Origin: Pyropia yezoensis
Lineage: Eukaryota > Rhodophyta > Bangiophyceae > Bangiales > Bangiaceae
Assembly (NCBI GenBank): GCA_009829735.1
Contig: CM020620.1
Coordinates: forward strand, 4,952,299-5,016,298
Direction of reading: 5' to 3'
Length of the DNA: 64,000 nucleotides
Part shown: in pieces, positions 1-64,000 of the stretch
Position numbering within the stretch: position 1 is the first letter of the stretch
Layout: every line of letters starts with the position of its first letter
Notes under the pieces: model-generated
Seen by the model: the letters and a program-made list of their open reading frames with translations, nothing else
Told to the model about the DNA's origin: nothing
Databases searched by the model: none
Program-made: the position numbers and the translations under genes

Positions 1-188
1 AGGAAAAAGACAACTGCGCGCTTGCTTTCCTCTTCCCCGTGTGCACTACCGTGCGTATCTGTTTGCTCTGCGAGCAGGCACGTGAGGCAACAGGCATACC
101 ATTCTCGTAGTTCCCCTTTCTATGTTACCTGTCCCTTTCCCCCGAGGGATATAGACACGTGTCTGAGAGGATCGAGTTTTATACCACA
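1..188 (+). repeat. 5' LTR of element A (3' part only)
   Basis: These bases match 9082-9268, the end of the 3' LTR, at about 98%, and end in the same TACCACA. The LTR start lies left of the window. Confidence 0.95.
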
Positions 189-192
189 TATT

Positions 193-209
193 TGGTGGAG
201 CAGCAGGGG
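193..209 (+). promoter_or_regulatory. Primer-binding site of element A
   Basis: TGGTGGAGCAGCAGGGG lies 4 bases after the LTR end and begins with TGG, the complement of a tRNA CCA end. The same site is found at the matching place in element B. It does not match the initiator-Met primer site common in chromoviruses. I cannot name the tRNA. Confidence 0.8.
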
Positions 210-400
210 ATGATTGGAGTGTTTGAGAAGAGACATTTGGGAGCAGCGGTTGGGTTGTTCCTGTTCTGTCTTTTTCTGTGGTTTGGGAATTATTTGCACC
301 CGTTCACGGGAATCCCATTCCTGGCTCTCCAACCCCTCTCTTGTGGTCGGGCGATCTTTGGACACGCAGGCAACTGGACTGTGGCTGTCAAGAGACCAAC

Positions 401-2161
401 ATGGCTACCCTCCCTGGCACGACGGTGCCCGAAGGGGTAGACCCCGCGTCCCTTGACGCATCCCTGGTCACCGCGGGGGACGGTGCCCAACCCGGCGTTC
501 TCCCTACGGGTGAAGCAGACCTGGGCGTGACATCCGGTAGCGGACTGGAGTCCACAGGCGGCCAAGCACCACCTGCTCCCGTTCCTCCGGCTGTTCCTCC
601 TGTGGGAGCCACCCCGGGGTCAACGGCGTTTGAGTCCGCTCGCAGCAGACGTCTCCCTCCTGTCGGTTCTACTCCTCAACCTCCAGGGATAGCCCCTCGT
701 GTGTTTACTCCTGGACCCACACATGGCAGCTGGGTGTATTCACCTCTTCCTGTGGGCACTAGCGATGCCAGAGGCACCGTTATGACTGGTTCTACGGGTC
801 TCCCTGAGACCTCGACTCCTGGGACCGGCCAAGCTTTTCCTCCCCTTGCATCCTATGGGGCGGGGAGCCCCAAGACCGGTAACCGGAGCAGCCGAAGTCG
901 TCGGCGTCATCGCCGTCGCTCTAGCACCAGCGAGACCAGTTCCTCCAGCTCTGAGGAGGGATATGATTGGGATGCATCTCCCGGTCCCACCCGGCGCAGG
1001 CTAGTCGAGTTTGACTTCCCTGCCCACCAAGTGGGAGATGCCACCCTGAACAAGGTCACGTATTGGGGTAACTACCGGCTGGAGAACCAAGACCAAGGTT
1101 ACACCCGGAAGATGGCCAAGAAGATGGCGTCCCTGAACCGGCGAATGCAGCCGAGCTTCGGGGGACATCCTAAGTTTTCCGGGAAGAGACCGGCGCTTAT
1201 CTTTGCCTTCCTGCGCCGGTTTGTCAAGGCATGCAATGACAACGATGTGTCTGAGGGCAAGGCTCTCTACCTCCTGGTTAACTTCATGACCGGAGAAGCG
1301 GAACAGCGGTTTGCACAGGTTCTACCAGACTCTGCCGGACACATTGTCGGACGTACCGTCGCGAGTTATCCGGAGGCGGTCAACTGGCTCCTGTCCAACT
1401 ACGCTGACGCGGACTCTCTGCGTAAAGCAGTCGGCAGGCTGAACCGGGCAACCATGGAAAGACAAGAGACTCCAGAGGCGTTCGCCCGTCGTGTCCGGGA
1501 GATGAGCGATGCTTGTGGCAACGTTTACCCTGAGGACAGGCTCAAGATGATCTTCTCGGAAGGGCTTCCTGAATATCTTCAAGTGGATGCGGAGAACTAC
1601 AACCAGGAACATCAAGAACATACCTTCCAGCAGTTGATGGCCTACACCCAGGGCAAGTACCGGCAAGCCAGGGCCCTCCAAGCTCCCATGGTATCAACTC
1701 CCAAGCCGTTGTCGCGAGTTCGACCCGGACCCGACAAGTATAAGGGAGGTGATAGCCCTGTACCGGTACTCGCAGTTGGCGAGGCCTCACCCATGGGGTC
1801 AGGGGACAAGTGGGGCGGCTTCGTTTCTAAGGAGCAACCATCCCTGGTCGCCCCCAAGCAAGTCAAGAACCAGCGGTTCCGGTCTTTTTGGCTGTGCCAG
1901 AAGGAGGATCACATGTCCTACCAGTGCCCGACTATTCCCAAGGACCTCCAGGAGAAACTCAAGCGTCAAGGACTGGTGTTTGCGAAGGCGGTCAACTGGG
2001 CTGACCGGCGAGCACCCTCCAAGATGGACCAGGCACAGGTACACGCAATCCGAGTGGCAACCTTACAGAGCATCACGGAGGCTCTGGCAAGGGAAGCTCC
2101 TACGGACTTCGACCTGGAGACCGAAACCTCTAAGGACTCCTCGGACCCGGGAAACGAGTAG
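401..2161 (+). CDS. gag: Element A gag (capsid/nucleocapsid) reading frame
   Basis: This is an open frame of about 586 codons. The start is chosen at the ATG at 401, the first good ATG after the leader that is followed by protein-like sequence (MATLPGTTV). The N-terminal third is rich in Pro, Gly, Ser and Thr, followed by an Arg/Ser-rich stretch. The middle third (about residues 240-440) resembles the retrotransposon gag capsid region and is collinear with element B gag, with shared motifs such as VKACNDN. A Cys/His zinc-knuckle-like cluster lies near residues 495-510. The product would package element RNA in cytoplasmic particles. Confidence 0.85.
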   Translation: MATLPGTTVPEGVDPASLDASLVTAGDGAQPGVLPTGEADLGVTSGSGLESTGGQAPPAPVPPAVPPVGATPGSTAFESARSRRLPPVGSTPQPPGIAPRVFTPGPTHGSWVYSPLPVGTSDARGTVMTGSTGLPETSTPGTGQAFPPLASYGAGSPKTGNRSSRSRRRHRRRSSTSETSSSSSEEGYDWDASPGPTRRRLVEFDFPAHQVGDATLNKVTYWGNYRLENQDQGYTRKMAKKMASLNRRMQPSFGGHPKFSGKRPALIFAFLRRFVKACNDNDVSEGKALYLLVNFMTGEAEQRFAQVLPDSAGHIVGRTVASYPEAVNWLLSNYADADSLRKAVGRLNRATMERQETPEAFARRVREMSDACGNVYPEDRLKMIFSEGLPEYLQVDAENYNQEHQEHTFQQLMAYTQGKYRQARALQAPMVSTPKPLSRVRPGPDKYKGGDSPVPVLAVGEASPMGSGDKWGGFVSKEQPSLVAPKQVKNQRFRSFWLCQKEDHMSYQCPTIPKDLQEKLKRQGLVFAKAVNWADRRAPSKMDQAQVHAIRVATLQSITEALAREAPTDFDLETETSKDSSDPGNE

Positions 2162-2289
2162 GGCAGGCGCTCTCCCCAAGTGTCTTCCCGAATATCCGAC
2201 GGCAGGGTACTTCTACCTGTTCTCCCCTTGCGTGCCGGGAGAAAGGACGGCAGTTACCCGCTCAACCGGTAGCCGCCTGGACACCCTGT

Positions 2290-5200
2290 TTGTTCAAGGG
2301 GACATTGCTCGTCCTGCGTAAAGAAAACCTCAAGATTAATGCTCGTATGCGTGTGGGGGATAGTCTCCCCCAAGCTGTTACGCCGGTGGTTGACACGGGA
2401 GCCGGACCAAGCGTCATCACTGAGAACCTGTTACCTCCGGGCTGGCGTCGACATGCCTGGAGAGCGCCTACCCGGACCCATATCGTCGACGCTTCGGGTC
2501 AAACCCTACGACCGCTTGGCCGTCTTCCTGTCGCCATCTATGTCAACAATGAACCAATGCTTTTTCCCTTTCTAGTAGTCAAGACCCTATCAGTCCCCCT
2601 CATCCTAGGCTGGGACTTCCAGAAGCAGCATGTCAAGAGCATCCTACCCGGAGAAGGGAAGGTCCAGTTCAACCATGGGTTTGTGTCACCGGTATTGGAA
2701 CATCTGGACGCCAAGGTTGGTGCAGCCAAGAGCAAGAGGGAACGCATCCCACCCTCTACCTTGACTGTCTTCAAACCGGTGCTCCTACCTCCTCGCTCGG
2801 AGACCAAGGTTCAAGTAACGACCCGGATTGCAGGTCAATGCCTGATCTACGGACGTAAGGAATTTCTGGCGAAACACCGGTTATACTTGGCCCACGGACA
2901 TCACAAGAAGGTAGAAAGGCACACCCCGTTCTCGGTGCTAATCGTCAACGTGAGCCGGAAGCCAATAACCCTCGCCAAGGGCACCCGAGTTGGTACAGCA
3001 GAGCCTTACCGGGGATCCGCCCGTGCTATGAGCAAGGAAGACCTCCTGAACCTGCAACAAGAACTGGCATCCAACTTGACGGCCTTAGACGTACCTCCGA
3101 AGCAAGAGCAGGCTGGCAGCGCTACTCCGAAACCCGAACAAGCACCACCCGGGATGCCGAAGGTCAAGCAAGAAAATGTCCCTCCCGACTTGAAGGAGGC
3201 ACTGGAGAAGCTTCTCCAGGAATATCGGCACCTGTGGTCGGGAGAGCTGGGCAAGATGGACGCCACTCTACACCGGATTCAACTCAAGCCGGAAGCTAAG
3301 CCAGTACACATGCAACCATATCGGGCCGGACCTCATCGCCGGGATGAGATTGAGAAGCAGGTTAACAAGATGCTCAAGATGGATGTTATCGAGCCGTTTG
3401 ATGGCGAGTGGGCTTTCCCAGTGGTAGTCGTCCCGAAACCTGGCGGTCACTTCCGTTTCTGCGTTGACTACCGGCGCCTGAACGAGATGACAGTCAAGGA
3501 CGTATACCCGATACCCCGGATGGATTATTGCCTCGACTTTCTTGGTGATGCCACCCTCTTCTCGACGCTGGATTGTAATGCCGGTTACTGGCAGATCCCT
3601 CTGGCTGACGAGGACAAGTACAAGACCACCTTCACGTGCCACCTGGGACTATTTCGGTGCAAGCGTCTTCCTTTTGGTCTCACCAATGCTCCGGCGACCT
3701 TCCAAAGAGCCATCGACATCATCCTGTCCGGGCTAAGGTGGAGAACATGTTTGGTCTACCTGGACGACATTATCGTTTTCTGCAAGACCCCAGCGGAACA
3801 CCTGGAGCACCTTCGGGAGGTCCTGGCCCTCCTGTCCAAGGCTGGAGTTACCCTCAAGGCCGAGAAGTGCCACCTGTTTGAGACTGAGGTGGAGTATCTG
3901 GGGCATGTGCTGAGTCCGAGGGAGCTCCGAGTCAATGAGAAGAACATCAAGGCCCTCCGGCAAGCACGGCAACCCAAAACCCAGACGGAACTCAAGAGCT
4001 TCCTCGGTATGTGCAACGTCTATCGCCGGTTCGTACGGGACTATGCTCTGATTGCCCGGCCACTGACCAAGCTGACCAGCAAGAAGCTTCCCGCACAACT
4101 CCCGGTGTTCGACGAGAAGCAGACCGCGGCCTTCGAAGAGCTCAAGAAGCGCCTGACCACCACTCCAGTACTGGCGTTACCCAAGCGGGAGGGCCAGTTT
4201 GTTCTGGAGACGGATGCCTGTGGCGTCCAGGTGGGGTGCTCACTACTCCAGCAGCAACCTGATGGGCACTTTCTCCCGATAGGCTACTACAGTCGCGTCT
4301 TGACTCCAGCTGAGGAGAACTATTCCACGACCGAGCGCGAGTGCTTGGCAGTCGTCTGGGCTTGCTTCCTGTTACGGCCATATCTTGAAGGACAAGAGTT
4401 CCTCATCCGGACGGATCACGCCAGTCTAAGGTGGCTGCTATGCATGGACAGCAGTCAAGGAAGGGTCGCCCGGTGGCGCCTACGCCTTTCGGAGTTCAAG
4501 TACAAGGTGTGCACCAGAGCAGGGAGGGAGCACCACTGCGCTGACACCATGTCCCGGCTGGAGACTCCTGCAGCCGATACCGGTCCTATCCCGGAGGAGA
4601 TACCTTGCTTCATCCTCCCGAATGTCGGACGTGGCTGGCACGCTCCCCTGTATGAGACACCTGAAGCTCATCAACCGGTGACCATTCACCGGATGCTGGA
4701 GGCACAACTGACGGATCCTCAATGCTTGGAGCTTCGCCACCAAATGGACCTGAACCGGAACAATCGTTTCTCCGAGTCTACGGACGGACTCCTAGTGCGG
4801 GTGTCACCCTTCGATGGGGCCACTCAAGTCTACGTACCCCGGGGCCTACGAGCTGACATCCTACGCCTGGAGCACTCGTCTCCCCAGGCCGGACATCCTG
4901 GTATCAATCGGATGTATGCTTCCATGAGACGACACTATTACTGGGAAACCATGGCCAGTGACGTCCATAAGTACCTGGAGGCTTGTGTTTCGTGTGCAAG
5001 GAACCGGTTGTCCCAGAGGAAGAAGACTTCTAAGCTACGCCTATTCCCTGCGGCGGAGCCCTTTGCAAGCTTAAGCATGGACATCCTGGGGCCCCGACCT
5101 GAAACATCCAGTGGCAACATATACCTGCTCATCATTTGTGACCGGTTCTCCAAGTTCACTCGAGCAATCCCGCTGAGGACCATCACGGCTCTGGATGTCA

Positions 5201-6249
5201 CGTCAGCTTTCTGCGAGTACTGGATAGCTGCCTACGGCCCTCCAGACTCCGTCTTAACCGACAACGGTCCCCAGTTTGCATCCCTGTTCTTCCAAGGAGT
5301 CTGTGACCTGATGCGCATCAAGAACTTGTACACTACGACGTACCACCCTCAAACGAACGGCCAGGTGGAACGATTCAACCGGACCCTAGTAGACATGCTA
5401 CGGCACTACGTGGAGGAGCACCAAGAAGACTAGGACGAGCTCCTGGCTGTCCTCACTCTAGCCTACAACTCCCGAGTTCACCGGACAACGGGAGTCGCTC
5501 CACTCGACTTTGTCACCCCAAGGCGGCTGACCAACTTCTCCCTGGAAAGAATACCAGATGGTCTCCAGCCTGCACTGAAGTCAGGTCCCAAGGCAAAGGA
5601 TGAGTTCCTGGAACAACTGAAGCTCCTGCTCCCAAGAGTCAAGGAGTCAATCTCGAAGACCCAGGAGCGATACAAGCGGGGCTATGACGAGGGCGTTCGG
5701 GAAAAGAACAAGGACCTGGGTGGTGGCGACTGGGTTTTTGTGGACAACCATAGCAAGACCCGGGGGAAGCTGGACTCGAAGACGGATGGACCTTATGAGA
5801 TCCTGAATACGGACGGTTGGACCTTTCTTCAAGACGTGGATGGCTCCCCGTACCGCGTGAGCAGCGACCATGTCACCCGAGCTCCACCGCCAAGCCAACG
5901 GGATTTGACCCGGCACAAGCGGGCCGCAGTACCCTGGCTATCCCAAGAAGAAGGTCGGGAATATGTCTACGTCAAGTTTGTGGACCATGCCTGGAGAGAC
6001 GGACGCCTGTACCTGCGAGTACGCTGGTTCGGTTTTAACCCGGCAGATGATACCTGGGAACCCTCAAACCGGCTACCCATCGCGGATGTCTGTGCCTACA
6101 CGCGACGGAACGGGATAGAGGGCACTCCAGTGGCCAGAGCCGGCAAGATTCTGGAGTCGGACTCGGAGGAGGACCAAGAGGATGGGGCCAACCTAGACCC
6201 TCGGGACGAGCCGAGTTCATCCGCAACAGATGCGGAACAAGAGGATTGA
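2290..6249 (+). pseudogene. pol: Element A pol region: protease, reverse transcriptase, RNase H, integrase, chromodomain
   Basis: Domains in order: an aspartic protease with a DTGA core near 2390; reverse transcriptase from about 3290 to 3960 with a YLDD box near 3760; RNase H near 4190-4560; integrase with an HHCC-type zinc site and DDE core from about 4860 onward; and a chromodomain near 5950-6130. This is the Ty3/gypsy chromovirus order. The region is broken in about one place, so it is listed as a fossil. The chromodomain is expected to guide integration to marked chromatin, as is known for chromoviruses. Confidence 0.9.
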
Positions 6250-6394
6250 GAAGAAGGGAACGGGTATATCAAGGAGAACACGCAATACAAGCATGGAACA
6301 ATCAAGGAAAACAAGCACCCGCTCGGGCAACCCTTCTCTCCGCCTCTTCCCTCCTCGCTTCTCCCAAGACCCTCACCCTCCTTGCCTCCAACTA

Positions 6395-8513
6395 CTACTC
6401 CCGGCGCGGACGCTGAGCCGCGGGAGTGTCCTCCAGCGCTGCCTCCGCGGCACGACGGGAACCGGAGGAAGACGGGATGACGTAGTGCGGTGGACGCGGT
6501 GCATCCCGGTATGACGCCATCGGAGTAGTACCAGTAGTTGCCGGGTGCTGCCGCTCATCCAGACATGCCCGTCGGCGCCCCAGGAAGCCAGTGAAGGTTT
6601 CTGACCACTGCTGGGCCAAACCATGCCGCGTCAAGGTCGCCAGAAGTTCGCCAACCACCGGGCTGTTCGACATCTGGCCGCTGTCCGTGCAAGCAAACAC
6701 CCGGTCAACCACGTTGTTCAAGACGCTGGCGTAAGTACCCAGCACCAGGGAGGACCCAACGCCTTCAACCTGCACCGGAAGACGACCCAGCTGGTCTTCA
6801 ATCATACCGACGTCGTACTGGTCGCATGTCGGACCACCTTGGATCAGTTACCAGTCATGCACCCGGAAGCGGGTAAGGCGCAGAGTCGGCGCCGGAATCA
6901 CGAACCGCCCCGAGGATGACACCACCGGACGGTCCACAACGGCCCCCGAAACCGGAGTACCCAACTCCAGCGGAGGCACAGCGCCGCCGGCGTTGGAAGA
7001 AGGCGTCCGAGGCGGAGCGGCCGGAAAGGTAGGCGACCGTACGGTCACCCCCAGACTCACCACAGACAGGCGCGGTGCCGGAGGAGCTTGAAGTACCGGC
7101 ACAGCCGGAACAGGGCGTGAACGCGCCGGCGACGGTTCAGGCGAGGCCACTGGGGCGACAGGTGCAACAGGAGGAAGCGGAGCCGCCGCAGACGCCTGAC
7201 CGACCGCCGCGGCCCATCCCGACTCCTGCACCGGCGGCGCAACTGGCAGAAGATCAAGGGCGGCCGGGGCAGGAAAGCTACCTAGCTGCGGCCACGCCGG
7301 AAGCGGTGTCGCCAGCTGCACCTTGGCCGGAGAAGACTGGTAGACCACCTGCGCCCGAACCGAAGCCATCCCGACGCGGGCGGTTCTGGTCGGCAATCGC
7401 GTTCAAGAAGTTCCGGTCATGCACCGGGACCAGACGCCGGAAGTCAATCATCGCCTGGAAGAGCCCCTTGTACTCTTCGTCCTGGCTGCACAGGAAGTCG
7501 ACGGTCAACTTGTCGACAATCCAGACCATCAGGAGGTCAGGGAGAAACCAAAGCCGGTTGGACACCAAGACCTCGTGAAGCCAGTGGTTGGCCGCCAAGA
7601 CTGTCATCTCGGACGTGTACATCATGTACGGGATCGAGTGGAAGAAGCCTTTGATCGACGCCTGAGTCAAGGCGTCCAAGAAGTACCAGGTGAAGGGGAT
7701 GCTGGAAGGAGCAAACCCGACCGGGATCTCGACTTCCTGCTGCTGCGGGATGACCTTGGGGTAGTACGCCGCCCGGTTAGCCTTATCCAGCTTCCAGAAC
7801 TCCTGATGGTTGCAGCTCACGAGGAAGTCACGCTGACGGCCGCGTCGCTCGCCTTGCTCCCGTGCCGGTGACAACTTGGAGTACTTCCGGGTCAGGAAAG
7901 GCGGCTCCAGAGCGACCATGCTCGGACGGGGGTCGCAGTTCAGGCTCCCCGACCCCTTGAGCGCCTCGTCCTAGACCTTGAGCGCCCGGTGGACGTACCC
8001 TTCCTCCTCCGGCCACCGGAGAACGGACGCGGACACGCGACGCTCGGTCAAGGGCAGTTCCAGCACCAGCGCGAAGGGGAGATCCTCCAGACGAGCAACC
8101 CAAGAGGAACCCGAGAAGCTCTGGGAGCGGTCTGGTGCCAGGCGCATCTGGTCCGCCGTGCGAAGACGAGCCTTATCCATCTCTGTCAAGACCCCGCGCT
8201 GGAGTTCCTTGCGCCAGAGGTCCCAGCAATCCTGCTGGCACTGGGCCGCGCGGGCGTTGCCGACCACCGTGGAGTAACGCCGGGCCGCCAGAGGGTCCTG
8301 CCCAAGAAGCATCTCCAGGAGACCCACCGGGGGGGTCTCGACCGGGTGCATCACAGAAGCCGGGGGAGCCCGATCCGTCCCCGCCGTGGCGACCGGCGCC
8401 GACATCGACACCCGAGGAACCGGAGGCAGGAGAGGGGCGCGACTACCCGAGTTCTCCTCCGCAACACTCGCCGCCGGAACCACGGGCCCAGCTTGGATCT
8501 CGGAACTGGACAT
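6395..8513 (-). pseudogene. Antisense accessory reading frame of element A (broken copy)
   Basis: Long stretches of protein-like frame run on the - strand between the chromodomain and the 3' LTR, opposite to gag-pol. The first ATG (MSSSEIQAG) is at 8513, 185 bases from the 3' LTR. Several blocks match the antisense protein of element B in the same order: a WRKE..RG block near 8200, EEGYVHR near 7990, HQEF near 7800, VEIPVG near 7725, LPDLL near 7530, and a TLTRHGL block near 6630. The frame is broken in a few places. No known domain is recognised, and there is no signal peptide or clear membrane segment. An antisense transcript starting in the 3' LTR would read it, which is inference. Confidence 0.7.
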
Positions 8514-8682
8514 GACGTCCAGACTCCGGGGGAACGCGAGGGCCAAGGTGAAGGAGAGAAGGGGGGCAGAGAACCGGAGCAGGTGATCGTGACCAGGGTG
8601 AAGACGCTCGACCCCGGCACCGGTGTGGACGTGCTCGAGGCTGTGCACGGTGGCACCTGGTTCGGCCCGAGGACGTGCCGGA

Positions 8683-8697
8683 CTAGAGAGGGAGCTA
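8683..8697 (+). promoter_or_regulatory. Polypurine tract of element A
   Basis: The purine-rich AGAGAGGGAG directly precedes the 3' LTR start, the normal place for plus-strand priming. Confidence 0.65.
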
Positions 8698-9268
8698 TGT
8701 AGCATCCCTGGCCCCGACTTGGCGCCGACCCGGGACTACAACCCGAGGGCACGAGGTGCCAGAACACGCCCGCCGTGTGGTGATGGTTGGCGGCCGTGGC
8801 CCGTGCCCGGCACTGGGATGCGGTGGACTACGCTATCCACACGTGAGAGAGGGATTGCTGATGGGTTTTTGCATACTTGTGAGGGACTTGATTTGAGAGA
8901 ATTTGAGTGTGAGATTAGTGAGTGGGAATAGAATTAGTAGTGATAGTGGCCCCCGACCTGACGAGGTTAGACTCGGGTCGGGGCCACTCGGGGTTATGGG
9001 GGGGCTACCTGGCCAACGTGCCGAGGCTCCCCCAGATGCACGTTAAGAGGGACAGCGAGGCGCCCTTGGCCCGCGCCCTCAGGAAAAAGACAACTGCGCG
9101 TTTGCTTTCCTCTTCCCCGTGTGCACTACCCTGCGTATCTGTTTGCTCTGCGAGCAGGCACGTGAGGCAACAGGCATACCATTCTCGTAGTTCCCCTTTC
9201 TATGTTACCTGTCCCTTTCCCCCGAGGGATATAGACACGTGTCTGAGAGGACCGAGTTTTATACCACA
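8698..9268 (+). repeat. 3' LTR of element A (571 bp)
   Basis: It starts TGTAGCATCC and ends TACCACA (TG...CA). Its end repeats the first 188 bases of the window, and its whole length matches the solo LTR at 30418-30987 in reverse orientation. Confidence 0.95.
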
Positions 9269-9299
9269 CCCCCCATCCCCCCGCTCCTCCCACCCCCTG

Positions 9300-9430
9300 G
9301 CGGCCGCGCCGGCGGCGGCGACATTGGCGGCGGCGGCGACGGCCGCGCCCGATGGCGGCGGCACTGGCGGCGGCGGCGACGGCCGCGTTCGGCGGCGGCG
9401 GCACTGGCGGCGGCCGCGACGGCCGCGCTC
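9300..9430. repeat. GGCGGC-rich tandem repeat next to element A
   Basis: About three diverged copies of a unit of roughly 48 bases built from GGCGGCGGCGACGGCCGCG occur in the flanking DNA. Open frames crossing it are artefacts of composition. Confidence 0.75.
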
Positions 9431-11130
9431 CGCCAAACGCCACGCAAACGCGGCCACGCTTCGCCAATTGCTATCTCCGCCCCCCCCCCTACCCGCCCCC
9501 TCCACCCCTTTGGGGCCGCGCCGGCGCTGCGGAGCCGGTCTGTCACCCCAGCCGACGCGGTGGCGGCGGTTGCGGCGGCGGCGAGGGAGGCGCGTGGCGG
9601 TGAAAGCCCGCCACCGCTGCGCGCAGCCGCCACGCCGTCAGAGTCAGAGGGGGGGAGCGAGGCAGACGCGCGCGGCAGCGGTGACGATCCGCCAAGGGAC
9701 ATGGACACAGACGTCCGACGGCGGCGGCCATGGCGGTCAATGCCGCACGTACTGACACGTCGTCTGCTCTCTTCTTTTTCTGTTCCATGTGTTTGTTTAG
9801 GATCGGTCGGCTGACGGTTTTCTGCGCACGCTCATCAAGAGACCCCTGTGAGGCTTGCGCATGCTTGTTCATTTAATGACGGGGGCGCAGCGCAGGTGGA
9901 CCACGGCTGTCCTGGGCTGAGATGGCATCCAGATGAGCGATCAATGCGGTCTGATTTGAATTACCTTGGCCGATACGCGCCCGTCACTCGCCCCCGCCCG
10001 TCTCGCCCGGAGTCCAGCACCGCGGGCCAGCAATGGCCACGGCAGCGTGACCCGACACGACAGTGACCCGTGTCTGAGACGCCGTGTCTGTCCGGCCGAC
10101 ACGGGCACAACACACAGCTGGCTAATGCTCGTTAGGCGTACGAGTGGCCCGCCTGGATAACGACTCTAGTCGATCTGCGTAACATTGACGCAAGCGACAA
10201 CAAGTGGCGGTAAGTTCTTTCAAGTCAAGGTAACCGGAAGATGGCTGAACAAGATTTGGCGAGCCATTGAGGCTTGATTAAAGTAGTAAAGCAATGAGTA
10301 TAATTCAAACAAAATATATTTCCCGTCGCCTCTGCCGGTTAAACAGATGATATGTGTTCGTATTAATTCTGTACATCTGGACCAGCATCTTACTGCATCT
10401 GGTGGAAGAGCATGTAGAGCTCAAAAAAATGGCAAGGTCTGAGATGGGGTGGGCACTGAGGCCGACGATAGCGGGGCGTGCTCTGACGGGGAAACCGGTC
10501 AAGCACATCAACAGATCTCGGATGGTTGTGGAGCTTTCTCGGACACCCTCGACATACCAGACTTGGCTTACACGTTCCCGACATGTGGTGAAGAGAAGCG
10601 AAAGACCTGCACACTGACGTGCGCCCTGAACGACAGCCAGGTCCTATCCGTGTTGCAGGACCTCATCGTGCCGATGCTCCGTCCCAGGCAGAATTGCCCG
10701 CGAGCGGCCATTCTCATCACGTCTGCCTGCGCCGTCCGCAACGCTGTCGTACGAGCTGTCATCCGCAGGCGCGTCCGTTCCGGTGTTGGCACTTCAACCT
10801 CGGTAAGTGCGAAGGAGCGGGTGCAGCACAATCGGTTTGTGGCTGCCGCAGAGGGTGATCGGCCTTCCTTGCCCCCGCTTCCGGACGCTGAGGAAAAGCG
10901 AGGAGCGGACCTGCCAGGAGGCCCAGAAAGCGCTGCTGTGAGGTTTTTCCCACCTGTTCTCGACCTTTTTTATCATTCAAGACGCTGTGGAAGAAGGTGA
11001 GGGAGATGGTGCCACTGCGGGGAGCGGCACGGCGACTGACCAAGAGGCGATGTATGAACTCAACGCAGGCTTCGATATCGCCTGAAGCAGCAGCATCAAA
11101 GCCGGTCAAGAGAGCGCCGATATTGGCGAC
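9431..11130. other. No gene recognised
   Basis: Between the flanking tandem repeat and the Ulp1-like remnant I see no convincing gene. 10200-10440 is AT-richer than its surroundings. A - strand frame at 10759-11232 reads as plausible protein over a short stretch but matches nothing I know. It may belong to the same decayed element as the Ulp1-like remnant. Confidence 0.5.
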
Positions 11131-12155
11131 GTGGCGGAGGATTTGGCGGATGTCGATGACTTCGAGGTTGTAGCAGAGCTGTACGGTCTCCTTGGTGATA
11201 GTGGGCGCGCTGCCGAGGAGAGCGGGGATCATGCGGAGGACAAATCACTGCTGGATGCGCTCGCCGACGCCCGTGTCGCTGGGGAGGGAATCCAGGGCCT
11301 CGAAGCCTTTCGCTCGATTGCCGTCGTCACTGGCGGTAGAGATGGTCCCCTGCCGCTGGCTGCGCCTCCCTCGCTGCTCGTCCTTAATGGCGATGGCGAT
11401 GCGACCCCGAGTCGGGCGGCATCTCCGTCAGCCGGCGCGTTTGACGTCGCTCCTTTAAGGGACACCCCAAGCCCGACCAGGCCTCCTCCACCTAGCGTTG
11501 ACACGGACCATGAGGAGGACCCTGTGCATTTTCTCCTTTCGGCGTCACAGGGTGGGACTCAGCCTGAGTACTCGGACGACAGGTGGAAAGCTCCTCTCAT
11601 GTTGTCGGAGCGCGTCCCGGCCGGTGGGACGCCAAGCAGGAGCTGTACTGTCTTGAACCCGTCTGACGCGCACTGGCCGCTGACCCTGAAGGCAATGCAG
11701 AGGACGAACGATGTATTGGTCGCGGACCCATCACCATCCGGGATGCGGAGGTCGCGACGGCACCCTCAAACTCTTCGTAACGACGAGGAGGTCGTCATCC
11801 AGATTGGAATGATACTCATCGGGCGTATGGACATCATGTACCTGCTACCCGGGGAGTGGCTGGCCAATCAGGCTATGAACGGCTTCATTAAGGTACTCAA
11901 GGCAGCATTCCCACCCCGCGGAGAACGTGGCGGTGCTGAAGGCCAGCAGCAGCTGTACTTCTTCGGCTCCTACTTCTACTCCTTGAAGATGAACCATGGG
12001 TACAGTCACGATGCCTGTGAAGCGGTGGACTGCTCGCGATGACGTGCTTTCGTCAGACATGGCATTTGTGCCCGGCGACCTGCTCGCGAAGGCGCCGTCT
12101 TTGGCGACCGGGATGGATGCAGGGGCGAACAAGAGGATGCCTCTTCTGGTGTGAG
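11131..12155 (+). pseudogene. Ulp1/SENP-like (C48) cysteine protease remnant
   Basis: The frame ending at 12042 has an acidic, Pro/Ser-rich N-terminal part, then a C-terminal stretch like the start of a Ulp1 protease core: GEWLANQAMNGFIKVL (family pattern W-L-n-d-x-x-I-n) followed by LYFFGSYFYSL (family pattern FFnSfFY.L). The next motif of the family, RWT..DVLSSDMAFVP, continues in another frame from about 12015 to 12155, so there is a frameshift near 12010-12020. The catalytic His-Asp-Cys region was not found. No ATG opens the frame (11131 is GTG), so the 5' end is unresolved. Ulp1 proteases cleave SUMO. Ulp1-like domains are also known cargo of large DNA transposons, and the SET remnant and repeat array nearby fit that. 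Family call is moderate. Confidence 0.5.
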
Positions 12156-12998
12156 CCGCTTCCTTGTCTGCGTACGTAGCGTGCGGGGGGGAGAAGACGC
12201 CAACACCCACCACCGTGGTGCGGCTGCTGACGGTGGCATCCATTGTCCTAGCGTCCGCCACGGCACGGACGTAGACGGCGCGAGCTGCGCCGATGCGCAC
12301 AGATACCCCCGCCCCCTACCGGCGGTTCCGGACGCATTGGACGACGCCGGTCACAACGCGGACGACCGCGACGACGGCGCCCATTTAGTATATCGAGGAC
12401 AATGTGTCCGCTCCTTCATGGTGGGTCGGCTGCCCCCTCCCTCTCGTGCTTGCGAGAACGATGCTATATGCCACCAAGAAGCGTGAAGTCTTGGGGTCAT
12501 TGGTGCTGCTTCGTGAGAGGGTCCCGTCAAGCAGCTGCAGGCATTTTTGCGAGGGGCAGGTGTGTCTATAGTGTTTAACCGTTCGTGCTGCTCGCAAGGC
12601 GTGGGTAGCGGCGCGAGTGCGCTTAGGTCACCGGGCTTGAGGTACTTTAGCTCAATGGGGGAACTTGTTATGGTGCATTGATGTGAGAATATCATCACAT
12701 GACACGAATACATACCGAGGCACATCGCTCTCCTCGGTCAAGTAGACATGGGGAAATGGTGTTCCAGACTCGATGGCTTTTGGTCCTCAGCAGTTGGCTC
12801 ACTGGACCGGAAGCGACTCTGGACAGAAGGCCACGGGCTTCCCCCCCTCTCTTTCCACCACTCATGCGCGGCGCCCCCCGGCCACCCATTCTCGTCTCTC
12901 CCACGTCTCTTGCTGCCTTCACCCAGGCCGTGCTCTATTTGCTACGCTACTCGTGAGCCCAACGTCGCGGGCTCCCTCGACGACTACATTCCTGTAGT
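12156..12998. other. No gene recognised
   Basis: Short frames on both strands only. This may be decayed sequence of the same unit as the flanking Ulp1-like and SET remnants. Confidence 0.4.
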
Positions 12999-13829
12999 AT
13001 GGACCTGATGGAGTGGTACCAGCCGAGGTGGGAGCGGTCGCCCCGGCTTCCTGCGTACACTTGTCTGTCTTCTGCAGTAGTCGCGGAGCTGCTGGAGCTC
13101 TCAGAGATGGTCGTCGCAACTGGTGGTCGCCCCTTGTCTGGCGTTCCTCTTTATCACTGTAGCCCTGCGGCGCTGAGTGTTTTGATGGGTACTGACAGCT
13201 TGCCTCTGCGGGCTGCTGACGCTGGGGCGAGCGGCACGTTCGTCGAACAGTCTCCCATTCACGATCTGGGTGTGTTTGTGGCTCGCCTGCTGCTACCAGG
13301 TGCTCGTATCTTGCCCTTCTACGGACAGATCGTGTTCGACGACCTGGAGGTCGCGGCGCGCATTCATGGCGCCGATATAAGCGCGCATGGGCCCGGTTAT
13401 CTCCTTCTCTCTCTCTGATGCACCGCAAAGGACTGGCTCACGACTTCACTGCAGCTGCGCATGCACCGGCGCTTCTGGAGGGACCTTCGCGCGCAGTAAG
13501 ACCACGCCCTGGTCCCCACGGTTTTGGCCACCAAGACGTGCTACGAGACTCCTCCCCCTAGCTGTCAGCCTGCGTGGGTGGTGCCCTCCTGATTTTGTGC
13601 CGTTGGGTATGTCAACGACCCCCGACCGAGCCATGAGACCAATGAGCGCTTTTACCGGTCGTTTGACCCCATTTCGTCGGCCACGTAGCTGGTAGTTGCT
13701 CCGGCTTATGTGTACGTGACGCGGTACATTCCTGCCGAGGAACAGGACCTAGTGGATTTCGGGGACGTGTACACGTCTTTATTGTCCTCAAGTGTGGTGG
13801 GGCAGGCTGGCGGTCGTGCCAATGCGTGA
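12999..13829 (+). pseudogene. SET-domain protein remnant
   Basis: From the ATG at 12999 a frame runs to about 13418 and contains LGVFVARLLLPGARILPFYG at 13260-13320, which fits the opening of a SET domain (G-x-f-a-x-x-x-I-x-x-G-x-x-l-x-x-Y-G). Further on, in a frame ending with TGA at 13827, GYVNDPR near 13605 and YVYVTRYIPAEE..LVDFGDVY near 13705-13775 fit the SET C-terminal motifs. Between them the frame changes and there are in-frame stops, so the gene is decayed. SET proteins methylate lysines on histones and other proteins. The remnant has the same strand as the Ulp1-like piece 0.9 kb upstream and may be cargo of the same lost transposon. Confidence 0.5.
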
Positions 13830-14195
13830 CCTATCGTGGGAGCGCTCGTGGACATTGCTTTGCTGTAATGGAAGTGCAGGTGCGAAACGCTAGAGATATA
13901 TGGCGCTCTTGCGAGTATCAGCTGGCTCGCTTGCGCTTGCTAGACGACGTCATTCTTGGCTATGAGGAAGGGAAGAATGGATGGCACTCTTCCGAACTGA
14001 GGGCGGCCGTCTCAGCCTGTACAAGCGGCCGTGATTAGCGGCTCCGCGTTTTCAGTAACGCTCGCTCGTACAATAGGAGTCTTCAGACGCTTTTCACTTC
14101 GGGGCACAGAGGTGACGCCGTCGGCACCCACCCAGTTGCGCGCCGCCCGGGCCGTCTTCGGATGAGCACCGGCGCGAAAACCAAGCTCTTTCATC

Positions 14196-14311
14196 GTGCC
14201 GACGTCAAGTCTTCGTGCCGAAGGATGACAACTTGCCGAAGGGTCGCATCGTGCCGAAGCATAATTTCATGCCATAAGATGACATTGTGCCGAACGATGG
14301 CATTGCGTCGA
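14196..14311. repeat. 18-bp-period tandem array with GTGCCGA core
   Basis: Seven units start at 14196, 14215, 14233, 14251, 14269, 14287 and 14305 (steps of 19 then 18). The core is GTGCCGA or a close variant (TTGCCGA, ATGCCAT, GCGTCGA) and the spacers are diverged. Read in one frame it gives a hexapeptide pattern starting V/L/M-P-K/N, but a stop lies inside. The same core and period recur at 31694-31736. Confidence 0.8.
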
Positions 14312-15711
14312 ATCGTATCATGACGGACGTCGTTGCACGTCTTTCCGTCACCGCCGCAGGGCGGACATCAATTTTCATCTGTTCAGATCAATCGGGCGCG
14401 GCCGTGCCGGCAGTGCACAGACCATGGCCCTATTTGCACAACCGCGACTGACGCACGCCTTCCTCGCTCGGACCTAGCTGCGTACCTCGCGGCGCCCCGA
14501 CCGTCCGCCGACCATACGGCTGCATTGGGACAAGGGTGCTATTGACACGCCAGCGCAAGGTCATCCTCGAATTTCTTCGGCACTGCCCATTCCCTGGCGC
14601 GTTCGCGACACTTCCTGGAATGGTAAGTGGTCAACTTGAAGTTCTTCGAGGGGTATGGAGCGGAGGGGACCGTGTACAGAGCGCACCAGAGCTGTCAATT
14701 TCAAACCGCTCGTAAATATGCACTACGATGCGTGCCATCATGTGCTGAGAAGCCAGGTAACAGTGCATCTCGGCAACGGGGAACTCCCGAATAGAGCATT
14801 CCAGCAGTTTGAAAGGCCTTGAAAGTCAACGTGGACGAATATTTTGAAAATGTCAGAGACTACCGTGTGAGGGAATAGTACTGTCAGGAGACTTGTCGCT
14901 GGAGACTCACCGGAGTCGCCCAGGCCACTCACAAGGCGCGACTTTCCGGTGGGGCTCAGAAGACTCAGCGGAGGCGCTCCTCGTGGGAGCTGGACTGACC
15001 ATTCTGAACTCAAAGCGACCTCCGCGGAGAGCGCGTGCAACACTGTCGGGGAGCGGGCCGTGTGCACGCTGCGGAAGCCAGGGGGATCAATCAAAGTGTT
15101 GGACACATGGCCATCAGCTCCATTCGGGCGTTTTTCGAATGTGGGCCTCAAGAGGTCGCCCAGCTGTGGCCAGGCCACCATTGCCCCGCCGCCGTGTTCT
15201 GCAACATCATCCCGTGCCCTCAACGCTCATGCCCACTCTGTGAGCCAGGCGGGCGGCACCACGCTCCCGCTTTGTCTTCTGCTCGCACCACCAGTGCCCA
15301 AGACCCCCAACAGGTAGGTGAGCGCCGCTGGCTTCCTGCTCCGTCCTCGCAGCCCACGGCACCCGCTCGTGCAGCTCCCCCAACGAGATGAGCGGCGCCA
15401 CGCTCCCGCTTCTTCCCCTGCCGGTATCCCACGTGCCCACAACCCCATCGGTGACGCGGTCGGTGCGCTCTTCCCGCTCCGTCCCCGATTAGTGTCACGT
15501 TTGCGCGCTGAGGTCTACCACGTCGTCTGCGGTGTGGTGACGAGCTGCGGACCTTCACGGCGGCCGCAGCTGGCACCGCCGAAGACGGCTGTGCGTCTTC
15601 GGGCATCTCTTTCGCCTTCTGAGGATTTCTTGCGCCACGATGCCTGACGCCGCTTTCGTTTGCACTCTTGGAATCGTCACTGCCGCCTGGTACGCCGTCG
15701 TGTCTGACCCT
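14312..15711. other. No gene recognised
   Basis: Mixed-composition sequence without a convincing reading frame. 15245-15430 contains two loosely similar stretches (both with CACGCTCCCGCTT). Confidence 0.45.
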
Positions 15712-15729
15712 GGCACGAAGTTTCGTGCC
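15712..15729. promoter_or_regulatory. Palindrome GGCACGAA-gt-TTCGTGCC
   Basis: This is a perfect 8-bp inverted repeat with a 2-bp centre. The right arm contains the same GTGCC core as the 18-bp arrays. It lies 40 bp from the inverted CCAAT pair, so it may be part of a promoter or of a transposon end. Confidence 0.5.
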
Positions 15730-15769
15730 GAGAACTCAGTTTTGCGCCGTCTCGTCTTGCACAGGCGAT

Positions 15770-15795
15770 CCAATCAGAGTTTGGACTCTGATTGG
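15770..15795. promoter_or_regulatory. Inverted CCAAT-box pair (10-bp palindrome arms)
   Basis: CCAATCAGAG and its exact reverse complement CTCTGATTGG are separated by 6 bases. Paired inverted CCAAT boxes are typical of eukaryotic promoters bound by NF-Y. The nearest reading frame downstream is the decayed one starting at 16511. Confidence 0.45.
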
Positions 15796-16510
15796 CTGGC
15801 GGCTCCTGTTAACAGGCGCTAGCGCGGGCGCGCAACTGGCGCGCCCACGGTATGTCATGGGCGCGCTCTAAGGCCAGAAACACTGAGCGCCCGGCGCGCT
15901 GAAGACCGCCGAGGCGGAGAGGCAACAAATGCTCGTCCTGCCCCCCTCAAGCGGCCGCGAGAAGCAACACGCAGCACAGCTGTGTGGCTGCAGGCGGCCG
16001 CCTGAGGCAAGAAATGGCGACAGGGCCCGTGGCTTGTCCGACCTGCGGGCCTCGCGCGCCGCGCCGCCGCTGGCAGCTGCAAAGGGCACAGCCGCGACGT
16101 TACAGCTGTAGCAAGGTAGACTCTTTCTCTCTGTACCACGTGGCTACGGCGGGCCGCGGAACACAGGGAGGCCTACAGTTTTCAGCGCGTCGCAGCCAAG
16201 TCGTCTCTCGAGGCGCCCCGCCTTGCCTCCCGCCCCCCTGAATCTTTGTTCTTCTGGCCCTCTACAGCGCCAGACGAGAATATTCTGCCGTGCCGCCCAC
16301 CGAAGTCGGTGCACGTGTGCATCCCGGCCGGGCCTTGGCTGGGAGCTGGACGACCCCGGTGAGAACACCTGCCCCCGCTTTGTTGTGACGCGCACGGCTA
16401 CAGGCTGAGCGCCTTGAGTCCCTCGCGTGGGCTCGACGCTTCTCGGATGCCCCGCCTCGACCCTTTCCCGACAACCTCGCCTTTCCCCGCCCCCTGCCCC
16501 CTCCCCGGAC

Positions 16511-17833
16511 ATGCCCCCCCACACGCTCATAACCGACATCCTCCCGAAGTAGACAGACGCAACCTGTGAAACCTTCTACAACCACCTGCTGACGCTGACA
16601 TCCCAAGCGCAGCACCACCTCCGGTCTCCCCTCGACATCTTCACGCTCGCAGAGACGGCCTCGGGTGACCTCTACTGCTCCGCTCTCACCGACGCGCAGG
16701 CGCGTACCATCCCCTCTGTTTTTTACTCTTTGTGGCCAGGGACGCCGCGCAAGACGCGCGGCCAGACCTGGAAGCACGCCCTCTCCGTGTACGGCTCCGG
16801 CGAAGATCCAGCCGACGCCGACGCCGAGGCGCGCTGCCGCTGCGCCGCAGCGCTCGCGCAGCAGCCGATGGCGCCGCCGAGCCCCGCATCGGCGTCCCCC
16901 CCGCTGGTGACACCCGCGGCTGCGCCTACGCAGCCGACGACCGGCATCACGCTGCCCACGTCCCCGCCGCCTGTATCTATCGCCCCACCCAACCGCCCGC
17001 CGCCGGCTAGTGAGGCGCCGCGGCGGACCTCCACCGCGTGCGGCGCGATTCACACCCTGTAGCCCGACATTGCAACGACCCCCGGAGCGCCTTCGCCGAT
17101 GGAGCCGGTCGTTGCGCGCACGAAGGACCAGACGCCCTCCTCGGAGCCTAACGGCCCGACGGCCATCGCCGGGTCCGCAGCAGAGCCGCCTAGGGCGACG
17201 GCCATCGCCGCGCGCCCGCCTACCCGGCCATATCCTGCCTGCGCGCCAGACTCGACGCCCGCAACTGAGCCGGATGGCGGGACGTACCCCGCCGTGCACC
17301 CGCCGACCGGGCCGCCGGCTGCTACGATGTCGGGCGCGACGCCCGCCGCGGAGCCGAACTACACAACGGCCATCGTCGTGCGCCCGGCGACCGGGCCGCC
17401 TACCAACATCCCGCCGGGCACGCCCTCTAAGATGCAGCCTTAGGACGCGGCTAGCGCCGTCGCCTCCCCGCCGACCGAGCCGCCGACCACCGTCCTGCCA
17501 AAGGTAGTCCTTGCGATGCGGCCTGAAAAAACGGCGGCCACCGCCACCTCATCGCCTACTAGGCTGCCCACTGACACCCTGCCGCGCGCGGTGCCCACCA
17601 AAAAGCCCGACGGCGCGACGACCGTCGGCGCGCCCGCCACGCCAGGCGAGGCGACGGCCACGGCCCACCGACCGCCGACGGGCCGCGCCGTCCGCGAGAC
17701 GGCCGCCCTCAAGCCACACGGCCGCTTGCTTGGCTCCCCGCTCCCCAGGATACCCGAAGGCCAACACCAGCAGCCTGTGCCAGGACGCCGTACTGGCACC
17801 CCACCCACCGGGCGCCCCTGCAACGACACTTAA
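16511..17833 (+). pseudogene. Decayed Pro/Thr/Ala-rich reading frame of unknown function
   Basis: One frame stays protein-like from ATG 16511 to the stop near 17833, interrupted by about three in-frame stops. The first part (16553-16830) has ordinary protein composition (TCETFYNHLLTLTSQAQHHL and onward to a WKHALSVYG block). The rest is a low-complexity run of degenerate Pro-rich repeats such as RPPTGPP. I do not recognise the family. The early part reads like a helical domain of a transposon gag-like or transposase-associated protein, but that is a guess. It could also be a once-spliced gene in which the stops mark introns. Confidence 0.35.
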
Positions 17834-17982
17834 GTCGAAGCACCTTCTCACCCCCATGTGTGGTTCATCAATGAGCGCCACGGGGCGCATCACGCAACAC
17901 GCCGGCCAGCCGCTCGAGACGTTGTGACGACGAGCGCCGGGGTGGCACCGGCTACACACCGCCATTACGGTGGTGTACGTCA

Positions 17983-18100
17983 TGAGAGAGAGAGAGAGAT
18001 GATGGCATGATCGCCCCAAGTGTGTGTGTGTGTGCGCGCGTTTGGCTTCTTCGCCTTGCTTTGCCAACGTTGAGGGAGAGAGAGAGGAGGGTGGGGGGGG
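17983..18100. repeat. Microsatellites (AG)n, (TG)n/(CG)n and purine tract
   Basis: An AG run at about 17981-17998, a TG run passing into CG at about 18021-18040, and a G/A-rich run at about 18070-18100. Confidence 0.85.
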
Positions 18101-19462
18101 GATGTGAATCCCGGCCTGCCACACGTGTCGGCGACACGTATCAGCCACGTGTCATAGCCGCCGCAGGCGGCCTTAGGGACCACGCCGCGTTGCCGGCGTG
18201 CACCTTCTCGAGAGTCAACAACATTATTGATATCATTCTGAATTGTTCATACTTCACAGCAAGCATATCTGTAGATTGCGGGGGCCCTGCGGCTCTTGCA
18301 TCTGGTTTTTGAGCGGGTCAGGCATCAAAGCCCGCGACAGCGGGGTGGATGGCTCGGCTCCGTGGAATAGACGCGGCCCCTCGACAAGCCGAAGGGGAGC
18401 ACATGTCCCTCGAGATCGCGCGCTGCGTGCTGCCCGGGCGAGGCTGTGAGAGAGGTAAAGGCCACCGTGTAAATTTCCAGCGGGGGGGGGGGGCGCACCG
18501 CGCAACAGGACTGCATCTTCCCCCGAAGGACGCCGGCTGAGCAGTCATCTACTCGTCGCCGCCGCAGCGGCGGGAGCTCCCGTCGCGTGAACAGCGGCGC
18601 CGTCGGCGGAGGCTTTCGTAAACAGGGAGGTGCGCCCCGCTGCCGGTGGTGCAGAGTGCAAAGAGGCAGGCCGGAGCCCCCGGAGGCTGACCAGCTTGAC
18701 GTGGAACCTATGCACTCGGGCGACAGCCATCCCAGCGTAGACAGAAGCAAGCTCCGCAATCGCTTTCATAAGAACTCCATGGCGGGGGAGTAACTGCCGC
18801 CGCGAGCGCCGGAAGGCCCTCTGTGCATAGAGCTCCAGCTAGGACCTTGTGAGTTTTTGACACGTCCCTGCGCGCTTTTTGTCCCCCAGGCAACGCCCCC
18901 GCAATAAGCACGCAATTCTCGTCCTTACATTTCCACAAACCACAGGCGCCTCACCCACCATAGCAAACCTTCTCTCATGCGAACGTGGCACTGAGATACT
19001 TTAAGGGGCGTCTGCTCGGGAGGGGGAGGGCGGGACGAGGTCCATGCGGTAGGCGGGGGGCGGGTTGGCTCGTGGTGGCGCCTGTAGCAGGCGCGGCAGA
19101 AAGTGTGGGTTGAAATGGCACTAAGAGTTGCGAAGAGTGGCTCCCCGGGGAGGAGCGCGCAGTCAGGCATCGCGGCGGGTTGGGGAGGGACGCGAGACAA
19201 GAGAAACAACGAAAAAAGAGAGTGTAAGGACAGGGCTGCGGCGGCGGCATGGATGATAAGGGCGCCAGAAGACCGCGAGCGCTGCGCGGTGCACACGCAT
19301 CAAGCACACCTTTCGATTGCCTTTCGGTCACCGCGGGACTGCTGCTACTGAAGTGAGCACTCCGTCCCGGACCCAGTCGGGACTGCCACCTGCGGCTGCA
19401 GCAGTACTATCTCTACCCCTTGCTTGCATTAGAAGCACCTCGTTCGGCACCCACTCGACTCC
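18101..19462. other. No gene recognised
   Basis: The flank of element B. A - strand frame at 18925-19296 starts with a hydrophobic stretch but has no recognisable domain and is not called. Confidence 0.45.
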
Positions 19463-19467
19463 CCACC
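19463..19467. repeat. Target-site duplication of element B, left copy (CCACC)
   Basis: CCACC directly flanks the left LTR and is repeated exactly at 29600-29604, right of the other LTR. Confidence 0.9.
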
Positions 19468-20113
19468 TGTAGCGTAATGGAACCCAGGTTCCCGGAACCA
19501 CAAACCACAAACACACACATAGAGACCACAATCCGGATTCCAGGAAGGAACAGGTAAGAGCTCTTGCTGATCCACTCGCCCGCCACGGTACGAGGCAAAG
19601 GCAAACAGGACAGAAGTCCGAGGGACAAGGAACCCAAAGCATTGTTGATTTTACAAGATGGCCCCGGGGAGAACCCCGGAGCACCCCTCAAGAACCTCCC
19701 CCCCTGGCCCCTCCAGGGGCCCAGAACGAGGCCCCCAGAGGGCGCCCCCAGCGGGCCAAGTGCCAGCAAGGCACCGGCCGCTCACCGGGCCAACACACGA
19801 AAAGCAAGCGAAATCCCCCCACACACAAATGTCAATCCCCAAAAAAAACCCAGTGGGAAAAAGGGGAAAGACACGAAATCACGCAAGGAAAACAAATGCG
19901 AAAAATCAAACAAATAACCCGAAGGTCAGTATGCCCCAACCCGGCAAGTCCTCCGCTCCGGAGGGACCAATCAGGGCACCAGGCGTGTCGCCACTGCCCC
20001 GGGCCACCGACACAGGGATCCTAAGCCAGCGCGTGGTTCCACGTAACGCTGCCAGCCGAGTCCCAAGTCAGCCTCCCGGGGTCCCAACGGTACCTGAGGG
20101 CCACAACGCCACA
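19468..20113 (-). repeat. 3' LTR of element B (646 bp)
   Basis: It is the near-identical partner of 28954-29599. Read on the - strand it starts TGTGGC and ends CTACA. Confidence 0.97.
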
Positions 20114-20130
20114 TGGCCCCCTCACTAGGG
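20114..20130 (-). promoter_or_regulatory. Polypurine tract region of element B
   Basis: On the - strand a GTGAGGGGGCCA run directly precedes the 3' LTR, the expected site of plus-strand priming. Confidence 0.55.
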
Positions 20131-20684
20131 CCGAGCGTCCCGCCGGCCAACAGGGAAACCGGGGAGAGGGACTGGAAAGGGTCCGACAGGGTTACACCAG
20201 GGTCACAACGAACGGGACGTGGGGCCAGTGTCTGCAAACAGGGTCCCCCCCGACAAGTGTCTCGAGGCAGAGGGTCCAGGGAAGACTGACCAGGGCGGTA
20301 CGGGAGAGACCGAGGGCCACGCACACGGTAACTAGGGGGGTGTGGCGCAGCCCGCACCGGCCGCCCGCCTGCATTCCTCCTCCCCTCGCCCTCCCCGTGT
20401 GGCGCTCGGCCCGTGGGGTGGGTGAGAAAGCGTAGGGATGCGGACGGGGGCTGGCGGCACGTGGGCGCACGCTGGGTTCCGTCGGGGTGGGGGCCCAGGG
20501 ATAAGAGGGCCCTCACTGGCTCCCTCGTTCCCCGCGACCGGGACCCCAACGCATCATCTTCCCCGCTACGCTTCCCCGTGGGCTCCTCAATCGTTCCCTC
20601 TACCTGTTCCCCTTCCCAACGTTTCCACGCACCCGTTTCCCTTGGTACCCCACCTTCCCACACCGTGTCCCGTTACACCGTCCC

Positions 20685-22433
20685 ATGGATCCCGGCCGCG
20701 CCGCGACGAGCGCGTCGGCTGGCAGGGGCTCGACGGTACCTGGGGCCCAAGGCGTTCCCATCGTTCAAGGCGCAGCGGGTCAAGGGGCTCCCGGCGGTCA
20801 AGGCGTACCGGTCGCGGGCTCAGGTGGGGACTACATGGAACAAGAGGAACGTGGTGCGGGTCAAGCGTACGTCACGGTCCATGGCACGGTACCCGAGGAC
20901 TTTGGTCCCGAGACGGTCACTGCTTGGCGCCGGGAAGAGGCCCGCGGTTGGGTCACCGGTACCCTGGCCCATAAGGTCCGTCGAGTCGTGGACGGGTCCT
21001 GTCCCGGGAACGCATTTCGGAAGCAGATGACCGCGATGGTCCAAGCGCGGATCCCGGTTAAGGCCGATCGGTCCCTGTCGATAACGGTGGTCCGGCACGC
21101 GGGAGAAGTTGGGTACGTGGAGCGGTTCAAGAGCATCCGGGACGAGGTCACCAACGGGACCCTGCCTGCGGCCCCAGGTCCCGACTACATCGTGCTCCCG
21201 TCTTCCTACTTGGACCCTACTTCCTTCAAGCAGTCCCATGGGGACCTTGTGATCAGTCGGCTCCATCGGGACAAGAATGGGATCCTGGTCTGCTGGCACC
21301 AGCAAGAGTTCCCGAGTTGCCCGGCTATTCTCCGTGGGCTCCACTACCTCCGGGTACCCCACTCGTTCGGTCACGTTGAGGTTCCTTTTGGGGCCCTGGT
21401 GGAACTGCCCCCGGTCCAGTGCTACTTCGGGGACCTCCTTCGTGCCTCGGACCCCTTTGCCTGGTTCGTGTTCCGGACCGAGTGGGCCACGAACTGTGCC
21501 CTTTATACCCTGGAGCGGGCCCGTGGTTCCGGTGAGATGTGTCTCCTTCCTCGTCTCCTTCGGACCTGGATCGACCCTGTCGGGGTCCCTGATATCTGCA
21601 AGGGTCCCGGTGGCGTGGACGAGGGAGCGGCGCGGGACCTCAAGGCACTCATGGTTCTTAGCGACCGGGTGGTCGGGGCCCCTGGGCTCCGTTCACGTTT
21701 GGGTCAGGCGGCTTCCAACCGCAAGGACCGTGCTTCCTACGTCTTGGTACGGTTCGAGACCCGGGACGGGACCTGGGCAGCGCTCGTGGACGAGCACCTG
21801 GCTCCCTTGGACCTTCCTTACTCGACGGACATCTTGGACGCGTGGGAGTTTGTCGGGCCCAAAGACGGGAATGTGGGCCAGTCGGACGAGATTGTGCCTG
21901 GAAGTGGGTCCGGTGGTCCTGGTGCCCCTGGTGCCCCTGGTGCCCCTGGTGCCCGGTCGTCGGGCTCCCTTGTTCAACGTCACCCTGCGCTGGGAAGCCA
22001 TACCGTCTTCGTGGCCAACTTGTTGGCCCATTGCGAGGTACCTGATGAGGAACTTGGGGACCTTGAGGGCAACCTGGCTACCTCAACCGTTCCGGGGCTC
22101 CGTAGCTTCTTTGGCGGGTCCGCGGACGTCTTGGCCCATGCTCACGTGGGGCCCTTGCTCTCGGCTTCCCTCCATACCACAGTCAACATTGGGTCCCGTG
22201 TAGCTGAATGGACCCGGGTCCAGGCGGGTTCCACGACGCCGGACTACAAGGGCCTGTTGGCGATCGTGGACCGTAATGGTATCCGTGGGGACCTGGGGTC
22301 AGAGTTGGCCACGGACGAGGAGGAGGCCCGTAAGAGTCGGCATGGGGTTCGTGAGGGTTCCCGGGTCCGAGGTCGGGACGATATGGACCAAGACACTGAC
22401 CCTCGTGCCGAGAGACGGGCCCGTTACCAGTGA
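20685..22433 (+). CDS. Antisense accessory protein of element B (582 aa, unknown function)
   Basis: An uninterrupted frame runs from ATG 20685 to TGA 22433, antisense to gag-pol, between the 3' LTR and the end of pol. Residues 20-48 and 405-425 are collagen-like Gly/Pro/Ala linkers. Residues 80-350 and 440-540 are globular in composition. The tail (545-582) is strongly charged with Arg clusters that could be a nuclear signal. No signal peptide, membrane segment or known domain is seen. Blocks shared with the antisense frame of element A: WRREEARG 81-88, EVGYVER 141-147, HQQEF 205-209, VEVPFG 231-236, CYFGDLLRAS 246-255, LLPRLL 287-292, AIVDRNGI 526-533. That order conservation in two diverged elements argues for a real protein. 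Possible roles are regulation of the element, as for antisense genes of some retroviruses, or counter-silencing; both are inference. Confidence 0.8.
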   Translation: MDPGRAATSASAGRGSTVPGAQGVPIVQGAAGQGAPGGQGVPVAGSGGDYMEQEERGAGQAYVTVHGTVPEDFGPETVTAWRREEARGWVTGTLAHKVRRVVDGSCPGNAFRKQMTAMVQARIPVKADRSLSITVVRHAGEVGYVERFKSIRDEVTNGTLPAAPGPDYIVLPSSYLDPTSFKQSHGDLVISRLHRDKNGILVCWHQQEFPSCPAILRGLHYLRVPHSFGHVEVPFGALVELPPVQCYFGDLLRASDPFAWFVFRTEWATNCALYTLERARGSGEMCLLPRLLRTWIDPVGVPDICKGPGGVDEGAARDLKALMVLSDRVVGAPGLRSRLGQAASNRKDRASYVLVRFETRDGTWAALVDEHLAPLDLPYSTDILDAWEFVGPKDGNVGQSDEIVPGSGSGGPGAPGAPGAPGARSSGSLVQRHPALGSHTVFVANLLAHCEVPDEELGDLEGNLATSTVPGLRSFFGGSADVLAHAHVGPLLSASLHTTVNIGSRVAEWTRVQAGSTTPDYKGLLAIVDRNGIRGDLGSELATDEEEARKSRHGVREGSRVRGRDDMDQDTDPRAERRARYQ

Positions 22434-22710
22434 GTCACACAGAGGGGAGGGACCCGAGGGACCATGGGTTGTTCTTGCATATGATGTTGATCCAAGGAGT
22501 CATAAAGTCTCTTTGTTTGTCAGCTCCCTTGGGACCCCTTCTTCATTGTAAACCATAGGAACCTCCTTCCGACTTAGCCGCATAGCTGGTTCAAAGGGAC
22601 CCATACCAGCCCAGACTCGGAAATGGGGAACTAAAGGGAACGGGGGGGGAGACGGGGGAGTTCATATCCAAGGGGAACGAAGTAAATCTCCATTCCAAAA
22701 AACCATTATC

Positions 22711-22716
22711 AATAAA
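22711..22716 (+). terminator. AATAAA polyadenylation signal candidate for the antisense gene
   Basis: AATAAA lies 278 bases after the stop of the antisense frame and before the end of pol on the other strand. It is on the right strand to end an antisense transcript. Confidence 0.45.
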
Positions 22717-22885
22717 ACCCCTCCCGTGGGTTAGATGTCTTCCCCACCTACCCGAGTTGAACCCCTGACCTCTTTGTTGCCCCCTCCCGATGACTTTCCC
22801 TTACTTCGTTCCATTGACGGACCATCATGCCTGCCCTTGTGCATCCCTTTCAGGGTCAGTAGCGGGGCCACAGATCCGCACCCGG

Positions 22886-25800
22886 TTAAAGGTTCCAGGG
22901 CCACACAGCATAGATAGCCTTAAAGGGTTCCAGTAGTGCCACGGCCTCTTCCTCCCGCAGTGGGGGCTCGGTACCAACACGTTCACAGTACTGAACAACC
23001 TTAGCCCTGTCGAACTTATGGCGCGGTACCCATGTGTCCTCGGACTCGGCGTACCCCCACCAGCGGACCAGGCGCCATAGGTTCCCATCACTGTCCCGGT
23101 CGTGGCCCACAAAACGTTCCCAGACAAAAGGGGTGCCTGAGTCTTCGTAGTCCATAGGTACAACCGGGTCTTGTGGCCCGTGTAAACGGGACGTGCAGTC
23201 AGTGTTTCCAGCAGGCGTGGGTGCCCGGGCCACATGGTCACTGCTTACCCTGTCACGGATCCCCTCGACCAGAACCGTGAATGTGTGCCCGTCCCGGTCC
23301 ACGATACGATAGGGACCCTTGACCTTCTGGTCCAACTTCTGCCGGCTATCATCATTGGTATCCACGTAGACCCAGTCCCCGATACGTAGGGCCTCGTTGA
23401 CCGGAGTGACCCGCTTGTCGCACCCTCTCTTGTACCGTTTCTGTGCCAGGTCCAGGTTCTTACGGACCGTGAAGGCCAAGTTCCTTAGATGGGCCCGTCT
23501 CGCCTCTCGGACCTGTCGCGCGGTACCAGTGAACTCCTTAGGGTACGGGGAACCAGAAAGCTTGTCCAGGGCAAAGGTACGGACCCGGCCAGGGATCACG
23601 AAGTCAAGCGGAGCCACACCGGTACACTGTTGGGGCCTCGTGTTATAGGCAACCGTGAGCACGGAAACCAACTCGTCCCAATGGTCCTGGTGGTCCTCAA
23701 CGTACGTGCGGAGCTGGGCCACTATGGTACGATTAAACCGTTCTACTTGTCCTTGGGTCTGGGGATGGTACGTGGTGGAGGTGACATGCTTGATCCCAAG
23801 GAGCCCGCAAACGCCACGGAAGTATGTGGACGCTAACTGGGGCCAATTGTCCGTTAGTAGGGTCTCCGGGGGACCATAGGAAGCCACCCACGTATCCAGA
23901 AAAGCCGAGGCCACCACTGCCGCGTCTTGGCTGCCAAGGGGAACCACTCGGGTCAGCTTGGTAAACCGGTCCACAATAACAAGAAGGTACCGGTTCCTGC
24001 TGACGGTCCAGGGTAAGGGGCACAAGAGGTCAAGGCACACGTCCTTGAAGGGCTCCGTTGCAGGGAACAGTTTGAGCGGGTTGGTCCGCCGTCTCCCTTG
24101 GACCCTGCCCTTGGAAGACGAGGTACAGTTGGAAACAAAGGCGTGCACATCTGCCACCATAGACTCCCAGTAAAATACCCGCCTCATAGAGGTGTCCATC
24201 TTGTTCATGCCTGGGTGCGCTGCGTGTCCCGGTTCATTTTCCAAGCTCAGGACCTCTTGTTGTTGTGCCTTGGGGACCACGATCTGGACCGCTCGGTCAA
24301 GAGGAGCCAATCGTACCAGTAACCCTTCCGGCGTTTCCCCGTACCTTGAGTTCACGTTCTGGTCCATCTCTTTCCGTAGCTCCTGGCAACGCTGGTCCTG
24401 ACCTTGGGCCTTGAGGATCCTGTCCACTGTCAGAGGCGGGTACCGTGTGCCTGTCTTGAAGTTTGGCCGGGTCCAACCAGTGACAAAGTTAGCCAAGGTC
24501 AACAGCGAGGGTATCTCGTCAGGTATAGGGCCCCTGGCGTGTCCCGTGGTATCCAAGCGTGACATAAAGTCCGCTGCGTGATGATGTTGCCCGGGACGGG
24601 ACTCAACGGTATACTGGAACTCTGCCAGCCGGAGGCGCCAGCGGGCCAAACGTTCATGGGCCCCGTCAATATATAACATCCACTTCAGTGCCGTATGGTC
24701 CGTTCGTACCACAAAGCGTGTCCCTTCAAGGTACGGTCGTAACAGAAACTGAGCCCAAAAAACGGCAAGACACTCACGTTCCGTGGTACTGTAGTTACAC
24801 TCAGCCGGAGTCAGCACACGGCTCCAGTACCCCACGGGCTTGTAGGCCCCGTCCCCTTGGTCCTGTAGCAAAACGCACCCAATCTGGGTAGCGCTAGCAT
24901 CCGTATCCACGATGTACTGACCCGTGCGTTTCGGAAGAGCCAGAATGGGAGTATGGGTCAGACGGTACTTGAGCTCCTCAAAAGCGTCCGTCTGGGCCGG
25001 GGTAAGCGGTGGTAACGGGTCTGGGACCTTGGTACTGGTCATGGCCAACAGGGGTCGGGCTACCTTGGCGTAGTCCTTGACAAAGCGCCGGTACACCTTG
25101 CACATCCCTACGAGACTGCGAAGGTCCTTCTTGGTCCTTGGGGTCTTAGCTTCCCGGAGCCCGACCAGGTTCTTCTCGTTCACACGGAGTTGACCCTTAC
25201 CAACAATGTGCCCGAGGTACTCAACCTCATCCTGGAACAAAAAGCACTTGGTAGCCTTGAGGGAAACACCGGCCCTAGCGAGTAGCTCAAAGATCTCTTT
25301 CAGATGGGCCAGGTGTTCCTTAGGGTCCTTGAAGAACCCGATAATGTCATTCAGGTACACAAGGCACGTCTTCCACTTAACCCCGGACAGGATCATATCA
25401 ATGGCCCTCTGGAACGTAGCCGGGGCGTTGTTAAGACCAAATGGGAGCCGGATGTATCTGAAGGTTCCTTCGTGACAAGTAAACGCAGTCTTGTCTTGGT
25501 CCTCAGGAGCCACAGGGATCTGCCAGTAACCACCGTTGGCGTCCAGCATGAAAAACACGGTAGCCTCTCCCAGGAAGTCGATACAATCGTCCATGCGCAG
25601 TAACGGGTAGGTATCCTTATCCGTGACCTCGTTCAAGCGCCGGTAATCCACACAGAACCTAGGGGTACCATCGGTCTTCGGGACCAACACAACCGGGAAG
25701 GACCACTCAGCCTGGGACGGTTCAATAACCCCGAGCCGGGTCTGCTTTTCCACTTGATCCATGATAAGGTCCCGATGATGGAGCCCGGTACGGTACGGTT

Positions 25801-27157
25801 GGGACCGAATGGGTTTGGCCTTTTCCCCGAGGGTAATCCGGTGAGGGGTCACATCAATGCGTCCCAGTTGCCCGTCCCATAGGTCCTTCTAACGGTCCAA
25901 AAGTTCGCGTACAGCCTGGGGTAGCTCAGGCGGGATTAATTCATACGCGACCTTGGGCATCTGGACCGGGGTTCCTTCAGGCTTCTTGTCCGTCGTGTCC
26001 GGCTCAGGAACCGTGGTTCCGGCGGGTCCCTTGGGAGTCGCGTCCCCCGGTGCCGACGCTTGGCTCAACGGGTTCCCTTGCTCTGGCCCCAGGGTGACAA
26101 GTGGTGCGGCCCCCTCACTAGGGGCCGACAAGTAATCCGGAGGGACCTCGAGCACAAGACCATCGTACGGTATGGCCACGCCAACGGCAAAGTTCTTGGG
26201 CAGGTTGACAGCCCGGTCCGAGATGTTCATAACATGGATCCGAAAGTCCCGTCGGGTCCGTATCGTAGCCAGTGCGTTGTGTAAACGGAGCCCCTTCTTA
26301 GCCATCTTATGGGGCCTCTCGTACAATAAACCTTTCCCATTGGTACCGCACTTGACAAACACAGCTTGTAGGGACCGGGGAGCCAAAGTCACGCCCTTGG
26401 AAAGTTACAGAGCTGAGGGATCTTGACATACAGGGTTGCCCTTGACAGGAAAAGCGCTCTGGGCCTTGCCTTCCCAGGTCCGCTTGGCGTTGGACAGGAA
26501 CTCAAGGTTCCAAAGGACCGACTCGGTCCCAGGGTAGATGGCCTTGACATGTTCCTTTTGGAAGTCCATCCCAATGATCAATGGGACAGAAAGGGCCCTG
26601 ACGACAAGGAACTCAAACTCCATCGGCTTCCCGTTGACAATGAACGATAGTTCCAGGACTCCCCGGGCCTTGAGCAGTTGCCCGGAAGCGTCACAAACAT
26701 GGGTAGACTTAGGAGCCCTAGAATCCAATCGTTGCCATCCACAGGGTAAGATGTCCTCGCGTACAACACTGGGTCCCGCACCTGTGTCCAAAATGGCCGT
26801 CGTTTCCTCAGGGTCCTCTTGGTCCAAACGTACAAATGCATTCAAAGCGAAGTTCCTCTTACGCAGGACAAGCAAGGTGCCCTTGAACCCACATGGCTTC
26901 TTCATTCCCAATCGACGTCGGAGCCCAGACTTGGACCGCCGTGCCAGAGAGGGTAAACAGGAACAAGGGGTGGGCAAAACAATAGGAGACGCAGAACGAA
27001 CAGGTACAATGGGGCCCTTCAAGATCTTCGAGAACCCCAGCTTGGTTGCAAACGAGCAGGTACTGTCCCGACGATGGGGAGGGGACCTCTTGGATCCACC
27101 CCCCGTTACTCTTTTCCCGAGGGTCCCGGCTCCTGGGAACCGACGGTCACATGGCAC
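22886..27157 (-). pseudogene. pol: Element B pol region: protease, reverse transcriptase, RNase H, integrase, chromodomain
   Basis: Reading leftward on the - strand: protease with a DTGA core near 26800; a spacer; reverse transcriptase from about 25850 to 25200; RNase H near 24950-24550; integrase zinc site and DDE core from about 24240 to 23700; and a chromodomain near 23170-22960 (GNLWRLVRWWGY...EDTWVP). The 5' edge overlaps the end of gag by about 50 bases in another frame, which fits the programmed gag-to-pol frameshift known in Ty3-like elements. The region is broken in about two places, so it is listed as a fossil. Confidence 0.92.
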
Positions 27158-28812
27158 ACTTGGTCCGCCTCGTCATCTGACAAGTTGATGCCTTCACACA
27201 GAGCCTGGACCATGGCAACACGTATCTGGCGATGGAACTGACGGTCCGCGTTGGGCTTGACCTCGGTACTCTGGCTCCGGCCCCGAGTAGCCGCAAGGAA
27301 CGAGTCCCGGGCCTGGATAACCGCTTTCCGTTGGGCCTCGGATAACATGGAACATTGATGGGCCATGTGGCCCGGTTCCCAGCAAAGGTAACAACGGTAC
27401 GGGCGCCGGCTATCCATGGTACGTACCCCCACTATCTGGGGCGCGGATCCCTTGAACCCAAACACTTGGCCCGACCCGTTCTTCTCAGTTTCCTTGTCAA
27501 GGGGGCCCTTAAGGATCGTCGAGGGGCCCATAGGATTGACTGCCATTGACGGTGACGGGTCTGGGGAGGGCTTAGCCCGAAAATCAGTAGGCCTGCGGGC
27601 GGAAACAGAGGGACCAGCCTTGCACGAAGAGGACCCTTGGGCCATCTTAATAACGTCCGTGGCTGCCTTGTACTTGCCCGCAGTAAAAGTAACCAACTGC
27701 TGGTACGTATGGTCGGGAACATTGTAGACAAACGCGTCAGTGCGCAGGTACTCAGGGAGCCCTTGGATCAGCTGCTGTTTCATGGTGCCCTCTGTATGGA
27801 TATTCCCACAAAGTTCCGTTAGGCCCCGGAGACGGACCGCGAAGGCCTCGATGCCCACGTCTGGTTCCTTAGCGGCCCGACTGAACTTGTCCTGAGCCAG
27901 GGCAAGTGCATGGGGCTCTTCGTACGTCTCTAGGAACCAGTTAACGGCCTCTGGGTAGCTTGTGATCGGGGAGCCACCAGACGCGCTGGTGGAATCCGGA
28001 AGGGCCCGTGTGTACCGTAGTTCCGCGTCACCGGAGAGGAAATGCGGGATCGCATAAAGGGCCATGCCCTCGGAGACCGCGTTGTCGTTACAAGCCTTTA
28101 CCAGTCTGCGGAGCCACGTGAACACTTTCAGGGCCTCCTTACCAGAAAAACTTGGGTACCCAGCAAAAGAGTGTTTCATGTTACGCGCGACCCGTCCCAT
28201 CTTACGAGCCTCACGTGTCCCATAGGTGGCGTTCTTGTTCCTCAGCCGGTACGTACGGTAATCTAAGACCCGAGCAAAGCGATCATCTGAGCACTTGATA
28301 ACCTGGGGCTCGGTCTGTGGGTACTCAGGGGTCTCAAGGTCCTCCTCATCCAGGACAGAAGAAAACGTGGTACCCGAGGAAGAGGACGTACAGGAACCAC
28401 TGGAATGGTGACGACGCCGACGACGGCGGGAACGGGAACGATTGGAACGACTTGTATCATGGGACCCACCCTGGCCAGCAGGACTCTGGCTCAGGGCCTG
28501 GGATACAGTAGCCAAAATCTCATCTCGAAACGTTTCCAGAGTAGTAACAATGTCTTGGGACCCAGCAACAGGAGCCAAAGGTGGAACTCGGGTCGCTGTC
28601 TCAGAACCCGTGTCCCGACGTAAATCCCGACCCATAGTAGCCCGAATCCCACCCGGGGGCTCTGTCCCCCGACGCGGAATCCCTGTCTGCCCGCCTCCGC
28701 CACGGCCCAACGGACACGTGGGACCGCCAGGGCCGCGACCAGCGGGAGTAACCATAAAAACGTCCGACGGCGCACCACGGCCCCGACCTCCCGAGGGAAC
28801 AGGGTCCGTCAT
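27106..28812 (-). CDS. gag: Element B gag (capsid/nucleocapsid)
   Basis: This is an open frame of about 568 codons from the ATG at 28812 (MTDPVPSGG). It has a low-complexity Gly/Arg/Ser-rich N-terminus with an Arg/His cluster around residue 140, a capsid-like middle collinear with element A gag (shared VKACNDN), and a clear CCHC zinc knuckle (CYLCWEPGHMAHQC) near residue 475. An upstream in-frame start is possible, but this ATG is the first followed by the conserved composition. Confidence 0.9.
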   Translation of the reverse strand: MTDPVPSGGRGRGAPSDVFMVTPAGRGPGGPTCPLGRGGGGQTGIPRRGTEPPGGIRATMGRDLRRDTGSETATRVPPLAPVAGSQDIVTTLETFRDEILATVSQALSQSPAGQGGSHDTSRSNRSRSRRRRRRHHSSGSCTSSSSGTTFSSVLDEEDLETPEYPQTEPQVIKCSDDRFARVLDYRTYRLRNKNATYGTREARKMGRVARNMKHSFAGYPSFSGKEALKVFTWLRRLVKACNDNAVSEGMALYAIPHFLSGDAELRYTRALPDSTSASGGSPITSYPEAVNWFLETYEEPHALALAQDKFSRAAKEPDVGIEAFAVRLRGLTELCGNIHTEGTMKQQLIQGLPEYLRTDAFVYNVPDHTYQQLVTFTAGKYKAATDVIKMAQGSSSCKAGPSVSARRPTDFRAKPSPDPSPSMAVNPMGPSTILKGPLDKETEKNGSGQVFGFKGSAPQIVGVRTMDSRRPYRCYLCWEPGHMAHQCSMLSEAQRKAVIQARDSFLAATRGRSQSTEVKPNADRQFHRQIRVAMVQALCEGINLSDDEADQVCHVTVGSQEPGPSGKE

Positions 28813-28932
28813 GTTGGCCGTACGGTACTCGACCTGAACCAAACGATCTCGTTACCAGAAACAGGAACCAAGGAACCAAACGCCACAGAGAAAAGAAAGG
28901 GCTGTCCCGATACGGGAGAGAAGTATAGCCCC

Positions 28933-28949
28933 CCCCTGCTGCTCCACCA
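28933..28949 (-). promoter_or_regulatory. Primer-binding site of element B
   Basis: On the - strand TGGTGGAGCAGCAGGGG begins 4 bases after the 5' LTR. It is identical to the site of element A. Confidence 0.8.
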
Positions 28950-28953
28950 TAAA

Positions 28954-29599
28954 TGTAGCGTAATGGAACCCAGGTTCCCGGAACCACAAACCACATACAC
29001 ACACATAGAGACCACAGTCCGGAGTCCAGGAAGGAACAGGTAAGAGCTCTTGCTGATCCACTCGCCCGCCACGGTACGAGGCAAAGGCAAACAGGACAGA
29101 AGTCCGAGGGACAAGGAACCCAAAGCACTGTTGATTTTACAAGATGGCCCCGGGGAGAACCCCGGAGCACCCCTCAAGAACCTCCCCCCCTGGCCCCTCC
29201 AGGGGCCCAGAACGAGGCCCCCAGAGGGCGCCCCCAGCGGGCCAAGTGCCAGCAAGGCACCGGCCGCTCACCGGGCCAACACACGAAAAGCAAGCGAAAT
29301 CCCCCCACACACAAATGTCAATCCCCAAAAAAAACCCAGTGGGAAAAAGGGGAAAGACACGAAATCACGCAAGGAAAACAAATGCGAAAAATCAAACAAA
29401 TAACCCGAAGGTCAGTATGCCCCAACCCGGCAAGTCCTCCGCTCCGGAGGGACCAATCAGGGCACCAGGCGTGTCGCCACTGCCCCGGGCCACCGACACA
29501 GGGATCCTAAGCCAGCGCGTGGTTCCACGTAACGCTGCCAGCCGAGTCCCAAGTCAGCCTCCCGGGGTCCCAACGGTACCTGAGGGCCACAACGCCACA
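28954..29599 (-). repeat. 5' LTR of element B (646 bp)
   Basis: Same length as 19468-20113 and about 99% identical; followed on the right by the CCACC duplication. Confidence 0.97.
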
Positions 29600-29604
29600 C
29601 CACC
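29600..29604. repeat. Target-site duplication of element B, right copy (CCACC)
   Basis: Exact copy of 19463-19467. Confidence 0.9.
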
Positions 29605-30056
29605 CACGCACGCGAGCAGGAATCTCAGCCGCAGTCATCGAGCATGTTACGCGGTGGGCGTCTGCCCCGCGTCAGAGTCGCCACTTCCGGCCCCAGACCG
29701 ACTGCAGTGGAACCACTGACCGCGGCGCTACTGGCGCCGTCAGTCGAGTGACCTGCAAGACGCACACTGGCGCAGTAGTCGAGTGCTTTTGAGAGAGACA
29801 CACTGGTCCACCAGAAGAGTGACCTGGGAGACACACGCTGGCCGCCACCGCACCAGACAACGCTTGCGGTGGTGGCGCGAATGGAAACTGTGAATGCTTG
29901 CTGGGCGCCAGCCTGGGTCCAGGCAACAGGGGACCCATTGGCCATGCGACACCGCATGCGGCGCGGGATCGGTGGCGGGTGGTCGGCTTACCGCATCTCC
30001 CCCCCACGCCTCCAGCTCCAACTGATCATCCCCGCCGCCTCCTCCACCGCCACCGC

Positions 30057-30089
<33 letters not shown>

Positions 30090-30417
30090 CGCCTAAGCGA
30101 CGATATTTACCTTTACTGCAGCCGCCTTCACCGCCACCATCACCAGGTCCAGGTCCCCCACAACACAGTTCTGGCGACAGGGTGTGTAACGGAGTGAACG
30201 ACAGGAATAAGCTTTTGCACTCTCCTCCGCAACGGCCGCTGCTGTCAGGTCCACTCCCCGACTGCCCCCACGGCCACGAAGGCGTGGAACGTGGCAGGAA
30301 AGGATCGCTCCGTCGCACCCCGCCTCTCTCCTCGCCACAACGCCCACTTTGCCGCCAGAGCTGTTGCTGCCGCCGCTCTCGCGGCGGTACATCACGGTAT
30401 GCGCGGCCAGTGGCTCG
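29605..30417. repeat. Flanking DNA with degenerate tandem repeats and (CCGCCA)n
   Basis: Around 29740-29850 a unit of roughly 36-40 bases (GAGTG...AGAC.CACACTGG) occurs about three times in diverged form. 30030-30095 is a CCGCCA microsatellite that makes poly-Gly frames on the other strand. No gene recognised. Confidence 0.6.
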
Positions 30418-30987
30418 TGTGGTATAACACTCGATCCTATCAGACACGTGTCAGTATCCCTCGGGGGAAAGGGACAGGTAACACAGAAAGGGGAACTACG
30501 AGAGTGGTATGCCTGTTGCCTCACGTGCCTGCTCGCAGAGCAAACAGATACGCACGGTAGTGCACACGGGGAAGAGGAAAGCAAACGCGCAGTTGTCTTT
30601 TTCCGGAGGGCGCGGGCCAAGGGCGCCTCGCTGTCCCTCTTCACGTGCATCTGGGGGAGCCTCGGCACGTTGGCCAGGTAGCCCCCCCATACCCCCGAGT
30701 GGCCCCGACCCAAGTCTAACCTCGTCAGGTCGGGGGCCACTATCACTATTAATTCTACTCCCACTCACTAATCTCACTCTTAAAATCTCTCAAATCAAGT
30801 CCCTCACAAATATGAAAAACCCATCAGAGATCCCTCTCCCACATGTGGATAGCGTAGTCCACCGCATCCCAGTGCCGGGCACGGGCCACGGCCGCCAACC
30901 ATCACCACACGGCGGACGTGTTCTGGCACCTGGTGCCCTCTGGTCGTCATCCCGGGTCGGCGCCAAGCTGGGGCCAGGGATGCTGCA
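30418..30987 (-). repeat. Solo LTR of family A (570 bp)
   Basis: Full-length match to the element A LTR, reverse orientation, starting TGCAGCATCC at 30987 and ending TACCACA at 30418 on the - strand. It is flanked by GCTCG (30413-30417) and GCTTG (30988-30992), a target duplication with one change. No internal sequence is attached, so it is a recombination product, older than element A. Confidence 0.92.
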
Positions 30988-31666
30988 GCTTGCCGCTGCC
31001 GTGGCCGTGCAGTCCGGGCTGCCGCCGCGGCTGCGGGGGTGGAGTGCTGGCAGACACCCAGGTGTGCCCCTCCCGATTGCGGGCTCCTGACCACAGCCAC
31101 CACGGTCACCACCGGTGCCACCACATATAATGCACAAGCCAGCGGTACTGTGGGTGGCGCTGCAGCCACGCCGCCCTCAGGCCAGCAGCCGCACCTGTCG
31201 ACTCGCCCAGCGGCGACAGCCACCGCTTACTGCGGGAGCAACCGCACCAAGGCCCCCGCAGGCTCCACCTGAGGCCTTTATACTGAGGGCGGTGGACACC
31301 ATAGCAGCAGCGGCAGCGGCGGCGGTGACGGCAGATGCGGCTGCCACCACAGAAGCGGTTCATGGTTTGGGCGACGAGCCTTGAGCGCGAGGGCCGCTAG
31401 GCCATCCGCCGCGGGTACCGCAGCCACCATTCCCCCCCTCGCCGCCCCTGCCGGGGCGACTGACAGAGCACCCACAGCCGGCTGCCACATCCGTGGCGAC
31501 TGCTTTCTTCACCTGGCCGGCCGCCACTCAACGAGTCTCACCGCCGTCCTTGACGCCCTGCAAGCCCCATCTGCCGACGACCTTGACATGCACGCATCAT
31601 CCGCTTGTATATTTATGCTGCGCCGGCAGTCGGCATGCATGATTGTGCGGAAACGTACGCTCTATG
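30988..31666. other. No gene recognised
   Basis: Ala/Thr-rich frames arise from GC-rich composition only. Nothing else is visible. Confidence 0.45.
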
Positions 31667-31747
31667 GCGCCGAAACTACTTTGCATCTACTTCGTGCCGA
31701 CGGTACTCTTCGTGCCGACCATGTTCGTAATGCCGACGGTCGACAGT
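31667..31747. repeat. 18-bp-period GTGCCGA units (second array)
   Basis: GTGCCGA at 31694 and 31712 and ATGCCGA at 31730 are exactly 18 bases apart; a GCGCCGA lies 27 bases before the first. Core and period match the array at 14196-14311. It sits about 370 bases past the end of the KDZ-like transposase remnant. Confidence 0.7.
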
Positions 31748-32113
31748 CGGACGGGCGTCCGTCCAGGCGCCCTCGCACGCACTGGTTCATTCCACTGTGG
31801 TGCAGTTCCTGCACCTGCTTCATAGATTGACACACTCAGCGCCAGCAGTCGGCCCCGCCGCCGTCGACGAAGCACTGGTAACGGCAGGTCCACAGCCGGC
31901 GTGAGAGGGGGGCATCCGAACAAGCGTGGAATATACGTGGCGGGCCAAGGAGAGCCTCTATTGGATTAGAAAGAGACAGCAAGAGACGCTGTCAAAGAAA
32001 CAAACCAAAAGCAAGCAGACGAGCTCACCTGACATTACAACTTTTTCTCCAAACCAGGAACTGGACCGGGAAGAACGTCATCCAGCACCCACATACTCTC
32101 ACTTCGCAGCGGT

Positions 32114-33489
32114 TCACAGTGGCCTTGTGGGAGTACGACTCCTCAGGTTGATGCTGAATCTCTGCAGGAATGATGACGTCGCCCTCCGTGCGGGCGACCA
32201 ACCCTCCACCTTGGCCGGCCGCTTCTGAGACACACGGATGTTGCTGTGCACCGCCATGTAGCGGGATCGAACAATGAAGCGGTGTTTTGACATGCTCATG
32301 AGTAATGTTATCGACTTCTTATTGATTGAGTGTTGGCGCTCCGCGCTGGAGGTGTCATGCCCTCGAGAGATCTTCGGATATGGGTCCGCCTCGAAGACTG
32401 GAGAGCAGACGTGCCCGCACTGGTGAAAACGGTCGCTGAAGAACACCACCCCCTTCTCGCACACCAACCAGGGGACCCGACGCAGCGCACTCCTCTGCGT
32501 CTGGCACGCCGTGTCACAGTACACGACGCGTGGCATGCGCACAAATCGCTGCGTCAGTGCAGCTACCACGTGCGCTAGGCTCTCGGTTTCTCGCAGCTCG
32601 CACCAAATAATATACCCGCAACCGCAATCAAAGGTCAGTACCCCAGGCCCCCGGATGCGCTCTTTCGGGTCCGAAGGGGGCATGTATCTGCGTCCTACGC
32701 GCACTGTTGCCGCGTGAGAAACCGTCTGGCTTGGCGCCCGCAGGGGCGTGGAGTCCGATCAGGCTGTCGCCTACGGCGCCTCGCTGCAGCACGCCGCCTT
32801 ACTGCAGCTCGGCGACGGTCCCGCTCCGCCGAGTTGTCCTCAGCGTACGCGCGGGCTGCTTTGTGGCCAGGCCACGCTTGGCCGGTTCGTTCCCCTTCCG
32901 CATGCTCAACAAGGCGCTCTTGCACAGCCGCGTCCCCAACCACGTGCGTGAGAGGAGGGTGTATGCCACGGCTCGACAGCCACGCCTGGTATAGTTCAAG
33001 AGAAGCTTCCTCCTACTGGTCGCGATAAGCTTCTGCATCCCCAGAGGCTTTTGTCTCCCAAACCTCCGTAGCCGCAGCCTCTTGGCTGGCCACAAACAAG
33101 ATCAGCTCCCCCACCGCCTGTGCCAATGGCGGCGTAGCGTCCAACCGCGCTCGCACGAGCAGCAGAAACCACCACACGAAAACGACGTTCTTAGAGCATG
33201 GCGCCATGCCGATCCACTGGGGACTGGGGACGTCACTCGCTAACGCGTGCTCCAAGAGATGGACGTCCACGAGATCACAGCTCACGAAGACGTTCAAAGC
33301 CGGTTCGGCAAGAGACGCTGAAAAGAACAGGCACGCCTTGCTCGACCGATCCGCTGTGACGTCAGGATTGTTGGAGGGCGGAAAGGGGTGGGTCGGCACG
33401 CACTCGATCTTCGGCGGCCTCCGAGGGACCGGCTCCGCGCGCCCAGACGCGGAAGAACCAGACGATGTTGGCTCGTCTGATGAGGCCAT
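32114..33489 (-). pseudogene. KDZ-like (Zisupton/Dileera-type or CxC-type) transposase remnant
   Basis: The frame at 32114-32704 holds a block typical of this RNase H-fold transposase group: VVYCDTACQ (acidic Asp), then FFSDRFHQCGHVCSP (D-R-x-H...H-x-C), then DTSSAERQHSINKK (E-x-x-N/H-S) and a following helix with KHRFIVRSRYMAVHSN. Those Asp and Glu residues are the expected catalytic acids. Upstream, the frame 33013-33489 from an ATG (MASSDEPTS) has a Ser/Pro-rich start and a hydrophobic helical part (FVWWFLLLVRARLD). The stretch between is in other frames and 32704 is not an ATG, so the gene is decayed or spliced. Naming the exact superfamily needs a profile search. I am fairly sure only that it is a transposase of this broad group. 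Confidence 0.5.
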
Positions 33490-34479
33490 CGCGCGGATCA
33501 AGTGCGGAAAAAGGACGAGGTTCGAGAGGGGCGCTCGCTCTGTTAAAGCACCTATTCTGCGCAAGGCGGAAACGTGCGTAGGCCAAGGCCTTATGGCAGC
33601 TGCAGACAACAGTCAGGCTGCCCCGGGTCGTGAAGCTGCCGCCTTGCGTTGCGTCTTCGTTCGGCGGCAACGCGGACTGCGGTACGCCGCGTCCACGAAT
33701 CCTTCGGCGTGAAACCCACCACGTAGAGTACGAATTGAGCGACGGCCGAGGGCTGACAGAGCTTAGCAACTCACATCGAGATGAGCGTCATGCGGCAGAG
33801 ATATAAACTGGAGCTCACAACGGGTGGCCGACACAGACGTCGTGTCTTGGCGAAAGAAAATTAGACTACCTCAGTTCGCGGACTCACAGACACATCGTCG
33901 GCGAACGGAGCCACTGTATTTTACTGCGAGTTTTCTTGCATTTCAGCGCCTGTTTGAAATCCAGCAAATCCATGCAGATGCTTGCAACTCTGACACCGAA
34001 AAAGGGCAGCGAGAATGGTGCAATGCACGACACACCATGTCCATTTCATCCTGTAATGCATCTCAATGCAAGCTAGATTGCAGTGTGAAAGAAAAGAGTT
34101 GAATAGGCCATTGCAGTGCGTATCCGACACAGGCCGCATGACGGCCCCTTGTCTGCCGGTCCTCGTGGAATTGCTTATCCATTTTTGTTCACTTTATTGG
34201 TTACTCCAGAACTTCTCAAAGCCATTGTAGACGAATTATAGAGGCGCGCCACGTTGAGCTGCCTGATCAAGTGCAAGAACACAGTCACAGACGGACTCCG
34301 CAGACAGACACAGTCACAGCCACTTGCCGCATCGACGTCAATGCCTCGCCGCAGTGTCTGCGCCGCCCCAGACACACGCCGTCCCAGAAGCGGTGGGCAG
34401 ACAAACCGCTCAACGGATCCCGGGAGACACTTCGTCCGCCTGCTGATGCTCCCACGCGCGGCCCCCCGTTCTCGCCATC
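33490..34479. other. No gene recognised
   Basis: Upstream side of the KDZ-like remnant. A TATA-like AGATATAAACT at about 33799 is the only visible signal. The rest is unassigned. Confidence 0.4.
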
Positions 34480-35123
34480 TACCGACCCGGACCACTACGC
34501 CCCCGACCTCCCGCCCACACGCCCTCCCGTACCACCCAGGAAGCACCCACCTGCCCACGCACACTCCTAAATCACCACAGTAGCTGCGTCTGGCGCATCC
34601 ATCCACATGCACCACTCACTGCATACTCTTCGCATTCCTGCGGGGTGCGCAGAAAGATCAAGCGGAGGAGAGAGTGGGTTCCGGGGGGGGATGAAAGGGG
34701 GTGGAGGGGAGCCGGGAGGCGGGGGGCGGAAGGGGAGGGAAGAGAGGACGCAAACGCGGGAAGGATCACATTGAGAAGGTACGGCGAAAGGTGCGCAGCG
34801 AGTACAACACTTGTGAATGTGCAAGAACATGCAGGTAATGGTAAGCCAACGCAGCGCACATGCAGAGAAGTGCAAGCCAATGCAACGCATGACATGGAAC
34901 TGCGCATGTCTGGCACCCCTATCTGTATCGTCCTCCTACCGCCTCCAGCACGGCAACCGCCGCCCTCTCACACGCTCTCTCGTACAACCGCGCGAGCAGC
35001 CACCCGCGCACGCACCCACCTACATCACCAGAGCAGCTGCGTCCCGCCGATCCACCCACGTATACCCCCCATGTCATCCTCCGCACATACGTGAGGGGTG
35101 GACAAGAAGAGTAAGCGGAAAAG
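34480..35123. repeat. Diverged direct duplication with a purine-rich spacer
   Basis: 34525-34675 and 34985-35120 share order and pieces such as CAGCTGCGTC / TAGCTGCGTC, CCACCT, CGCACGCACCC and a terminal AAGCGGA, and so look like an old direct repeat. Between them 34660-34747 is G/A-rich on the + strand. Confidence 0.45.
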
Positions 35124-35485
35124 TGTAGCACAATAGGTATCCGCTGCACGTCCACTCTCAGGGAACACTCACCAAGGGGGATCGGTACCAACGTCACCGG
35201 GAGGCCAAGGTTGCTGTCCTTGGAGCGCAAGCCACAGGACCAAGATGGGAGCCCAACTGGGAGAGGTTTGTTGTTCTACCATGGCCGGCGGTGGATTCGC
35301 CGCCGGCCCCCTCGTTATAAACCCTCGGAGACACTACTTACTACCCTCCACCCCAAGATGCAAGTCCCTCTGGTCATACGCAACTTATAGATACCGTGAC
35401 CAATACGGACTCCCAAATTGAAAGTTAAGGATTAGAACTAGTCCCCCTGTATTAGGGTCACATTACGGTCATCCATATTGCTACG
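35124..35485 (+). repeat. Candidate solo LTR (362 bp) with AAAAG target duplication
   Basis: The unit starts TGTAGCACAATAGG and ends CCATATTGCTACG, imperfect inverted ends, and is flanked by exact 5-bp copies AAAAG (35119-35123 and 35486-35490). Inside are a 9-bp-stem hairpin (35283-35308) and a TATA box TTATAAA (35315-35321), as in LTR promoters. It is unrelated to families A, B and C. It could instead be a small DNA transposon, because its ends are inverted. Confidence 0.5.
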
Positions 35486-35509
35486 AAAAGGAAGGATTTG
35501 CGTGCAAGG

Positions 35510-35720
35510 AAGTGGGAGAGGAGATGGAGGGGAGCGTGGGGGGCACGGTGGGGTGGAGAGGGGGAGAGCTGGGGGGGGGAGGAGGGGGGGAATGGTATGG
35601 AACACGACTTGGTTGGAGAAGGGGCAGTGCGGGAGAGCTCTTCCAGAGGGCGAAGGAGAGCCCGAGGGGGGCTGGGCGGGGGGGGGTGGGGTGAAGGCAA
35701 GGCGGTGGGTGGAGGGGACA
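35510..35720. repeat. G/A-rich low-complexity tract
   Basis: Strong purine bias on the + strand with several long G runs. Frames here are compositional. Confidence 0.8.
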
Positions 35721-35799
35721 GTGTTTGGCACGCCTGATTTGTGCTCCACTTGCATCCAATGGCGTGCGGTCTCCACCGCAGCGACGGTAGCCAGAAGTC

Positions 35800-36143
35800 C
35801 ACTCATCGGGCGCCGATTGGTGTGGCAGATTGCGCTGATTCTTCAAGCGAACAGTCTTCATATGGAGCAAGCTCCTGCAAGGATCTGCCCACTCTCTTCG
35901 GAATCTGAGAGGGTTCACCGGGAGATCCAGTACTTGCGCACACGAAAAGCTCAAATACTGACAAAGAGGTTGGGCGATGGCCTTAGACGCCACCGTGAGC
36001 GCCGCGCGCAGGTGCGTCAGCGGGCACTTTGAATTCTCAAAGAGCTCCAAAGCCATGTTCTCGGCCTCAGGGGAAGGCGATATCGCAGGCGGCGGTTGCT
36101 CGCTCACTGAGCAGACAGGAATGATGCCTGAGCCAGCCCTCAC
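35800..36143 (-). pseudogene. Unassigned protein-like frame (- strand)
   Basis: From about 36050 leftward the frame reads as ordinary helical protein (MALELFENSKCPLTHLRAAL and on) with GC-rich third positions. It is in phase with the Ala/Ser-rich frame at 36195-36638 but separated from it by a stop, so it may be the end of one decayed or spliced gene. Family unknown. Confidence 0.25.
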
Positions 36144-36194
36144 CTTGGCAGCATTCCCAGCTATCCAGGAGACCCCTTTGCCTCTCCCCGCATT

Positions 36195-36638
36195 TCATGG
36201 AGTCGAGGATGATGAGGAGGAAGATGAGCCATCGTCTGGGATGGGGATGGCGGCGGCTGCGGCAGCCGCGGCGGCTTTCGCAGCCGCCTCCTCGATAATG
36301 TCGAAAACGTCGAGCGTCCTGCTGTCACCGATTGCCGGCTTCATGGCCGCGGCTTTCTCTGCTTCGCCAGCTGCCGTCTCCTTGGGCGGACCCCCTGGTG
36401 CACTGCCCTTGCCCGTCGCTGCAGAGGTCCCCGCCACCGTGTCCATCTCTGTCACCACCCCGGACGCCTCAGAAGGCTGCGCTGCTCCACGAGTTGAGGG
36501 AGCACCCGCGGCGTCTCCAGCCACCGAGGAAGCTGCCGGAGCCGGTATAGTTCCTTCTCGTCGGGTACCACCGGTCACGTCCTGCCCGTCATCTCCCACT
36601 TCCCCCCCATCCGCCTCATCTGCCGGCCCTGCAGTCAC
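36195..36638 (-). CDS. Unassigned Ala/Ser/Gly-rich frame (- strand)
   Basis: A low-complexity frame with an acidic end (DDG followed by a Ser run). No ATG opens it, so it would be an internal exon or a piece of a decayed gene. The segment KPAIGDSRTLDVFDIIEEA looks like real protein. The overlapping + strand frame (35977-36654) is rejected as less protein-like. Confidence 0.25.
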   Translation of the reverse strand: MTAGPADEADGGEVGDDGQDVTGGTRREGTIPAPAASSVAGDAAGAPSTRGAAQPSEASGVVTEMDTVAGTSAATGKGSAPGGPPKETAAGEAEKAAAMKPAIGDSRTLDVFDIIEEAAAKAAAAAAAAAIPIPDDGSSSSSSSSTP

Positions 36639-36796
36639 CCCCGGCGGCTGCTAAAACGTTCCCGCACGCGATGCAGGACCACCAGGAGACACCGTCGTAG
36701 GAGCGCGGGGCGTTCCGCTCATGTGCGACCCCGATGTAGGTAGCGCATCCGCCGACCGGCTTACAGAATTCGACAGCTGCCTGAAGGATGTGCCCA

Positions 36797-37234
36797 TCAT
36801 GCAGGGACCGCTCTTGATGAACCTGTAGACCATACTGAGGACGCGCCTGGCAGAGGTCTGAAAAACAGCCACGTCCTCCCACACAGGAAGCCAGAAACCT
36901 TGCCCGTCTCACCATAGCCCGACAAGTGGACGTGCCAGCTCAGCGACTTGTTGGCACTGGCCACCGTCTCAACATTGTCCAGCAGGTCTTTCAGCGCACG
37001 CACTGGCACCCGTGACGCCTGCTGCTCCCCAATCGACTCCATCAGAGTGCGCTGCACGCAGTCGGCGGAGGTGCCCGATCTCAACCCCATCGTCAAGATT
37101 GGTATCCGGGCACGAAGCTGCATTAACACGGCCACGAAAGACTCGCCGACACGCGCGGGGCTGTGCGTCCGGGCGATTGCGAAGCTGGCACGAAAGCGGT
37201 CCGACACACATTTCCGGCGAGGGTGCAAACGCAT
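36797..37234 (-). CDS. Unassigned 145-codon frame (- strand)
   Basis: ATG at 37234. Mixed composition with helical stretches (SADCVQRTLMESIGEQQ; VRALKDLLDNVETVA). No known domain. It could be another part of the same decayed gene as the frames to its left. Confidence 0.3.
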   Translation of the reverse strand: MRLHPRRKCVSDRFRASFAIARTHSPARVGESFVAVLMQLRARIPILTMGLRSGTSADCVQRTLMESIGEQQASRVPVRALKDLLDNVETVASANKSLSWHVHLSGYGETGKVSGFLCGRTWLFFRPLPGASSVWSTGSSRAVPA

Positions 37235-37397
37235 GAGTCCCAGTGGCGCGCGCCGAACGATGCAAAGCAGTCATGCCGAAAGGAGGAGAAGTCAATGTCC
37301 ACATTGTGTGGTCAGAGACGAAATTTGCAACGTTGATTTGAACTCCCCAATGTGAAGTCTTAAACGTAATGTCGGCCCCGAACGAACATCTCTTCAC

Positions 37398-37767
37398 ACA
37401 ACTTTCGATTGTCGACGGTGCATATCACACTCGACGCAGGCCCCGTCGCGTCGGCACAATGCATAGTGGAATGCCCAGTATTACGCCGAAGCACGCTTTT
37501 TGCCGACACATTGTGCCGACATTTGCAACTTGCAATCTGGCCAGGGACGGCACGGCCTCTTCCAGCTCGCTAAGACTAAGAAGGGTCGCGCGAACCCCAT
37601 GTATTGACAGCACATCGCATCTGACCCTCGGCCCAGAGCACACGCCCCACAGGCGACTTTCCATCAGCAGAACCTTGCTCACCATTAGCCTCATGCAGGC
37701 ATAGATGAAAAAGATGAGGGGCGGGTGCTTTTCTGAGCACCCGCGTCGTAGCGGCCAGGTCACTCTG
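37398..37767. other. No gene; scattered GTGCCGA-type motifs
   Basis: GTGCCGAC in both orientations at about 37455-37515, without a clear period. Left flank of the family C solo LTR. Confidence 0.4.
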
Positions 37768-38641
37768 TGTAAGGATATGCCCCCCAAATCCCCAATACTC
37801 TAGCTTCGGGGATAAGGACTGGGGCCTCTCCTTCCCTGTCCTTCTCAGCCAACTCCTTCCAAGACGCATCAACTCCCTGGTAATCTGGATATGCCGCGGT
37901 GTCCGGCCGAGATTCTACGGGTCGCGGACGGTCAGCACGAGAGCCGCGGATCGGCTACCCGTTAGTACCCTGACTCATCCCCGGACGGATATTTTCTCTC
38001 CGCGGATCAGAGGACTAACGGACCACAGGACAAGCCACATCTCTGACTCATCGGCCAGCCGGAACAATCTCCCCACGAGCCAATGGGAACGGCAAGATTT
38101 GCTGACCCACGGGACATTTTCGACCCGAAGACTGGCGTCTGGCTTACACGCCTCTGCGGCCTATCGGGCCGCCCGGCGTGTGAGGCCAGCGGCGCGGCGC
38201 TACGAGCGCCGCACGCCGCCCCCGCCCCCGCTTGGGGCTGTCTGGTGGGGCGCCTTGGGGCGCACACACCCACCTTGACTTGTTCTGAGAGCCTATGCCT
38301 TGTTTTGAGCCCATTGGTGCCGCCCCCCCGGCGGCACGGGCAATCGCATGCTTTGGGGCACCCTGGGTGCCCCCCCCGGGGGTGTATAATGCGTGAGTGC
38401 GGGCGCCACCCGGGGAGACCTCGGGGGAAACAACGAACACAGACACAACGACCTCCTTTACCCTCGAACCCCTCGACCCCCTCGACCCTCACCGACGTTA
38501 CGCCCATCTTCTTCCCCACCCCCATCACCGTCACCCCGCCCGTCACCTTCCCCGCGCCCCGGAGCTTCATTGGCTTACGCGGGCAGCTGAAACCGTTCAC
38601 CAGTAGGTTGAGGGCTGCCCGGGTGGGGGCGGTGCCTCACA
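37768..38641 (+). repeat. Solo LTR of family C (874 bp)
   Basis: Same length as both LTRs of element C and nearly identical to them, in the opposite orientation. It starts TGTAAGGATATG and ends GCCTCACA. It is flanked by exact copies of CTCTG (37763-37767 and 38642-38646). A TATA-like GTATAATG lies at about 38387. Confidence 0.95.
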
Positions 38642-38646
38642 CTCTG

Positions 38647-39172
38647 CCCTTAGTCTCGCTTACATGCGCGCTTGAGGCGGGCCAGAAAATTTCAGACATA
38701 CAATGGGTGCTTAACGCCACTTGGCCGGCCGCAGATATGTTGCAGCAGGCTATACCACGCCAGTGCCATCCGGCACAGGCGGGATGATAGATCCTAGCCG
38801 CCACAGCCCCGGCAGCCTCCCCAGTCGCCCCGGCCCACCGGCCACCCCAGCCACTCCAGCTGCCCCAGCCAACCCGGCCACCCCATACATCCCAGCCACG
38901 TCAGCCGCCCGATCCACCCCAGACACCCAGGCCGCCCCAGCCACCGCAGCGGCCCCAGCGGCCCCAGCCGCCCGAGCCGCCCTAGCCGCCCCAGCCACCA
39001 GAGCCGCCCCAGCCACCCCAGCAATCCAAGCGGCGCTAGCAGCCTTTTTGGCCTGGGCGGCCCTCCTTTCCCCCCCCCGCCACCCCTGGCCGGCTCCCGC
39101 CACCCCCAGCCGCCCCCCGCCGCCCCCCGCCTCCCGCCGCCCCGCGCGGCCCTCCGCAACCCCCAGCTGGGC
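38647..39172. repeat. CCAGCC-type minisatellite between family C LTRs
   Basis: From about 38830 to 39050 a degenerate 9- to 12-base unit (GCCRCCCCA) is repeated many times, then a C-rich tail follows. Frames across it give Pro/Ala/Thr or Gly/Ala runs and are not called. Confidence 0.8.
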
Positions 39173-39177
39173 AGGCG
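39173..39177. repeat. Target-site duplication of element C, left copy (AGGCG)
   Basis: Exact match to 46545-46549. Confidence 0.9.
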
Positions 39178-40051
39178 TGTGAGGCACCACCCACACCCGG
39201 GCAGCCCTCAACCTACTGGTGAACGGTGTCAGATGCCCGCGTAAGCCAATGAGGCTGCGGGGCGCGGGGAAGGTGACGGGCGGGGTGACGGTGATGGGGG
39301 TGGGGAAGAAGATGGGCGTAACGTCGGTGAGGGTCGAGGGGGTCGAGGGGTTCGAGGGTAAAGGAGGTCGTTGTGTCTGTGTTCGTTGTTTCCCCCGAGG
39401 TCTCCCCGGGTGGCGCCCGCACTCACGCATTATATACCCCCGGGGGGGGCACCCAGGGTGCCCCAAAGCATGCGATTGCCCGTGCCGCCGGGGGGGCGGC
39501 ACCAATGGGCTCAAAACAAGGCATAGGCTCTCAGAACAAGTCAAGGTGGGTGTGTGCGCCCCAAGGCGCCCCACCAGACAGCCCCAAGCGGGGGCGGGGG
39601 CGGCGTGCGGCGCTCGTAGCGCCGCGCCGCTGGCCTCACACGCCGGGCGGCCCGATAGGCCGCAGAGGCGTGTAAGCCAGACGCCAGTCTTCGGGTCGAA
39701 AATGTCCCGTGGGTCAGCAAATCTTGCCGTTCCCATTGGCTCGTGGGGAGATTGTTCCGGCTGGCCGATGAGTCAGAGATGTGGCTTGTCCTGTGGTCCG
39801 TTAGTCCTCTGATCCGCGGAGAGAAAATATCCGTCCGGGGATGAGTCAGGGTACTAACGGGTAGCCGATCCGCGGCTCTCGTGCTGACCGTCCGCGACAC
39901 GTAGAATCTCGGCCGGACACCGCGGCATCTCCAGATTACCAGGGAGTTGATGCGTCTTGGAAGGAGTTGGCTGAGAAGGACAGGGAAGGAGAGGCCCCAG
40001 TCCTTATCCCCGAAGCTAGAGTATTGGGGATTTAGGGGGCATATCCTTACA
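39178..40051 (-). repeat. 3' LTR of element C (874 bp)
   Basis: Partner of 45671-46544, with the same ends (TGTAAGG...CTCACA on the - strand). Confidence 0.96.
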
Positions 40052-40071
40052 CCTCCCCCCCCTTAGGACGC
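40052..40071 (-). promoter_or_regulatory. Polypurine tract of element C
   Basis: AAGGGGGGGAGG on the - strand abuts the 3' LTR. Confidence 0.7.
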
Positions 40072-43000
40072 GCGGCGAAGGAACGCGTCCAAAACCTCAG
40101 GTGCGTGCGCAAGGTCTTGCTTGGTCAGCCAGGTGTTCTCGCTGACGTCACAGCCTTTCCACTTGACGAGGTACTGTAGTCGTCCTCGACGCTTTCGTGA
40201 CCGTATGATGGAGTCGACTTCGTACTCGACCGAACCGTCCGGAAATGCAACCGGAGGCGGAACGGGAGGAAGTCATCCGTACGGGTCAGCGCGGTACGGC
40301 TTTAGCTAGCTCGCATGGAAGGCGTTGTAAATTTTGCGATCGAGCACCGCTAGGGGAAGATCCAGGCGGGAAGTCACATCATTGATGCTTTCTGTGACGC
40401 GATAGGGTTCTGAGTACTTGGGCATCAGCTTCCGAGCGCCTTGGAAGGCGTCTGGCATAAGATGTTTGGTACTGAGAAGCACCAGATCGTCGACGGAAAT
40501 CTTGCAAGGTCGGCGATGGCGATTTGCGTACGCCGAGCGCGCCTCATTTGCACTCTTGATGGCTGATATGGCAGTCTCCTGAGCACGTTGGAGACCGCTT
40601 AGCCAGTCAAACACTGCAGGTATACTTGATTCTGACATTTCGAGGACGTCCATTGGAACCGTCTTGGGTTTGAATCCGTAGTTCAGGAAGAAGGGTGAGT
40701 ACGTCGTCACAGCATTTGGCGACCGGTTGTGGGCTACTTCAGCAGCAACGAAGAATAGGTCCCAATCGCCCTGGTGATGGTTGACGAAATTTCGCAGGAT
40801 TTCCTCAATCTTCTTATTCATAATCTCAGTCTGTCCGTCAGTTTGCGGGTGGTAGGCTGAAGATGCCTTGACCTTGACTTTGAGGATCTCTGTGAGTGAC
40901 CGCCAAAAGTTGGAGAGAGAAGATGCGGTCCCTGTCGCAGACGACATCAGCAGGGAGTCCGTGGTGTCGATAGACATGATCGTGATAGAGCTGTGCTGCA
41001 ACTGGCGCGGTACAGTCCGGCTTCATAGGGGCGAGGCAAATCATTTTGGAGAGGCGGTCGACAACGACGTAAATCCCGTTGTGACCTCTTGGAGTCAGAG
41101 AAAGAGGCGTGACAAAGTCCATGGAGACACTTGTCCATCGTTGGTTCGGGGGATCTAGAGGTTTGAGGTGACCCAGAGGTGAATGCGTGCTAGCCTTGTT
41201 TCGCTGGCACAAAGCACATGTTTGTACGTATCTTTGGATGTCCTTCCGCATTGTTTTTCAGTAGTTCTTGGAAGAAATGGCCTTCGTTGTTATCTTGACT
41301 CCCATGTGCCCTTGGCACGGGACATCGTGGTAGTCGGGGAGTAGTCTTTGGCGTAGAGTACCGACAGGGATACACGTACGGTCACCTCGCTTCAACAACC
41401 TCATGTGCAGCCGGTAGGGAGACACCGGGTCTTTGACCAGGTCGGCAAACTCGGGGTCCGCGTCGTACTCTTGTTATAAGGTGGCAAGGTCTTGATCACT
41501 TTGGTTGATGGTCATGAGGTTGTTGATTTCAGTTTTCTTGGGGATGGCTTTGATGGTCTTGGCCAGCACGCGGCTAAGAAGGTCTTGATTGGGGGCGTGC
41601 TTGTCGGGAGCATCTTGTGGCTGCCTGGAAAGGGCATCAGCCACGGGATTTGAAGTGCCCTTGATGGGGACAATCTTGAACTGGAACTGGTCCAGAAGCT
41701 CCAGCTATTTGACTTGACGATCGTTGAGCTTTTCTTGGGTTCTTAGGTATCTCAGGGACTCATGGTCGGTGTGGACCTCAAAGGGTCTTCCGTAGAGGTA
41801 GCAGCGCCAATGGCGGATGGCTTGTACGACTGCAAGAAGTTCTCGTTCACGAATGATGTAGCGTTGCTCGTGGATGTTGAGAGTTAACGAAAAGTATGCC
41901 ACTGGACGCCGTCCGCGTCCATCATCTTGCTCAAGGACTGCGCCAACAGCATATCCGCTGGCATCGGTAGACACGTAGATTGGATATCTCTTGTCGAAAG
42001 GCCTTAGCACTGGTGCGGTTGTTGTCAGATTCTGCAGCTGCTCGAAAGCTTTCTGGGCGTCTTGGGTCCACTTGAAGTCGACATTCCCTGTCAGCCTCGT
42101 CAAAGGCGTGGCTACGGCCGCAATTCCCTTGATAAATCTGCGGTAGAAGTTGACCATACCGAGGAAGGATTGCACGTCCTTTTTGCTTCTCGGTGTTGCC
42201 CATGTACGAATGGCTTGGACCTTGTAGTCTTTCATGGAGAAGCCTTTCTCGGAGATGACGTGACCGAGGTAGTCCACAGTGGTCCGAGCGAATTGGCACT
42301 TGCTCAACTTGGCGTAGAGCTTGTGTTCTCGTAGTTCGTCAAGTGCTGATCTTAGGTGCTTGAGGTGATCGTCATAGGTTTCGCTGTAAACTAGGACGTC
42401 GTCCAGGTAGACGCAGATGAAGTCGTACAGGTACGCTCTGAAGACATCGTTCATTAGGTTCATGGAGACCGCGGGTGCATTCGTGAGACCAAAGGGTACG
42501 ACCGTGAACTCATAGAGTCCGTGCTTGGTTCGAAACGCCGTCAGAGGTACTATTTCCGGATCAAGGCGAATTTGGTGGTAGCCAGAACGGAGGTCGATCT
42601 TCGTTAAGTACTTGGCCTTTCGCAGTTGGTCGAAGATGTCGTCGATGCGTGGTAGTGGATACGCGATCTTGATGGTGGCCTTGTTTAGGGCCCTGTAGGC
42701 GATGCACATTCGCCAGCCACCTTCCTTTTTTGCCGCAAAGAGGACGGAAGAGCCCCACGGTGAGGCGCTTGGTTGGATGAATCCCTTCCTTATTAGGACG
42801 GCAAGTTGGGTCTTGAGTTCTTCGAGCTCCCATTCGGCTAGTCGGTAAATTCCGCTACGACGTGGTTGGGCATCGTCGGTAAGCTTGATGCTAAATTTGT
42901 GACTGCGCTCAGGAGAAAGTCCGTCGGGAAGCTCGTCTGGAAAGACGTCGGCGTATTCTTTGAAAATCTCTTGAACTCCTCTCTTGTCGTCGGCGTGTCC

Positions 43001-43570
43001 CATCTTAATGGCGTTAATGTCGAAGCTGGTAGAGGGATCTTCGGACTGCAGGTAGATGGCGAAAACCGGGCACCTTCGGACGAGGTCCCGGGCGAGACGT
43101 TGCCGACTGATCAGGGGTTCAGGCTTCTTCAGGGAGGCTGTGATAGAGATGTTCTTGTGGTTGAAATTGAAGGAGATCTTGTATTTCTTGTTGTTGATTT
43201 TGGCGTCCTTGTCATCGCGCTACTTCTTTCCCAGGATGAGGTCGTATGCGTTTAAGTCACATACAGCAAATCATAGTCGTTCTTGATACGGTCCAATGTG
43301 AATCTCAAGGGGTTCAATGGTTTCAGCGAGGACATGAGAGCGGCCATCGGGCATGCTTGCCGCAAAGTCCGTTTCCTTAGTGTTCACAAGCAGGGAGGTC
43401 ACGAGGCGCCTTGAGACGAAGTTGATGGGAGATCCGTCGTCAAACAGCACCTTAATAACTTTGCCATTGACAGAAGCAGTAGAAAGCAGAAGCCCGAGTC
43501 GCGGGCCTTCAAACGGTGACGACATATTTTCAGGAACCGAAGAAGCGTCTTTCACAAGTGTTGATGACGG
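40066..43570 (-). pseudogene. pol: Element C pol region: protease, reverse transcriptase, RNase H, integrase, chromodomain
   Basis: Reading leftward: a protease-like segment near 43480-43400, reverse transcriptase near 42850-42250 with a YLDD box near 42395, RNase H near 41990-41720, integrase near 41250-40500 with the HHCC-type start and the YHPQTDGQTE motif, a GPY/F-like stretch, and a chromodomain at about 40250-40080 (LQYLVKWKG...SENTW). The region is broken in several places and is listed as a fossil. Confidence 0.9.
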
Positions 43571-43578
43571 TCGCTGCT

Positions 43579-44457
43579 TCAGTTCCGCTGGCCTTTTGGG
43601 CAGTCCTTAGCCAAGTGCCCTTTCTCGCGACAGCGGAGGCACAGACACTCGCGCATACAGCGCTGGCGTTCGTCTGGCGTCAGCTTGTCGACCTTGATGC
43701 TGGAAATGTCCATTGGGATAACACCCGTCGTCGGTGGCTTCCCAGAAGTGCTGCTAACATTGCTGGTAATGCGGGACGCTCCAGCCTTGGCCGCTTCGAC
43801 GCGCAGGGCGTCCGTCATAAGGGACTCAAGATCCGTGTAGGTCTTCAGGCACAGTGCCTGCCAGATGTCTCGCTTAAGGCCTCGGCTATAGCGGTCGATT
43901 TTTTCCGCTTCGGTGATGTCGGGGATATCCAAGAGGACGTTTAGGAACGTCCTGTTGAACGTCCCGACGTCCTTGATTTGACGCCAGGAGTGCAGCTTGT
44001 CCCGCGCCGCCTGCGTCTTGTTCAGTGGGCTGAAGCGACGGATGAGCGCAGCCCGCAGGGCAGTCCAGTCGGGGACCGCGGTGGTGCGACTGTAGGTATG
44101 CCACCAAGTAAACGCCTCACCGTCCAGGTAGGTGCAGGCGATCCGGCACGCTTCGTCAGGGTCAGTCAGCCGCACATAAGAGTCCATGTGCGAGCACCAC
44201 GCTTCAATTGTCCCGGGCTTGCCGGAGAACAGCGCGGGCTTGTGCGGCCTCGCAGTCGTTGTGCCTACACCGGTGGTCTTGGCCTGGGCGTCCGACAGCT
44301 GTTTCTCGACGTCCGCCAGTTCTACCTTGTGAGCCTCGAGTTCGGCGCTCATCTGCGAGACGAACGCAGTTAGTTGATTCCATGATTCCGCTGAGGGTGC
44401 GGTTGAGGCCGTGCCTGGATTAGTCGGGCTAATACCAGAAGGATTAGGGGGATCCAT
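43579..44457 (-). CDS. gag: Element C gag
   Basis: This is an open frame of about 292 codons from the ATG at 44457 (MDPPNPSG). It has a coiled-coil-like N-terminal stretch (residues about 25-60), a retrotransposon gag capsid domain (FSGKPGTIEAWCSHMDSYV, then TWWHTYS), and a C-terminal CCHC zinc knuckle (CLRCREKGHLAKDC). Its length and order are typical of Ty3 chromoviruses. Confidence 0.9.
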   Translation of the reverse strand: MDPPNPSGISPTNPGTASTAPSAESWNQLTAFVSQMSAELEAHKVELADVEKQLSDAQAKTTGVGTTTARPHKPALFSGKPGTIEAWCSHMDSYVRLTDPDEACRIACTYLDGEAFTWWHTYSRTTAVPDWTALRAALIRRFSPLNKTQAARDKLHSWRQIKDVGTFNRTFLNVLLDIPDITEAEKIDRYSRGLKRDIWQALCLKTYTDLESLMTDALRVEAAKAGASRITSNVSSTSGKPPTTGVIPMDISSIKVDKLTPDERQRCMRECLCLRCREKGHLAKDCPKGQRN

Positions 44458-44813
44458 GGTAAAATTCGCAACGATCAAATCAACTAAGCAGATCTAAATC
44501 GACTTACTCCGGTTGGGCGCCGGGCAGGTCCTTAAAGATGTGCAAGGCAATTTGGTCCGTCAAAGTAGTGGTACACGAGCTTCTGGACGTGTGCGGCCGT
44601 AGTGGCTGCAACGATTCCAAAGATGTACAACACTATTTGATGGTTCACAGGTGATGCGATGAAACAGAACTCGAAGACTCAAGCATGCAATCGGATTTTG
44701 CTGCCGGCGTCCGCGCGCGGGCCCGAGGCGGGTCGCGCCGGATTTTCAAGCGGGGGGTAATCCACGTGGCAGATCGCGCCTCTCGCACAGATCCTGGGGG
44801 GTGTTGCGAGGTG

Positions 44814-45431
44814 TCAACTGGTGTGGCGCGCCAGCGTGCGGTGGTGATCCTTGCCACGCTGGTGGCGTTCGACGTGTTCCACCGTCTCGAATTCGCGATC
44901 GCAGATGTCGCACCGCGGGCGCGTGGCTGGACGGTTGACCGTATTGCGGTGGCGCCGCGACCAGCGATGATCGCGCAGCACTGTCAGGCTGTTGCAACGC
45001 ACGCCACAGGGCTTGCACACGTACTTGTCCTTGGGGATGCTCTTGGCGATCCGGCGCTGCTCCCGCTGCTCCGCCGCGCGCGCCGCCGTGGGTCGGATGC
45101 GCCCAATACGTGGGGCGGGCGGCGCAGTGTATCGCCGCGCGGGGTCTCGCGGGGGCAGCAGCAGGCCCCGACTGGCCGAGCCCCCCGAGCCGGGCGTGGC
45201 GGGGCCCTTGCCCTTGCGCGAGAGGGAGGGCTTGGATGCGGCTGCCGCCGCCGAGTCGGCCGTCGCCGGCACAGAGGATGACGTGGATGCCGCCGCCGGT
45301 GATGCGCGCGCCGCCGGGGTGACGCGTGCCTCCGCGGTCGCGCGCGCCGCCGGCGCGCGCGCAGTCGCCGCCGAGGAGGTCGGGGCGCCCGCCAACGCCG
45401 AGGAAGAATATTCGGAACCTGATTTGGCACC
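44814..45431 (-). CDS. C2H2 zinc-finger frame inside element C, between primer site and gag
   Basis: About 200 codons on the same strand as gag. The first half is an Ala/Ser/Thr-rich linker, and a basic stretch follows. The C-terminal part has two U1/C2H2-type fingers: YVCKPCGVRCNSLTVLRDH...H and PRCDICDREFETVEHVERH...H. No ATG opens the frame; a stop precedes it, and a CAG sits at its edge that could be a splice acceptor. Ty3 elements do not normally carry a coding region here. The likeliest reading is a captured piece of a host zinc-finger gene, or an accessory exon spliced onto something upstream. The fingers themselves are clear; the role is unknown. Confidence 0.6.
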   Translation of the reverse strand, partial: GAKSGSEYSSSALAGAPTSSAATARAPAARATAEARVTPAARASPAAASTSSSVPATADSAAAAASKPSLSRKGKGPATPGSGGSASRGLLLPPRDPARRYTAPPAPRIGRIRPTAARAAEQREQRRIAKSIPKDKYVCKPCGVRCNSLTVLRDHRWSRRHRNTVNRPATRPRCDICDREFETVEHVERHQRGKDHHRTLARHTS

Positions 45432-45649
45432 CACTGGGTTTCAACAATCCGTTGACCAAAAGAAAAAAACCGTGACAGGGGCCACCAGGGCAGTGTCAGG
45501 GCAGTGTTCTTTCAGTGTGATTCGTGGAACCCGCTGCGTTTGTATTACAATGCCCGAGGCACGCCGAACACAGGGGGCAGCACGAGGGCATAAACGCAGG
45601 GGGGGCCAAATCGGGAACGGAATCGCAACGTCACGGACAGGAGGAAGTC

Positions 45650-45668
45650 AAACTATCTGAAGCTACCA
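45650..45668 (-). promoter_or_regulatory. Primer-binding site of element C
   Basis: On the - strand TGGTAGCTTCAGATAG starts 2 bases after the 5' LTR. TGGTAGC matches the 3' end of initiator-Met tRNA of several eukaryotes, unlike the site of elements A and B. Confidence 0.6.
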
Positions 45669-45670
45669 CA

Positions 45671-46544
45671 TGTGAGGCACCATCCCCACCCGGGCAGCCC
45701 TCAACGTACTGGTACACGGTTTCAGCTGCCCGCGTAAGCCAATGAAGCTGCGGGGCGCGGGGAAGGTGACGGGCGGGGTGACGGTGATGGGGGTGGGGAA
45801 GAAGATGGGCGTAACGTCGGTGAGGGTCGAGGGGGTCGAGGGGTTCGAGGGTAAAGGAGGTCGTTGTGTCTGTGTTCGTTGTTTCCCCCGAGGTCTCCCC
45901 GGGTGGCGCCCGCACTCACGCATTATACACCCCCGGGGGGGGCACCCAGGGTGCCCCAAAGCATGCGATTGCCCGTGCCGCCGGGGGGGCGGCACCAATG
46001 GGCTCAAAACAAGGCATAGGCTCTCAGAACAAGTCAAGGTGGGTGTGTGCGCCCCAAGACGCCCCACCAGACAGCCCCAAGCGGGGGCGGGGGCGGCGTT
46101 CGGCGCTCGTAGCGCCGCGCCGCTGGCCTCACACGCCGGGCGGCCCGATAGGCCGCAGAGGCGTGTAAGCCAGACGCCAGTCTTCGGGTCGAAAATGTCC
46201 CGTGGGTCAGCAAATCTTGCCGTTCCCATTGGCTCGTGGGGAGATTGTTCCGGCTGGCCGATGAGTCAGAGATGTGGCTTGTCCTGTGGTCCGTTAGTCC
46301 TCTGATCCGCGGAGAGAAAATATCCGTCCGGGGATGAGTCAGGGTACTAACGGGTAGCCGATCCGCGGCTCTCGTGCTGACCGTCCGCGACACGTAGAAT
46401 CTCGGCCGGACACCGCGGCATCTCCAGATTACCAGGGAGTTGATGCGTCTTGGAAGGAGTTGGCTGAGAAGGACAGGGAAGGAGAGGCCCCAGTCCTTAT
46501 CCCCGAAGCTAGAGTATTGGGGATTTAGGGGGCATATCCTTACA
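45671..46544 (-). repeat. 5' LTR of element C (874 bp)
   Basis: Partner of 39178-40051. About 11 differences, most of them in its first 90 bases on the + strand. Confidence 0.96.
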
Positions 46545-46549
46545 AGGCG
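46545..46549. repeat. Target-site duplication of element C, right copy (AGGCG)
   Basis: Exact match to 39173-39177. Confidence 0.9.
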
Positions 46550-47578
46550 CCTCACTGGGACCGAGATCGATCCAAAATGCATACGGCATGGTCGCACTGT
46601 ACAGCAACCCGCCATGGAAAGCCGCACGACCTGTGGCGACTGCTGCCACATGGCGGGTATCACGCCATTAGGTGACCCTGCGTCACATGCCACACGTAGC
46701 AGCCACGTGGCCCACCGTGGACGGCTACCACCCCCGACCCCGGAAGTCAATTCCGCTGCAGTTCGGGCCCCCTGCGCTGCAGTCCAGACTTAGGGAATTT
46801 AAAACATCCTATCGGTCGAGCAGACCAAAGCCGTGCATCAATTGTCGGCGTGAACATATCGTGCCGAACGGACTTGCCGAAGGCCCTGTATGGCCTGGAT
46901 TGGCCGCCGTTCCAGGCCGTGAGGCCACTCCATCACTTCGTGCCGGCGACTGGACGGTATTCGTGCGCCTCAAAACATCGCCGGCAGAACAGTCGGATGC
47001 GTCGCGTTGCAAGGGGCACACGCCGGCGCGGCACGTCAGGAGGAGGACTACGGAGGAGGGAGAGGGGAAGCGGGGGGGTGTGGCTCAAACGTGAGCGCGC
47101 GGCCGTGTGCTGCGCGGCGCACTTCGAGCACGAGCACGAGGGCGCCTGTACCCGCAGCCTCCCTGCACGGCGTGTGTAGTACACGCCACCCTCATAGAGT
47201 GTCCGGAACGCGCCAGCACAAGTGCGCACCGCTGTTGCATGGCGGGCATCCGCGTGGACCCGGAAGACGCAATGTTGACTCGGGGGGCAGGACACAGACA
47301 TCGGCCGCTGCAGCCGCCGCAGCCTTCTGTCAAGCTCGCTGCTAGCAGCCAGCTCACGACCAGTTAAGAGCGGACTTCTGGGTCAGAACGGGTGCAGCTT
47401 ATTGGTCAAAAACCCCTTCAGCGCGCACAAAGAGAGCCGGAAAGACGCCGGACGGAGATACAAACAGGTACCTAGGTCCAGACTGGCAGAGAGCAACAAC
47501 GACGGCCATATACCATCGACAGCGCTGTGTGCTACATTTTTCAAACCTTTTTTCCTTCTTTTAGCTCCGGTGCTTCAC
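46550..47578. other. No gene recognised
   Basis: Contains a GTGCCGA/TTGCCGA pair at about 46862-46880 and nothing else identifiable. Confidence 0.4.
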
Positions 47579-48427
47579 TGTGAAGGACCACCCACACTTG
47601 GGCAGCCGTCAATGTACTCGTGATGGTTTCAGGGACCCGTGCCAGCCAATAGGGCGACAGGGTGCGGGGAAGAGGGTGAAGGTAGTGACGCTGGTGGGTC
47701 TGGGGAAGAGGACGGCGCGACGTCGGCGGTGATCGACGGGGGTTCAAAGGGCTAAGGTCGTCTTTGGTCTGTGTTTCGGGTTGCCCGTCCGGTCTCCCCC
47801 GGTGGCGCCGACACGCACGCACTATACACTCGCGTCGGGCCACCCGAGGTGCCCCAAAGCACGCGTTTCCCCGTCGCGCCGCCGGTAGGCACAAAACGGG
47901 CCAGAAACAAAGCATGGCTCTCAAAACAAGGCATGGGCGTGCGTGCGCACTAAAGGAGTGCCGCCCCAGTTTGCCCCGAACGAAAAGGTCCGGCGTGCGG
48001 CGCCTAGTGCGGCACCCCAGCGGGCCCCAGACGCCAGTCGGTTCGAAGGTCCGAGAGGCGTGTAAGCACGGTTTGATCGAGTCGACCGAATCGGCCAGCC
48101 GGCTAGCCAGCCACATCGCTGCAGTGCTGCAGCGAGGACAGTCTAACGGACGTGCCTGCTGTGGCAGATGTGGCTCGTCATGGGTGCTGACGGAGGCGCC
48201 TTTTCGACAAGCCATAATGGGCTGTCGATGGCTGCTGTCGTGCGGCCGGCAGACACCGTAAGACAGCGGCTGACTCATCTTGAGTCTGGAAGGTACACCT
48301 CGTCATGCCCCACGAAACAAGGAGTTGATCCATGCTGCCAGGAGCTGGTTCGGCAGGATCTGTGAGGAGAGGTCCCAGAAATTGTCCCTTACGTATTGGG
48401 CATGGGATTAGGTGTGAAATCCTTTCA
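47579..48427 (-). repeat. Older solo LTR related to family C (849 bp)
   Basis: Starts TGTGAAGGACCACCC and ends ATCCTTTCA on the + strand, alignable along its length with the family C LTR but with many differences and gaps. It is flanked by exact TTCAC (47574-47578 and 48428-48432). Its divergence makes it clearly older than element C. Confidence 0.85.
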
Positions 48428-48576
48428 TTCACGCTGCTTCTTGGGGTGGTAAGCCAGAAGTCCGCAAGAAGCGCTTCTTATGAAACTGGGCGTGCGCAGA
48501 TCTGCGGCTGCTCGGGGTTCCCCTCCTGTATTTTCTCAGGAAGGTCATACAAGTGCATGTACTTCATGGCCGGAAC

Positions 48577-48680
48577 CACACAGTTTGGACTACATTCGTC
48601 TACTATTTGTCACCCAATCACAGGCAACCGCACAGCTTGGACCACATTCGTCGACTATTCGTCACCCAAGCACAAGGCGC
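48577..48680. repeat. Two-copy tandem repeat (about 55-bp period)
   Basis: CACAGTTTGGACTACATTCG and CACAGCTTGGACCACATTCG each begin a copy that continues through GTCACCCAA.CACA. Confidence 0.75.
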
Positions 48681-49418
48681 CGCCTCAGAACGTGCGGCTG
48701 AGCTCGGTTCAAGCGTCATCCAGGCGACCCTGCAGTTGACCAATCAGCGCTTTTATTGTCGTCACGCTGAGTGCGATTGTGGGCCACGAATTCTCCTCAA
48801 GGCTGATCACATCGTATAGAGCTTTGCTACAGTGGTTATTCGATTACGTTCGGCTCGGTTATAGCCGCATCAGCTAAAGCCGAGCCGAAAATTCGGGTGG
48901 GACTCGGGCTGAGGCTGTTCCGCACAGAACTGCATGACATAAATTGTCACAGAAGTGCCGTCTTGAAGGTTGAATTACCAGCGATCGTCCCACGAAGTGC
49001 ATACAGTGCCGCCCCGCCGCTCGCCGTTCCATCATCACGACGTCAATCCCTTCGATCCACTCCGATTTCTTGCTGCAAGACCACTGCGCTTCCCCCCCCC
49101 CCCACCGCCGCCCCGCCCCCCTTCGCATCCAAGCCCGCGACACGTTTCTCAGTGGGGAGGATGACGGCGAGGGAGCCATGCGTTTGTTTGCTTTCTCCTC
49201 ATCGGGGGACCGCCGCGGCTTTCTTCTTGTCAGGCGGACGGTCTCGTCCCAGCCTCTCCGGTCCACCTTCCCCGCCCCAGCTCCCAGGTTTTCACACAGT
49301 CGATGAGCTGGTGTGGTCTGCCCTGGTATGGTCTGCCCAGCTCCTAGCCTTCCAAAGTCACTCAACTGAAGTCGTAACTATTGTAACTTCTTGTACAGCG
49401 CGGCGGAACAGTGCGGTA
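48681..49418. other. No gene recognised; one hairpin
   Basis: TTCGGCTCGG at 48848 pairs with CCGAGCCGAA at 48879. A C-rich tract lies around 49090-49130. Confidence 0.45.
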
Positions 49419-49783
49419 CAGTCTGTATCGGTTATTGTCTGACCTGATATTGTCACGTCCGTGACATTACCCGGTCACAATCGATCGCACAGCTACTGTA
49501 AAGACAGGTTTGAAGATGATTGACTGACATGGCGCTTGACTCGCCAAGCAAGGGTGGTGGTGCTCCGGCCGCGCGCCGGGGTCAATCCGGGTCGAAGAGA
49601 GCAACATGCGCAATCAACGTGGATACGTGGATGGCTCAGCTGCACTCCGAGACGCTCTCACACTCAATCGTTCTGTATTCCGCCGGCCGATCGCCAACAT
49701 GATCGGAGGCATTGGCATGCCCTCGTCTGGGACAATGTCTCTAAACTTTCTGCATCCGACGTGACAACAACCGATACAGACTG
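49419..49783. mobile_element. MITE candidate (365 bp) with 21-bp inverted ends
   Basis: CAGTCTGTATCGGTTATTGTC (49419-49439) is matched by its reverse complement at 49763-49783 with one change. CAG ends suggest the hAT group, but the flanking 8 bases agree only in part, so no target duplication is confirmed. There is no coding capacity. Confidence 0.55.
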
Positions 49784-49898
49784 CACGTGGTACACGCGGG
49801 GTGGAACTATGGTAGGCTACTTTATCGGATGACCTCCACATATAACCGCGTACGCACCTGTAATTGTCCAGCCGAGGTACTCGGCGTTACTTGACAGG

Positions 49899-50103
49899 AT
49901 GGCCAAAATTTGGTGGTGTGTGCTCTTTCATGCTTTCGAACTAGTCCTTGCTGCTTTGTTCAAATTCTTCGAACAGCTACCGGGCATCGTGGCCGGGTAG
50001 GGACGCTCGAGAGTGTTCTGTTTTCGACACTATGAAATAAATCAGAGGGCCCCGCGACGCCACGTAACCATGGCCAAAACATGGTGGTGTGTGGTTTTTT
50101 CAC
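49899..50103. repeat. Short direct repeat before the zinc-finger gene
   Basis: ATGGCCAAAATTTGGTGGTG at 49899 and ATGGCCAAAACATGGTGGTG at 50070, both followed by TGTG and a T-rich stretch. Confidence 0.7.
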
Positions 50104-50375
50104 GGGCTCTTGTCGCATCTTGCCGGCTTGGTCTGCCCCCAGTCACTGCAACCATGGCCCTCTTTCACAGGTACTTTCATCGTCGGTGGTGCACAATGGC
50201 AGCCCCTCGTCGCTGCAACCATGACCAAATCGCCGCCGATGACCGAGGCTGTTCGCTGCGCTTGCGCCTTTTTCATGTGTGTGTGTTTAGTACCCTGTCT
50301 TTCCCGCCACGGCCTGCAGCCGTCGCCGCCGTCGTCGTCGGATGCCCGCGCGACAGGTTTTGCTCGGCCATCGTC

Positions 50376-51986
50376 ATGGTCGGGGGGCGTGCCAGCCGCT
50401 CGCCGTCGCCGTCTGCCCCACACCCCAAGCGCCCCCGCGTGGCTTCCGCTTCCCGGCCGTCGCCCGGTGCCGCTGCTGCCACCGAGGCGGCTGCTGCCAT
50501 CCCCCCTGGAACTGCCGCTGGCGCGGACGGCGCTGGCGCGGACGCCGCCGCCGCCGCGGGAACGGCGCCGACAACGAGGGCGGGCGCTCGTTCGGCCGCG
50601 TCCGGCGGCAGAGACGGCGGCAGCGAGGGTGTGGGCAGCCGCCGCACCGGTGGCTCGTCCCTGCCTCCTCCCCGTTCGCCGTCCCCTGCCCACTCTGGCG
50701 AGTCCACCCCCCCGCCGCCTGACCCCGCCCGGCCGTACGTGTGTACCCTTTGTGGCGCCTCGTACACGCGCTCTGGAAAGCTCGCCGCTCACGCGCACAC
50801 CCACACAGGTGCCCGTCCGTTTGCGTGTACCTACCCCAACTGCAACGCCACCTACACCCGCTCCGACTACCTCGCCCGCCACGACGCGCGGGCGCACGGC
50901 TCCCCCGACCGCTCCCGCCCGCACGCGTGCCCCGTGGCGGGGTGTGGCAAGGCGTTTGGAGCGGCGCAGAAGCTGCGCCGCCACATTGCCATCCACACCC
51001 TCCCGCGGCCGCACGTGTGTGAGGCGGACGGCTGCGACGCGGCGTACCGCAAGGCGTACCAGCTCCGGGCGCACGCGGCCGAGGCGCACGGCGCCGTTGG
51101 GGGGTTGGCGTGCCGTGGAGGGGGTTGTACCCGCGTGTTTCGCTACCCGAGCCAGCTGCGGCTGCACGAGCGGCGGATGCACGGGTTGGGGGAGGCGCCG
51201 GCGGTGGCGGCGGCGGCGGCGGCGGCTGTGGCGGCGGCGACGGGGCTAGCGGCGAGGGCACCGGCGGGGGCACCGGCTGGGAGCACGGTAGGGACGGCCG
51301 CCGTGGGGGGGACAGGCGGGGCGACGGGGGCGGCGGGCGGTCACGATGCAAACCCCGTAGCGGCTGGCGCGGGTGCCCGAGGGGACCTGCCTCCGCCCGC
51401 GGCTGACCTTGGTGGTGGGGATCCGTCGGCGGCGCCCGCCGCTGTAGGGGTGGCTGCGATCCCCGAGACTGTCGCAGCGGCCTCTGCGTCGGGCGACGGT
51501 GGCAGTACGCGCCCCCCCTCTGCTGCGGCGCTCCCCAAAACACACGCGTGTACCTATGCGGGCTGTGGGCGGGTGTTCGCAAAGGCCGGCCGTCTGACTG
51601 CTCACGTGGCTGCCACGCACAAGGGTATTCGCTATCCTTGCGGAACCTGCGGCAACGTCTATACCACTGCTTTCAACGCGGCTGCGCACGCGCGGGTGGC
51701 GCACGGCGGGCTGCGCTTCCTATGCGGGGTGTGCGGCGCGACCTTCACGACCCGCATGGCACAAAATCGACACGGCAGGATCTGCATGCAGCGCTTGATG
51801 GCGGAGGGGGGGGAGGAGGATGAGGAGCAAGCAGGGGCGGAGGAAGCAATGTTGGGGGGTGGTGGGGCGCCGTCGGGAGAGGAGAACCCTGTCCACAGCC
51901 TCGCAGTAGGGGTGGCGGGCCCAGAAGAGCTGCGTACCCTCGAGGCCACGCCGTACGTGCGGTCGTTGGCAGGGCGAGCGTCATAG
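50376..51986 (+). CDS. TFIIIA-like multi-C2H2 zinc-finger protein
   Basis: The start is set at the ATG at 50376 (MVGGRASRSPSPSAPHPKRP), giving 536 residues. The frame is open further upstream, but that part looks non-coding and contains part of the direct repeat. Residues 1-115 are Ala/Pro/Ser/Gly-rich. Five C2H2 fingers follow at about 121-269 (first YVCTLCGASYTRSGKLAAH), then a 120-residue Gly/Ala linker, then three fingers at about 390-472 (first HACTYAGCGRVFAKAGRLTAH), and an acidic tail. Most fingers have the C-x4-C spacing and short linkers of TFIIIA-type proteins; TFIIIA has nine fingers and binds 5S rDNA and 5S rRNA. Another C2H2 regulator is the alternative. No intron is needed. It is convergent with the Argonaute gene, 463 bases away. 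Confidence 0.82.
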   Translation: MVGGRASRSPSPSAPHPKRPRVASASRPSPGAAAATEAAAAIPPGTAAGADGAGADAAAAAGTAPTTRAGARSAASGGRDGGSEGVGSRRTGGSSLPPPRSPSPAHSGESTPPPPDPARPYVCTLCGASYTRSGKLAAHAHTHTGARPFACTYPNCNATYTRSDYLARHDARAHGSPDRSRPHACPVAGCGKAFGAAQKLRRHIAIHTLPRPHVCEADGCDAAYRKAYQLRAHAAEAHGAVGGLACRGGGCTRVFRYPSQLRLHERRMHGLGEAPAVAAAAAAAVAAATGLAARAPAGAPAGSTVGTAAVGGTGGATGAAGGHDANPVAAGAGARGDLPPPAADLGGGDPSAAPAAVGVAAIPETVAAASASGDGGSTRPPSAAALPKTHACTYAGCGRVFAKAGRLTAHVAATHKGIRYPCGTCGNVYTTAFNAAAHARVAHGGLRFLCGVCGATFTTRMAQNRHGRICMQRLMAEGGEEDEEQAGAEEAMLGGGGAPSGEENPVHSLAVGVAGPEELRTLEATPYVRSLAGRAS

Positions 51987-52449
51987 GGAGTAGGGGTGAG
52001 GCAGCGCCCGCCGTCAGATGTCTACCCCAATGTTTCTCTCTTCCTAGGAGCTTCCTTTTTCTTACGTAGAACGTCCTTGTCTCCAGCTTCAGTTTGTTGC
52101 TGGAGGGCGGAGTGTGCTCTCTCGATATTTTGGCTCGTCGAGTGCATCCCCTATGTTTAGAAAACTGGATGTGATGTTCTACATTGCAGAAGAACCTGGC
52201 ACAGCAAGCACTAGGGCAGAACGCAGGGCGTGACCGTGGGCATATCCACCACACGCCTTATATGCAGATGGGCAATCAAGAGCGCGAGCCGCATGGCACG
52301 GAAGAAGCAAGCTCGAGACTGACAGAGGCAACAACCTAAGACAACGCAAGAGAGGAGAAGAGAAACGCAAAGCATGATGAAGAGAGGGAGGATAAGCATA
52401 AGACCAAAGAAGAGACGAAGAAGACGTGGCGGAAAGAGAAAAACAATCC
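51987..52449. other. Intergenic space between convergent genes
   Basis: Shared 3' region of the zinc-finger and Argonaute genes. No clear AATAAA was found. Confidence 0.5.
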
Positions 52450-55116
52450 TCACATGTAATAGAGCGTGTCCTTGAGCTGATCCGACAGCTTGATGTCATT
52501 GTTCACCGAGGCCACCGACGGGGCAGCGCCACCAGCGACACTTGACGCTCCGTCGTCCGATACCTCACCAAGCCCCCCGGCGCGCATCACGCGACCCCGC
52601 TCGGCCACAAGCGCCGAGTAGGCAATGGGCGCTACGACCGAGGTGGACAGCGTGCACCGGGCATTGACGTAGCACAGGGCATGCGTGATCTCCTGCAGCT
52701 CGTCCGCCGACAGACCAAGCTCGTCAATAAGCGTCACAACGCGCACGGGTCGAACGGTACCCTGCAGCGCCGTATGGCTCTGCAAGTAAAACTCAAACTG
52801 GTGCGGCTGCGTAATGTTTTCATCCACGCACAACCCCGGCTTGCAGTTGCCCTTGAAGTCCGCGTGACGCTGTTCCACCGGCATGAAACGGGTGCGATGC
52901 CGCTTCTGGAGGACCACGAAGGTGACCTCAGGCGATGGGCCAGGGAGAACCTTCTGGTAAGCCGCGTGCAGCAAAGTCACCTCCAAGTTTAGTACGTTCT
53001 TGAACTGGGAATCCGCGACGCCATCCCGGTACACGAGCAACGCGTCGGGGAGCTTCTGCCACCGGTTAAAGTAGGAACGAAACACCTCCTCCGCAAGCTG
53101 CTGCAGATCCCGGACGTACTCATCCGAGGAAGGCTGGAAGCGGTAGGCTGACGCGTACTGCGTGAACTGGTGATTGAGGGTACCAACGAGTGCAGCAACC
53201 GCGTCAGTTGTTCGCGCGATGGACTTGGACTCGAGCGACAAGTCCAGCCCCATGATCATGAGCGTCTTGCGGGCCTTGAGACGGTCCAGCGATGGCTGCG
53301 TCAAGGTGACGTTGCCGCCACCAAGCTTGCAGTTGATCTTCAGCCCAAGGTTGGCAACGTACATGAGGTTGGCCTTCTCCAAGTGCTTGGCCAGCATGCA
53401 CTGGCTGGGGCAACCCAGGACGCTGTCCGACTGGAACTTGATCTCCCGGTAGTCGGACGTCTCGTTGGCAGGCTTGACTACCAAAATGAGCTGGCACCCC
53501 GGCTGCCCGTGGCTATGCGCGTCGCCGTCAACAATGCGCTTGATCTCACGCATGCCTTCCGCCACATCAGACTTGCTCTTGACCACCACCAACGGGCGAG
53601 TGTTGGAGATTGCAAGGCCAGTCTTGTTGGAAAGAGTGACCAGCTGGTTGATAAACGAGCCCAGTTTGCCCTGAGCGCCCCCGCGAGGCGCACGGCCGTG
53701 CGCGTCTTCCAAAATCAGAACTCCCCAATAATGGAGGATCTTGCCCGGCTGATAGTACACCTTTTCCCGCATGTTCCAACGGCCTTCCCGCGGAATCGTC
53801 TGCTGAGCGTGGTTGAAGATGAGAGTCGGCGGGTTGAGGGTACGGGCGGGGACTTGCAGGACCTTGTCATCCACGGACAGCCCAAACTCCTTGAGGTATT
53901 CATCGCTTTCGTACGACGCCAGCTTCCGCATACGGTCAACGTTATCAAAGCGGACATTGGGTCTCGTGCAGGCCACGTCCTTGATCCTCCCCACCTGATG
54001 GTCGTCTAGGTGGTGGCGGCGTTGGTTGGGTGAAATCTTCACTACCTCCAGCGGCAGATACATTGGCCGCTTCCGGGAGCCCACCTGCACACAAGGGAGG
54101 CCTGGGAACTCGAGCTGCTTGTAAGCGCGAGCAAAATAGTCGGCCACTGACACGGACTGGCCGCCACTCTCTTCAAAGACCAGGTCCGCGGCCGCATAAC
54201 TGGAGATTGCCACCACTTTCCGGCCCGTGCCGCCCGCCCGCTCGGCGCGGTTCGTCTGGGTTACCCGCACGCCCTTGATGAGTTGAGACAGAATCGCCCG
54301 AGCCCGGTCCGTCATAGTCTGGTCGCCATGTCGCATGACCCCAGGAACTTGGGCGGCCAGCTCAAGGAGCGGAATGGCACTCCAGAAACCGGTGACCTTG
54401 GCGTCCAACGCCAGGGTCATGCCTCGTGCCAGCGGCTTGATGGCGTGATAAAAGCCCCTCCACCCCTCCGCGCCGCCGCCCAGCTGCAGCTTCCTGTCCT
54501 CCGAGTAAAAGTTGTTCCCAATGTGCACAAACGTCTTGGCCGGCTTGGTGTGCAGTACAATCTCCAAGAAGGACAAGACCGCGGTGGGCACCTCGTCAAT
54601 ATGCTGCCGAAAGTACTTCGTCATTTCCCTGGTGTCCACGGAGCCCACGTCCTTGATGACACACTGGATCTTGTCAGAGTAGACGTCCAGCTCAAACGTC
54701 TGCGCCTGCGTGATGCCCAGGTCAATCGCGTAGACGTTTTTGCGTCCGTCATAAGCCATCAACTTTTTCAGCCGTCGCTCCAGCACCGAGATGGCCTCGC
54801 GCGACGTCTTTTCCCCAAGCTCCCGCGCCGCCACCAGCTCCGCCACCTTAGCAGCTTTCTCATCGGCCGGGTCGTGAGGGTGAATCTTGGAAAGGTCCAC
54901 GTCGTAGTGACGCACCACGGGCGGCAGATTCGCGGTCATGCCGAACATGTTGACCTGCACCATCTGCCGAGTGCCGCCTTTGCCAATCCCGGGGTGGGGC
55001 GCCAGCTTGATCTTCTCCACAGCCGGCGGCTTTACCCCACCGCCACCGCTACCAGCGGCGGGCGCCCCCGCCGGCGCGCCCGCCGCGGGGGCGCCCTGCA
55101 CCTCCACTTCGTCCAT
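52450..55116 (-). CDS. AGO: Argonaute protein (AGO clade), catalytically complete
   Basis: A single-exon gene of 888 residues from the ATG at 55116 (MDEVEVQGAP). Order: short Ala/Gly/Pro-rich N-terminus (1-30), N domain and linker (about 35-250), PAZ (about 255-385, with YLPLEVVKISPNQR at the end), MID (about 460-600) and PIWI (about 610-850). The slicer tetrad is present: D625 (MGLDLS), E666 (DEYVRDL), D698 (YRDGV) and H781 (SHTALQGT). The MID pocket residues for the guide 5' phosphate are also there: Y556, K560, Q572 and K597. The C-terminus LKDTLYYM matches the usual aromatic AGO end. It belongs to the AGO rather than the PIWI subfamily. It should load small RNAs and cut matching transcripts, and retroelements are plausible targets here. 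Confidence 0.97.
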   Translation of the reverse strand: MDEVEVQGAPAAGAPAGAPAAGSGGGGVKPPAVEKIKLAPHPGIGKGGTRQMVQVNMFGMTANLPPVVRHYDVDLSKIHPHDPADEKAAKVAELVAARELGEKTSREAISVLERRLKKLMAYDGRKNVYAIDLGITQAQTFELDVYSDKIQCVIKDVGSVDTREMTKYFRQHIDEVPTAVLSFLEIVLHTKPAKTFVHIGNNFYSEDRKLQLGGGAEGWRGFYHAIKPLARGMTLALDAKVTGFWSAIPLLELAAQVPGVMRHGDQTMTDRARAILSQLIKGVRVTQTNRAERAGGTGRKVVAISSYAAADLVFEESGGQSVSVADYFARAYKQLEFPGLPCVQVGSRKRPMYLPLEVVKISPNQRRHHLDDHQVGRIKDVACTRPNVRFDNVDRMRKLASYESDEYLKEFGLSVDDKVLQVPARTLNPPTLIFNHAQQTIPREGRWNMREKVYYQPGKILHYWGVLILEDAHGRAPRGGAQGKLGSFINQLVTLSNKTGLAISNTRPLVVVKSKSDVAEGMREIKRIVDGDAHSHGQPGCQLILVVKPANETSDYREIKFQSDSVLGCPSQCMLAKHLEKANLMYVANLGLKINCKLGGGNVTLTQPSLDRLKARKTLMIMGLDLSLESKSIARTTDAVAALVGTLNHQFTQYASAYRFQPSSDEYVRDLQQLAEEVFRSYFNRWQKLPDALLVYRDGVADSQFKNVLNLEVTLLHAAYQKVLPGPSPEVTFVVLQKRHRTRFMPVEQRHADFKGNCKPGLCVDENITQPHQFEFYLQSHTALQGTVRPVRVVTLIDELGLSADELQEITHALCYVNARCTLSTSVVAPIAYSALVAERGRVMRAGGLGEVSDDGASSVAGGAAPSVASVNNDIKLSDQLKDTLYYM

Positions 55117-58100
55117 GCTGCGGCCGGGGGGGGGGGGTCCGTTGGTGGCCTCGGCAGCCCGGCCACCTCGACAAAGGGTGGAGGTGCGAACGAGCGCCGC
55201 GCCCAGTCGGGGAACTGACAACGGGCGGGGGGGCGGCCCGCACCTCGCGTGGCGGGTAAGGAGGTGGGGATGGGGGGATGGGGCGGCGGCAGGAGATGTG
55301 GGGACGGCAGGAGGGGGGGGGGCGGCGGCTCACAGCAGAGGGGAGCGACGCCCTCGCGGTGACACAAGCGCAAGAAACAACGCGTCAGCGCAGTGGCCGA
55401 GGCGGGGTAGGAGGGAAGCGGGGGGGCGGACAAGGGCCGCCGCGTCACGGATGCCGTCTGTCTCGCGGCGACACACAGATATCGTTGTGCAAGCACAGCG
55501 GTGAGGTGGGGGGTGTGAAGCTACATACATGTCTTGTCTGCGTTGCAGCAACGCCGTATCCCCCCCCCCCCCGCCGTTCGACGCCGCCCCACGTCCCCCT
55601 GTGCCGGCCGAGCGACCCAACCAGCGGTCGTCGCCCTGGGTCCGGCGAGCCGACGTCTTTTCTTGCCTGCACGGTGGTTTGCAAGGGGGGATCGTCCATC
55701 GCGCACCTCTCGTGCGAAGCCACCACTGGCCAGACAGGCCTCCCGGGGGGGGTGCGAGCAGCCAGCTGGCGACACCCGCGTGCGAGGCCCCGCCTCGATC
55801 CACCAGCAGGAGAGCGACCGCCAATCGCGCTCGTCAATCGGATCAGGGGGGGACGCGCGTGCCTGCTGACGCGCGTCTATGGTCCGCGACGGCACCTGCA
55901 AGGCCAGCGGGTGCGGACTGCTATGTTGAAGGGACGGGAACGCCGAATTTGAATGGCATCACATCGATCTCACAGCGTGCAGTGACTTTGGGAGCTGATA
56001 AAGCTACGACATTTGCTCACCATAACGAACGCCATGATCGGGCCACCCAGATCATGGACGGCCTAAGCAGACAAATTCATTAATTGATGAATAATAATCG
56101 TGAATAGAAAACCCGTTCATAATGTATTGTAAATTGATGTTTCATGCAAGGACAGCCCCCAAGTGTATGCTTTGAGTGGTCACACCGTCAGATGGTCACT
56201 GCTCGGCCGGCAAGCGCGAATCCTTTCGCCTCGCTGCTGTAATTGTCCTTTTCTCCACACCTCCCAGGCTACAACGTCACATTGGTAAGGAACGGAGGGA
56301 CGCTTACCTCAATCACTCACGCTAATGCTGCGGTCAATTCCGACGCCGGCGCCACCTCTACCCTATCGGCCAATATTGTTGGCAGCGCGCCCTGCAGGCG
56401 ACGCCGAGTGCTCGAGCACGTCCAACATCACCACGGGCGCGCGTGTGACTGACCGCAGGAATTGAGGAAATGACTGTGGTCCAAGGCAATCCCGAGAGAT
56501 TAACCAGTGGATGAATCTATCGGGGATGAACAAAATACCGATTTCTTCCATCCATGACCCTGGCCCCTCCTGGTATTGGATGTTCCCCAAGTATGTGATG
56601 TCATCTACCCAACGATAACGACTTGTTCTTGGTTCCGTGCTGTTGGCATTGACGGGATCGCGATGCATTGACCATCACTGGGGGGGCGAGCGAGGCGAGA
56701 TTGCGAGACTCTTTGGCCCTGCTGCGGGGGTACGAAGCGGGAGCACCGGTGACCCATGGCGGAAGGCAGGTGGGACTGGTGGCGGCAGGAGAGGCGCGGT
56801 GGGGACGGCGGTGACGGTGGTGATGATGATGGCGGCAGTGGTGGCGGTGGCGGCGGTGGTGGCAGCGGGGAGCCCCAGCCCCCCCCCCCCCGCCCCGCCA
56901 CCGCAAAGATGTGGCGCCCGTGCGGGCAGGGGCGGCGAAGCGTGCCTGGCCGGCGGCGAGGCGGCGAGACGGCGGCGGGGGCTGACGGGAAGAGCGGGAT
57001 CAGGCCGGCCGCCGCCACCACCCCGCCGCCACCACCGCCGACGGGCCGCGCCTGCGTGCGTGCGTGGATGTAGGTTCTGTACAGTACAGTACATACATCC
57101 ATACGCGGCAGCCGCCAATGGGGGCGGTGGACAGCCACGGCGCCCTTGGTGGGGAAGCGACCAGGAAAGGTCTGGGGGAAGGAGGGGTAGGGGGCGGCAC
57201 GCCCCGCCAGTGCCCGCCCACTGGCCGGCCCTACAGCCGGCGGGGCGCGTCGCGCGGCGGGGGCAGCCCCTGCCGGGTCCCCCCCCCCTCCCGCCAGCGC
57301 CGTCTGCACCCAGAACCCTCCCCCCCCCGTGGGAGCGCGCGCGCGCACGCGAGCGCCCCCCACCTGTTGTCCACACGCCTCCCCCACCTGGCCCCTCGGC
57401 TGTAGATAGCTGCCCCCAACGGCCTGCGTCGTCGTCGTCGCCCTCACCGCCGGTCGCGTACGCCGGACGGCAACGGGGGATTGGTGTGGGGCCGTGATGG
57501 GGCGGGCGGCCAAAAGTGGCCGCGTCGACGGCGGTGGCCACGGCTAGGGGGCGGGTCCGGGCCGTCCCCCCTACGCCCCCGCCACCCGCTGCCGGCGTGG
57601 ATGCGGCCGCCGCGCAGAGGCGCTCGGGTCGCCGCCGAGACGGGACGGATGGCGGCTGGCCGTCTCGGGAGGCGGTGGTGGCAGTAGCGGCAGCGGCGGC
57701 AGCGGCAGCGGCAGCAGGACGCCACGCGGTCGCCAACCGGCGGGCGCGCGGCGTCCATGCGCCCCGCTCACGTGCCCGCCCGCCCGCCCGCCCGCCCGCC
57801 CGCCCGCCCGCCCGGCCGCCCGCCCGGCCGTCGATGGCGGCACGCGCGGCGGTGCGCACGGCCGGCCACACCCGCCGTGCCCATCACACACGCCCTGCCG
57901 CGGGCGGCCGGCGGGGGGGGTCCGCCCGGCCACGCCGCGGCGCCGCACGCGGGCGGTCCCGGCCACCCGCCGGGCGGCCGCCCTCACGGCCGCGGCGGCG
58001 CCGTCGTGCCGACCCGACAGCCCCAGACGGCGGGGGCGGCGCGGCCGCTACTCGCTCCCCCAGACACCCCCCCCCCCCCACCCCCCCACCCCCTCCACCC

Positions 58101-58119
58101 CACCCACGGTATGGGTGCC
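55117..58119. other. No gene recognised; GC-rich flank with an AT-rich island
   Basis: 55117-55550 is the upstream region of the Argonaute gene. 56040-56150 is a marked AT-rich island in otherwise GC-rich DNA. 56750-57870 has many long frames on both strands, but all are Gly/Pro/Arg/Ala-rich and none shows a domain. It is likely the 3' flank of the DCAF4-like gene. Confidence 0.5.
57776..57835. repeat. (CGCC)n microsatellite
   Basis: A near-perfect run of CGCC units on the + strand. Confidence 0.9.
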
Positions 58120-59123
58120 CTAACCCCCCCCCGGCTCCCGGCCAGCCGCCCACTCCCACATCCCCACGCCGTCGGTGGCGAGCAGCCGCGCCCCCCCCCC
58201 CCCCCCCCCCCCCGGCCACCACCCCCAGCCCCCACGGCGCCGTCGGCGACGGCCACGCGGAGCACCCCCCCCCCCCCCCCCCTCGCGGCGGGCGGCAGCC
58301 AGCGGACGCCCACCGGCGCCCCCCCCGCGGCGGCATCCCACAGCAGCACCGCCGCGCCGCCCCCCCCCCCGCCCGCCGCCCCCCCCCCGCACCCATCGCC
58401 GCCGTCCCGCCGCCGCCAGCGGCGGCGGCGGCGGCGGCGGCGGCGGCTGCGGCGGCGGCTGCGGGGGTGGCGGCGGCGACCAGCCCCGCGCCGACGGCCA
58501 GGCCGCCGCCGCCGCCGCCAATGCTGCCGCCCCCACCGGCGGGGAGGCCCGTGTAGCGCACCAGCGGTCGTGGGGGGGGGCGCGCGGGGGGGGGCGGGGC
58601 GCCGCCGCTGCCGCCGCGGCCGCCGCTGCGGCCGCTGCTGCTGCTGCCGCCGACGCCGCCGACGCCGCCCGCCATGCGGAGGTCCCACGCGGCAACGCCG
58701 CCGGCCGCGTCGGCGGTCGTCACTGCCCAGCCGCCGTCGGTGGCGAGCGCCACCAGCGGCGATGCCGCCGCCGGCCCACCGCCGCCGGCGCCCCCATGGC
58801 CACGGCGCGCGGCCGTCGCGGCGGCAGCCGCGCGGAAGAGCACCACCGGCGACGGCGAGCGGGGGTCCCAGCCCACGAGGTACCCGCCGCGGGTGCCCGC
58901 CAGGAGGGGCAGCAGCCCCCCCTCGCCCCCGCCCCCACCGGCCGCCGCGACGCACAGCACCGACCCGGCGCGGCGGAGCGGGCGCCAGTCGGCCACCATC
59001 CCGCCACCCCCGGCCCGGAACGGCGCCGCAACATCCCACACCACCCCGACGCCGGCTTCAAAGCCGGCGGCCACCAGCCCACCGCCACCGCCACCGCCAC
59101 CACCACCACCACCGCCACCGCCA

Positions 59124-59158
<35 letters not shown>

Positions 59159-59746
59159 ACCACCGTCACCGCCACCGCCGCCACCACCACCGCCGCTGCC
59201 GCTTCCGCCCCTGCCGCTGCCGACGGGGCGTGTCGGACCGCCGGCGGCGGCCGTGACGCCCGGCGGCGGCGCGGCGGTAACACAGAAGGGGGGACCCCGG
59301 GCGCCCAGCACGACCCAGAGGCCGCCCCACGGGGGGCAGCGGGCCGCCGTCGCACCCCTTGCGGCAGTCTCCCCCGCCGCCGCCGCCGCCGCCGCCGCCG
59401 CCCCCCCCGCCCGCACGTCACTGACGGCCAGCCGCGTAAAGCGCGTCAGTCCCCCCCACACCGCCACCACCACCCGCACGTCCACCACCGCCGCCGGGGA
59501 TGGTGGGGGGTTGAAGCGGCGGCGGCCGCCAGCCGCGGCGCCACCCCCAGCCCTACCCCCACCCCCACTCTCGCCCCCAACACCACGACCACCACCACCA
59601 CCACTACCACCAGACGGCCGGGCGCACACACCCCGCCCCCCCGGCGGGTGGGCGACCGCCGCCACCCCGGCGGCGGTGGCCGCCGACGCCACCTGAACCG
59701 GCGGCACGTCCGCGGCGGTCAGCCGTAGGCGTGGGGCGGGGGTCCA

Positions 59747-59792
<46 letters not shown>

Positions 59793-60414
59793 ACCCCCCC
59801 GTCGGGCTGGACGGCCACCACCACCCCCGGCGCCGACACTGCCACGCCCAGCGGGCGGCCGCCGTCCCCCCCCCCGCCACCCCATGCCGGCCGTGCCGCC
59901 ACGGCCGGCGTGGCGGGGAGCGCCGCCACCGCCGCCGCCGCCCGGAGGCCGACCCGCGCTGCCAGCGGTGGTGGGACCGCCGGCGCCCGCCGCAGCGGCG
60001 GCGGCGGCGGCGACGGCGACGGCGGCGGCGGCGGGGCACCGACGGCAGCCGACCCCCCGCCCCCCCCCTCGCGGGACCGCCCCTGCCCCTGCGGCTGCTG
60101 TCGTCGCCGCTTTTGCGGCCGCCGCTGCTGCTGCTGCCGGGGCGGCGGCGGCGGCAGGGGTGGCGGCGCGGGCGGGCCCGCCGCCGCCGCCCCCCCGCCG
60201 GGAGGCCGCGGCCGCCCCGCCGCCGGGCGCCACGGCATGGACCGCCCCCACCCTGTGAGCGACCGGACGGCGAGGAGCGTCGGCAACAGCGGCGGCGGCG
60301 GCGGCGGCGGCGGCGGCCGCCGCGGTGGCAGGGACGACGACGACGGCGACGGCGACAAGGACGACGGGGAGGCGGCAGCGGGGATGCGCTGCGGGGGTGG
60401 GGCCGCGGCGCCGT

Positions 60415-60446
<32 letters not shown>

Positions 60447-60589
60447 GCCACGCCCGCCGCGGCTGGGGGGGGCCCCCCGCCGGCGAGGGGCGTGGCGCAG
60501 CGGCCGACGCGAAAGTAGCGGCGGCGGGCGGGGTCGTAGTGGAAGCCCGGGATGTGGGGGACGGGGGGGCAGGGAGGGGGCGGCGCCAT
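58120..60589 (-). CDS. DCAF4-like (WDR21-type) WD-repeat protein
   Basis: Starts at the ATG at 60589 (MAPPPPCPPVPHIPGFHYDP). The opening IPGFHYDPARRRYFRV is the signature of DCAF4/WDR21 proteins (PGFyyDpekkRYF). WD-repeat pieces follow: AGTRGGYLVGWDPR (about 58850-58905), ATDGGWAVTTADAAGGVAAWDLR (about 58680-58755), VLLWDAAAGGAPVGVRW (about 58295-58360) and LLATDGVGMWEW (about 58130-58190). Between them lie huge poly-Gly, poly-Ala and Pro runs. The last two pieces are in two further frames, with the shifts falling in C runs (18 and 23 bases, among others), so either the assembly has homopolymer errors or the gene has been shifted. DCAF4 proteins are substrate receptors of CUL4-DDB1 ubiquitin ligases. 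The 3' end is the stop at 58120 in the last frame. Confidence 0.7.
59750..59792. repeat. 43-base uninterrupted poly-C tract inside the DCAF4-like gene
   Basis: Encodes poly-Gly on the - strand. It is prone to slippage and can form G-quadruplexes. Confidence 0.95.
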
Positions 60590-60918
60590 GGTGGGGTGGA
60601 GTTGGGGGGGGGTTGGAAGGCAGCGTGATGAGGGGGGGGGGGAGGGGGGAGGGGGGAGAGGGGCGGGCGTGCGGGAGGGGAGGCGGGAGGGGGGGGGGGA
60701 GGGGAGGGGGGAGCGGGGGAGGGGGGGATGGGGGAATGGGGGTGGGAAGTAGGTGGGAGGGCGGGGGAGGGAGGGAGAGGGGGGGACGGTGGTGGGTGGG
60801 CGGGGGTGTCCCTTGCACAATGTCATTGGCGTTGTGACGCGGATCAGCGTCGACGGCAGTCGCAGCAGCGGCCGCCGCCGTTCACAGCTCTGCCCCCATC
60901 GCCGCCCCGCCCTCCCCC

Positions 60919-60950
<32 letters not shown>

Positions 60951-60956
60951 CGCGCC
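60590..60956. promoter_or_regulatory. Divergent promoter region with long G and C runs
   Basis: The 367 bases between the DCAF4-like start and the first ATG of the RNA-methyltransferase locus. 60600-60790 is G-rich on the + strand with many runs of 4-13 G; 60919-60949 is almost pure C. No TATA or CCAAT box is seen. Confidence 0.55.
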
Positions 60957-61089
60957 ATGGCGCGCGGCGGGGCGTCCCGTCCCCCCCCGCCCCCCCCCCC
61001 TTTGACCGACGCTCCCACTGCCGCTGCCGCCACCGCCGACGCGGCGCAGGCGGTCACCACCGCCGTCATCCCTCCCCCCGCCACCGCCG

Positions 61090-61120
<31 letters not shown>

Positions 61121-61360
61121 TGCTGCACCGCTGCTGCCGTCGGCGGCGGCGGGTATCCCCCTCCGCGCCTATTTTTCCGCCGACCGCGCCCGCTACGGCA
61201 AGCCCGCGGTGGTGGCGGCGGAGGGGGAGTGGCTGGGGAGTGGGGCGGTGCCCCTCTGCCCGGGCGGCGGCGGCATCGCCGGCGTCGCCGCCGCCGCCGC
61301 AGTCACCGCCGCCGTCCACATCATCCACGTGTCGGCCGCTACGGTGGTGGTGGCGGCCGA

Positions 61361-61391
<31 letters not shown>

Positions 61392-62000
61392 CGCGGCGGC
61401 GGCGCGGGTGCCGACACGGCCGCCGCCTCCGCCGCGGGGTGCCTGTGCGTGCGCGGCCCCGCGGTGGTGGCGGCCGCGACGGCAGCGGTGGCGCCCGCCG
61501 CCGCCGCCGCCACCGCCGCCGCCGCCGCCTCTGCCGGCGACACGGCCAACGACAGCGCCGCCAGCTCTGGCGACGGCACGGCCGATGGCACCGCCGACGG
61601 CACGGGGGCGTCCGGGGGGACGGACCCGCCGCCCTTGTCCGTCCCCGCCCCGCCGTCGCCGCCGCCACCGCTGGCCGAGGTGTACAATGTCGCGTCGAGC
61701 CGCTTTGAGGCCCTCACCCCCGCCACCATCGTGGTCGTCCCCCGCCCGCCCGCCGCGCCCGTCGACGTGCGGCTGGTGCGCGGCGACTGGGCGGTCGTCC
61801 ACAGTGCCATCCGGGGGGCGACGGATACCCTGCCGCCACCGCCGCCGCCACCGGTGCCGCCGCCGCCACCGGTGCCGCCGCCGCCACCGGTGCCGCCGCC
61901 GCTGTCGACGCCGCCACTGCCGCAGCCAACGAGGCGGCCGTCGAGAAGGACGACGACGACGCCGATGATGATGGCAAGTGCGCCACTGGGACAAGAGGGG
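60957..62000 (+). CDS. Probable N-terminal part of the SpoU/TrmH methyltransferase gene
   Basis: ATG at 60957 (MARGGASRPPPPPPPLTDAP), directly after a C run. The frame is Ala/Gly/Pro-rich but has islands of normal protein: IPLRAYFSADRARYGKPAVV near 61160 and LAEVYNVASSRFEALTPATI near 61670. The frame stays open to 62390, but the conserved domain is in the next frame from about 62220. A G run at 61998-62017 or a short intron (a GTAAGG at about 62110 to a C-rich AG near 62215) could join them. That they form one gene is inference: the domain frame has no ATG of its own before the conserved part. Confidence 0.5.
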
Positions 62001-62970
62001 GGGGGGGGGGGGGGGGGACGCCGACCGCGCCGCCCTGCACGTTGGCAGCGCCCGACGGTACCGGTCCCGTCGGGACCGGCCGGCGGGGGTAGGGGCCGGG
62101 TTTGGGGTAAGGGTAGGGGCCGGCGGCACCAGCACCACCGCCCCCGCTGGAGGGGCGGTGGTAGGGGGGAGCGGCGGCGGCGGGGTGGCCTCCCCCCCGC
62201 CCCCCCCCCCCCCGAGCTGGTTTGCCATTGGCATCCTCCGCGGTGGCGTGGAGGCCAACCACGGCACCCTCCACCGGACGGCAGCAAGCCTCGGGGCCGC
62301 CTACACGTTTACCATTGGCGCCCGCTACGCCAAGCGGGTGGAGGGGCGGGCCAACACGCTCGCCGGCCACCTGCCGCTCCTCTCCTTTGACACCATCTCT
62401 GCGTTTGCGGCGGCGGCGCCGCACGGCGCGCCGTGGGTGGCCGTCGAGATGGGCGGCACGCCGCTCGAGGCGTTTGTCCACCCCCCCCGCGCCGTCTACG
62501 TGCTGGGCTCCGAGGCGGGCGACGGCCTGCCGCCCGCCTTTGTGCGGCGGTGCCGGCACCACGTGGCGCTGCCGGCGGTGGGCGGGCGGGCGGGGGTGGC
62601 GAGCTACAACGTCGCTGCCGCGTCGGCGATTGTCATGTGGGACCGGCACGTCAAGGGCATGGGGGGGTTACGCTTTGGGGGGGGGGGGGCGGGGGGGGCG
62701 CGCCGCCGCGCCTCCGCTGCGGCCGGGCCCGACGAGCAGGCTGGCAGGGACGCGGGGGGGGGCGCCGCGGCCGGCGTGGGAAGCGCGGCGGCGGGCGTGG
62801 CCGACGGGGTGCAGGGAGACGACGACGACGGGGATGAGCCGGAGGGCTCGGCTGGCGGGGCAGGGGGACTCGCCTGTGCCAATGGCGCCGCGGCGGGCGG
62901 CGGGGCCGATGGGGATGGGGGCGCCGATGGGGTGGCGGCCGTGTCGGTGGGCCAAGGCTCATGTCCATGA
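61978..62970 (+). CDS. SpoU/TrmH-family RNA 2'-O-methyltransferase
   Basis: The conserved domain runs from 62220 (FAIGILRGGVEANHGTLHRT) to about 62665. All three SPOUT motifs are visible: N-H-G-T-L-H-R (motif 1, near 62257), VYVLGSEAGDGLP (motif 2, near 62500) and ASYNVAAASAIVMWDR (motif 3, near 62600). The SAM-binding knot and the catalytic Arg and Asn are therefore present. Its closest pattern is the small bacterial TrmH-type group of about 160 residues (IEMGG / HPERAIYLLG style), which suggests a bacterial or organelle-derived origin. It would methylate the ribose of a tRNA or rRNA base. The tail after 62665 is Gly/Ala-rich and acidic. The 5' end is uncertain (see the neighbouring entry). 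Confidence 0.85.
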   Translation: MRHWDKRGGGGGGDADRAALHVGSARRYRSRRDRPAGVGAGFGVRVGAGGTSTTAPAGGAVVGGSGGGGVASPPPPPPPSWFAIGILRGGVEANHGTLHRTAASLGAAYTFTIGARYAKRVEGRANTLAGHLPLLSFDTISAFAAAAPHGAPWVAVEMGGTPLEAFVHPPRAVYVLGSEAGDGLPPAFVRRCRHHVALPAVGGRAGVASYNVAAASAIVMWDRHVKGMGGLRFGGGGAGGARRRASAAAGPDEQAGRDAGGGAAAGVGSAAAGVADGVQGDDDDGDEPEGSAGGAGGLACANGAAAGGGADGDGGADGVAAVSVGQGSCP

Positions 62971-64000
62971 AGGGATCGTGCGTCGCCGCCGCCGCTACTC
63001 TTTTGCAGTGCCCGTGGTGTGTCTGTGGCTACGGCGGGCGGGGGTCAACTGTGGACGCGCGGTGGTGGGCCGCTGCGTGCGGGGGGCCCGCCGCCGGCCA
63101 CCGCGGCAGCACCGGCCGCGGCAGCATCCGCCGCGACCGACGGCGAGGCGGTGCGCGGGGTTGGAAGGGCAGCGGCGGCGGCGGCGGCAGGGCGGACGGC
63201 TGCAGCACCCGCTGCGGCGTCGCCCGCGCACCCGCCGTGCGGCGGCGCGGGTGGTGGTGACCAGCTACCGCTACAAGACAGTACATTCACACCCGCACCA
63301 CCTGGCCGTCTGAGAGCTGACCCTCTGACGGCCGCGGCGCGTGGCGACGCCGTCGGCAGCAACGGGGGGGTTGGACCCAGGGGGGCAGGGCAGCAAGGCG
63401 GGGGACTCTTCCCCACCTTGCCCCCCCCACCCTCCTCTGTGGCCGCTCTGCTTGTTTTTGTTGTTGTGTTGCGTTGAGCTCTGGAGCTCTGGGAGAGGCC
63501 GCGCACCCCTCGTTCCTCATGGACGAGAGTGCGGCGCTTGGGCGGCGGCCGCCCCCCGTCCCTCTCTATGTACTCCCTCCGTGCCCTGCAGGGGCGACGG
63601 CGCGCCGCCGCGGTCGGCACGGCGCAGGCGGCCCCGCACGCGACACCCGGGTCGCCACGGAGGGAGCCGCCGGCCGTGCCACATCCGGAGGGGGTCGGCG
63701 GAGACGAGAGGGGTGGCGGGAGCGATGCCGTGCCCGCATGGCGATGGGGCTTGGCCATGGGAAAAAAAGGGGGAGGTCGGGGCGGCGACGGCGCGCGCCG
63801 TGCGGCGGCGGCGTGCCGTCCCCGCTCCTCTACTGCCGCCGCCTGCCCGTCTCGGCCGCCCGCGTATCGATGCCGCCGCCCGGCGGCCAGCCGTGGGTGG
63901 ACCACCCGCCACGGCTGGCGGCTTGGCGTCGACGGCCGCCGCCACGACGCCCGCAGACCGCCGGTACAGGATACGGCTCCCCCAGGCCGGCGGCACGCGG
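62971..64000. other. No gene recognised at the right edge
   Basis: Pro/Ala/Arg-rich frames occur on both strands. A - strand frame from 63905 or 63996 could start a gene, but no domain is visible and the window ends. Confidence 0.4.

What the first reader, a model, noticed from the sequence alone, without database searches (positions are those of the whole stretch)
20685..22433. Conserved antisense gene in two diverged chromoviruses
Elements A and B both have a long frame on the opposite strand between pol and the 3' LTR. The two antisense proteins share at least six blocks in the same order (WR+E..RG, E.GYV.R, HQ(Q)EF, VE(I/V)P.G, L(P)..LL, and ...RxGI/L near the end), while the sense proteins are clearly diverged. 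Chance antisense frames would not keep this order. Antisense frames at this place are known in some plant Ty3 (Tat) elements, but I recognise no known family here.
Basis: partly seen in the sequence, partly recalled or inferred. Interest (0 to 1): 0.88.

Follow-up and report, generated by a model that had tools for sequence, protein, structure and literature searches.

The report
Antisense gene in red-algal retrotransposons
Several families of jumping genes in a red alga (nori) carry an extra gene read from the opposite DNA strand, and selection has kept the protein it encodes although it resembles no protein family we could search.

Summary
Element B (19468-29599, minus strand) is a Ty3/gypsy chromovirus-type element with an open 582-codon frame (20685-22433) on the opposite strand between pol and the 3' LTR. 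Element A has its homologue, broken in the window copy, open for 769-770 codons in 3 of 4 fetched relatives. B and A proteins align by profile comparison (25% identity, 305 columns, E 1.4e-13 for that single comparison); shuffles score far lower (z 18-23). The assembly matches Pyropia yezoensis in chromosome sizes. It holds at least 76 B-type matches (24 full length and stop-free) and at least 150 A-type matches (113 in frames of 750 codons or more). An adjoining pol lies on the opposite strand in 36 of 40 loci, on the same strand in none. Between B subfamilies dN/dS is 0.21-0.41 and only this frame lacks stops; pol is tighter (0.07-0.09). Relatives occur in Pyropia vietnamensis. No usable Pfam, PDB or fold match. 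New protein family in a known arrangement (antisense ORFs of plant Retand elements). Function unproven; a regulatory accessory protein is likeliest.

The parts
19468..29599 (-). Element B, Ty3/gypsy chromovirus-type LTR retrotransposon with both LTRs (10,132 bp)
   Evidence: LTR pair, TG..CA ends, 5-bp repeat GGTGG on both flanks; RT, RNase H, integrase Pfam matches
28954..29599 (-). 5' LTR of element B (646 bp)
   Evidence: 99.4% identical to 19468-20113
27106..28842 (-). gag-like ORF of element B (578 aa), weak zinc knuckle
   Evidence: PF00098 E 0.014, below its cut-off; 36% identical to gag-like ORF of A
26405..27157 (-). ORF with weak aspartic protease match, element B
   Evidence: PF00077 E 8.6e-4, 20.0 bits against cut-off 20.7
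22886..25852 (-). pol of element B: RT, RNase H, integrase, weak chromodomain
   Evidence: chromodomain E 0.0024, below cut-off in this copy
20685..22433 (+). antisense ORF of element B (582 aa), the finding
22434..22885 (.). spacer between pol end and antisense stop, not conserved between B subfamilies
   Evidence: 39-55% identity in 150-nt bins against B2, B3 and B4 copies, except one B4 bin at 65% that straddles the end of the antisense gene
20114..20684 (.). spacer between 3' LTR and antisense ATG; would hold the antisense promoter (inferred) and holds the PPT-like end
   Evidence: 53-81% identity to four B2 copies, 41-56% to one B3 and one B4 copy; purine-rich TGAGGGGGCCA next to the LTR
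19468..20113 (-). 3' LTR of element B (646 bp)
1..9268 (+). Element A (its 5' LTR starts 383 bases before the window), chromovirus-type
   Evidence: LTR pair 571 bp, 98.9% identical
278..2161 (+). gag-like ORF of element A (627 aa)
   Evidence: 36% identical to that of B; no Pfam match of its own
2290..5433 (+). pol of element A: weak protease, RT, RNase H, integrase
   Evidence: protease 20.1 bits against cut-off 20.7
5740..6249 (+). C-terminal pol part of element A with weak chromodomain
   Evidence: PF00385 E 6.1e-5, 23.3 bits against 25.1
6395..8705 (-). antisense gene of element A, broken in this copy into four overlapping or adjoining ORFs
   Evidence: open in three of four fetched relatives
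8698..9268 (+). 3' LTR of element A (571 bp)
30417..30987 (-). solo LTR of the A family
   Evidence: 94-95% identical to 8698-9269 over 572 bases, no other A-like sequence found beside it

Best explanation
The antisense frame is a real protein-coding gene of a lineage of red-algal (Bangiales) chromovirus-type elements: an accessory gene placed tail-to-tail with pol and read from its own antisense transcript that would start between the 3' LTR and the ATG. Shown by sequence: the gene, its fixed place and orientation, and selection on its protein. Inferred: the transcript, and that the protein helps the element that carries it, most likely as a regulatory factor in the nucleus, acting on the element's own transcription or against host silencing rather than as a structural, enzymatic or envelope protein. 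An antisense promoter would let such a factor be made when the sense promoter in the 5' LTR is shut. The protein has a low-complexity Gly/Pro-rich N-terminus, a mostly helical conserved core (predicted), a variable Gly/Pro/Ser linker and a second predicted helical block with a conserved charged tail.
For: 76 B-type matches in the genome, 24 full length and stop-free; at least 150 A-type matches, 113 in frames of 750 or more codons. Adjoining pol on the opposite strand in 31 of 34 loci, 3 of 3 A-type loci with enough flank and 2 of 3 B5-type loci. dN/dS 0.21-0.41 between B subfamilies with 0 stops in this frame; in five pairs the other five frames have 10-30 stop-containing codon pairs each and dN/dS of 0.98 or more, except the one frame that shares third positions (0.27-0.57). 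Island of conservation: the frame aligns across B1-B4 while both spacers mostly do not in B3/B4. Homology of A and B. No transmembrane-grade segment by a simple hydropathy scan (19-residue Kyte-Doolittle maximum 0.98-1.54 in seven proteins), against an envelope. No profile similarity to gag (E 0.79). Faster than pol (B1-B2 dN/dS 0.21-0.25 against 0.07-0.09), as expected of a factor with fast-changing partners or targets (inference).
Against: No transcript, protein, localisation or target evidence could be obtained here. The proteins are near-neutral to slightly acidic (pI 5.7-6.8) with no consistent basic cluster, which does not favour a nucleic-acid-binding role. No tandem-repeat target region like that described for VANC-controlled elements was found in the spacers. 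The window copy of A and 52 of 76 B-type matches are broken or partial, so single copies persist without it; stop-free does not prove a start codon (the open stretch of L038 has no ATG before its codon 155). dS between subfamilies is near saturation, so dN/dS values there are rough; within subfamilies they reach 0.56.
Confidence: 0.5

Rival explanations
1. Structural or replication cofactor: the protein is packaged with or assists gag/pol (assembly, nuclear import, integration) and merely happens to be encoded on the other strand.
For: Mostly helical core in low to middling confidence models; found in the same elements as pol; a deletion copy without pol (L013) still has LTRs, part of gag and the antisense frame, with one stop in it.
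Against: No similarity to gag or to Pfam, PDB or viral structure libraries. A structural protein made from a separate antisense transcript would be hard to match in dose to gag (inference).
Confidence: 0.25
2. Captured host gene: the frame is a cellular gene picked up by an ancestral element and kept in antisense.
For: Extra ORFs can arise by transduction in other elements (PMC7264820, passages).
Against: No host copy was recognised: protein searches returned only relatives from unnamed contigs, one EukProt entry and P. vietnamensis. But the context of the two P. vietnamensis proteins could not be read, and of the matches that are not only three were inspected (L046-L048), so a host copy is not excluded.
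Confidence: 0.1
3. The region matters as RNA: antisense transcription limits the element by double-stranded RNA or promoter interference, and the frame is secondary.
For: Antisense transcripts with such a role are discussed for plant elements (PMC7264820, passages); an Argonaute gene lies in the same window, so the host has small-RNA machinery.
Against: Selection follows the codons: third positions change most and only one frame stays open; the spacers that would share RNA constraint are not kept in B3/B4.
Confidence: 0.05
4. Chance open frame in GC-rich DNA, copied along by recent transposition.
For: GC is 61-66% here and long chance frames abound in the GC-rich part of the window.
Against: Frame kept at 45-65% protein identity between B subfamilies with dS of 1 or more and 0 stops, and still recognisable at 25% between A and B.
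Confidence: 0.01
5. Envelope-like or movement-like protein.
For: Position between pol and 3' LTR.
Against: Opposite strand; no transmembrane-grade segment by hydropathy.
Confidence: 0.03

Closest known systems
Antisense extra ORFs between pol and 3' LTR (aORF-3R) of plant Tat/Retand Ty3 elements: Grande gene23, RIRE2, Retand ORF4, TRP28 domain PF04195 (PMC7264820 and PMC11963269, passages read)
   Same: Same place and orientation, present in many copies of several families, unknown function, conserved protein.
   Different: Carriers here have an integrase with a chromodomain (above cut-off in L047, weaker in A and B) and live in a red alga; Retand is described as non-chromovirus and found in flowering plants only. 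No PF04195 match in any of 32 members. No tandem arrays in the spacers of the window's B element or of L042.
Antisense genes of retroviruses (HTLV-1 HBZ, HIV-1 ASP recalled by name; PMC10186651, start of abstract seen in a search listing)
   Same: Gene on the antisense strand at the 3' end of an LTR element.
   Different: Here no long sense gene overlaps it: the longest sense-direction frames in 20114-22885 are 230, 184 and 112 codons. No sequence relation was tested or is claimed.
VANC anti-silencing proteins of Arabidopsis VANDAL elements (PMC10398659, abstract and outline)
   Same: Only the proposed role: an element-encoded factor that counters host silencing.
   Different: VANC binds noncoding regions that form tandem repeats (abstract), not seen here; VANDALs being DNA transposons is recalled; no sequence comparison was made.
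Antisense frame of the fungal element Boty (named in PMC7264820, passage)
   Same: Antisense frame between pol and 3' LTR outside plants.
   Different: Not compared by sequence here.

Membership tests
Plant aORF-3R / TRP28 (PF04195) proteins of Retand | antisense to gag-pol, between pol and 3' LTR | tested here: met
Plant aORF-3R / TRP28 (PF04195) proteins of Retand | PF04195 domain | tested here: not met
   hmmscan of 32 members at E <= 10: PF04195 not listed; HMMER's filters drop most weak matches, and a more sensitive profile-profile test was not possible
Plant aORF-3R / TRP28 (PF04195) proteins of Retand | carrier belongs to non-chromovirus Tat/Retand lineage | tested here: not met
   integrase C-terminus has a chromodomain in L047 above the Pfam cut-off (25.5 against 25.1 bits), weaker in A and B; no RT tree built
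Ty3/gypsy chromovirus (carrier element) | RT-RNase H-integrase order | tested here: met
Ty3/gypsy chromovirus (carrier element) | chromodomain at integrase C-terminus | tested here: met
   PF00385 above cut-off in L047, below cut-off in window A (E 6e-5) and window B (E 0.0024), not listed for the L042 pol piece
Ty3/gypsy chromovirus (carrier element) | RT phylogeny inside a chromovirus clade | not tested
   no tree built
Retroviral/env-like ORF | sense orientation | tested here: not met
Retroviral/env-like ORF | transmembrane segment | tested here: not met
   simple hydropathy scan only: 19-residue maximum 0.98-1.54 in seven proteins
Gag duplication | similarity to the element's gag | tested here: not met
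   hhalign E 0.79, probability 0.1
Known folds (PDB, viral models) | structural match | tested here: inconclusive

The most novel reading that the evidence does not exclude
A red-algal chromovirus lineage independently evolved an antisense accessory gene, at the very place where flowering-plant Tat elements did, and its fast-evolving protein is a silencing antagonist made from a promoter that works when the LTR promoter is shut; antisense accessory genes would then be a repeated solution of LTR elements to host silencing.
Probability: 0.2. Interest if true: 0.75.

Novelty: new variant of a known kind. Interest (0 to 1): 0.55.

Why it matters
Antisense extra genes of LTR elements are known from flowering plants and a few other hosts, with unknown origin and function (PMC7264820, passages). 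A second, unrelated-looking protein family at the same place in red-algal chromovirus-type elements, under clear protein-level selection over several lineages, makes convergence plausible and gives an independent system in which to ask what such genes do. It also suggests that some 'hypothetical proteins' annotated in Pyropia genomes are retroelement genes.

Tried and rejected
Chance frame: rejected. Gag duplication. Envelope. PF04195 membership. Tandem-repeat targets as in VANC systems: one search found a 37-base array of a 9-mer inside the gene and 13-mers in the LTRs, none in the spacers; one search found none in L042. Structure: full-length model poor; core model better but PDB, viral and VIA comparisons gave nothing usable; the absence of a match is no proof of a new fold. 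IMG/VR scan with one relative: 7 pattern matches, none confirmed. The mixed-profile protein search returned only two proteins, one already known, and not the B-type proteins, so its reach was limited. The idea that B3 elements lack pol was dropped: L033 and L019 carry other repeat sequence where pol should be; for the same reason the B3 pol could not be compared. Literature searches for a red-algal antisense frame found none: (open-licence PMC library only; listings read, most papers not opened), so novelty in print is not established beyond that library.

Full report
WHERE IT IS. The window is part of a 107.5-Mb assembly of 11 contigs whose three large contigs (43.6, 34.3 and 29.4 Mb) equal the chromosome sizes given for Pyropia yezoensis (PMC7423979, passages). 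That paper reports 48% repeats, mostly LTR retrotransposons. Element B runs from 29599 down to 19468 on the minus strand: LTRs of 646 bp at 99.4% identity, TG...CA ends, GGTGG repeated on both flanks, gag-like ORF, a weak protease match, RT, RNase H, integrase and a weak chromodomain. Element A lies on the plus strand with LTRs of 571 bp at 98.9% identity; its 5' LTR starts 383 bases before the window.

THE FRAME. 20685-22433 (+) is open for 582 codons between the end of pol and the 3' LTR of B, antisense to gag and pol. The longest sense-direction frames in that stretch are 230, 184 and 112 codons. Element A has a counterpart on its own antisense strand, in the window copy cut by a stop and changes of frame. 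Of four fetched A-type relatives three (L042, L043, L045) have it open, 769-770 codons from the first ATG; L044 does not. That first ATG lies just inside the LTR edge (8705 against the LTR start at 8698); a later ATG (MSSSE...) is an equally possible start.

HOMOLOGY OF A AND B. tblastn of the B protein against A gave 25% over 331 columns, E 6e-12 in that single comparison. Profile comparison of 25 B-type rows with 3 A-type rows gave probability 98.1, E 1.4e-13, 305 columns. Shuffled controls gave z 18 and 23 (300 shuffles each). Between A and B the antisense protein is less conserved than gag (36%) and pol (58% over 722 residues).

COPIES IN THE GENOME. The B protein found 76 matches; some are pieces of one copy, and the window's own is one of them. 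By my count from that table 24 are full length (from residue 42 or earlier to residue 544 or later) and stop-free; 52 are partial or hold stops. Stop-free is not the same as having a start codon: the open stretch of L038 has no ATG before its codon 155. The copies fall into B1 (the window), B2 (62-65% identical to it), B3 (45-48%) and B4 (47-50%). A Pyropia vietnamensis relative used as query found 91 matches; its three best belong to a further, degenerate lineage, B5 (L046-L048, 34-39% identical to the window protein). Queries from A each reached 150 matches; 113 of the 150 lie in frames of 750 codons or more. The tool states that such counts are lower bounds.

ORIENTATION. In 31 of 34 loci with flanks, the adjoining pol matched on the strand opposite to the antisense gene; in 31 of 34 a B-type LTR lies on the other side. 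The three loci without such a pol match are L013 (pol deleted, gag opposite), L019 (other repeat sequence in its place, with only a 30% pol match further off, also opposite) and L033 (a 16-residue pol end left, opposite strand, then another repeat). The three without an LTR match are L014, L031 and L032. A-type loci with enough flank: 3 of 3 (L044, fetched almost without flank, is not counted). B5-type loci: 2 of 3; in L048 the only pol match lies on the LTR side and gag is opposite. Together 36 of 40, with no adjoining pol on the same strand. L035-L041 were fetched without flanks and are not counted. Extra pol matches in L012 (same strand as the gene) and L022 lie beyond the LTR.

SELECTION. 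Nei-Gojobori estimates: B1 against B2 dN 0.24-0.28, dS 1.03-1.17, dN/dS 0.21-0.25; B1-B3 0.31-0.34; B1-B4 0.39-0.41; B2-B3 0.26-0.29; B2-B4 0.32-0.33; B3-B4 0.29-0.30; within subfamilies 0.20-0.56 (12 sequences chosen, 66 pairs). A-type: 0.20-0.22 (3 sequences). In the five other frames of five pairs, dN/dS was 0.98-2.05 in four of them; the fifth, which shares third positions with the gene, gave 0.27-0.57 but holds 17-29 stop-containing codon pairs; the gene's own frame has none. The pol C-terminus (about 350 codons) of B1 against B2 has dS 0.84-0.95 and dN/dS 0.07-0.09; within-subfamily pol values range from 0.2 to 2.4 on few changes. So the antisense gene has diverged over about the same time as pol in these lineages and changes its protein three to four times as fast.

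CONSERVATION PROFILE. In 150-nt bins against four B2 copies, bins wholly inside the LTR or nearly so are 89-98% identical, the upstream spacer 53-81%, the gene 55-77%, the spacer to pol 39-53%, pol 76-87%. Against one B3 and one B4 copy the upstream spacer falls to 41-56% while the gene is 49-71%. The LTRs are far more alike than synonymous sites of pol, which points to exchange of LTRs between subfamilies or strong constraint; it was not followed further.

RELATIVES ELSEWHERE. The protein database gave 10 hits for the B profile among 7,994 scored candidates, 1 for A and 2 for a mixed profile, one of them found before. Named ones are two hypothetical proteins of Pyropia vietnamensis (MMPV_001850, 31% identical to the window protein over 80%; MMPV_009748) and one EukProt entry without organism; the others come from unnamed contigs. 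Their genomic context could not be read. A scan of IMG/VR with one relative confirmed none.

WHAT THE PROTEIN IS. No Pfam family for the window protein, nor for the A, B5 and second P. vietnamensis proteins; P0009 has one sub-threshold match, E 0.052. Best PDB sequence match E 0.8. The full-length AlphaFold2 model is poor; a cropped core (residues 55-392) reaches mean pLDDT 65, with a better-predicted part, helices and two strands, at crop residues 201-330. Fold searches found nothing significant. Seven proteins have pI 5.7-6.8 and no transmembrane-grade stretch by hydropathy.

HOW IT LIKELY WORKS. Shown: a protein-coding gene kept by selection, fixed place and orientation, several lineages. 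Inferred: its own promoter in the spacer next to the 3' LTR, and an accessory, probably regulatory, role for the element. The anti-silencing version is a hypothesis suggested by the antisense arrangement and fast protein change, with VANC of VANDAL elements as a functional, not sequence, analogue (PMC10398659, abstract and outline). A structural or replication cofactor is the main rival.

WHAT IS KNOWN. [quoted passage not shown] in Retand 97% of clusters carry the TRP28 domain and the lineage is reported only from flowering plants (PMC11963269, passages). [quoted passage not shown] My searches found no report of such a gene in red algae. A third Ty3-type element in the window (about 39177-46544, minus strand) has integrase-like sense ORFs and no antisense frame of 100 codons or more in 40053-41704, between its RT ORF and its 3' LTR: one control against the idea that every element here has such a frame.

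Noticed in passing
window 52453-55221 (-): Argonaute gene: Piwi, PAZ, ArgoN, ArgoL1, ArgoL2 and Mid domains all above Pfam cut-offs; host small-RNA machinery close to the elements.
   Followed up: no
window 39177-46544 (-): Third LTR element, Ty3-type with gag (PF03732), RT and RNase H, LTRs of about 875 bp; an inverted LTR copy at 37767-38642 is 99% complementary. No antisense frame of 100 codons between RT ORF and 3' LTR.
   Followed up: partly
19468-20113 against L018-L030: B1 and B2 LTRs are 92-94% identical although pol synonymous divergence is about 0.9: LTR exchange between subfamilies or unusual LTR constraint.
   Followed up: partly
window 28923-28953 (-) and 189-215 (+): A and B share a primer-binding-site-like sequence TGGTGGAGCAGCAGG just inside the 5' LTR; the tRNA was not identified.
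   Followed up: no
L013 284-4770: Deletion derivative of B1: LTR and antisense gene (one stop inside) next to the start of gag and a second LTR, pol and most of gag missing; a possible non-autonomous form.
   Followed up: partly
window 8698-8705: In A elements the LTR end read in antisense supplies an ATG in frame with the antisense gene.
   Followed up: partly
window 50013-51983 (+): C2H2 zinc-finger protein gene (PF00096 E 8e-26).
   Followed up: no
window 57000-64000: Very GC-rich stretch (77-84% in 2-kb bins) full of simple repeats and overlapping long ORFs, with one tRNA-Ser prediction at 58851-58948.
   Followed up: no
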